From a virus: a stretch of DNA of 33,154 nucleotides. A model generated the notes under the pieces. It saw nothing but the letters and a program-made list of their open reading frames with translations. It was not told where the DNA came from and did no database searches. Made by a program: the position numbers and the translations under genes. Below, piece by piece: positions 1-33,154 of this stretch (positions are counted from its first letter, which is position 1; each line of letters begins with the position of its first letter). The DNA lies in the IMG/VR virus record IMGVR_UViG_3300023116_000179, positions 1 through 33,154 of that record. The stretch is one strand, 5' to 3'.

Positions 1-884
1 ATAAATGAATAACCACTATCAGAATTAAAATCTACATATAAATTTCCTTCTCCTGGAGTTATATCAAAATTTGCAGAATATTTATCTAATGGGTTAGCAG
101 TACAAAAGTTATTTGTTGGGCTATCTAATACTACATCTGTTGTTGCTAGATTAGTTGCAGTCCAGTTGTTACCATTACCAGATTTATCGTTGTAGTATGT
201 GCCATCGAAGTCAAGATAGAAACCATTAGTACCATAACTACCAGTATATCTGATAGGTTTCCATTCTCCGTAATCTCCAGTTTCTCCGAAGTATGTAGGG
301 TCTAGTGCTTGTCCATCAATATAATTAACTTCTGCTAAGTATCCGTCAAAATGATATGTAGTTGTATTTCCATCTCTACCTGCACCTACTACCATTGTGT
401 AAGATGATGTATTAACTTGTAAATCTGTATTTTGTGGAACATAACTTTCTATTCCAAAATCTGTTACTTGTTCACCATTAACATATAATTTTTGTCTGTT
501 AGATGATGTTGCTTGTGTTGTGTCTATAGCAAGAACAATGTGATACCAAGCACTAGGGTCACGCAATACTGCTGTGGATTGTAATCTGTAAGTCGCTCCT
601 GCTGTATGCCAATCAAGGTAATCATTAAACATTGTAAGGTGAAAACCATAATTACTTGCTGTTTGATTACCACTTCCAAATAAACCTCTGCGTAAAGTAG
701 AACCAATATTTCCACGCTTAACCCAACCAGACCAAGTAAGTATTCTTTGACTACCTGAACTTGTAGGTGTTCTACTTAGATAAGCAGAATCATCATCATT
801 AAATCTAAGAGATTGGTCTATTGTGTAGTCGTAGTAACTAGCAGTTGCACTTGCAGGAATTACATCTGAGTTAATTAATGCCAT
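1..884 (-). CDS. LamG/concanavalin-like tail protein, cut at window edge
   Basis: Open from an ATG at 884 to position 1, with no stop before the window edge (294 codons seen). The N-terminus, MALINSDVIPASATASYY, is followed by a beta-rich segment with 'YLSRTP', 'TWSGWVKRGNIG' and 'LFGSG', then 'AWYHIVLAIDTTQ', 'LYVNGEQV' and 'FDGYLAEVNYIDGQ'. This is the pattern of LamG/concanavalin lectin-type domains found in many marine phage tail proteins, and a role in binding host surface glycans is inferred. The ATG overlaps the stop of the upstream gene by one base (TAATG), typical of translational coupling in this operon. If the window closes on itself, the frame continues from position 1 into 33154 and stops at 33111-33109, giving about 309 residues and overlapping the start of the gene at 33134. 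The fold assignment is fairly sure; the exact role is not. Confidence 0.8.
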   Translation of the reverse strand, partial: MALINSDVIPASATASYYDYTIDQSLRFNDDDSAYLSRTPTSSGSQRILTWSGWVKRGNIGSTLRRGLFGSGNQTASNYGFHLTMFNDYLDWHTAGATYRLQSTAVLRDPSAWYHIVLAIDTTQATSSNRQKLYVNGEQVTDFGIESYVPQNTDLQVNTSSYTMVVGAGRDGNTTTYHFDGYLAEVNYIDGQALDPTYFGETGDYGEWKPIRYTGSYGTNGFYLDFDGTYYNDKSGNGNNWTATNLATTDVVLDSPTNNFCTANPLDKYSANFDITPGEGNLYVDFNSDSGYSF

Positions 885-1294
885 TACTGTTGAGCCAATG
901 AGTTATAAACACGAACATTTGTTCCATCTGAAATGTAACCGATTACATAAGTACCTGCTGTAGTAATTGTAGTTAGCATATCTGCACCCATTACTTTAGT
1001 TGTTGATGCTGCACTTATTGTATGTCCACCAGTATTTACTAATACTATAGTGCCAGACTGACCATCTGGAATGTTAGTAAAGGTTAGAGTAATATTGCCA
1101 GTAGGTGTGCAAGTAAAGTTAGTACCTGCGTTTAAATCAAAAGAACCATCATTATCTACAACATCTGCACTTCTAGCTGTGCCATCAACTGTTAAGTTAT
1201 CAACCTTAACTGACTCTTTGTTTTGATATGCTAAATCACCTAAGTCACCATTAGTCGGTACTTGATTAGGGTCTGTTCCAATTAGTTTAGCCAT
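884..1294 (-). CDS. Small tail-fibre-like protein
   Basis: Encodes 136 residues. The N-terminus 'MAKLIGTDPNQVPTNGDLGDLAYQ' resembles the start of phage fibre or appendage proteins, which often carry 'GDLGxxAY' near residue 20. The rest is predicted beta, rich in Thr, Gly and Asn, and ends 'AGTYVIGYISDGTNVRVYNSLAQQ'. The C-terminal half (a hydrophobic strand plus NTGG, then a Gly-rich loop, then SDGT) is reminiscent of the end of the 187-residue protein at 29422-29985, so the two may share a fibre module. It lies between a 125-residue tail protein and the LamG tail gene; the latter's start codon overlaps this gene's stop. The start ATG at 1294 follows a GGAGAA ribosome binding site. A structural appendage role is inferred from context. 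Confidence 0.7.
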   Translation of the reverse strand: MAKLIGTDPNQVPTNGDLGDLAYQNKESVKVDNLTVDGTARSADVVDNDGSFDLNAGTNFTCTPTGNITLTFTNIPDGQSGTIVLVNTGGHTISAASTTKVMGADMLTTITTAGTYVIGYISDGTNVRVYNSLAQQ

Positions 1295-1297
1295 AGT

Positions 1298-1675
1298 CTA
1301 TTCTCCTGCCCACTTACGATAAGGTGTAGCTGGTGCATCTACAGTAGGTAGTGCAGACAACTCATCATCTGTTAAATTAGCAATCAGATTAGCGTGATAA
1401 CCATCTAATGCTGTCATCTCTGGATATTCCATACCTTCATCATCTGTTAGCATATTACCAGTTTCTGTGTAGATTGTGCCTATCATATCTATTGCTGTGC
1501 CAGTAAATCTCCAGTCATAAGCACCAGTCATTTCCCATTCAGCATCTAGTTCTAAGTCATCTGGTCTGATGTTATTCTCATCTTCCATATCGTAGTCTTT
1601 AGTTGCTAAGTTAATTGATTCTAATGCTTCCCATAGTGAGGATTCATCAGTTGCTTTTAAATATATGTTACTCAT
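1298..1675 (-). CDS. Acidic tail-module protein, possible fibre chaperone
   Basis: Encodes 125 residues and is strongly acidic. It contains 'DEGMEYPEMTALDGYHANLIANL' and ends 'VDAPATPYRKWAGE'. This central plus C-terminal signature recurs in small proteins next to tail fibre genes of many phages. Such acidic proteins directly downstream of a fibre are often assembly chaperones or short tail components, but no function is established for this one. It starts two bases after the fibre gene stop, so the two genes are almost certainly co-translated. No transmembrane segment or signal peptide is visible. Confidence 0.65.
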   Translation of the reverse strand: MSNIYLKATDESSLWEALESINLATKDYDMEDENNIRPDDLELDAEWEMTGAYDWRFTGTAIDMIGTIYTETGNMLTDDEGMEYPEMTALDGYHANLIANLTDDELSALPTVDAPATPYRKWAGE

Positions 1676-1677
1676 AA

Positions 1678-4398
1678 TTAATCCTCTGTTAGTGCTACAA
1701 GTTCTGCGTTGGTTAGACGGGTTGGGTAGTAGGAAATCTTCTTGATGTGACCATTTAAAGCTTGACTGCCTGAAAAAATAGAGCCAATATTTAATTGCGA
1801 TACTACTGGCAGAGTACCAATTGAATCTGTTCCAACTAAACCACCATCAAATGCAAAGGCAAAATCATTAACTTTATATGAAGCAGTCTGTTTGTTGTAT
1901 GTATTAGCAGATACAGTTCCAGCAGTATTATAAATTGCAACTGGATTATCACCATTAATGTTTATATAAAGTCTAGCTCTTGTTTGGTTGGTATAAGCCG
2001 TTTTATTAAACTGAATATAATTATTGTTTGAGCCATCGTTAATATTTATTAAATCTTTTCCTGCTGCAGATGTAGAAACAGTTGAAGCCTCAGCATACAA
2101 ACTACCCTCATCTTGACGATACCAATCACTGAAGTTAGTACCCGTCATACTTGCTGAATCTGCCGAGCGAGTCACTTGTGAGCCACTGGTAGGGATGTAC
2201 GATGTGGGGAATGCTCCTGCTTCAGCTTGTGCACCCCAGATGTAAGCACCAGAGTAACCATCACCTGTGTATGATTGTTGAGAACTATCAGAATGGGTAG
2301 CTGAATTGGTTAAACAAATTCTAATAGTTGTTGATACTGTTAAATCAGCTTCAAAACTAACAATACAACGATACCAACCATTTCCAACATTTACTGTACT
2401 AGCTGAAAAATTTATAGCAAAACCAACTGAACCAGGATGTGTATAATTAACATTTCCATTTAATAAATTAAATGTAGCACCTAATCCACCTGCATTTATA
2501 CTTAAACCTTCTCTTTCTCCTGCTTTAGCATAACAAGAAAGAGTATAATAAGTTCCATCTACCATACTAAAACCATCATCAACATCGTGTCTGTTAGTAT
2601 TAGTATCTTCCACTAATTTGTCAGCAGTTAATGTTCCATCTGGTGCTATGATTGTATTAGCTGTAATAGAACTTTGAGATTTTAGCCAAGCACCATTATC
2701 AAATTCTTCTGAATATACTTGTAGATTCGTCCTCTGCTCCTCAATCAACAGACCTTTGCTTTCACCAGTGACAGGGTCGTGGTCAAATCGTGCTTCACCA
2801 CTTGCCGCAGTTTGTAGCACTGGGATGTAGTTGGTGATGGGTTGGGTTGTTGTTGGAGTGTAGGCGGTTACTGAATCTCGTTGTTCGAGTTGTGGAGCCC
2901 AAAGATAAACCTCTGTTGCAGTATTTGAAGCGTGACGAAAATCTACTCCGTAAAAGTTACTCAAATACTGTCCATTAGTAGCTTCTAAATCAAATCGTTG
3001 CCAAGTGTCAGTGAGGGTTACTAATGCTCCAGTAGCTGTATTATGAGCAAGAATGCAGGTATCCGCCGTTCCAGACGCTACTTTTGCGTAAATGCTTCTT
3101 TGATATCCCGATGAGGCACTAGACCCGCCAAAAACATTGTTATAAAAAAATCTTCCATCCGAAACATTAGTAACTTTAATTGCATCAGTAGACCCATCTG
3201 GCGCAGATTGACCAGTTGTTACAGAAACAGTAGCGTCGTCCCATCCAATAGCAAATGACGAATCTGGAATCAAATTCTCTTCAGCCTTCGCAAAGGTCTT
3301 ACCATCGTAGTAAGTCGCTGTGCTTGAGCGTGTGAAGTCAATGCGTGGGTCTAGTGTCTTGCTGTTAGCAAAATCTAATAGTAGTGATGGACGGATAGTA
3401 GGCTGATTGTTTGTGTTTCTGATTGTGCCTGTTACGTCTATGTTTCCTGTACCAGTAATGTTATTAGAATTAAGGTCTAAGTCACCACCTAGTTGTGGAG
3501 TAGCGTCACCGACTAAGTCGGGTGCTAATGTATCCCAACTAGAGCCATTATAGATATAAGTAGAATTATCAGTAGTATTGAAGTACCAGTCACCAGTAGT
3601 TACTGGGTCACCATTACCATCTACTGTAGGATTAGAAGATAGAGCACCTAGGTATAGACCATCGATAGCTTCTTGTGCTGCTTCTGCTGCGGATTGTGCT
3701 GTTTCTGCAGCTGTCTGTGCAGTTTGTGCTGCAGTCGCTGAGGTAGCTGCATTAGTCTCTGAAGTAGATGCGTTACTAGCCGAAGTAGCTGCTGCTGATG
3801 CTGATGTGCTAGCGTTAGATGCTTGAGTAGTTGCTGTAGAAGCTGAAGTGCTAGCTGATGTAGCTGAAGCTGCTGCGTTAGTCTCTGATGTACTAGCTGC
3901 ACTTGCACTTGATGCTGCAGCTGTAGCTGATGTTGAAGCTGATGATGCACTAGATGATGCTGAAGTAGCACTACTAGATGCTGAAGAAGCACTTGAAGCT
4001 GCATTAGTTTCTGATGTTGCTGCATTTGTTTCTGAAGTAGCTGCATTGGTTTCTGATGTTGCAGCGTTAGTCTCTGATGTAGCTGCATTTGATTCTGACG
4101 TTGCTGCTGCAGATGCACTAGCCGCTGCTGCTGTCTCACTAGCTGCACAAACCGCTTCACTACCTGCTATGTTTGATTCCGATGTAGCTGCTGCACTAGC
4201 ACTTGCTGCTGCATTAGTCTCTGCAGTTTCAGCGTTAGTTTCCGCAGTCTCTGCTGCACTCTGAGCTGTTTCTGCAGCTGCTTGAGCCGCTTCAGCTGCT
4301 ACCTTAGCTGCTTCAGTATCTGCAATAAGAGCGTCTAAGTCATAACTGTCTGCTAGTACAGCTGATGTAGCAATTCCGTATCCTCTATCTATACTCAT
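1678..4398 (-). CDS. Large tail fibre with Ala-rich stalk and carbohydrate-binding modules
   Basis: Encodes 906 residues. After a short N-terminus (MSIDRGYGIATSAVLADSYD) comes a stalk, about residues 28-245, built of Ala/Ser/Thr/Glu heptad-like units such as SETNAAT repeated in tandem. This matches the trimeric coiled-coil repeats of phage fibres. A linker follows with 'GDWYFNTTDNSTYIYNGSSW' and 'PQLGGDLDLNSNNITG'. Two related jelly-roll-type modules follow, with 'YQRSIYAKVASG...WQRFDLEATN...YLWAPQLEQ' and 'YTLSCYAKAGE...GWYRCIVSFEA...AYIWGAQAEAG', each resembling CBM_4_9 domains. Between them is the common phage linker 'GLLIEEQRTNL'. The C-terminus is a LamG-like domain ending 'GHIKKISYYPTRLTNAELVALTED'. 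The protein should bind host surface polysaccharide. The start ATG at 4398 follows AGGAA. Confidence 0.88.
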   Translation of the reverse strand: MSIDRGYGIATSAVLADSYDLDALIADTEAAKVAAEAAQAAAETAQSAAETAETNAETAETNAAASASAAATSESNIAGSEAVCAASETAAAASASAAATSESNAATSETNAATSETNAATSETNAATSETNAASSASSASSSATSASSSASSASTSATAAASSASAASTSETNAAASATSASTSASTATTQASNASTSASAAATSASNASTSETNAATSATAAQTAQTAAETAQSAAEAAQEAIDGLYLGALSSNPTVDGNGDPVTTGDWYFNTTDNSTYIYNGSSWDTLAPDLVGDATPQLGGDLDLNSNNITGTGNIDVTGTIRNTNNQPTIRPSLLLDFANSKTLDPRIDFTRSSTATYYDGKTFAKAEENLIPDSSFAIGWDDATVSVTTGQSAPDGSTDAIKVTNVSDGRFFYNNVFGGSSASSGYQRSIYAKVASGTADTCILAHNTATGALVTLTDTWQRFDLEATNGQYLSNFYGVDFRHASNTATEVYLWAPQLEQRDSVTAYTPTTTQPITNYIPVLQTAASGEARFDHDPVTGESKGLLIEEQRTNLQVYSEEFDNGAWLKSQSSITANTIIAPDGTLTADKLVEDTNTNRHDVDDGFSMVDGTYYTLSCYAKAGEREGLSINAGGLGATFNLLNGNVNYTHPGSVGFAINFSASTVNVGNGWYRCIVSFEADLTVSTTIRICLTNSATHSDSSQQSYTGDGYSGAYIWGAQAEAGAFPTSYIPTSGSQVTRSADSASMTGTNFSDWYRQDEGSLYAEASTVSTSAAGKDLININDGSNNNYIQFNKTAYTNQTRARLYININGDNPVAIYNTAGTVSANTYNKQTASYKVNDFAFAFDGGLVGTDSIGTLPVVSQLNIGSIFSGSQALNGHIKKISYYPTRLTNAELVALTED
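3680..4320 (-). repeat. Degenerate GCWGCW-rich coding repeat in fibre stalk
   Basis: This stretch encodes the Ala/Ser/Thr heptad stalk. The + strand reads as runs of units such as GTTGCTGCATTAGTTTCTGA with small changes. The four units between about 4010 and 4090, encoding consecutive SETNAAT copies, are the most alike. The low-complexity composition also opens long meaningless frames on both strands. Tandem units like these can expand or contract by recombination, changing fibre length. Confidence 0.7.
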
Positions 4399-4410
4399 AA
4401 TCTATTCCTG

Positions 4411-4485
4411 TTATGGATTTCTTAAACGCCTACGCATAGCAAGAACTGCTAGTGCTAGTCTCTTCTTTTTGCTTAGTTTTGCCAT
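4411..4485 (-). CDS. Possible 24-residue basic peptide
   Basis: The peptide begins MAKLSKKKRLALAVLAMRRR and ends LRNP. It starts at an ATG at 4485 behind a GAGGG ribosome binding site (GATGAGGGAATATG on the - strand) and stops 13 bases before the fibre start. It lies between the capsid-distal hairpin and the fibre gene. The composition is strongly basic (Lys/Arg clusters at both ends) around a short Leu/Ala helix. Its function is unknown. Its size makes chance possible, but the good ribosome binding site and the tight fit in an otherwise empty gap favour a real gene. Confidence 0.45.
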   Translation of the reverse strand: MAKLSKKKRLALAVLAMRRRLRNP

Positions 4486-4513
4486 ATTCCCTCATCTCCG
4501 CTTAACTTAATGA

Positions 4514-4539
4514 GTGACTCTCCACTGAGGAAGAGCCAC
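4514..4539 (-). terminator. Hairpin just after the capsid gene, possible attenuator
   Basis: On the - strand, GTGGCTCT (4539-4532) can pair with AGAGTCAC (4521-4514) as an 8-bp stem with one G-U pair and a 10-base loop. It begins 10 bases past the capsid stop. The downstream bases (TCATTAAGTT) hold only a weak U-rich run, so it may be a partial terminator or an RNA processing/stability hairpin. T7 has its main terminator in the same place, directly after the capsid gene. The comparison is one of position only. Confidence 0.4.
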
Positions 4540-4548
4540 GGGGTTAAA

Positions 4549-5379
4549 TTAAGAAGATAATTCTTGAATTGAACCTGGACGAGTAACCTTAACGCCATAC
4601 ACTGTATCAGCAGTGAATAGGTCAGCAAGTTTCTCTTGTTTGTACTGAGTTTGAGTACGAACTGCTTGTTGTGTAGCAAGTACAACAGCGTCTTTCTGGA
4701 ATAAGAAAGCTTTCTCTGTAGCACCAGTACCAACTTGAGTTGACATATAAACATCAACACCATAGATTGTACCAATCTTACCAGTTCTGATTGCAGAACC
4801 ATCACCGATGAACTGTTGCTCAGTAAATCTGTCAGTAGACATAAGAGCAGTCATACAAGATGGAGTTACAACTAGAGCTCTGTCGTTAACTGGAACATCG
4901 TTATCATTTAGTGCTTCGATACCTTGTAGGATTGAAGTATCCCAGTTAGTAACTGAACCGATAACAGCATTACCACCAGTTAGTGCAGAAGCACCATCTA
5001 GAGATGTGATGATTGAAGAATCTACTTGCTTAGCTAGTGCATAACCAGCGTCGTCAGTGTAGAAACGTCTCATTGAATTAAGTGCTTGTAACTCAGCGAT
5101 ATCTTCGATATACATTGACCACTCATAATGTTGGTCAATAGCCACTGAGATATCAGCCGCTGTATCTGTGATTGCAGTTACATCTGAATCAGCAACTTTA
5201 GCTGAAGCAGCACTTCTACCAGGATTAGGAATGTGAATAGTATCACCTTTCTTACCTTGGTGGTTTAAGTTCTTGACGAGGTTTGCTACTACTAGATTAG
5301 CTTTGTAAGTAGCGATGACTTCGTCAGACCAAATTTCTGGGATAAATACCGCAGAAGTAGTCGTAGTCATATTAGCCAT
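4549..5379 (-). CDS. Major capsid protein
   Basis: Encodes 276 residues. It starts 'MANMTTTTSAVFIPEIWSDEV' and contains 'GKKGDTIHIPNPGR', 'IDQHYEWSMYIEDIAELQA', 'ALVVTPSCMTALMSTDRF', 'GKIGTIYGVDVYMSTQV' and a C-terminal 'YGVKVTRPGSIQELSS'. These are the expected P-domain, A-domain and E-loop-like elements of HK97-fold capsid proteins of T7-like and marine podoviruses. It is shorter than the T7 capsid protein and has no obvious added domain. It follows the scaffold gene by 31 bases with a strong AAGGAG ribosome binding site (GTTATGATTTATATAG/ACAAGGAGTAAATA region) and precedes a hairpin, as expected for a highly expressed gene. No cleaved propeptide is apparent. Confidence 0.9.
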   Translation of the reverse strand: MANMTTTTSAVFIPEIWSDEVIATYKANLVVANLVKNLNHQGKKGDTIHIPNPGRSAASAKVADSDVTAITDTAADISVAIDQHYEWSMYIEDIAELQALNSMRRFYTDDAGYALAKQVDSSIITSLDGASALTGGNAVIGSVTNWDTSILQGIEALNDNDVPVNDRALVVTPSCMTALMSTDRFTEQQFIGDGSAIRTGKIGTIYGVDVYMSTQVGTGATEKAFLFQKDAVVLATQQAVRTQTQYKQEKLADLFTADTVYGVKVTRPGSIQELSS

Positions 5380-5410
5380 TTATTTACTCCTTGTTATGAT
5401 TTATATAGCT

Positions 5411-6271
5411 TTATTTAACTCTACCCTCTGCATATGCTTTGAAAATTTCACCTTCCATAGATTCATACTTCTGAGGGTCTGTCATTTTTAAGCGAATTAA
5501 GTCTGCACGTCTGTACGTCTTTCCTCCGCCTGTCGCTGAACCTGTAGAAGTTCTTGATTCTGCTTTACCAGCTTTTAATGCTGCTTGTCTTTCAGCTTCT
5601 GCTTGTTCATTTACTTCTTGCGTCTTATTAATCATTGACCTATCTTTCCAGTTAGTCAATAACTCATTAGCTGCATCGTAATTGTAAGCATCCGCCGCTT
5701 GGAACAACTGCATACGAATCGGACTTCCTTTAACCCACTCTTGAAAACCAGAATCTTTTACGATGTCTGTGTAATCAGGGTGTACTGTCTCCAGTTGTGT
5801 CTTCGCACTAGCCTGAGCCTGTTGTGCTTGAAAACGCTGAAATTCTTGAAATTTAGGGTGGTTTTCGATAGCCTTGTTAATCGCTAAATCTGGATTATCA
5901 AAGAAATCGACAGGTTCTTCCTTAATTTCATTTGTATCTTGTTGTTTTGGTGTAGATTGTGCTTGTTGAATCTGTGCTTGAAGGAAACTATCTGAAAGTT
6001 TTCTTAACTCTCCAACTTCTTGTGCCTTACGACCCAATTCTTTTTCGAGGTTCTGATAACTCTCTATAATTTCTTCTGTACTCTTACCAGCAAACTTATT
6101 AGGTATTACATTTTCTGTTGAATCTTCAGCTTCAGCTACTATCTGTTCTTCTACTGTATCATCAACAGCAGCTTCAAATGTTTCTACTGCATCGTTTGTT
6201 GTTGGTTCGATTGTTGATTCAGGAATATCTGAACCAGTCGACTCTTCTGCGTCTACTACTATACTTGTCAT
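5411..6271 (-). CDS. Capsid assembly scaffold protein
   Basis: Encodes 286 residues, with a very acidic N-terminal third (MTSIVVDAEESTGSDIPEST and many Asp/Glu). Predicted coiled coil follows from about residue 70 to 160 ('YQNLEKELGRKAQEVGELRKLSDSFLQAQIQQAQ', 'KFQEFQRFQAQQAQASAKTQ'). A basic C-terminus contains 'YRRADLIRLKMTDPQKYESM' and ends 'FKAYAEGRVK'. Acidic N-terminus, helical middle and a basic helix-turn-helix end that touches the capsid is the arrangement of podoviral scaffolds. The position directly before the capsid gene supports this. The motif 'VHPDYTDIVKDSGFQEWVKGSP' is also typical of marine podovirus scaffolds. The start follows GGACGGAGAAAAAT. Confidence 0.85.
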   Translation of the reverse strand: MTSIVVDAEESTGSDIPESTIEPTTNDAVETFEAAVDDTVEEQIVAEAEDSTENVIPNKFAGKSTEEIIESYQNLEKELGRKAQEVGELRKLSDSFLQAQIQQAQSTPKQQDTNEIKEEPVDFFDNPDLAINKAIENHPKFQEFQRFQAQQAQASAKTQLETVHPDYTDIVKDSGFQEWVKGSPIRMQLFQAADAYNYDAANELLTNWKDRSMINKTQEVNEQAEAERQAALKAGKAESRTSTGSATGGGKTYRRADLIRLKMTDPQKYESMEGEIFKAYAEGRVK

Positions 6272-6345
6272 ATTTTTCTCCGTCCTTTATGGATTATGGA
6301 ATTAATAAATGATATTTGACTTTCGTAAAATATCTAATGGCAGAG

Positions 6346-6579
6346 CTACAAATCGAGTTCTTCTGCCGCCTGTTTTGTTACCTCTTCTAAGTTAATAATT
6401 TGTCTTAGAATCGACAACTGACCTCTAGCGAACCAAAGGTCTTTTTCACTTTCCACACTATCTAATTGATTAGTCAAGTCTTCGAGATTCTTTAATTCTT
6501 GAATTAAGTCTCTCCAACCGTCCTGTTCTGTTAAATTTAGTCTATTGTGGTAAAACTGTTTGTCTTCTTGCGTTAGCAT
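6346..6579 (-). CDS. Small conserved virion-module protein between portal and scaffold
   Basis: Encodes 77 residues starting 'MLTQEDKQFYHNRLNLTEQDGWRDLIQEL' and ending 'ILRQIINLEEVTKQAAEELDL'. It is predicted entirely helical and acidic. Small proteins with the pattern 'GWxDLIxEL...LxxxRGQLxIL' sit between portal and scaffold genes in other marine podoviruses, but I know of no assigned role. The ATG lies inside the portal gene (38-base overlap) and has no clear Shine-Dalgarno, suggesting translation by reinitiation or coupling. The 74 bases between this gene's stop and the scaffold start hold nothing recognisable. Confidence 0.7.
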   Translation of the reverse strand: MLTQEDKQFYHNRLNLTEQDGWRDLIQELKNLEDLTNQLDSVESEKDLWFARGQLSILRQIINLEEVTKQAAEELDL

Positions 6580-8482
6580 AATTTAGTGCTGTCTCAGATT
6601 TAAGATGGTCAACTTCAGGTACTGTTCTCATAGTCTCAACTTTAGTGCTTTCTGTATCAGCCTTCATCTTATCTATTTGTGCTAATTCTTTCTGTAACTT
6701 AATTAATCTCTCTTGAATATCTAATTGATTAGGTTGGTCTCCACTAGCACCTGCTTCTTTAGCATTCTTCATCGCTTTAGTCATCTCTTCTTGAGCTTCA
6801 GCTAAAGTCTTCTGAATGTCTGCCTTCATCTGCTCCATCTGTAATTGGTGATGGTACTGTTGCATCTGTTGTGCTTCAGGATTAGGTTGTAGTCCTTCTA
6901 ACAGTGCATTGACAATTTGGTCTCTATTATGGATACTAGAGTTCTGGAAGATTGCTAACAAAAGAATATTGAAAGCTGGAGAATCTTTCGGAACTGACTG
7001 CATCATAGAGACCATCTGTTGCATCTCTAATTCTTTAGCCATAATACCCATAGTAGAGTATGGAATAAACTGATAATCTACAACTGGATATCTCTCGACA
7101 TCAAATTGTATCTTTCTCCATAGTGCCTTATTAATCATAGGTACTAGGAAAGTATTCTGGAAATTCATTAGTGTGCGTTTCTGTCTCTTAATTGATGCTG
7201 ATTGCATCATCGACATACCAGCAGAAGTTGCTCTGTCTGGTACATTAGAGACATCCGCAGCTCCAGTACCCATCTGAATCATAGATTGCAGAAGGTTAAT
7301 TTGTTGCATCGTATTAGGGTCAGTAGAACCTAAATTAAGAGGCATAATAGCTTGTTTAGGGTCACCATTAGTAAGGATAGTCTTACCAGGTCTAACTTCT
7401 AACTTGATACCTCTAGGTAATCTTGTAGCATCTGCAGCTACCATAGGTGTAGTAGTTAGTGCCAAAGAATCAATTCTAGCTCTCATCTCAGCATCTAGTG
7501 CTTTCTGTGAGTTAAAACCTTTCTCACATACTCCTCTACCCCAGAACTTATTAGGTACGATATCGTGTTGGTAAGAGACGAAAGGTCTATCTACCATCAT
7601 AAAAGGATTCTCTTCTGCTCTTAGAACATAAGCGTCATTAGCGATAGTAACTACTGCTTCTACTAACTCATCTTCATCGTACTCGAAATCATCTTCTGTT
7701 TCGTCTTTATTTAAGTATTTAGCAGGTATTTTACCCCAATACTCTGTAATCTTTATCTGGTCACCAGCATCTTGCATAATCTCTGGGTCATAACCGAAGT
7801 CTACTTCATCTACATCTGCAGGTACGTTTACATCTCTATAGACACCATTAGCGATGCCTTCATTTAAGATATAACGAGGTTTATATACTTCGTGGGCGAC
7901 ACCTAGTGCTTCATTGATTGTATTCGCTGCTGGGTCAATTAAGAACTCTTTAGGAGATACTGCTTCTAGTTTGACATCTATAGAAGCATACTCCTCAATC
8001 TGTCTCACAGAAGTCATAGTACCCTCTACAGGTACTGAGACAGGTCTGAATTTACTAGTCTGTTCTACAATTATCTTAGCGATACCAGTACCATAGATAG
8101 CACCATTTAAGAATGTCTCACAGATAGCATCTTTACAACCAGTGTCTTCTAAATCTTCTTGTAGTAAATTACGGACATATTCTACATCTCTCTTATCGTT
8201 GTCCAACATATCATCTTTAATGTCGAACCACTTACCTCTACCGAATGTAGCTTCTTCTAATTCAGCTACTGAAGCTTCTACTGCTTGTTGTAGAGCTGGT
8301 GTAATAATTCTAGACTTCTCAGAAGAACGTACCATATCCTCTGGTTGCCAGAAACCTCTCCAAGTACGATAATAGGCATCCCAATCAGCAAGATAATTAG
8401 TATCTCTGAAATCACGCCAATCGTCTAGTCTGGTCATCAACCAGTTAGATAATGCTTGGTAGTCGTTTTCTTCTTGTGCCAT
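6542..8482 (-). CDS. Portal (head-tail connector) protein
   Basis: Encodes 646 residues. Portal-type features include 'WRGFWQPED', 'FGRGKWFDI', 'NGAIYGTGIAKIIVE', 'VSPKEFLIDPAANTINEALGVAHEV', 'KITEYWG', 'RPFVSYQHDIVPNKFWGRGVCEKGFNSQKALDAEMR' (the stem/wing region) and 'GTGAADVSNVPDRATSAGMSMMQSASIKR'. The C-terminal 140 residues, rich in Gln, Met, Lys and Glu, form a predicted coiled coil ('EMTKAMKNAKEA', 'LIKLQKELAQIDKMKAD'), as in the P22-type portal barrel. The length is larger than the T7 connector (about 536 residues) and closer to marine podovirus portals. It lies just after terL with a 3-base gap, and the next small gene starts within its 3' end. The start follows CAGGATATTAACTT. Confidence 0.9.
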   Translation of the reverse strand: MAQEENDYQALSNWLMTRLDDWRDFRDTNYLADWDAYYRTWRGFWQPEDMVRSSEKSRIITPALQQAVEASVAELEEATFGRGKWFDIKDDMLDNDKRDVEYVRNLLQEDLEDTGCKDAICETFLNGAIYGTGIAKIIVEQTSKFRPVSVPVEGTMTSVRQIEEYASIDVKLEAVSPKEFLIDPAANTINEALGVAHEVYKPRYILNEGIANGVYRDVNVPADVDEVDFGYDPEIMQDAGDQIKITEYWGKIPAKYLNKDETEDDFEYDEDELVEAVVTIANDAYVLRAEENPFMMVDRPFVSYQHDIVPNKFWGRGVCEKGFNSQKALDAEMRARIDSLALTTTPMVAADATRLPRGIKLEVRPGKTILTNGDPKQAIMPLNLGSTDPNTMQQINLLQSMIQMGTGAADVSNVPDRATSAGMSMMQSASIKRQKRTLMNFQNTFLVPMINKALWRKIQFDVERYPVVDYQFIPYSTMGIMAKELEMQQMVSMMQSVPKDSPAFNILLLAIFQNSSIHNRDQIVNALLEGLQPNPEAQQMQQYHHQLQMEQMKADIQKTLAEAQEEMTKAMKNAKEAGASGDQPNQLDIQERLIKLQKELAQIDKMKADTESTKVETMRTVPEVDHLKSETALNYANARRQTVLPQ

Positions 8483-8485
8483 AAG

Positions 8486-9757
8486 TTAATATCCTGCCAT
8501 TTCATCCATTGGTTGCCAATCTTCCTCAAGTTCTATAGTGTGCATAAAGTCTGCTACACTTACCTGGTCGATATATGCCAACGCATCTATAATATCATCG
8601 TGAGTGCCTCTAGTAGGGAACTCTATTAGTTGTGTCTCTAAATCGTCTATATACGACTTATCTGGGTTAAATGTTATCTTACCGTGTTCTAGTCTTCCCT
8701 GTAGAGCCCAAGTAATTCTATCTGCTTTCTTCTTACCACCGTGGGTTACATCTGTAATTGTCACCCAGCGACCGTCTACTCTCATCTGGTCTTCTAGGTA
8801 AGGTAGTATAGCGTTCTTTAACGACCCTGCTTCAATTCCGACAGTAGTTGCTTCATTTTCGATAGCAGCTGTGAGAATCTTTCTTGCAGTTTCTTTGATA
8901 GACCATCTACCGTGGAGGATATTCTTGACCCACCAGTGGTCACCATCAATTTTAACGATTGCAATAGCTGTTTCATCTAGTTTAGAACCTTTTAATCCTC
9001 TTTCCTTCTCTACATTCTCAAAACCTGCTGGGTCGACTGCTATGACATAATTACCTTCTTCAGGTTCTTCATCATCATATTTAATCCAGTCATTCTTAAA
9101 TATACCACCAGTGAATGAGACGAAAGAAGCTTCAAATTCTTGTCTGAATGCCTGAGTCGACATAGTCTCTCTGGCAACTTTTATCTCTTCTGGGTCAATT
9201 AAAGGATTATCTGTAGAATTGAACTGGAATGCCTCCCAATCTTCATTCTTAGGGTCATCTGCTTCCTGCCACAGGTCATAGAAATGATTCTTACCTGCAG
9301 GAGTACCGATGAATAACGCCCCACCTTTAACATCTGCCAGTGTAGGTCTGATGATTTGTTCCCATACTTCTACCTTCATAGAAGCATACTCATCTAGAAC
9401 TACATATGCCAGTCCCACTCCTCGTAGTGTGTCGGGTCTATCTGACCCCTTGAGACTGATTTTTCTGCCATTGACTAAAGTCATAGTAGCAGTATTCTCG
9501 TGTGTCTGTTCTATCAGGTCTGTGCCGTGCAGCAACTCTTTCAGCATATGCCACATAATATCTTTGGCTTGTTGAAAGGTAGGACCGATATAGAAGACAT
9601 CCTTCTTGTCTGATTGTAGTGCCTTAATGATTAACATCCAGGCAGCTAATCTAGACTTACCGAATCTTCTTCCAGCAGACACTACTTTAAATCGTGCCTC
9701 TGAGTTAAAGATTTCTAGCTGTGCTGGATGAAGTTGAACATCCAGTTCTTTAGCCAT
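8486..9757 (-). CDS. terL: Terminase large subunit
   Basis: Encodes 423 residues. The ATPase has Walker A GRRFGKS (residues 29-35) and Walker B 'YVVLDE' near residue 120, followed by 'GGALFIGTPAGKNHFYDLW', the coupling motif region. The C-terminal nuclease has 'YVIAVDPAG' (first acidic ligand), 'TTVGIEAGSLKNAI' (second) and 'HDDIIDALAYIDQ' (third). This is the RNase H-like headful or end-cutting nuclease that pumps DNA into proheads and cuts it. All main motifs look intact and the length is normal. The ATG overlaps the end of the small-subunit gene by 8 bases; AAGAGATAAGTA serves as ribosome binding site. Confidence 0.93.
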   Translation of the reverse strand: MAKELDVQLHPAQLEIFNSEARFKVVSAGRRFGKSRLAAWMLIIKALQSDKKDVFYIGPTFQQAKDIMWHMLKELLHGTDLIEQTHENTATMTLVNGRKISLKGSDRPDTLRGVGLAYVVLDEYASMKVEVWEQIIRPTLADVKGGALFIGTPAGKNHFYDLWQEADDPKNEDWEAFQFNSTDNPLIDPEEIKVARETMSTQAFRQEFEASFVSFTGGIFKNDWIKYDDEEPEEGNYVIAVDPAGFENVEKERGLKGSKLDETAIAIVKIDGDHWWVKNILHGRWSIKETARKILTAAIENEATTVGIEAGSLKNAILPYLEDQMRVDGRWVTITDVTHGGKKKADRITWALQGRLEHGKITFNPDKSYIDDLETQLIEFPTRGTHDDIIDALAYIDQVSVADFMHTIELEEDWQPMDEMAGY

Positions 9758-10160
9758 TACTTATCTCTTTTATTTTATTCTCGACTTGGGCATCTTCAAT
9801 TTCTACTCCCTCGTCATACTCTAATTCTTTCTCTTGTGTGGCTTCTATTACTTTATTTTCTAAGCCACCGATGTTAATGACAACATTACCCTTATCATTA
9901 CCACTCTTGAATTCTACTGCTTTAGTTGTAGGCAATATTCTGTCCATACACATCTTCAAGCAAGTTCTGTCTCCTTCCATTGCCATATCTATTACTTTCT
10001 GGACAATTTCAGGACCTCTATTAGACATCAATTCTCTACTCAGTTCAGTATATTTGTTCACTGAACCTTTAGGACGCCCTGCTGGGTTAAGACAAACACC
10101 TTTCTTTAGTGCTGGGTTTCCTCTTGGTCTCTTTGGCTTATCTTTAGTATCTTTAGTCAT
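9750..10160 (-). CDS. terS: Terminase small subunit
   Basis: Encodes 136 residues. The basic N-terminus with 'PRGNPALKKGVCLNPAGRPKGSVNKYTEL' matches the 'GNPxGRPKGSxN' DNA-binding leader common in phage small terminases and DUF5681-like proteins. A helical region follows ('LSRELMSNRGPEIVQKVIDMAMEGDRTCLKMCMDRILP'), then an acidic C-terminus. It should recognise the packaging site and stimulate TerL, whose gene overlaps it. It is the first gene of the late operon. The ATG at 10160 is preceded directly by CTTAATAGATT, with no Shine-Dalgarno: the last unit of a repeat array occupies the place where the ribosome binding site would be. No better in-frame start is visible. Confidence 0.82.
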   Translation of the reverse strand: MTKDTKDKPKRPRGNPALKKGVCLNPAGRPKGSVNKYTELSRELMSNRGPEIVQKVIDMAMEGDRTCLKMCMDRILPTTKAVEFKSGNDKGNVVINIGGLENKVIEATQEKELEYDEGVEIEDAQVENKIKEISNG

Positions 10161-10290
10161 AATCTATTAAGTTATATCTATTAAGTGATTAGACTATTAA
10201 GATATAAAGCTATTAAGCTATAATACCTTTAAGATAATAATACTATTAAGTGATTATACTATTAAGATATATACACTATTAAGTTAATTA
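10161..10290 (-). repeat. Late-leader array of CTTAATAG (7 exact copies)
   Basis: On the + strand the unit reads CTATTAAG; on the - strand, toward terS, it is CTTAATAG. Exact copies lie at 10164-10171, 10178-10185, 10194-10201, 10210-10217, 10243-10250, 10259-10266 and 10276-10283. A degenerate unit (CCTTTAAG) at 10226-10233 keeps the phase. Starts are 14-17 bases apart, mostly 16 or 17. The array ends 3 bases before the terS start codon and lies downstream of a leftward promoter, so it should be part of the mRNA leader. A matching array stands at 13850-13985. The function is unknown: candidates are operator, RNA-protein recognition array or replication iterons. Confidence 0.85.
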
Positions 10291-10291
10291 T

Positions 10292-10309
10292 CTAAAGATT
10301 AGTCTTTAG
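10292..10309 (-). promoter_or_regulatory. Leader hairpin between late promoter and array
   Basis: CTAAAGA (10292-10298) and TCTTTAG (10303-10309) are perfect inverted arms around a 4-base loop. They would form a 7-bp hairpin in the leftward leader RNA, immediately before the first CTTAATAG unit. A second, weaker inverted repeat, GGTTA (10309-10313)/TAACC (10326-10330), adjoins it. No U-run follows, so a regulatory or stabilising role is more likely than termination. Confidence 0.5.
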
Positions 10310-10354
10310 GTTAACTATAGAGAGATAACCGTTCTCACTTTTGTATTTCTCTTA

Positions 10355-10367
10355 GGTATATTATACC
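10355..10367. promoter_or_regulatory. Palindromic candidate operator over the late -10 box
   Basis: GGTATA-T-TATACC is a perfect dyad covering the leftward TATAAT. A repressor bound here would block the late promoter. The alternative is chance in AT-rich DNA, but the GC-capped arms make this less likely. Confidence 0.4.
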
Positions 10368-10389
10368 AGATTTTTACTTTGATTTTCAA
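10360..10389 (-). promoter_or_regulatory. Leftward (late) extended -10 promoter
   Basis: On the - strand, TTGAAA (10389-10384), an 18-base spacer, then TATAAT (10365-10360) preceded by TGG form a strong sigma70-like promoter with an extended -10. Transcription would start near 10353 and run into terS, leaving a leader of about 190 nt. The -10 box lies inside the perfect 13-base palindrome GGTATATTATACC (10355-10367), a plausible operator. Host RNA polymerase use fits the absence of a phage RNA polymerase. Confidence 0.65.
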
Positions 10390-10484
10390 CTTTATTTTAT
10401 TCTACCCCGATTTTTACCTTAGAATTAGTTAATTTTTATATAATCCCTGAGTTTTTTACCTCAGATTACAGTTATTTTTTACCT
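10371..10484 (-). repeat. Four TTTTTACCT (AGGTAAAAA) repeats upstream of the late promoter
   Basis: TTTTTACCT occurs at 10411-10419, 10453-10461 and 10476-10484, with TTTTTACTT at 10371-10379. Start spacings are 40, 42 and 23 bases, close to whole helical turns. Extra T-runs near 10395 and 10433 fill the longer gaps, giving T-tracts roughly every 20 bases. Read leftward, the copies lie upstream of and within the late promoter. They could be binding sites for a regulator, UP-element-like A-tracts, or phased tracts that bend the DNA. Confidence 0.55.
10447..10464. promoter_or_regulatory. Inverted repeat CTGAG/CTCAG around one T-tract repeat
   Basis: CTGAG (10447-10451) and CTCAG (10460-10464) flank TTTTTTAC, so one of the TTTTTACCT copies sits within a small dyad. 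It may mark a stronger protein site among the repeats. The arms are short and chance cannot be excluded. Confidence 0.3.
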
Positions 10485-10496
10485 ATAGTAGCCAAA

Positions 10497-10560
10497 TCCT
10501 CTCCCATCTGGCGGGGAGTGTTAATCTTAAAGTTACCAAGCCACCTGGGTGTCCCCTCCC
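10497..10560. other. GC-rich structured element, candidate packaging site
   Basis: This is the only GC-rich patch in the AT-rich control region. CTCCC (10501-10505) pairs with GGGAG (10514-10518), CACC (10542-10545) with GGTG (10548-10551), and GGGGA (10513-10517) could instead pair with TCCCC (10552-10556). It lies about 350 bases before terS, where packaging (pac or cos) sites are often found. It could also be a structured RNA or part of a replication origin. The sequence alone does not decide. Confidence 0.35.
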
Positions 10561-10585
10561 TATCAACCTAAGTATATTATTATAT

Positions 10586-10608
10586 TAGAATATCGTTATA
10601 TTATTCTA
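10586..10608. repeat. Inverted repeat TAGAATA/TATTCTA in control region
   Basis: TAGAATA (10586-10592) and TATTCTA (10602-10608) are perfect 7-base arms with a 9-base centre in a very AT-rich stretch. It could be an operator or an easily melted origin element. No gene is convincing between 10561 and 10983. Confidence 0.35.
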
Positions 10609-10722
10609 TAGTTGGCTGTGTGAGTCGTGAGATTTATCGTGAGAATTATTCCTGAGGGAGACATAAGAATTTTAAGAGAGAATATGAGTGATTATGAATA
10701 TTTCCACATATGTAGTATTAAT

Positions 10723-10788
10723 ACAACAGTATGTATCATCTATGCAACAGTAGTATTTATACAACAGTCTATAACATTAACACAACAA
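10723..10788 (+). repeat. Four RCAACAR iteron-like repeats
   Basis: ACAACAG (10723-10729), GCAACAG (10744-10750), ACAACAG (10761-10767) and ACAACAA (10782-10788) lie 21, 17 and 21 bases apart, about two helical turns. They stand 130-200 bases upstream of the early promoter. Such spacing suggests a protein bound along one face of the helix, as in iterons or operators. No binding protein can be named. Confidence 0.45.
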
Positions 10789-10843
10789 AAGTGTATCGAA
10801 CCTGCACTTATTGAAAAGACATAGTAATACCAGGGTAGACAAC

Positions 10844-10876
10844 AATCGTCCAAATATGAGCAAATATGGAACGATT
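10844..10876. promoter_or_regulatory. Dyad with internal direct repeat upstream of the early promoter
   Basis: AATCGT (10844-10849) and ACGATT (10871-10876) are inverted arms. Between them CAAATATG occurs twice (10851-10858 and 10861-10868), exactly 10 bases apart, bounded by CC and GG. A dyad with in-phase internal repeats about 45 bases before the -35 box looks like an operator for the early promoter. Confidence 0.45.
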
Positions 10877-10893
10877 AGACTAATTCAATATAT

Positions 10894-10946
10894 TTATTAA
10901 AAAAAGTAATAAAAAGACTTGACAGGCAGCAGAATATCATTAAGAT
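10894..10946 (+). promoter_or_regulatory. Early rightward sigma70-type promoter with A-tract UP element
   Basis: A consensus TTGACA at 10919-10924 is followed, after 16 bases, by TAAGAT (10941-10946). A-rich tracts (TTAAAAAAAGTAATAAAAAG) lie just upstream, like an UP element. The start of transcription near 10953 falls after the ATG at 10945 and before the ATG at 10984, supporting the latter as the first start codon. Confidence 0.65.
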
Positions 10947-10983
10947 GGTAACTGTATTCGATAACAACAAGGAGAAATACACA

Positions 10984-11190
10984 ATGAGAACAGTTAAAGT
11001 AATAACAAACTACAACGGACTAAGAGGTGATTATGTTGAGACAATCACCAGAAAATCAAAATCTATCGGGAACACTAGGAAGGGTGAGCAGAAAAGAGAA
11101 GCCGTGTCATATAAAGGTAAATATTACACAGTATTTAGATTACCTGAGAGTTATGGTGAGATTGCAGGTTTTGTAATTAGAATTGATTAA
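10984..11190 (+). CDS. First early gene, unknown small basic protein
   Basis: Encodes 68 residues (MRTVKVITNYNGLRGDYVET...), basic, probably beta-rich, ending 'YTVFRLPESYGEIAGFVIRID'. The ATG at 10984 has AAGGAG 8 bases upstream. An in-frame ATG at 10945 lies within the promoter and lacks a ribosome binding site, so it was not chosen. As the first gene behind the strongest promoter-like sequence it is probably among the earliest expressed, a place often held by host-takeover or regulatory proteins. No family was recognised. Confidence 0.75.
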   Translation: MRTVKVITNYNGLRGDYVETITRKSKSIGNTRKGEQKREAVSYKGKYYTVFRLPESYGEIAGFVIRID

Positions 11191-11204
11191 TAAGGAGAAC
11201 TAAA

Positions 11205-11564
11205 ATGAATAACAACTACGAACTTACAACACTAGAAAGATTCAATCTTGAGGCACTCGTTGAGGCAAGAATGGAGAGATTCCACATTCAGAGATACACG
11301 GACCAAGTCGAGGCAATAACAGATTATATTGTAGATATACATTGGGATAATCCACTCGGCTGCAATATAGATGATTTACTAGTCAACTACTTGGTAATCT
11401 TAACATCTGATGAGATGGATAAGGAGAACCAAAAACTAATAGAATCTAATTTAAGAGATGATGTCTGGAAGGAAGTATTCACATTAAAAGACTCATATGG
11501 TAAATACATACAGAGATGGTTCATCAATGAATTAGATTATTTTCCAATCGTTGAGGAGGTATAA
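11205..11564 (+). CDS. Unknown early protein, acidic and helical
   Basis: Encodes 119 residues starting 'MNNNYELTTLERFNLEALVEARMERF'. It is acidic, mainly helical by composition, with no membrane segment or known motif. It ends 'RWFINELDYFPIVEEV'. AAGGAG precedes the ATG by 8 bases, and a GAGGAGG near its end serves the next gene. It belongs to a run of small early genes with uniform ribosome binding sites. The function is unknown. Confidence 0.78.
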   Translation: MNNNYELTTLERFNLEALVEARMERFHIQRYTDQVEAITDYIVDIHWDNPLGCNIDDLLVNYLVILTSDEMDKENQKLIESNLRDDVWKEVFTLKDSYGKYIQRWFINELDYFPIVEEV

Positions 11565-11566
11565 CT

Positions 11567-11743
11567 ATGTTTTCAGGACAACTAAGAATGTACACAGTTT
11601 ATGATAAAGATGGCAAAGTGATAATTCACACAAAAGATGAGAACCTTGCATTTAAGTTATTCGATGAAAAGAAAAAACACTATGTGCAAATCTCATATGA
11701 TGAGCCGATAGTCATCAATACTGATGATTATCATATTGTATAA
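11567..11743 (+). CDS. 58-residue unknown early protein
   Basis: An ATG at 11567 follows GAGGAGGT 5 bases upstream and the frame runs to TAA at 11741-11743. The protein starts 'MFSGQLRMYTVYDKDGKVII' and ends 'VINTDDYHIV'. It is probably a small mixed alpha/beta fold. The excellent ribosome binding site, the 2-base spacing from the gene before and the full use of the gap make it convincing. No family was recognised. Confidence 0.72.
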   Translation: MFSGQLRMYTVYDKDGKVIIHTKDENLAFKLFDEKKKHYVQISYDEPIVINTDDYHIV

Positions 11744-11766
11744 ACATTAACACTAAGGAGAAGATA

Positions 11767-11970
11767 ATGGGTCTAATTAAAAGACAACTAATAGAAGACG
11801 AAGAAAGAGGTCTGTTAGAATTTAACGATTCTAAGGGATATTATGAACCGACTGAACTCGGTAGGTTAGTAGAACTAAAAGAGTTCCTAGAATGGGAAAT
11901 TTCGAGCTCTAAGAGTGAACTTCGTGAAGTAATTAAGAAGATAAATAACTATAAAGGAGTTAGACAATGA
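11767..11970 (+). CDS. 67-residue unknown early protein
   Basis: The protein begins 'MGLIKRQLIEDEERGLLEFNDSKGYYEPTELGRLVELK' and has a helical, charged C-terminus ('SSSKSELREVIKKINNYKGVRQ'). AAGGAG lies 7 bases before the ATG. The first half, with 'GYYEPTELGRLVELKEF', could form a small winged-helix-like or helical domain, but this is a guess. Its TGA overlaps the methyltransferase start (ATGA), so the two are coupled. Confidence 0.72.
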   Translation: MGLIKRQLIEDEERGLLEFNDSKGYYEPTELGRLVELKEFLEWEISSSKSELREVIKKINNYKGVRQ

Positions 11971-12875
11971 ATGTATTAAGTTTATTTGATGGGATGTCTT
12001 GTGGTCAGATTGCACTTAATAGACTAGGAATCGGTATAAATAACTATTATGCTGCCGAGATAGATAAGTATGCAATAGAGATAACACAGAAGAACTATCC
12101 AGACACAATCCAGCTGGGTGATGTCACTAAGTGGCAAGATTGGGATATAGATTGGTCCAGTATAGATTTAGTCAGTGGTGGATTTCCTTGCCAGGCGTGG
12201 TCTATTGCAGGTAAACAACAAGGAGACAGAGACCCGAGAGGAATGTTATTCTGGACTATGTTGGACATCATAAAGAAAGTCAGAGAATCTAATCCAGATG
12301 CCTATTTCTTGATGGAGAATGTCAAGATGAAGAAAGAATTTGAGGAATACATCACTAGTCATACAGTGGCAGCTCTAGGTAGAGTAGAGAAACACTTAAT
12401 TAATTCATCTTTAGTATCGGCACAGAGTAGACAGAGATATTACTGGACTAATATCCCTAATATTGTGCAACCTGAGAATAAAGGAAAAGTACTAGAAGAC
12501 ATATTGATTAGTAAATATTCGATTCTAGAGGACTTTAGAGTCGAACGTACACCTAACCCTGAGTTACTAAGAAAAACACCGAATTACTGGCAATTTGATA
12601 GGTCTGGTAAAGGATATTCATCTCAACAAGATAGAGTCAGAAGAACAGATGTCCCTAGTAACACACTTTCAGCTGGTCATTCATCTATACCTCAGATATG
12701 GGTTAATTGTCCTCATACGTTCAGAAAACTAACTCCGATAGAGTGTGAACGGTTGCAGACAGTTCCAGACGGATATACTGAGGGAGTATCTAACAGTCAG
12801 AGATATAAGATGTTAGGTAATGGTTGGACTGTAGATGTAATTAAACATATCTATAAGTTTATGGAGTGGAACTAA
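11967..12875 (+). CDS. C5-cytosine DNA methyltransferase
   Basis: Encodes 302 residues. The order of C5 methyltransferase motifs is complete: motif I 'LSLFDGMSCGQIAL' (residues 4-17) binds S-adenosylmethionine, motif IV 'GGFPCQAWS' carries the catalytic Cys75, and motif VI is ENV at 117-119. Motif VIII is 'QSRQRYYW', IX is 'RKLTPIECERLQTVPDGYT' and X is 'MLGNGWTVDVI'. The target-recognition region is short (about residues 170-235), so the recognised site cannot be predicted. In an early phage module it most likely shields phage DNA from host restriction or alters host gene expression. No partner restriction enzyme is seen nearby. Confidence 0.92.
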   Translation: MNVLSLFDGMSCGQIALNRLGIGINNYYAAEIDKYAIEITQKNYPDTIQLGDVTKWQDWDIDWSSIDLVSGGFPCQAWSIAGKQQGDRDPRGMLFWTMLDIIKKVRESNPDAYFLMENVKMKKEFEEYITSHTVAALGRVEKHLINSSLVSAQSRQRYYWTNIPNIVQPENKGKVLEDILISKYSILEDFRVERTPNPELLRKTPNYWQFDRSGKGYSSQQDRVRRTDVPSNTLSAGHSSIPQIWVNCPHTFRKLTPIECERLQTVPDGYTEGVSNSQRYKMLGNGWTVDVIKHIYKFMEWN

Positions 12876-12876
12876 G

Positions 12877-13386
12877 ATGAATATATTTTATTTAGACAAG
12901 AACCCTAGGAAGGCAGCAGAGATGATGTGTGATAAACATATCGTTAAGATGATTCTAGAGACAGGACAGATTCTATCCACTGTACATAGAGAGTACGGTA
13001 ATGATGATGAAGGATTATATAAGGCAACACATAAACACCACCCATCGACTAAATGGGCAGGTAAGAACTGGTTGACTTATGATTGGACATATCAGCACTT
13101 CGTTGCACTAAACGATGAATACTGGTTTCGATACGGTAAGGACCATCTAACCTTCAAGAAACTTAATGACTTAGTCTGGAGGTGTCCTGAAGGAATGACT
13201 ATGGGTGTATTTGAAGAGCCACCACAGGCAATGCCAGATGAGTGCAAAGTAGACGGAGACTCTGTGGCTGCCTATAGACATTACTATATGACCCATAAGA
13301 GAGACTTCGCCAAGTGGACTAGAAGAAATAAACCTAAATGGTTTATGTCCAATGAAGAATTAAGTGAGTGTAACTTCTATGTTTAG
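12877..13386 (+). CDS. Conserved phage protein of unknown function (CDKHxVKM family)
   Basis: Encodes 169 residues with a distinctive start, 'MNIFYLDKNPRKAAEMMCDKHIVKMILETGQIL', then 'YKATHKHHPSTKWAG' and 'YRHYYMTHKRDFAKWTRRNKPKWF'. Proteins with this N-terminal signature are widespread in tailed phages of marine and soil bacteria. Some carry a tentative pyrimidine-dimer glycosylase label, but I cannot confirm that activity here. Invariant-looking His, Asp, Lys and Trp residues suggest an enzyme, perhaps acting on nucleic acid. The gene follows the methyltransferase stop by one base. Confidence 0.75.
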   Translation: MNIFYLDKNPRKAAEMMCDKHIVKMILETGQILSTVHREYGNDDEGLYKATHKHHPSTKWAGKNWLTYDWTYQHFVALNDEYWFRYGKDHLTFKKLNDLVWRCPEGMTMGVFEEPPQAMPDECKVDGDSVAAYRHYYMTHKRDFAKWTRRNKPKWFMSNEELSECNFYV

Positions 13387-13609
13387 TGACGAACAGATTA
13401 AATGGATAGGAACTGGAATGTTCCTGGTAGCTGCAATACTGTTATCCTCTAACATAGAGATAAGTAAGTGGGGATTCATATTGTTCTTAATAGGTCATAT
13501 TCTATTGGCACTATTATTTTTTAAGAAAGGAGATAAACCGATGTACCTACATAATGCCTCTTTCATATTGATAGACTTTTGGGGTATGTATCGTTGGTTT
13601 ATAGTTTAA
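13379..13609 (+). CDS. Small membrane protein with two to three membrane helices
   Basis: Encodes 76 residues from the ATG at 13379 (MFSDEQIKWIGTGMFLVAAI...). Hydrophobic segments lie at about residues 10-24, 29-46 and 56-74, and the C-terminus is 'LIDFWGMYRWFIV'. A GTG at 13364 in the same frame is possible, but the ATG overlaps the previous stop in the usual style of this operon. Early small membrane proteins may alter host physiology or exclude other phages; a holin would be expected late. The role is unknown. Confidence 0.65.
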   Translation: MFSDEQIKWIGTGMFLVAAILLSSNIEISKWGFILFLIGHILLALLFFKKGDKPMYLHNASFILIDFWGMYRWFIV

Positions 13610-13634
13610 TATTTTAACAAGGAGTAAATAACAG

Positions 13635-13841
13635 ATGAATACAATAATAAATGAACAACAAGAAGATAACTGGTTGAAACAGCTAAGGAATGACTTGATG
13701 AGAACTAATAAGTTAATCAAGAAGACCAGAATAGATATAGATGAGGGTATCAAACAGTTAAAATTATTAGAACAAGAGAGGAAAAGATTAGTTAATGAAA
13801 CTTTGAAAATAGATGAATTTGATGAAGTGGATGTGTTATAA
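13635..13841 (+). CDS. Small coiled-coil protein
   Basis: Encodes 68 residues (MNTIINEQQEDNWLKQLRND...) that are almost wholly helical with Leu/Ile heptads ('LMRTNKLIKKTRIDIDEGIKQLKLLEQERKRLVNETL') and an acidic tail. AAGGAG lies 10 bases before the ATG. The last bases of the gene form the extended -10 promoter of the replication operon. A coiled-coil dimer could be a regulator or a structural partner; no family was recognised. Confidence 0.68.
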   Translation: MNTIINEQQEDNWLKQLRNDLMRTNKLIKKTRIDIDEGIKQLKLLEQERKRLVNETLKIDEFDEVDVL

Positions 13842-13842
13842 T
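13834..13842 (+). promoter_or_regulatory. Rightward extended -10 promoter of the replication operon
   Basis: TGTTATAAT (TG at 13834, TATAAT at 13837-13842) is an ideal extended -10 element. No good TTGACA is found 16-18 bases upstream, as expected when an extended -10 replaces it or an activator is needed. Transcription would begin near 13849, placing the whole CTTAATAG array in the leader RNA, the same arrangement as at the late promoter. Confidence 0.55.
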
Positions 13843-13849
13843 CTTATAT

Positions 13850-13985
13850 CTTAAGTGTAACTTAATAGATATAACTTAATAGTGTTATTATCTTAATAGT
13901 ATAATATCTTAATAGTATAATCACTTAATAGATTATCACTATCAGTTATAACTTAATAGTGTAACTTAATAGTGTAACTTTAGTA
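13850..13985 (+). repeat. Replication-leader array of CTTAATAG (7 exact copies)
   Basis: Exact copies lie at 13861-13868, 13875-13882, 13892-13899, 13908-13915, 13924-13931, 13952-13959 and 13965-13972. Weaker units are at 13850 (CTTAAGTG), about 13939 (CTATCAG) and 13978. Spacing is mostly 13-17 bases. Positions 13906-13931 are identical over 26 bases to the - strand of 10268-10243 in the late leader, and a 22-base piece (13861-13882) matches 10185-10164. TATAAT lies between units at 13900-13905 and 13916-13921. The arrays are clearly homologous and face their downstream genes in the same way. Confidence 0.85.
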
Positions 13986-13995
13986 TAGAGAATTA

Positions 13996-14038
13996 ATTGG
14001 GTTGTCTTTCTACTAAAGGTTTGTTGTCTTAACCCAAT
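13996..14038 (+). promoter_or_regulatory. Leader stem-loop before the SSB gene
   Basis: ATTGGGTT (13996-14003) and AACCCAAT (14031-14038) are perfect 8-base inverted arms around a 27-base loop. GTTGTCTT occurs twice, at 14001-14008 and 14023-14030. The stem ends two bases before GGAG (14041-14044), the ribosome binding site of the SSB gene, so folding could affect translation starts. No U-run follows, so it is not a standard terminator. Confidence 0.5.
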
Positions 14039-14053
14039 ATGGAGAAAAATGAT

Positions 14054-14476
14054 ATGGTAACTAAAGGTATCGCAAAATATGTTTATTTAGATTCAACTGA
14101 GAAGTTCAAAGGAACTGACACACAGAAGTATACTCTGACAATCGCAGTAGACTCTAAAGAGGCAAAGAAGTTAGAAGAAGCTGGAGTAAAAGTCAAGACC
14201 CTAAAGGATGACGAAGGTAAAGAATACTTAGCTCGTAAGTTCTCTACCAAATACCCACTCAATGATGATATGATTCGTTTATCATCTGGAGAGATTATTG
14301 GTTCTGACTTCGGTTCTGATAGTGTAGTAGAAGTATTATGGAAGGGTGGAGATGAAAACCCAGTCTATGGTACTCCTACTTATCTCACAGCCATTAAAGT
14401 CCTAGAGAGAACTCCAGGATATAAGTCTCAGAAAGCTGAGGCTGGTAATGGTTTCGATGAGTTCTTTCAGGAGTAG
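14054..14476 (+). CDS. Single-stranded DNA-binding protein, T7 gp2.5-like
   Basis: Encodes 140 residues. It is likely an OB-fold protein: 'GIAKYVYLDSTEKFKGTDTQKYTLTIAVD' gives paired strands, and a mixed region with 'EYLARKFSTKYPL' and 'GSDSVVEVLWKGGD' follows. The C-terminus, NGFDEFFQE, is acidic and aromatic, as in phage SSBs whose tails bind polymerase and helicase. It heads the replication operon just before the primase-helicase, as gp2.5 does relative to T7 replication genes. The ATG at 14054 has GGAG 9 bases upstream; the in-frame ATG at 14039 overlaps that site and the stem-loop and was not chosen. Confidence 0.75.
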   Translation: MVTKGIAKYVYLDSTEKFKGTDTQKYTLTIAVDSKEAKKLEEAGVKVKTLKDDEGKEYLARKFSTKYPLNDDMIRLSSGEIIGSDFGSDSVVEVLWKGGDENPVYGTPTYLTAIKVLERTPGYKSQKAEAGNGFDEFFQE

Positions 14477-14481
14477 TACAA

Positions 14482-16149
14482 ATGGGAGACGACATCAATA
14501 GAGTTGTCTCTCGTGAACCTTGCCCTTCTTGTAGAGAGAGGGGTGAGGACACTAAAGGGGACAATAAAGCGTTATATGCTGATGGACACGGATACTGTTT
14601 TTCTTGTAGGACTTACTTTCCATCTGTAGATAACTTACAGCAACACCAACCAATACAACAACAACCAATGCAATATACTAATCCACTAATTGAACCTAGG
14701 GGAACAGTATCAGAAATTAGAGATAGGAAAATAAGTAAATCGATTTGTGAGAAGTATGATGTAAAACTCTCATTCAATCAAGAAGCTGAACCGATAGCTC
14801 ACTACTACCCCTATTATGATAAAGATACTAATGAACTGATAGGTTACAAAGAGAGAAGAATAGACAATAAGACTTTCTCTATAACTGGAACTAATAGAGG
14901 TGCTGGTCTATTCGGGCAGCAGGCATTCAAGGCTGGAGGTAAATACCTAACTATCACCGAGGGAGAGATAGACGCTATGTCAGTCTCTGAGATGTTCGAC
15001 GGTAAGTGGGCAGTAGTCTCAGTTAAGAACGGTGCAACCTCAGCTCATAAAGACATCAAAGAGAATCTAGATTTCGTAGAATCTTTTGAGAATGTAGTAA
15101 TATGTTTCGACCAAGATGAAGCAGGTAAGAAAGCAGTAAAAGACATACAAGACCTAATTAGTCCAGGTAAGTTAAAAATCTGTAAGCTGCCACTAAAAGA
15201 CGCTAACGAGATGTTATTAGCGAATAGAATCAAAGATTTCACTCAGTGTTGGTGGGAGGCTAAGACCTATACTCCAGCTGGTATCATCAAAGGTTCTGAT
15301 ACTTGGGATTACCTACAGAAAGATAAGGACATAAGAACTGTTCTCTATCCTTGGGAAGGACTGAATGAATATACTTATGGTTTTAGACAGAAAGAGTTAG
15401 TTACTATTACATCTGGTTCTGGTATGGGTAAATCTTCTGTGGTAAAGGAACTAGAATCATATATTCTGAACAATACAGATGATTCATTAGCAATCATTCA
15501 TCTAGAAGAGTCAGTCGATAGGTCAGTCAAAGGTCTGATGTCTATCGAGTGTAATCTTCCAATCCATATACCTAAATATGAAGAGATGTTATCAGATGAT
15601 GAGAAACAATCTCTATGGAAGAGAGCTGTAGGTGATAAAGATGTATTCTTCTATGACCACTTCGGCAGTATGTCAGAAGATTCATTACTCAGTGTCATAA
15701 GGACTTTCGCTAAGAGTTATGATTGTAAGTGGATTGTCTTAGACCATCTATCTATCGTTATATCTGAACAAGATGGAATAATGGATGAACGAAAGGCTAT
15801 AGACGCCATAATGACTAAACTGAGAAAGATTGTCCAGGAGACTGGTGTAGGTCTATTCTTGATATCACATCTAAGAAGACCACAAGGTAAGGCACACGAA
15901 GAAGGTGGACAGGTATCACTTTCAGAGTTAAGAGGTTCTGCTGCCATCGCACAGTTAAGTGATATGGTCTTCGGTCTAGAGAGAAATCAACAGGCAGATG
16001 AGGAAGAAGAAAGGAATACTACAACTATTAGAGTAATCAAAAATAGATTCTGTGGTTTAACTGGTAAAGCTTGTCAACTTATGTATAATAAAGACACAGG
16101 TAGATTAAAGGAAATAAAGCAAAATGCAGCAGAAAACAGTTTATTTTGA
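14482..16149 (+). CDS. Primase-helicase, T7 gp4-like
   Basis: Encodes 555 residues, near the length of T7 gp4. The N-terminal zinc-binding domain has C14-x2-C17 and C39-x2-C42. The TOPRIM primase core has 'TITEGEIDA' (Glu160) and 'ICFDQDEAG' (Asp210, Asp212). The C-terminal DnaB-type hexameric helicase has Walker A GSGMGKSS (Lys317) and 'WIVLDHLSIV' (Walker B Asp421), then 'LFLISHLRRP' and 'ELRGSAAIAQLSDMVFGLERN' with the arginine-finger region. It should unwind DNA and make primers for the phage polymerase. The end overlaps the polymerase start by 26 bases. CAGGAG lies 8 bases before the ATG. Confidence 0.93.
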   Translation: MGDDINRVVSREPCPSCRERGEDTKGDNKALYADGHGYCFSCRTYFPSVDNLQQHQPIQQQPMQYTNPLIEPRGTVSEIRDRKISKSICEKYDVKLSFNQEAEPIAHYYPYYDKDTNELIGYKERRIDNKTFSITGTNRGAGLFGQQAFKAGGKYLTITEGEIDAMSVSEMFDGKWAVVSVKNGATSAHKDIKENLDFVESFENVVICFDQDEAGKKAVKDIQDLISPGKLKICKLPLKDANEMLLANRIKDFTQCWWEAKTYTPAGIIKGSDTWDYLQKDKDIRTVLYPWEGLNEYTYGFRQKELVTITSGSGMGKSSVVKELESYILNNTDDSLAIIHLEESVDRSVKGLMSIECNLPIHIPKYEEMLSDDEKQSLWKRAVGDKDVFFYDHFGSMSEDSLLSVIRTFAKSYDCKWIVLDHLSIVISEQDGIMDERKAIDAIMTKLRKIVQETGVGLFLISHLRRPQGKAHEEGGQVSLSELRGSAAIAQLSDMVFGLERNQQADEEEERNTTTIRVIKNRFCGLTGKACQLMYNKDTGRLKEIKQNAAENSLF

Positions 16150-17869
16150 TATTGAGACTGATGGTTTAGATGCAACTAAAATACACTGTATCTGTGCTAT
16201 TAAAGATAATGATAAGACAGTCAATAATTTTATAGGGGATAAATGTTATGAAGATTTCTACAGATGGTTGGTTCTGGAAGATGTACGAGTTCTTGTTGCT
16301 CACAACGGCATTGGCTTTGATATTCCTGTTCTCCGTCTTCTTAGTGGTCACGAGTGGAATTTTATTATACGAGACACTCTCGTCCTATCAAGATTGGTTA
16401 ATCCTTCCTTGGACGGGGGACACTCTCTCAAATCTTGGGGTGAAAGATTAGGAGAATATAAAGATGATTATCAAGGTGGTTGGGAAGAGTTCAGTATGGA
16501 TATGCTGCAATACTGCCAACAAGATGTCAGAGTCTTAAAAGAACTATATCTACACCTAGGAACACAACTAAAAGATTTTACTGAACAATCAGTAGAGTTA
16601 GAACACCGAGTTGCTACTATCATCAAAGAACAAGAAGACACAGGAGTCTTGTTTGATGAAGGTAAGGCAATGTTACTTCTGGCTGAGTTAAAAGAAGAAG
16701 TAGCTCGAATAGAGGACAAAGTCCACGAAAGGTTTTCCCCTCTCCCAACGTGGACACCTCTAAACGAATTAAAGAATCCATATAAGAAAGATGGTTCTCC
16801 TACAGTTGCATATCAGAAACAACTAGACAGAGGAGCTCACTTCAATGAGATGGGTGAATGGGGTTACACTGCCTATCCAGAGTTCAATCTAGGTTCAAGA
16901 CAACAAGTCGCTAGGTATCTGCAGCACTTCGGTTGGAAACCTAAACAATTCACTGAGAAAGGTTCTGTAATCGTAAATGAGAAGGTCCTGGAAGATGTAG
17001 ACATACCAGAGGCTAAGTTAATTTTAGAGTATTTCACCATCACTAAACGTGTTTCTATGGTAAAATCTTGGGTAGAAGCAATAGAAAATGATGGTCGAAT
17101 CCACGGAAGAGTCAATAGTTGTGGTGCAGTAACTGGAAGAATGACTCATTCCAATCCTAATCTGGCACAAGTCCCAGCGATATATTCCCCTTACGGTAAA
17201 GAATGTAGAGAACTATGGATTGCCCCTGAAGGATATAAGTTAGTAGGTGTAGACGCCAGTGGTCTTGAATTAAGAATGTTGGCACACTATATGAATGATA
17301 AAGATTATACTGAGGAGATACTAAATGGAGATATCCACACTGCGAACCAAATGGCTGCAGGACTTCAAACACGAGATTCAGCTAAGACTTTCATCTATGC
17401 CTTCCTCTACGGAGCTGGAGATTCTAAAATCGGAAGTATCGTCGGAGGTAGTGCGAAAGCAGGTTCTGAACTTAAAACAAAGTTCCTTGATAATACGCCA
17501 TCACTTAAGACACTTAGAAGAAGAGTTGACGAACAGAGCAAGAAAGGCTGGATTAGAGGTCTCGATGGACGAAGACTAAATATAAGGTCTGCACACGCAG
17601 CTCTGAATGTCTTACTACAGTCTGCTGGTGCGATAGTTATGAAGAAGGCATTAGTTCTACTTAAAGAATATGCCGATAAACAAAACATAGAATATAGATT
17701 TGTTCTGAATGTACACGACGAATATCAGGTCGAAGTTAAAGAGAGACAAGCAGAACAATTCGGGAGACTTGCAGTTGATTGTATCAGACGTGCAGGTATA
17801 GATTTTAACCTAAACTGTCCTCTGGACGGTGAATATAAGATAGGTGAAACTTGGGCAGAGACACACTAA
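16124..17869 (+). CDS. polA: Family A DNA polymerase with proofreading domain
   Basis: Encodes 581 residues. The 3'-5' exonuclease has 'YFDIETDGL' (Asp9, Glu11), 'VAHNGIGFDIPVL' and 'YCQQDVRVL'. The polymerase has 'GRVNSCGAVTGRMTHSNPNLAQVPA', motif A 'LVGVDASGLELRMLAHYM' (Asp377), motif B/O-helix 'RDSAKTFIYAFLYGAG' (Arg417, Lys421, Tyr425) and motif C 'NVHDEYQVEV' (His531, Asp532). Tyr425 stands where T7 has Tyr526 and E. coli Pol I has Phe762. The protein is about 120 residues shorter than T7 polymerase, and no thioredoxin-binding loop is obvious, so processivity may be obtained differently. AAAGGAAAT precedes the ATG. Confidence 0.94.
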   Translation: MQQKTVYFDIETDGLDATKIHCICAIKDNDKTVNNFIGDKCYEDFYRWLVLEDVRVLVAHNGIGFDIPVLRLLSGHEWNFIIRDTLVLSRLVNPSLDGGHSLKSWGERLGEYKDDYQGGWEEFSMDMLQYCQQDVRVLKELYLHLGTQLKDFTEQSVELEHRVATIIKEQEDTGVLFDEGKAMLLLAELKEEVARIEDKVHERFSPLPTWTPLNELKNPYKKDGSPTVAYQKQLDRGAHFNEMGEWGYTAYPEFNLGSRQQVARYLQHFGWKPKQFTEKGSVIVNEKVLEDVDIPEAKLILEYFTITKRVSMVKSWVEAIENDGRIHGRVNSCGAVTGRMTHSNPNLAQVPAIYSPYGKECRELWIAPEGYKLVGVDASGLELRMLAHYMNDKDYTEEILNGDIHTANQMAAGLQTRDSAKTFIYAFLYGAGDSKIGSIVGGSAKAGSELKTKFLDNTPSLKTLRRRVDEQSKKGWIRGLDGRRLNIRSAHAALNVLLQSAGAIVMKKALVLLKEYADKQNIEYRFVLNVHDEYQVEVKERQAEQFGRLAVDCIRRAGIDFNLNCPLDGEYKIGETWAETH

Positions 17870-18282
17870 GAAAATGTAATACTTGTGGTCTTGAGGCTCA
17901 TACTGAAGAAGATTTGGAACTATTCTCTAAAAATAAATCTTGTATGTATGGAAGAGCTCCTGAATGTTATACTTGCCATAATAAAAGAAAAAATACATAT
18001 AGAAAAAATAACCCAGAGGCTTATAGAGAGTCCAATATGAAATCTTTATGTAAGAATACATATAAAATAACTTTTGAAGAATATAATGAAAGAATGTCAA
18101 CTTCAGATTGTTGTGAGATTTGCGAAAGTAAAGACAATTTAGGTTATGACCATTGTCACGACACTATGAAGTTCAGAGGAATCCTATGCAAGAGTTGTAA
18201 TGCTGCACTAGGAAAATTAGGGGACACTTTAGAAGGTATTATGAAAGTAGTCCGTTATTTAACTAAAAAGGAGAATGTGTAA
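17851..18282 (+). CDS. HNH / recombination endonuclease VII-like nuclease
   Basis: Encodes 143 residues. The N-terminal zinc module has C9-x2-C12 and, about 30 residues on, 'ECYTCHNKRKNTYRKNNPEAY', a basic segment typical of phage HNH proteins. The C-terminal endonuclease VII domain has 'CCEICESKDNLGYDHCHDTMKFRGILCKSCNAALGKLGD', with the DHCH catalytic motif and zinc cysteines. The frame has no early ATG; TTG at 17851, after AGGTGAAAC, is the likely start and overlaps the polymerase by 19 bases. It may resolve branched DNA or be a homing-type insertion between polymerase and exonuclease. Its codons look more AT-rich than its neighbours. Confidence 0.83.
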   Translation: MGRDTLRKCNTCGLEAHTEEDLELFSKNKSCMYGRAPECYTCHNKRKNTYRKNNPEAYRESNMKSLCKNTYKITFEEYNERMSTSDCCEICESKDNLGYDHCHDTMKFRGILCKSCNAALGKLGDTLEGIMKVVRYLTKKENV

Positions 18283-19166
18283 TGAGTATAGATACACTGG
18301 TAGATGATGTCTACAACCTAATGGAAACTAAAGAGATTCCAGATGATGTAAATATCGAAGAGGTTATTAATCAATTCGGTGAGAATGTAAAAGAAATCTT
18401 ACTGAAGAATATTACTAACCATAAAGAAGACAATAGGAAACTAAGAATGTCTAATATAGGTAAACCTGATAGGCAGCTTTGGTATCACTATAATAATACT
18501 GAAGGTGAGAAGTTAAGACCTTCTACATTAATCAAGTTCTTATATGGACATCTAACAGAAGAACTAATCTTGGCATTAGTTAAACTATCTGGACATACAG
18601 TAACTGACGAACAGAAACAAGTAGAGGTAGGAGGAATCCGAGGCTCTATGGACTGTAAGATTGATGGTGTCTTGACTGATGTTAAATCTGCATCTACTTA
18701 TGGATTTAAGAAATTTAAAGATGGTTCACTGATAGATGATGATGCCTTTGGTTATATCGACCAGATTAAAGGTTATGCACACGCTGAAGGTGAAAGACAG
18801 TTCGGTTGGTTAGCATTCGATAAGTCTTTAGGACATCTAACATATCTTAAATACGATATGGATGATGAGAAGTCTAGACATTGGAGTAAATTAAACTTAA
18901 CTAATATCGAAGACAGAATAGACCACATTAAGTTTGTAGTCGAACAGAAACAACCACCAGCTAGATGTTATGATTTAGAACCTGATGGTAAGAGCGGCAA
19001 TATGAAACTTCCAGTAGGATGTGCATACTGTCAATATAAACATACTTGTTATCCTGAATTAAGAACTTTCCTATATTCAACAGGACCTAGATTCTTAGCA
19101 GAGGTAGTTAATGTTCCTAATGTATTAGAGGTAGACAAAGATGGCAATGCCAAAGTTCAGGAGTAA
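18282..19166 (+). CDS. PD-(D/E)XK exonuclease, Cas4/RecB-like with Cys cluster
   Basis: Encodes 294 residues. The nuclease core has 'FLYGHLTEELILAL' (Glu near 94), 'GIRGSMDCKIDGVLTDVKSAS' (Asp124, Asp133, Lys135) and 'YIDQIKGYAHAEG' (the QxxxY motif). The C-terminal 'RCYDLEPDG' and 'LPVGCAYCQYKHTCYPELR' supply cysteines, as in Cas4-like exonucleases that hold an iron-sulphur cluster. Marine podoviruses carry such an enzyme where T7 has its gp6 exonuclease. It likely degrades host DNA or processes recombination ends. TAATG couples it to the HNH gene, and AAGGAG lies 9 bases upstream. Confidence 0.87.
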   Translation: MSIDTLVDDVYNLMETKEIPDDVNIEEVINQFGENVKEILLKNITNHKEDNRKLRMSNIGKPDRQLWYHYNNTEGEKLRPSTLIKFLYGHLTEELILALVKLSGHTVTDEQKQVEVGGIRGSMDCKIDGVLTDVKSASTYGFKKFKDGSLIDDDAFGYIDQIKGYAHAEGERQFGWLAFDKSLGHLTYLKYDMDDEKSRHWSKLNLTNIEDRIDHIKFVVEQKQPPARCYDLEPDGKSGNMKLPVGCAYCQYKHTCYPELRTFLYSTGPRFLAEVVNVPNVLEVDKDGNAKVQE

Positions 19167-19509
19167 GTTAGAACAAGAATGTGCCAAACAACTTGGCAAG
19201 GAGTGGAAATATGAGCCCAATAGAATCGCCTATACTGTTAGACGTAATTATACTCCTGATTTTGTCTTTCTAGATAATTACATAGAAGTCAAAGGTTTCT
19301 TCAGAAGTGGAGATACACAGAAGTATAAGGCTATCGCAGAACAGTTACAATTTGAGAAAAAGAATTTGATATTCTTAATGCCTAATCCAGATAAGTTTAT
19401 TAGGAAAGGCAGCAAGACAACTTATAGAGCTTGGTGTGCTAAATATAACATACCTATATTCTCTACTAAGGAAATCAAAGAATTAAAGAAATGGACAAGA
19501 GAGCAATAA
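19141..19509 (+). CDS. Endonuclease I (Holliday junction resolvase), T7 gp3-like
   Basis: Encodes 122 residues, slightly shorter than T7 gp3. The catalytic pattern is kept: Glu11 in 'SKLEQE', Asp40 in 'NYTPDF', and Glu49 and Lys51 in 'YIEVKGFF', matching Glu20, Asp55, Glu65 and Lys67 of T7. 'KTTYRAWCAKYNIPIF' matches the conserved C-terminal part. It cuts branched DNA and can help break down host DNA. The start at 19141 overlaps the exonuclease by 26 bases; ATG at 19147 is an alternative. It is the third nuclease in a row. Confidence 0.9.
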   Translation: MAMPKFRSKLEQECAKQLGKEWKYEPNRIAYTVRRNYTPDFVFLDNYIEVKGFFRSGDTQKYKAIAEQLQFEKKNLIFLMPNPDKFIRKGSKTTYRAWCAKYNIPIFSTKEIKELKKWTREQ

Positions 19510-19736
19510 ATCCAAAACACTATAGGAATCATCCTAGTGGTATAGAGGCAATAGAAGTCACTGAACATATGAACTTTTGTCTCGGTAATGCTATTAAATA
19601 CATTTGGAGAGCTGATTTAAAACATTCAGATAATGGACTGGAAGATTTAAACAAAGCTCTATGGTATATACAGAGGGAAATTACAAGGAGAGAATCAAAT
19701 GACTCTGGAAGAGGTAAAGGAAAAACTGATAGCTAA
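19491..19736 (+). CDS. DUF3310 protein
   Basis: Encodes 81 residues. 'INPKHYRNHPSGIEAIEVTEHMNFCLGNAIKYIWRADLK' and 'DLNKALWYIQREI' are the hallmark of DUF3310, a small helical family found next to phage nucleotide-metabolism genes and sometimes called nucleotide-kinase-like. The biochemical role is not established. The location after endonuclease I and before the RNR genes fits a part in DNA precursor supply. It overlaps the genes on both sides. Confidence 0.85.
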   Translation: MDKRAINPKHYRNHPSGIEAIEVTEHMNFCLGNAIKYIWRADLKHSDNGLEDLNKALWYIQREITRRESNDSGRGKGKTDS

Positions 19737-19881
19737 ATACTATGATGAATGTCTGATATGTGAGATATTAGATATTACTGTAGAAGACTTATTAGATAAG
19801 TTCGAGGACAGAATATTAAGTAAGATGGATGATTTTAGAAGAGAAGAAATAGAGGAGAATGAATATAATGATGAGTATTGA
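19699..19881 (+). CDS. Conserved small acidic helical phage protein
   Basis: Encodes 60 residues. 'ECLICEILDITVEDLLDKFEDRILSKMDDF' resembles a short helix-turn-helix-like motif seen in small proteins of cyanophages and other marine phages, often with the core LDIxxEDLxxxFED. No function is known. AAGGAGAG lies 6 bases before the ATG at 19699, supporting this start even though the gene overlaps DUF3310 by 38 bases. It also overlaps the next gene. Confidence 0.7.
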   Translation: MTLEEVKEKLIAKYYDECLICEILDITVEDLLDKFEDRILSKMDDFRREEIEENEYNDEY

Positions 19882-20080
19882 TATAGTAGCACTGTTAGCT
19901 GCATCTATCTGTCTGATAGGTGGACTAGCATCTTGGTGGTATGGAGAACAACAATACGGTAAAGGTATTTTAGATGGTATTCAAATGTTAGATTCTGGAA
20001 GACTAACTTATGAAGCTTATTATGAAGGAGACCAGAAATATCTCAGCATTAATATCAGAGAACAAGAAGATGAAGAGTAA
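19868..20080 (+). CDS. Small single-span membrane protein
   Basis: Starting from the ATG at 19868, the protein is 70 residues. An N-terminal hydrophobic helix ('IDIVALLAASICLIGGLASWWYG') precedes a soluble tail with 'QYGKGILDGIQMLDSGRLTYEAYYEGD'. The upstream GGAG (19854-19857) is only one base from the ATG at 19859, so 19868 is preferred; 19871 is also possible. Membrane-anchored small proteins of this type are common in marine phage replication modules, with unknown roles. Confidence 0.62.
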   Translation: MMSIDIVALLAASICLIGGLASWWYGEQQYGKGILDGIQMLDSGRLTYEAYYEGDQKYLSINIREQEDEE

Positions 20081-21854
20081 TTATTTAGGAATCACTATAG
20101 ATAGGAAAAGAGACAAGAAGATGTCTGAACAAGCCAGAGAGCTAGTAACAAACTACTATCTTAGAGGTAAAGAGAAGTCACCACAAGAGGCATATGCTAG
20201 AGCTTGTGTCGCTTATAGTGGTGGAGATTTAGAATTAGCACAGAGGTTATACGATGCTGTTAGTAATGGTTGGTTTATGTTTAGCAGTCCTATACTTAGT
20301 AACGCTCCTATGCCAGGAGAAGAAGTTAAAGGACTACCTATTTCTTGTTTTCTTAGTTACGTTAGTGACGATTTGGATGGTCTTATCAAACATCAATCAG
20401 AACTAGCGTGGTTAAGTGTTAAAGGTGGTGGAGTAGGTGGACACTGGGGTGATGTAAGACCAGTATCAGACAAAGCACCAGGACCGATACCATTCATTAA
20501 AGTATCTGACAGTTCTATGACTGCTTATAAACAAGGACAAACAAGGAAAGGAAGTTATGCTGCATATATTGATATCTCGCATCCAGACATTATTGAGTTC
20601 ATCAACCTTCGAGTACCTACTGGAGGTGATAGTAATAGGAAGTGTTTTAACATTAATAACGCTGTCAATATTACTGACTCCTTTATGGATTGTGTTATCG
20701 ATAATAAGCCTTGGAGTCTTACTGACCCTAGTAACGGTGAAGTCCGTGATACAATACCTGCGAGAGACCTTTGGCAGAGACTCCTAGAGGTTAGATTCAG
20801 AACTGGTGAACCATACTTAAATTTTATAGATGAAGCAAATAGACATTTACCACAAGCACTTAAAGATAAAGGACTTACAATTAAAGGAAGTAATCTTTGT
20901 AATGAAATCCACTTACCCACAGACAAGGGAAGGACTGCAGTATGTTGCCTATCCAGTGTCAATCTTGAGTCGTTTGATAAGTGGAGAGATACAGGATTAG
21001 TTTCTGACTTAATTGAGATGTTAGATAATGTACTAACAGCATTCATAGATAATGCACCTCAGGAGTTAGCTAATGCCTCAAATTCTGCATATCTTGAGCG
21101 TAGCCTAGGGCTGGGTGCAATGGGTTTCCATTCGTACCTACAATCGAAGAATATTCCTTGGGAATCTGCACAGGCAACTGGACAGAATATAAGAATGTTT
21201 AAACACATTAAGGAGGAAGCTGTTGAAGCTACTGAAAGATTGGCTAAAAGTCGTGGAGAATACCCAGATGGTAAAGGAACTAACAGAAGGAATAGTCATC
21301 TACTTGCTATTGCCCCTAATGCTAACAGTTCTATTATCTGTGGCACTAGTGCTAGTATTGAGCCTATTAAGTCTAATGCTTATACTCATAGGACACGTGT
21401 TGGGTCTCATCTAGTTAAGAACAGACACCTAGCTAGAGTTCTTAATGAACATAGATTAAGATTAGGTCTTGAGAAAGATTGGTTGGAAGAACAGTGGTCT
21501 AGTATTATTCATCACGAAGGTTCTGTTCAACATTTAGATTATCTTACAGATTGGGAGAAGGATGTATTTAAGACTGCATTCGAGTTAGACCAACTGTGGG
21601 TAGTAGAACACGCAGCGACTAGACAACCATTTATATGTCAAGGTCAGAGCGTAAATCTTTTCTTCCCTGCGGGTAGCGAGAAGGCTTCCGTGAACAAAGT
21701 ACATCTCGCAGCGTGGGGTAAGAAATTAAAAGGTCTCTATTATCTTCGTACTAATAGTGGTGCAACTGCTGAACAAATAGGTAAGAAGGTAGAGAGAATT
21801 AAATTAGAATCATTTAAAGAGGAGGATACCGAATGTCTCAGTTGTCAGGGGTAA
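20070..21854 (+). CDS. nrdA: Class I ribonucleotide reductase, large (alpha) subunit
   Basis: Encodes 594 residues from the ATG at 20070 (MKSNYLGITIDRKRD). The catalytic set is complete: Cys93 in 'LPISCFLSY' and Cys292 in 'AVCCLSSVNL' as the redox pair, and N275-x-C277-x-E279 in 'SNLCNEIHL' for radical chemistry. 'IAPNANSSIICGTSASIEP', the radical-path Tyr pair in 'LKGLYYLRTNSG' and a C-terminal CLSCQG that recycles the disulphide are also present. The N-terminal ATP-cone domain is missing, so dATP feedback by that route is absent. It makes deoxynucleotides for phage replication. In-frame upstream codons to 20010 belong to the overlap with the previous gene. Confidence 0.94.
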   Translation: MKSNYLGITIDRKRDKKMSEQARELVTNYYLRGKEKSPQEAYARACVAYSGGDLELAQRLYDAVSNGWFMFSSPILSNAPMPGEEVKGLPISCFLSYVSDDLDGLIKHQSELAWLSVKGGGVGGHWGDVRPVSDKAPGPIPFIKVSDSSMTAYKQGQTRKGSYAAYIDISHPDIIEFINLRVPTGGDSNRKCFNINNAVNITDSFMDCVIDNKPWSLTDPSNGEVRDTIPARDLWQRLLEVRFRTGEPYLNFIDEANRHLPQALKDKGLTIKGSNLCNEIHLPTDKGRTAVCCLSSVNLESFDKWRDTGLVSDLIEMLDNVLTAFIDNAPQELANASNSAYLERSLGLGAMGFHSYLQSKNIPWESAQATGQNIRMFKHIKEEAVEATERLAKSRGEYPDGKGTNRRNSHLLAIAPNANSSIICGTSASIEPIKSNAYTHRTRVGSHLVKNRHLARVLNEHRLRLGLEKDWLEEQWSSIIHHEGSVQHLDYLTDWEKDVFKTAFELDQLWVVEHAATRQPFICQGQSVNLFFPAGSEKASVNKVHLAAWGKKLKGLYYLRTNSGATAEQIGKKVERIKLESFKEEDTECLSCQG

Positions 21855-22795
21855 TGGAAGCAGCACAAACATATAAGCCATTTAACTATCAGTGGGCTAT
21901 GGATATTGCTGAAGAACACGAGAAGATTCACTGGGGTATATGGGAAGTTAAACTACAGGAGGATGTAGACCAGTGGAAGAGAGGTGACATCAATGATGTA
22001 GAGAAGAACCATATCACTCAGATACTTAGATTGTTTACTCAGTCTGATGTTCAGGTAGCTCAGAATTATTGTGACTTGTATCTACCTAAGTTTCGTAACC
22101 ACGAGATTAGGAATATGATTATGACATTTGCTAATAGAGAAGGAACACATCAAAGAGCTTATGCACTACTGAACGATACATTAGGTTTTGATGATAGTGA
22201 ATACTCTGCTTTCTTAGACTATAAACAGATGAAAGATAAGATTGAATTTATGCAAGATAATGATACATCTACATTACACGGTCTAGCTAAAGCATTAGCA
22301 CAGACTTGTATCAATGAAGGTATGTCTTTATTCTCTGCATTTGCTATGCTGCTTAACTACCAGAGGTTCGGTAAGATGAAAGGTATGTGTGAGGTAGTTG
22401 AGTGGTCTATACGTGATGAGTCAATGCACGTAGAAGGGATGTCTAGATTATTTAGACAATTTTGTAATGAACATCCACGAGTGGTAACGGATGAATTGAA
22501 GAGGGAAATCTATGAAATGGTTAGAACTGCTGTCTCACTGGAAGACAAGGTTATCGATTTGGCGTATAAAATGGGAAGCATCGAGGGTCTTGAAAAAGGT
22601 GAGGTCAAAGATTATATAAGACATCTGGCAGATAGACGTCTTATTATGTTAGGACTTAAAGCTAACTACGGTGTTAAAGACAACCCATTACCTTGGGTAG
22701 AATGGATTATTGCTGGAGATAGCTTTAAGAATTTTTTTGAAGGAACAGTAACTGATTACTCAGCTGCTGGTATGAAAGGAGAATGGGGATGGTAG
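21833..22795 (+). CDS. nrdB: Class I ribonucleotide reductase, small (beta) subunit
   Basis: Encodes 320 residues. Metal ligands are Asp72 ('TQSDVQ'), Glu103 and His106 ('NREGTHQRAY'), Glu161 ('INEGMSLF'), Glu195 and His198 ('RDESMHVEG'). Tyr110, four residues after His106, is the position of the tyrosyl radical in classical class Ia/Ib enzymes, so this protein is not one of the Tyr-less subclasses. The C-terminus 'GMKGEWGW' should bind NrdA. GAGGAGG precedes the ATG, which lies within the last codons of nrdA. No thioredoxin or glutaredoxin gene is seen nearby, so host reductant is probably used. Confidence 0.94.
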   Translation: MSQLSGVMEAAQTYKPFNYQWAMDIAEEHEKIHWGIWEVKLQEDVDQWKRGDINDVEKNHITQILRLFTQSDVQVAQNYCDLYLPKFRNHEIRNMIMTFANREGTHQRAYALLNDTLGFDDSEYSAFLDYKQMKDKIEFMQDNDTSTLHGLAKALAQTCINEGMSLFSAFAMLLNYQRFGKMKGMCEVVEWSIRDESMHVEGMSRLFRQFCNEHPRVVTDELKREIYEMVRTAVSLEDKVIDLAYKMGSIEGLEKGEVKDYIRHLADRRLIMLGLKANYGVKDNPLPWVEWIIAGDSFKNFFEGTVTDYSAAGMKGEWGW

Positions 22796-22995
22796 ATGTA
22801 TATATGCCAAACAACTTTGGATTAAGAGCAGTTAACTTAGCTGCTGGTAAGAAACCACTAGAAGGTAAACCTGTTGGTGGTAACTCAGAGAATGTAGTTA
22901 ACCCTAGGAATACATTTAATGAGGAACATATGATTAAACAAGAGAACCCAGGTAAATGGGCTTATGAAAATATGGAGTGGAAGAATGAAGCCTAA
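22789..22995 (+). CDS. Small unknown protein after nrdB
   Basis: Starting from the ATG at 22789 (GGAG about 8 bases upstream), the protein is 68 residues: 'MVDVYMPNNFGLRAVNLAAGKKPLEGKPV...' ending 'GKWAYENMEWKNEA'. ATG codons at 22783 and 22804 are in frame too; the conserved-looking part begins at MPNNFGL. It seems largely unstructured, polar and Asn-rich. The function is unknown. It overlaps the nrdB stop. Confidence 0.6.
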   Translation: MVDVYMPNNFGLRAVNLAAGKKPLEGKPVGGNSENVVNPRNTFNEEHMIKQENPGKWAYENMEWKNEA

Positions 22996-23136
22996 GTATA
23001 CAGTTAAAGATGTGCAGGTTGTACGCACACAGACAGGTAAAGGTAAGGATGCTGAAGTAGTAGAATACACTGAGATACTTATCGTTGATGAAACAGGTAA
23101 AGAAATACCTATGAGATTTGGAGGAAGATATGCTTG
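22984..23136 (+). CDS. 50-residue unknown basic protein
   Basis: The ATG at 22984 lies 7 bases after GGAG and overlaps the previous stop; the TGA at 23134-23136 overlaps the next start. The protein begins 'MKPKYTVKDVQVVRTQTGKG' and ends 'KEIPMRFGGRYA'. It is probably beta-rich. Seamless overlaps at both ends and a good ribosome binding site argue that it is real. No family was recognised. Confidence 0.62.
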
Positions 23137-23474
23137 ATAGAATAGAAAAATGGTTAGCAGATAAATATGAAAAAGGTTTTTATACAACACTTACAGTATT
23201 TATTTTTATTGGTTTATTGTTAATAGCAACAATGTCGTTTGCTAATCACAGTTGGAACAAACCCAATATGTATCAGTTTCCTGCACCAGATTTAATTACT
23301 ATGGATGTAGTAAAGAATGATGGAGTAGAAGGCGGTGGTACTTTTGTATGTAAAGATGTATGGTCTTGTTATATGTATGTTATGGCTGCTGAGAAGCGTG
23401 GTGCTACTGAATACTGTAAGACAATAGACATCAGAAAGAATGGTCGAAGAGTCTGGTATAAGAGATATCAATAA
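23130..23474 (+). CDS. Single-span membrane protein
   Basis: Encodes 114 residues from the ATG at 23130 (GGAGG 6 bases upstream); a TTG at 23118 is in frame but less likely. A membrane helix lies at about residues 19-39 ('TLTVFIFIGLLLIATMSFA'). The following domain has three cysteines ('FVCKDVWSCYMYVMAAEKRGATEYC'), which could form disulphides if exported. It could be a host-envelope modifier or part of lysis, but there is no direct sign of either. Confidence 0.65.
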   Translation: MLDRIEKWLADKYEKGFYTTLTVFIFIGLLLIATMSFANHSWNKPNMYQFPAPDLITMDVVKNDGVEGGGTFVCKDVWSCYMYVMAAEKRGATEYCKTIDIRKNGRRVWYKRYQ

Positions 23475-23761
23475 TGTCTGCTTGGGATGAACTACAAAAA
23501 GACTCGTCTCTCTCTTGGGTTAGGAAGTATGAAGAAGAGAAAAAGAAACGAATCGAAGCGGAACAGAAATACGAAAAAATCATTAAAAAACTTAAAGAAC
23601 TTGCTGTCGAAAACTACTACGAGAAACTAAAGAATAGTGAAGTAGAAGGTGAGTGGGATGAGGAACGTATTGACATTATAGGTCAGAATGGTAATGAAGG
23701 TACTCACTATCAATATGAACTGTGGAACTATCTAAAGGACAGAAACTTAAATGATGACTGA
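23474..23761 (+). CDS. Unknown helical protein
   Basis: Encodes 95 residues. The N-terminal half is a charged coiled coil ('KYEEEKKKRIEAEQKYEKIIKKLKELAVENYY') and the C-terminal half is acidic with 'GEWDEERIDIIGQNGNEGTHYQYELWNYLKD'. It starts at ATG 23474 overlapping the previous stop (TAATG) and ends inside the next gene. No family was recognised. Confidence 0.68.
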   Translation: MSAWDELQKDSSLSWVRKYEEEKKKRIEAEQKYEKIIKKLKELAVENYYEKLKNSEVEGEWDEERIDIIGQNGNEGTHYQYELWNYLKDRNLNDD

Positions 23762-24182
23762 AGAAGACGTAATAAAACTACTTAATGTAGGACACTATAA
23801 CTTTGTCCGTATGGATGAGAAGTTCTCACGCTACGATGCTTTTGATGCTGACAATGGAATAATGTTGGAGATAAAGTGTCGTAGAAAACACTATGATGAT
23901 ACTATCATCGAGAAGATGAAGTATGATTGGAATAAACAATATGCCAAAGATAATGGCTTTGAGTTTATGTATGTAGTTACGATGCCATCAAAGAATGGCG
24001 ATATGTTATATCTATTCGACCCAGTAGCTATGGAAGACTTAGATGATTATGATTTTGGTTGGGAGACTAGAAAACTCCCAGCACAAACAGATTTTGGTTG
24101 GAAGGAATGGATAGACAAAGAAGTAGGTTATCTACACATAGATGATGCTATGATAACCTTAGAGAAGAAGACTAGTCACTGA
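23751..24182 (+). CDS. PD-(D/E)XK-like nuclease, last gene of the rightward operon
   Basis: Encodes 143 residues. 'RYDAFDADNGIMLEIKCRRKHYDDTIIEKMKYDW' carries the D...ExK core (D in 'DAFDAD', E and K in 'LEIKCR') and a following helix typical of small phage restriction-fold proteins. 'FMYVVTMPSKNGDMLYLFD' gives the later strands. Relatives occur in many phages without a known substrate; DNA repair, recombination or host DNA breakdown are possible. It ends at 24182, overlapping by 7 bases the convergent gene on the other strand. Confidence 0.68.
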   Translation: MMTEEDVIKLLNVGHYNFVRMDEKFSRYDAFDADNGIMLEIKCRRKHYDDTIIEKMKYDWNKQYAKDNGFEFMYVVTMPSKNGDMLYLFDPVAMEDLDDYDFGWETRKLPAQTDFGWKEWIDKEVGYLHIDDAMITLEKKTSH

Positions 24183-24406
24183 CTGAAACTCTGATTAGGT
24201 CTTTTAGACATCCAATCATAGTAGTCTTGTTCATAACTATCTCTATCGAATCCTCCAGGATAAATAGGAGATTGATACATTCTTATATCAGGTTTAGAAG
24301 CATTCCACCAGTCATCATAACTCTCATAACCTAACAGTTCCCATTCTTGTGGTTCTGAAGTAAAGAAGTTCTCGACACCAGTAGCAAAGTCAACAAATAA
24401 TCCCAT
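24176..24406 (-). CDS. Small unknown protein, last gene of the late operon
   Basis: Encodes 76 residues (MGLFVDFATGVENFFTSEPQEWELLGYESYDDWWN...), aromatic and acidic, ending 'DYYDWMSKRPNQSFSQ'. It follows the 84-residue gene with one base between. The 3' end overlaps the convergent + strand gene, so no room is left for a dedicated terminator. The function is unknown; the location after ejection-type proteins suggests a minor virion or assembly protein. Confidence 0.68.
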   Translation of the reverse strand: MGLFVDFATGVENFFTSEPQEWELLGYESYDDWWNASKPDIRMYQSPIYPGGFDRDSYEQDYYDWMSKRPNQSFSQ

Positions 24407-24407
24407 A

Positions 24408-24662
24408 TTACTCTCCTGTAAACAAGCCTCTCATTTCTTTCATACCTTTAGTAGTAGTATCTAAGATATTACCCATACCTTTAGTTACATCACCAATCAT
24501 ATCTAAACCCATCTGACCTTCTTTGCTAGTCTGCATAACCTTAATAAACTTACTGTAGAAATCCATCTTTTCTGCAGGTGTCATAGTCTTAGCTAATTCT
24601 ATAACTTCTGGAGGTAGTTGTTTCTCCATCTCACCTAACATAAATCCTGTTGCATCTGCCAT
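24408..24662 (-). CDS. Small helical late protein
   Basis: Encodes 84 residues with helical, amphipathic composition: 'MADATGFMLGEMEKQLPPEVIELAKTMTPAEKMDFYSKFIKVM' then 'GLDMIGDVTKGMGNILDTTTKGMKEMRGLF'. It has no membrane span and no known motif. A ribosome binding site AAGGAG lies 6 bases before the ATG. It sits right behind the large ejection-type protein and may belong to the same internal structure. Confidence 0.68.
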   Translation of the reverse strand: MADATGFMLGEMEKQLPPEVIELAKTMTPAEKMDFYSKFIKVMQTSKEGQMGLDMIGDVTKGMGNILDTTTKGMKEMRGLFTGE

Positions 24663-24663
24663 T

Positions 24664-26295
24664 TTAATCTCCTTGTTTTTCTGTTATCTTCTCTGAACTT
24701 AATTCTAATAAGTCTTGTAAGAATGCTCTATCAGCTCTAAGTTGTTTAATCATCTGAGGATTAGTAGAAGTCTGTATTGCCTCGTTAGTATATTTAATTA
24801 ATTGACCTACTGCCTTTTTAGTCTTAGGACTAGTCAACAATCTACTTGTACCATAAGCAAGACCACCAAAAGCAAGACCTCCAGTAAAACCTCCCAGTAA
24901 ATAATTAGATGCTGCAAATGCTGAAGAACCTGCTAGAACAGCCATAACTCTATTTAAGTCCATCTTAGCACCAATTACTCTACTTAAGTTTTGATATAAT
25001 CTACCTAGACCAGTTCTATTTTGTTTAGTAGCGATAGGGGCTAACATATCTCTGGCAGTATAAAGATTAGATTGCTTAGCTAAACTTTGTTTGACATAAG
25101 CACTAGGAACTTTTTCATTAATCATTGAATTTAAAGTATTTCTAACTAGTTTACTACTCTCGCTAAAAATAGTTTGTTTCTGAGCATCGAAAACTGTAGG
25201 CATTTTATTTAAGAGTGCAGCATCAAATTCTCTCCTAGCCTTAAGCAAACCGTAAGGAGTTGAAGGATTAGCATCAATAATCTCTTTTGCCTTAGCTAAG
25301 TTTAGTTTTATAGTGTTCATAATCTGTGCGTCACCAGCAATAAAAGTATTCTCCTTAAGTAATTTTTGAACTTCTTGTTCTAATCTAGCCTTTGTTGCTG
25401 ATTTAGGAAAGAATACTTTACTTTTCTCTAATGATTTTTCTAATGTCTTAGATTCTCTAATTGCTTCATCTCTTATCTTTTCTAAATTATAGAAAGCACT
25501 TCTAGAAGGTTTAATCTTAGGAACTTTTCTTACTTCGTTTATAAGACCAAACTCCTTAGAAGCAGGTGTATACTTAGCAATTCTAAAAATACCCGATTCT
25601 TTAACTCTACCTTTCTTTGCCATTTCTTCAGTAATATTAGGAAATAACATATTTTGAACTTGGTTCATAGATGTTGCTTTTTCTTGAGTTATTCCTTTTC
25701 TTATTACTTGTTGACCAGTCCTCTCAAAAGATGGCACTGGAGATGCTTGTTTTCTAGTTTTAATTGGTGCAAACAAAAGACCTACATTAACTACAGATTC
25801 AAATGTCTTAGCATTCTGTGGATTAGCCTCTTTCCATTCACCATATGCTTCAACACCTTCCTTAACCTTACTTGTAGCTTCTTGTCCCCATTCGGTATTT
25901 ATAACATTATCCCAACCTTCTTTGATTGAATTTAACATAGGTTTTTCTATGCTATCTGGAATTAAGAAACTAACACCATCTAAAGTACCAGATATTGCAG
26001 CACCCCCTAAATCTAGGACACGACCAGCAACACCCTTACCTGCAGTTTGAGTAGTATATTCAATAAAATTAATTTTACCTGCCTCATAATCTTGTTTAGA
26101 TTCCTCAACTAGACGAGTCCTTTCTTCCCAGTTCTTGCCTAACTCCAACAAGAAGTCTGGAATCATACTCTTCTCTTCTTCATCTACTTTAGGCGATGTA
26201 TCTTCTGCATACTCAAATCCTTCTGGAAGAACAGTAGGTTGTTTTATAACTTGTGCTTCTTGTTCGTATTCAAAACCTTCTGGTAATGTAGCCAT
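24664..26295 (-). CDS. Probable internal virion / DNA ejection protein
   Basis: Encodes 543 residues. The N-terminus carries the unit LPEGFEYE twice (residues 4-11 and 23-30, 'LPEGFEYA'), a motif seen at the start of internal proteins of several marine podoviruses and of large ejection proteins. A small membrane-prone stretch occurs in 'GRVLDLGGAAISGTLDGVSFLIPD', and a clear hydrophobic region lies near residue 460 ('VMAVLAGSSAFAASNYLLGGFTGGLAFGGLAYG'). Long helical parts lie between. Together with its size and position after the tail tube genes, this fits a core protein released into the host envelope at infection. It has no lysozyme-like motif. Confidence 0.65.
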   Translation of the reverse strand: MATLPEGFEYEQEAQVIKQPTVLPEGFEYAEDTSPKVDEEEKSMIPDFLLELGKNWEERTRLVEESKQDYEAGKINFIEYTTQTAGKGVAGRVLDLGGAAISGTLDGVSFLIPDSIEKPMLNSIKEGWDNVINTEWGQEATSKVKEGVEAYGEWKEANPQNAKTFESVVNVGLLFAPIKTRKQASPVPSFERTGQQVIRKGITQEKATSMNQVQNMLFPNITEEMAKKGRVKESGIFRIAKYTPASKEFGLINEVRKVPKIKPSRSAFYNLEKIRDEAIRESKTLEKSLEKSKVFFPKSATKARLEQEVQKLLKENTFIAGDAQIMNTIKLNLAKAKEIIDANPSTPYGLLKARREFDAALLNKMPTVFDAQKQTIFSESSKLVRNTLNSMINEKVPSAYVKQSLAKQSNLYTARDMLAPIATKQNRTGLGRLYQNLSRVIGAKMDLNRVMAVLAGSSAFAASNYLLGGFTGGLAFGGLAYGTSRLLTSPKTKKAVGQLIKYTNEAIQTSTNPQMIKQLRADRAFLQDLLELSSEKITEKQGD

Positions 26296-26307
26296 TATAT
26301 AATCCTT

Positions 26308-27363
26308 TTATTGATATAGTTTTCCATCAGGGGTATAGAAGTTACCATCTGGGTATTCGTAAAGAACTTGACCAGTAGTTTTATTTACAATTCTCTTAGC
26401 ATCTGATGGTCTTGGTTTATTAGGAACAATTCTACTTAAAGTTACATTGAACTCATTTTGGTATCTTTCTAATTGACCAGAATCAAATCTTTTATTATAC
26501 TCATCGATAGTATCTTTATTTATCTGTTGTCTTATCTCTGTAAGCCTTCTTATAGTGTCTAGCTGATTAGATTTATCACCAGTCATCACTTTAAGCAAAA
26601 ATTCTCTTTCAGCAGGAGTATCTAAACCTCTAGCACCAATACCTAATGATTTAATCATAGGGAAGACATCAGAACCTAATAGTGCTTCTAAAACTTCAGT
26701 ATTAGTTGCCTTCTCGAGTGCTTCTTTACTACCTCCAAATTTTGCAGTTAAACGGTTAGCTAACTGTTGAACATCTGCTAAGATACCTGTATTAACTTCA
26801 CCAGTATCTAATATATCTAAAACTTTTTGAGTTTTGTTTAAACCTCTTACTGCGGCTTTAGCACTATCAACTAGATTCATATCTTGTTCTACTGCTTTAG
26901 GTCCTGCAGCTTTAGAATAAGCAGTATCACCCACACCTGCTTGTGCAGCAGCTATTTTCTTCTTTTGTTCTTCCTGTAAGAACATTCTGTTTCCTTCTTC
27001 AACACCATATTCAGCAATTAAGAAATTACGTCTTACTTGTTTTGCTTGTTTAACTGGGTCTACAGAAGTAGTTTTTCTACTCTGTGCAGCAATATGTTGG
27101 TCGATTACTGGTTTAACAGATTTTAACCAACTAGCGGCAGCTTGTGGATTCTTAGACATCAAGAAATTAAATGTCTTCTGTACTGCATCACTGTTAGATA
27201 AATCAGTCTCAGACGCAACTCTTCTCATCTCCCTCTCTGGAGATTCATAACCAATAGACTCTTTCAGGAAAGGAGCAGTTCTCTCTGCTAATCTCCCAGC
27301 AGCCATCTGAATCTCTTGCAGTGGAGTTAACTCTTGTGGTATTTCTTGGTCGAACATTCCCAT
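26308..27363 (-). CDS. Probable internal virion protein
   Basis: Encodes 351 residues and is mainly helical. The centre has 'GIGARGLDTPAEREFLLKVMTGDKSNQLDTIRRLTEIR', a pattern shared with structural proteins of many marine podoviruses and myoviruses. The C-terminus has 'IVNKTTGQVLYEYPDGNFYTPDGKLYQ'. It lies between two other core-like genes and is probably part of the ejected or inner core set. AAGAGAGTATAATT precedes the ATG. No enzymatic motif is seen. Confidence 0.65.
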   Translation of the reverse strand: MGMFDQEIPQELTPLQEIQMAAGRLAERTAPFLKESIGYESPEREMRRVASETDLSNSDAVQKTFNFLMSKNPQAAASWLKSVKPVIDQHIAAQSRKTTSVDPVKQAKQVRRNFLIAEYGVEEGNRMFLQEEQKKKIAAAQAGVGDTAYSKAAGPKAVEQDMNLVDSAKAAVRGLNKTQKVLDILDTGEVNTGILADVQQLANRLTAKFGGSKEALEKATNTEVLEALLGSDVFPMIKSLGIGARGLDTPAEREFLLKVMTGDKSNQLDTIRRLTEIRQQINKDTIDEYNKRFDSGQLERYQNEFNVTLSRIVPNKPRPSDAKRIVNKTTGQVLYEYPDGNFYTPDGKLYQ

Positions 27364-27365
27364 AA

Positions 27366-28040
27366 TTATACTCTCTTAGCGTATTCTGTTAATAATGTCC
27401 CAAATGGGTCTGCAGCTCTCATTAAGTTCTGATATTGAGCAGATAGTGCTGGTTGTTGTCCCATAGCAGTACCTACATTAGTAATACCACTTAACATTCC
27501 AGTAGGACCAGCATAATAGGCTGATTCAACACTAGGTCTAATTCCTGCTAGTATATCTCCTCTTTTAGCCAATGTTTTCTCTCTAGCTGTATCATATATA
27601 CTTGAACCAGTAATTCCTCTTCTACGAGCTAATGCTTGTCTTCTAGCATCTTCTTCAGACCAAACATCACCGAATAGACCTCTCTGTCTTTCTTCTTCTT
27701 GTCTAATTCTTCTCCTAGCAGTCTCTGGGTCATAGTATGCTTGTAACTGTGGTAAGACTGTCTCGTAATATCTCTGTTGTGCTTGTAGAGGTGCTAATTG
27801 TTGTTCTGCTAGTTGTCCTGCTTGATAAGCTGAATAGATGTCTTTACCTAGACCAAACAGACCACCTAAGTTTACTCCAGATTCTGGTGTATATATGTCA
27901 CTAAACAAATCACCAGTTGTAAATTCAGGTAAAGTTACTTCAGGAATAGATGGTACACTTACATCACCAAACCAATCAACAACATCTCCCCCAAATTCAG
28001 TCACAGCATCCCAAGCTGTATCTAACCAATCCCAAGCCAT
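27366..28040 (-). CDS. Virion-module protein, possibly inner core
   Basis: Encodes 224 residues. An aromatic/acidic N-terminus ('MAWDWLDTAWDAVTEFGGDVVDWFGD') is followed by a helical, Gln/Arg-rich region ('LAEQQLAPLQAQQRYYETVLPQLQAYYDPETARRRIRQEEER') and 'RRRGITGSSIYDTAREKTLAKRGDIL'. This resembles small core proteins of podoviruses, such as those in the place of T7 gp14, by arrangement but not by a confirmed sequence match. The start codon overlaps the preceding stop by one base (TAATG). The function is inferred from position. Confidence 0.6.
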   Translation of the reverse strand: MAWDWLDTAWDAVTEFGGDVVDWFGDVSVPSIPEVTLPEFTTGDLFSDIYTPESGVNLGGLFGLGKDIYSAYQAGQLAEQQLAPLQAQQRYYETVLPQLQAYYDPETARRRIRQEEERQRGLFGDVWSEEDARRQALARRRGITGSSIYDTAREKTLAKRGDILAGIRPSVESAYYAGPTGMLSGITNVGTAMGQQPALSAQYQNLMRAADPFGTLLTEYAKRV

Positions 28041-29404
28041 TATACTTTCTCCTTAACTAGAAACTTATTACTTAATTCTCTTACCATTACCTTATAATCC
28101 CTCAGTGCTTTTTCACTGTCTTTATCTTCAACAATTAAATCATAGATTGGTTTAAGGTGCATATCCCAAATCCAACTATAAATGTTCTTAGAGTTTTCTT
28201 TCTTATCAATTTCAGATACAATCTTAGGTGCAGTTGCTCTATAACGACCAAAAGATGCAGTAAATGTTGGTAAGACAGTAAACATATAGTCTCTCCAATC
28301 TTCAAATACTTTCAAACCCTTTTCACCTAACGCCTGAGTAGCTGCAGTGGCAATATAAGAACCACCACCTCCAGAATCACCTCCACCAGAGTCTCCACTA
28401 TCTCCACTATCATCCCAACTAAATCCTGCTGCACTAGAATCCCATTCAGATGTTCCGATACCAGTTTCTTCTTGTGCCTCTTCTACAGAACCCCAATCTG
28501 CAGTATCCCAAGTATATCCACCAGCAGTCTCTGTAATTGTTCCTCTGTCATCTGCAACTACATATTCTTGTGTAGTAGGTACAGGTGTAGCTGGAACTGA
28601 TTTATCTATTACTGTAGGACCAAAACCATCAGTAAGAATACCTCCAGTTAAATTAGCCATAGTATTCCAAGGATTATAATCTAAAGGAGTTCCTGATTGT
28701 ATATTGGCAAATTGTTGTTCTATAGCCGCAAAATGTTCAGGTGAACCTTCTCCAAACATTGAAGCTACATCTGCTTCGTATTGAGAACCAAAACCAGAGA
28801 ACATACCACCAGATAAACTTGCCTGAGCATCACTGATAGGAGCACCAAAATAAGTAGTACCTCCTTTATACCAATCAAATGTTTGATTAGCCTCACCAGT
28901 TAAATCACCTAAAGGATTAATGCCATAACCTAATTCCATCAAAGAACCACCAAAAGGTATTCCCATCATTCCTAATAAACCACTAGCAATACCTCTTTCT
29001 GTTCTAGAAGCATTTAGATAGTCTTGTAATGATTGATATTCATCTATAGCAGTACCAGCATCACTAAAAGAATCTCCTCCACCAACACCGCCTACATAAC
29101 CAGCAGTTCCAGTTGCAGGAGAAGTTACAGGAGCAGGTGTCTCTGGAATAATCCCAGCACCAGGTAGACTAGGCATACCAAAATTCATATCTCCTATTCC
29201 AGATACTGTATCACCTCCGAATTGAGCACCAGTATAACCACTACTAGAACCACTTATTGCCTTAGCTAATTGAGATAAAGGGTCTGCAGTTACACCTCTA
29301 GTACCTGAGAATGGAGATACAGGAGCTTGTGGTTGAAAGACTCTCTCAACTTTAGGGTCTGCGTATTCTTGTGATAAGCTTAAGTCAGACGAAAAGAAAG
29401 GCAT
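28040..29404 (-). CDS. Large Gly/Ser-rich virion protein with an IATAA-type C-terminal motif
   Basis: Encodes 454 residues. Residues 1-350 are low in charge and rich in Gly, Ser, Thr and Pro ('GGVGGGDSFSDAGTAIDEYQ'). A linker of Asp-Ser-Gly repeats ('DSGDSGDSGGGDSGGGG') leads to 'SYIATAATQALGEKGLKVFEDWRDYM' and a helical C-terminal domain. The last part resembles the 'CFIATAAYG...LxxFRD' motif found in many bacterial and phage proteins, although the Cys is Ser here. It is probably a structural protein that interacts with the tail or inner core. Confidence 0.6.
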   Translation of the reverse strand: MPFFSSDLSLSQEYADPKVERVFQPQAPVSPFSGTRGVTADPLSQLAKAISGSSSGYTGAQFGGDTVSGIGDMNFGMPSLPGAGIIPETPAPVTSPATGTAGYVGGVGGGDSFSDAGTAIDEYQSLQDYLNASRTERGIASGLLGMMGIPFGGSLMELGYGINPLGDLTGEANQTFDWYKGGTTYFGAPISDAQASLSGGMFSGFGSQYEADVASMFGEGSPEHFAAIEQQFANIQSGTPLDYNPWNTMANLTGGILTDGFGPTVIDKSVPATPVPTTQEYVVADDRGTITETAGGYTWDTADWGSVEEAQEETGIGTSEWDSSAAGFSWDDSGDSGDSGGGDSGGGGSYIATAATQALGEKGLKVFEDWRDYMFTVLPTFTASFGRYRATAPKIVSEIDKKENSKNIYSWIWDMHLKPIYDLIVEDKDSEKALRDYKVMVRELSNKFLVKEKV

Positions 29405-29421
29405 TTAGTTATCTCCTTTTG

Positions 29422-29985
29422 TTAGTAGTTTTGTGATAGAGTACAGAACATTGAAGTTCCATCTGATACACAATCTAAGACATCAACTGCACCACTACCA
29501 GAAGTAGCAGTATATGTAGCACCACCTGGAAGATAGAAACTACTAGATAGTGACATAGTATATGCACCAGTATTCTTAATGATAAACTTTGCTTTGTTAC
29601 CAGAAACTTGGTTAGACACACCTAACTCCCATCCACTACTATTAATTGTAACTACAAATACATCTGAATCTAAAAGATTAGCAGTTTGGTCTGCAGTCAT
29701 AGAAATATCCACACCAGCTGTAGGATGTGCTTTAGTAAATGTTTGAGCTGCACTTAATACAGCAACTGTATGTCCATCTACTGTGGCATTCTCACCACTA
29801 ACTGTTAAATCATTACAACTGAAGTTCTCAGCTGTGTCTCCGTTTAAATCTGCTTTAGAGTTAAGTGCAGTTCTTACTGCAACAAACTCAGTATTGAAAT
29901 CATCACCTGAAATAACTTTAGCTGGAGATGAATCTGGTAGTGCATCTTTCCCTGCCCAGTTAACTTGTATAGTATAATTTGACAT
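29422..29985 (-). CDS. Tail-fibre-like protein
   Basis: Encodes 187 residues. 'YTIQVNWAGKDALPDSSPAKVISGDDFNTEFVAVRTALNSKADLNGDTAENF' is the common N-terminal attachment region of phage fibre proteins. A beta-rich part follows, with 'TVDGHTVAVLSAAQTFTKAH' and 'FIIKNTGAYTMSLSSSFYLPGGATY', ending 'VSDGTSMFCTLSQNY'. The C-terminal half resembles the protein at 884-1294. It sits between the tail tube B gene and core-like genes, a place where T7-like phages have fibres. It likely forms a short fibre or adaptor. Confidence 0.72.
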   Translation of the reverse strand: MSNYTIQVNWAGKDALPDSSPAKVISGDDFNTEFVAVRTALNSKADLNGDTAENFSCNDLTVSGENATVDGHTVAVLSAAQTFTKAHPTAGVDISMTADQTANLLDSDVFVVTINSSGWELGVSNQVSGNKAKFIIKNTGAYTMSLSSSFYLPGGATYTATSGSGAVDVLDCVSDGTSMFCTLSQNY

Positions 29986-31553
29986 TAGTACATTTTCCCT
30001 TGTTTATAAAATAAAGTTATAGATTGTAGTGTAGTCCTATATCCATTAGTTACACCATCCATCTCAAATCTAAGATATTTAGCTGAACCTCTTAAAGGTA
30101 TGCTTACTTCTTTTAGACCTCTAATTGGAGCAAACTTAGCTGCACCAAATAATGAACTAGAAGCACCCCACTTATAGACAGTACCACTTAAAGGAGCATT
30201 AACTTTAAATGTCTGTTGTGTAGAAGCAGCTAATTCAAAATCCTTAAATGCTTTAATACCTACATCAGTTCCAGAACCTCCAGAAAGGACCATAGAGATT
30301 TTCTTTAGGATAGAAGATACTGAACCTTGACCTAAGTCTAAAACTGCAGTTGAAAATGAACCTGTGAACGGAGTATCATTAAAATCAGTACCATCATAGG
30401 TAACTTCAAAGTATCCGTCGTATATACATATGTTACCAGATTCTTCCCCAAAAAGCAACCCATATGTATTAGAATAAGCGAAACTAATTGGTTCTCTGTC
30501 TCCTTCAAAATACCATTTAGTGATTCTAGGAGTTCCTCTAGGAGTTATATAAGTTAAGTCAAATACATAAGTTACATTTATGTCTGTAAAAGACAACAAA
30601 TATAGACCTTCATTTAAGACATATACGGACCTAACATCTTGACTGTTTTGAGTATGAGCAATAATCTCATCATTCACAGTTACAGAAATCTCTTTCAGTG
30701 GTAACTTATCGTATTGTGCAGTTCTATATAGAGACCTTACACCAGTATCAGACAAGAAATAGATGTCATTACCAATAGATTGAATAGAATCTCTAAAAAC
30801 AGCACCAATACCATTAATAACCTCGTCTAGATATATATTAGATACATCTGCAGGATTATTATATAGAGCAATATTCTTCTTACCAAAAATAGCTAATTTA
30901 CCACCGAAGTTGTGGATAGCTACAATCTCATCATTACCCCAGACATATTTTAAATCGATATATCCAGCATCACCTTGGTTGAATGATGGTGGGTCTTCAA
31001 TCTGTGAGTAATATAGAATAGTATTACTTTCACTGACACCACCTACCCATAATCTACCAAAAGCACCTAGACCACAACTAGGGTCAAATGTAGTAACACC
31101 AGCAGGTTTAGAGTAAGTAGATTCATCAGATAATAAACCCCAGGTAGAGCCGTCTAAGAATAAAGGAGCTTCACCACCTTGTACTGCAACTAAACCTTCT
31201 TGTATCTCACAGAACTGCCAGTGGTCATTAGTAGCACCAGTATTAAAACCATTGATAAAAGAATTATCTGGGTCACTTAAATCAATCTCATACATATATG
31301 AACCAGCTGCAGCATATATAGTATCTGTAGGTGTATGTTCGTATAGAGAACCTATGTGGTCACCTCCACCGACTGCATCTGTCTTCTGATAGAGACCTTT
31401 TCTGAATGTAATACGGTTACCTTCAGTATAGACAATATTATCTGCTTTAGTTAACCATTCTGGGTCTAGAGCAGTAGGGTGTGTCTGAGTATCTAGACCA
31501 TTAATACCGATGGTATCTAGAACTGCTGCATTTAGATTCTTACTAAACAACAT
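29985..31553 (-). CDS. Tail tubular protein B-like (tail nozzle)
   Basis: From the ATG at 31553 (GAGAGACTGGT upstream) the protein is 522 residues, starting MLFSKNLNAAVLDTIGINGL. An in-frame ATG at 31586 lacks a ribosome binding site and lies deeper in the upstream gene. Repeated beta-propeller-like segments ('GSLYEHTPTDTIYAAAGSYMYEI', 'VGGVSESNTILYYSQIEDPPSF', 'AIHNFGGKLAIFGKKNIALYNN') match the nozzle protein of podoviral tails (T7 gp12 or P22 gp10-like role). Directly after tail tube A, this is the expected order. It ends by overlapping the next gene by one base. Confidence 0.8.
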   Translation of the reverse strand: MLFSKNLNAAVLDTIGINGLDTQTHPTALDPEWLTKADNIVYTEGNRITFRKGLYQKTDAVGGGDHIGSLYEHTPTDTIYAAAGSYMYEIDLSDPDNSFINGFNTGATNDHWQFCEIQEGLVAVQGGEAPLFLDGSTWGLLSDESTYSKPAGVTTFDPSCGLGAFGRLWVGGVSESNTILYYSQIEDPPSFNQGDAGYIDLKYVWGNDEIVAIHNFGGKLAIFGKKNIALYNNPADVSNIYLDEVINGIGAVFRDSIQSIGNDIYFLSDTGVRSLYRTAQYDKLPLKEISVTVNDEIIAHTQNSQDVRSVYVLNEGLYLLSFTDINVTYVFDLTYITPRGTPRITKWYFEGDREPISFAYSNTYGLLFGEESGNICIYDGYFEVTYDGTDFNDTPFTGSFSTAVLDLGQGSVSSILKKISMVLSGGSGTDVGIKAFKDFELAASTQQTFKVNAPLSGTVYKWGASSSLFGAAKFAPIRGLKEVSIPLRGSAKYLRFEMDGVTNGYRTTLQSITLFYKQGKMY

Positions 31554-32253
31554 ACCAGTCTCTCTCGTACTCAAAGTTTCCAGCATCTAACTGAACTGCT
31601 TGTAGTAGAGAATCTCTAGCTTCTGCAGCTACAGCACTGTATTGTGTTCCTCCATCTTCACCTCTTTCAGCTATCGCTCTAGCCCAAGCACCTAAGATAA
31701 CTGGTTGAGAAGGTATTCTTAATATCTGTGCTGCTTGTTTTAAATCATTCTGAGCACCTACTATGTTTACTGAGACAATATTATTAGCTACACTAGAATC
31801 AGGTATAGGATAAAAATCTATATTGAAGTCTGGTTCTCTACCAGTACCTGCTTGTGAAAGACCATTCAGAGCATAACCTGTAGGTTCACCTGTCGATACT
31901 TTAGAAGTAGGGAACATTCTATCATTGATATAGTCATTAGTTAATTGTTTTAATTGTGTACCAGTTGTCTTATTTCTGACATCTAATATTCTGAAAGAGA
32001 CACCAGCACCTCTTAGTGCATCACCAAGTGTATACTGCATATTACCATCTCTTAATCTGATATTGAATGTTTCTCTGAGTGCATTCCAATCGTGATAACT
32101 CTCTACATTCTTCTTAGCATCATTAACTAGTTCACCTATAAGTTTTTGATATGGTGTTACTGTAGAATCATTAATATTACCAGACCAATCAGAGTCAATA
32201 GTATCTTCTCTTAGTCTTAATAATACACTGTTGATTAATTCTCTATAAGTCAC
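31543..32253 (-). CDS. Tail tubular protein A-like adaptor
   Basis: Encodes 236 residues from a GTG at 32253, with AAAGGAG 6-7 bases upstream; the GTG shares its G with the previous TAG (TAGTG). 'TYRELINSVLLRLREDTID' and 'YQKLIGELVNDAKKNVESYHDWNALRET' form the helical bundle of head-tail adaptors (T7 gp11 or P22 gp4-like). 'VILGAWARAIAERGEDGGTQY' is the second conserved helix. It connects portal to tail nozzle. The overlap with the tail nozzle gene is 11 bases. Confidence 0.8.
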   Translation of the reverse strand: MTYRELINSVLLRLREDTIDSDWSGNINDSTVTPYQKLIGELVNDAKKNVESYHDWNALRETFNIRLRDGNMQYTLGDALRGAGVSFRILDVRNKTTGTQLKQLTNDYINDRMFPTSKVSTGEPTGYALNGLSQAGTGREPDFNIDFYPIPDSSVANNIVSVNIVGAQNDLKQAAQILRIPSQPVILGAWARAIAERGEDGGTQYSAVAAEARDSLLQAVQLDAGNFEYERDWYVV

Positions 32254-32375
32254 TATTTTCTCCTTTTACTCGCTAAGTAACCTGCATATGCTTTATTAGC
32301 TGCCATCTTAGTCTTATACATACACTTACCTGTCTTACCTATCTTATAACCTTTAGGACATTTATATACTGGCAT
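32253..32375 (-). CDS. 40-residue basic protein with two cysteines
   Basis: It starts MPVYKCPKGYKIGKTGKCMY and ends 'GYLASKRRK'. The ATG at 32375 follows AGGAAAAAG and overlaps the preceding stop (TAATG). Its TAG overlaps the GTG of the adaptor gene. The spacing CPKGYKIGKTGKC gives two cysteines 12 apart, perhaps half of a zinc site. It is strongly basic and probably binds nucleic acid or packs in the virion; this is inference. Confidence 0.62.
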   Translation of the reverse strand: MPVYKCPKGYKIGKTGKCMYKTKMAANKAYAGYLASKRRK

Positions 32376-32479
32376 TATTTCTTTTTCCTAATTACTTTAT
32401 GACAACTATTACCTTTACCTCTTCTATATCCTTTCCAACAAGCCTTACCGTGTGTGCCTTTCTTCTTTTGATATGCCAT
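32375..32479 (-). CDS. 34-residue Lys/Arg-rich protein
   Basis: It starts MAYQKKKGTHGKACWKGYRR and ends 'VIRKKK'. It begins at an ATG at 32479 that overlaps the stop of the upstream basic protein and ends overlapping the next start. GGAGGTG in the end of the upstream gene serves as ribosome binding site. It has one Cys near each end of the core (ACW, SCH), like its neighbour. Its role is unknown; it is one of three consecutive basic proteins before the adaptor gene. Confidence 0.6.
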   Translation of the reverse strand: MAYQKKKGTHGKACWKGYRRGKGNSCHKVIRKKK

Positions 32480-32778
32480 TAGCACCTCCATCTACGTCTT
32501 GCTTGACGTATTCTTGAATTAGGATTGTTTCTAGTCTTAGCTGAACTTCTCTTAAGCTGACCTAAAGACCTAGCACAATATGACTTACGTCTAGCCGCCC
32601 TAGCTTTACTAGGTTTCTTTTCCGTTACAGCTGTTTGTAGTTTACTCCCAGGATTAGCTCTACGATATGCGGCTACTCCTTTCTTAGTCATTCCAGCACC
32701 AGATTTAGTCTTACGATAATTACCACCTGTTCCAGTGGTTCTTCGTATCGGCTTAGTCTTTCTTTTTGTTGTTGGCAT
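32479..32778 (-). CDS. Basic conserved phage protein (about 99 residues)
   Basis: Highly basic, starting 'MPTTKRKTKPIRRTTGTGGNYRKTKSGAGMTKKGVAAYRRANPGSKLQTAVTEKK' and ending 'KTRNNPNSRIRQARRRWRC'. The core 'YRRANPGSKLQTAVT', 'RRKSYCARSLGQLK' and 'PNSRIRQARRRW' is shared by small proteins in many marine phages. A DNA-binding or capsid-internal role is plausible, but none is established. It overlaps the membrane protein gene by one base at the start and the 34-residue gene by one base at the end. Confidence 0.72.
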   Translation of the reverse strand: MPTTKRKTKPIRRTTGTGGNYRKTKSGAGMTKKGVAAYRRANPGSKLQTAVTEKKPSKARAARRKSYCARSLGQLKRSSAKTRNNPNSRIRQARRRWRC

Positions 32779-33134
32779 TACAGACTTAACGGGTTGACAT
32801 TCCTGTTATCGAACTTATCTTCTGCTTTCATAACATCCTTCTCAAGTCTCGAAATATTCGATTCTACGGACTTTATTCTTTCCTTAATACTTATGATAGC
32901 ATCTGAGTTTGCAGTGACTCTACCAGACATAGGTGCATCATCGTATGCTGGAGTCTTATCGTGTGCTTGTGATTGTAGTGCAGAGATAGAACCTTGCATA
33001 CCTTGATACTCTTGCCAGAATAATGTGCCTGACCAAGCGATACCAGCTACTGCTACTGCAATAGTAACAATCCACTGTGCAGACATCTTCTTACCTGCTA
33101 GTGCTTCCTTAATAAAATTTAGTATTGCTTCCAT
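32778..33134 (-). CDS. Membrane protein with coiled-coil tail, holin-like candidate
   Basis: Encodes 118 residues. After an amphipathic N-terminus comes one membrane helix ('WIVTIAVAVAGIAWSGTLFW', about residues 22-41), then a soluble part with a coiled coil near the C-terminus ('ISIKERIKSVESNISRLEKDVMKAEDKFDN'). Single-span late membrane proteins of this type are candidates for holins or spanin-like parts, but no enzyme partner (endolysin) is recognised in the window. GGAGAG lies 10 bases before the ATG. If the genome is circular, the start overlaps the end of the LamG tail gene. Confidence 0.68.
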   Translation of the reverse strand: MEAILNFIKEALAGKKMSAQWIVTIAVAVAGIAWSGTLFWQEYQGMQGSISALQSQAHDKTPAYDDAPMSGRVTANSDAIISIKERIKSVESNISRLEKDVMKAEDKFDNRNVNPLSL

Positions 33135-33154
33135 ACCAGTCTGTCTCTCCGTAG

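What the first reader, a model, noticed from the sequence alone, without database searches (positions are those of the whole stretch)
10160..10389. The array is transcribed: promoters lie before, not after, both arrays
A TGnTATAAT promoter with TTGAAA at an 18-base spacing reads leftward from 10389-10360, and a TGTTATAAT element reads rightward at 13834-13842. Both stand upstream of their array, so each mRNA would begin with a leader of about 190-205 nt full of CUUAAUAG. This parallel layout suggests antitermination, attenuation, RNA-protein assembly or translation control rather than ordinary upstream activator sites.
Basis: partly seen in the sequence, partly recalled or inferred. Interest (0 to 1): 0.7.

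Follow-up and report, generated by a model that had tools for sequence, protein, structure and literature searches.

The report
Repeat-filled mRNA leaders controlling phage operons
Two main gene blocks of an uncultivated marine phage start with the same kind of long untranslated RNA leader, and the leader of its DNA-binding protein gene ends in a conserved RNA knot pressed against the ribosome-binding site, which suggests that the phage meters this protein at translation, as phage T4 does with an unrelated protein.

Summary
An extended −10 promoter lies upstream of each CTTAATAG array: 10389-10360 (−), TTGAAA-18-TATAAT with TGg before it, and 13834-13842 (+), TGtTATAAT without a good −35. Predicted leaders are 193 and 205 nt, with seven exact copies each. 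The layout is conserved: TTGMNN-N12..16-TGnTAWAHT precedes ssb in 31 of 41 and terS in 13 of 14 distinct leaders of related marine phages (shuffles 0.15 and 0.05). The array is a lineage-specific form of a leader motif, CTWWAG, enriched 8-10-fold in both leaders across the family. In the window it is predicted unstructured, and no data show what reads it. [quoted passage not shown] Between array and ssb lies an H-type pseudoknot (13978-14038) whose last helix ends 2 nt before the Shine-Dalgarno GGAG. It recurs across the family with covariation, is generally absent from terS leaders and has no Rfam match. Best reading: a translational operator for ssb, probably autogenous (T4 gene 32-like by convergence), with the arrays as leader elements shared by both operons. 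Antitermination is disfavoured. Transcription attenuation and a DNA operator remain open.

The parts
10360..10389 (-). Promoter of the leftward (terS, head/structural) operon: TTGAAA, 18 nt, TATAAT with TG in the extended position; predicted +1 about 10353
   Evidence: same layout in 13 of 14 relatives' terS regions
10161..10353 (-). Predicted 193-nt 5' leader of the terS transcript
   Evidence: sequence; +1 inferred from the -10
10292..10309 (-). CTAAAG/CTTTAG inverted repeat in the terS leader, upstream of the array
10164..10283 (-). Array 1: seven exact CTTAATAG (starts 17,16,33,16,16,14 apart) plus one degenerate CTTAAAGG at 10227-10234; last copy ends 3 nt before the start codon
9750..10160 (-). 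First gene of the leftward operon, DUF5681 protein, likely small terminase; no Shine-Dalgarno sequence
   Evidence: Pfam PF18932 E 3e-8; SD survey
13834..13842 (+). Extended -10 promoter TGtTATAAT of the ssb/replication operon; predicted +1 about 13849
   Evidence: conserved with TTGAC -35 in most relatives
13849..14053 (+). Predicted 205-nt 5' leader of the ssb transcript
   Evidence: sequence; +1 inferred
13861..13972 (+). Array 2: seven exact CTTAATAG (starts 14,17,16,16,28,13 apart), preceded by CTTAAG at 13850
13978..13985 (+). Pseudoknot stem 1, 5' strand CTTTAGTA
   Evidence: its L001 row has the same sequence
13996..14003 (+). Pseudoknot stem 2, 5' strand ATTGGGTT, inside the loop of stem 1
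14011..14018 (+). Pseudoknot stem 1, 3' strand TACTAAAG
14031..14038 (+). Pseudoknot stem 2, 3' strand AACCCAAT, ending 2 nt before the Shine-Dalgarno GGAG (14041-14044)
14054..14476 (+). ssb: single-stranded-DNA-binding protein, OB fold of the T7 gp2.5/DUF2815 kind
   Evidence: AlphaFold model pLDDT 81.6; Foldseek T7 gp2.5 1je5 E 3e-5, DUF2815 4klk, Enc34 SSB 5odl
14482..17869 (+). Downstream replication genes: primase-helicase and family A DNA polymerase

Best explanation
Both arrays are parts of 5' leader RNAs made by host RNA polymerase from sigma-70-type extended -10 promoters, one for the terS/structural operon and one for the ssb/replication operon. They act after transcription initiation, as RNA. 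In the ssb leader the array runs into an H-type pseudoknot whose second helix abuts the Shine-Dalgarno sequence. When this fold is held closed, ribosome binding at ssb is blocked. The most likely effector is the SSB protein itself, an autogenous translational repressor as T4 gp32 is, with the unstructured UUAA-rich repeats upstream serving as landing sites for excess SSB. The terS array, which runs right up to an SD-less start codon, could be read by the same protein. Indicated by sequence and conservation: promoter positions, leaders, shared motif, SSB fold, conserved pseudoknot next to the SD. Inferred: the effector, the direction of control, and any role of the array.
For: Promoter-leader layout conserved in both operons. 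The motif CTWWAG is enriched in both leaders across the family: CTTAAG 43 against 5.2 in ssb, 34 against 2.5 in terS leaders. Array spacing differs between lineages but alike in both operons: 14 nt throughout in L002, mostly 16-17 in the window, which points to one shared factor. The gene product is an SSB. Pseudoknot: 45 of 60 distinct ssb leaders are matched by at most 1 of 60 shuffles; stem 2 ends 1-2 nt before the SD in 31 of 56; a strict Watson-Crick test gives 16 of 35 clusters against 1.9 expected; covariation on a 12-sequence alignment gives 85% of cells paired, 10 pairs with two-sided changes, 0 of 500 shuffles, and slid controls at most 56%. It is also found in 23 of 26 distant relatives with SSBs only about 35% identical, and not in terS leaders except L025. 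No T7-type RNA polymerase in the window or in four or five longer relatives, with a positive control. T4 precedent: pseudoknot plus UUAAA repeats (PMC535899; PMC3014915).
Against: No binding, footprinting or transcript data. In T4 the A/U-rich repeats lie 3' of the pseudoknot and include the SD; here the arrays lie 5' of it. Most relatives have no CTTAATAG array at all, so the array cannot be needed for the pseudoknot to work. The terS leader has an array but no pseudoknot. The leader sequences are related to one another, so shuffle counts are not probabilities. A few ssb leaders (L005, L006, L021, L124) gave no pseudoknot at the SD.
Confidence: 0.4

Rival explanations
1. Transcription attenuation: stem 1 followed by a U-rich loop is an intrinsic terminator in the ssb leader, and pairing of stem 2 or binding of a factor to the upstream leader decides between termination and read-through.
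For: 42 of 56 leaders have at least 5 T in the 8 nt after stem 1, and 26 of these also have at least 4 G/C in the stem strand. Some leaders, such as L114, have a 12-bp stem followed by eight T.
Against: In the window stem 1 is A/T-rich and is followed by GTTTGTTG; the terminator scan lists nothing in either leader. Stem 2 lies tightly against the SD, which attenuation does not require. The terS leader has no such element.
Confidence: 0.18
2. DNA operators: the repeats are binding sites just downstream of both promoters for one regulator that blocks or modulates initiation or early elongation; the arrays are an expanded form of the dyad seen in relatives.
For: The motif is in both operons' leaders. 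In many relatives it flanks a 19-nt dyad GATAAYCATWATGRTTATC whose sequence, not only its pairing, is conserved, and similar words occur in some terS leaders. The GU against AC test did not favour RNA after redundancy was removed (21 to 10, 109 of 500 re-dealt sets as high).
Against: No regulator gene was recognised in the window. All array copies in the window and in L002 point the same way relative to transcription in both operons. The sites run to +190, far beyond usual operators.
Confidence: 0.22
3. Ribosome standby or translational enhancer: the unstructured A/U-rich arrays bind ribosomal protein S1 and recruit ribosomes, replacing the missing Shine-Dalgarno sequence of terS.
For: terS in the window has no SD while 31 of 39 genes have at least 4 nt. 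L002, the other array lineage, also lacks one, whereas leaders without arrays have AAGGA or GAGGA. The terS array folds no better than shuffles (z +0.34).
Against: ssb has an SD and still has an array. A generic enhancer would not need an exact 8-nt repeat or matched spacing in both operons.
Confidence: 0.15
4. Processive antitermination: the leaders carry nut- or put-like RNA sites that make RNA polymerase ignore terminators in both long operons.
For: Both sites lie directly after the promoters of the two main operons, as nut and put sites do, and terS leaders of some relatives contain a CAACTCTTTA word resembling boxA.
Against: No terminator-like site on the sense strand of 1-10200 and one weak one in 14000-24200; no N- or Q-like protein recognised.
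Confidence: 0.05

Closest known systems
T4/T2/RB69 gene 32 translational operator
   Same: 5' leader of a phage SSB gene with an H-type pseudoknot near the ribosome-binding site and UUAA-containing A/U-rich repeats (PMC535899, PMC3014915)
   Different: SSB is a gp2.5/DUF2815-type OB protein by predicted fold; the repeats lie 5' of the pseudoknot; the pseudoknot abuts the SD instead of lying about 40 nt upstream; a second repeat array heads an unrelated operon; no binding shown
STAXI RNA motif (Rfam RF01728)
   Same: Pseudoknots near SSB and other DNA-handling genes (PMC2864571)
   Different: Tandem pseudoknots in Enterobacteriales; no Rfam match here
lambda nut / HK022 put antitermination sites
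   Same: RNA elements directly downstream of the promoters of two main operons
   Different: No convincing terminators to bypass in the operons, no matching protein, different architecture (from general knowledge; not aligned here)
Mycobacteriophage L5 stoperators
   Same: Short asymmetric repeats oriented with transcription (from general knowledge)
   Different: L5 sites are scattered over the genome and bound by a repressor; here they are confined to two leaders and no repressor was found

Membership tests
T4 gene 32-type autogenous operator | Lies in the 5' leader of a phage SSB gene | tested here: met
   (OB fold, gp2.5 match); leader position
T4 gene 32-type autogenous operator | H-type RNA pseudoknot upstream of the start codon | tested here: met
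   computational only:
T4 gene 32-type autogenous operator | Unstructured UUAAA/UAAA repeats 3' of the pseudoknot, overlapping the ribosome-binding site | tested here: not met
   the repeats lie 5' of the pseudoknot; the pseudoknot ends 2 nt before the SD
T4 gene 32-type autogenous operator | Protein homologous to gp32 | tested here: not met
   best structural matches are T7 gp2.5, DUF2815 and Enc34 SSB; no gp32 in the 50 rows shown
T4 gene 32-type autogenous operator | SSB binds the leader and represses translation | not testable with these tools
   needs binding and reporter assays
Sigma-70-type extended -10 promoter | TGnTATAAT, with or without a -35, at a conserved position before the gene | tested here: met
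   transcription start not mapped
Processive antitermination site (nut/put) | Downstream terminators that need to be bypassed | tested here: not met
   Rho-dependent terminators could not be tested
Known Rfam RNA family | Covariance-model match | tested here: not met
   only chance-level matches or none

The most novel reading that the evidence does not exclude
One RNA-binding phage protein, most likely SSB, reads the same repeats in the leaders of both the replication and the packaging operon, so that the amount of free SSB (hence of exposed phage ssDNA) sets both SSB synthesis and the start of packaging in an RNA-polymerase-less phage family.
Probability: 0.15. Interest if true: 0.85.

Novelty: new variant of a known kind. 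Interest (0 to 1): 0.58.

Why it matters
[quoted passage not shown] A conserved, covarying pseudoknot at the SD of an unrelated SSB gene, in a family with no close cultivated relative in the phage collection searched, would be an independent case and could be tested with cloned leaders and protein alone. It would also bear on how phages without their own RNA polymerase time replication and packaging.

Tried and rejected
Rfam search of the window region and of 13 related loci: no family. Tandem internal promoters: array TATAAT words are not kept in L002. Stable folding of the arrays: window arrays fold no better than shuffles or only weakly so (z +0.34 and -1.5). RNA against DNA by wobble bias: 61 to 20 over all 28 hairpins but 21 to 10 over 10 non-redundant ones, inconclusive. 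A swapped-strand comparison is circular (own stems pair by construction) and is not used as evidence. A first -35 pattern had the wrong spacing and was corrected. CTTAATAG arrays in cellular genomes (92 hits) are scattered over unrelated organisms and were not followed. Arrays in L176, L178, L181, L182 and L187 lie upstream of the terS promoter on the other strand inside a longer tandem repeat and are not counted as leader arrays.

Full report
Setting. The window is a 33,154-base virus record of an uncultivated phage. A leftward operon begins with a DUF5681 protein (likely TerS), terminase and portal; a rightward operon holds ssb, primase-helicase, family A polymerase, nucleases and ribonucleotide reductase (reductase by position and by comparison with annotated HTVC115P). 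In the phage collection the closest polymerases are 48-52% identical, from pelagiphages, the closest terminase is 27%, and ssb has no match. Related contigs come from IMG/VR. No T7-type RNA polymerase was found in the window or in four longer relatives, while the positive control CRP-804 rang.

Observation. The right promoter is an extended -10 without a -35. Consensus counts in this A/T-rich DNA are not above chance, so the case rests on conservation. Across distinct upstream regions the full TGnTATAAT occurs in 14 of 14 terS and 28 of 41 ssb regions against 0.45 and 0.70 in shuffles, and with a -35 in 13 of 14 and 31 of 41 against 0.05 and 0.15.

The array in context. Only the window's close kin and the L002-L004 lineage carry CTTAATAG direct repeats in these leaders. 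Other relatives carry CTTAAG, CTTTAG and CTAAAG in the same leaders, enriched 8-10-fold over shuffles in both operons. In L002 both arrays have a strict 14-nt unit; in the window both are mostly 16-17. In L179 the terS array has lost two units and keeps the rest in register. So copy number and spacing drift, but alike in the two operons, which suggests one shared reader. The window arrays are predicted to be unstructured or nearly so, whereas ssb leaders of relatives are strongly structured on average (mean z -3.1 over 30).

The pseudoknot. Between array 2 and ssb, helix CTTTAGTA/TACTAAAG (13978-13985 with 14011-14018) encloses ATTGGGTT (13996-14003), which pairs with AACCCAAT (14031-14038), 2 nt before the SD GGAG (14041-14044). 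Of 60 distinct ssb leaders, 45 score so high that at most 1 of 60 dinucleotide shuffles matches. Stem 2 ends 1-2 nt before the SD in 31 of 56. A simpler test that fixes only the position next to the SD and demands Watson-Crick pairs finds at least 6 bp in 16 of 35 clusters against 1.9 in shuffles, maximum 7. On a 12-sequence alignment 85% of cells pair, 10 of 19 pairs show changes on both sides, and no shuffle of 500 reaches the covariation score; sliding by one column drops pairing to 49-56%. The element recurs in distant relatives (23 of 26 with at most 3 of 60 shuffles as good) and, as a control in the same genomes, is absent from 13 of 14 terS leaders at the level of at most 1 of 60 shuffles (L025 is the exception). 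The conserved helices and the placement at the SD are what a translational operator would show; the effector is not known.

The protein. The ssb product has no Pfam family, but its AlphaFold model (pLDDT 81.6) matches T7 gp2.5, DUF2815 proteins and Enc34 SSB, and it sits before primase-helicase and polymerase. It is therefore an SSB with good confidence.

Mechanism. The best-supported step is translational control of ssb through the pseudoknot. Autogenous control by SSB is inferred from T4. Differences from T4 (repeat position, protein type, distance to the SD) mean that it is not filed as a gene 32 operator; it would work like one. The role of the arrays is the weakest step. They could be landing sites for SSB or another RNA-binding protein, ribosome standby sites (the terS start has no SD, and neither has L002), or DNA sites. 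Antitermination is disfavoured because the operons show no convincing intrinsic terminators on the sense strand. Attenuation is open, since 42 of 56 leaders have a U-rich stretch after stem 1, though the window's stem is A/T-rich and not scored as a terminator.

Limits. All evidence is from sequence. Shuffle tests ignore relatedness. The window is a fragment and its host is unknown. Transcription starts are inferred.

Noticed in passing
ssb leaders of relatives, e.g. L009 210-228, L109 1893-1911, L130 1731-1749: A dyad GATAAYCATWATGRTTATC just downstream of the promoter matches the E. coli Fur box consensus (recalled) at 14-16 of 19; across the held loci such matches exceed 60 shuffled palindromes (54 against a mean of 4.9 at 15 or more). 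It is not found in the window's leaders and may be a chance likeness of a conserved dyad.
   Followed up: partly
L187 6228-6357 and 6480-6650: Tandem repeats with CTTAATAG words on the strand opposite to terS, next to several TTATCCACA words resembling DnaA boxes; possibly a replication origin region.
   Followed up: no
terS leaders of L007, L025, L028, L079: Conserved AAGAGCCT...AGACAACTCTT hairpin word near the 5' end, with a boxA-like CAACTCTTTA.
   Followed up: no
window 9750-10160 (-): The first gene of the leftward operon has no Shine-Dalgarno sequence although most genes of the window do.
   Followed up: partly
window 11967-12875 and 12877-13386 (+): C5-cytosine methyltransferase and pyrimidine-dimer glycosylase genes upstream of ssb.
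   Followed up: no
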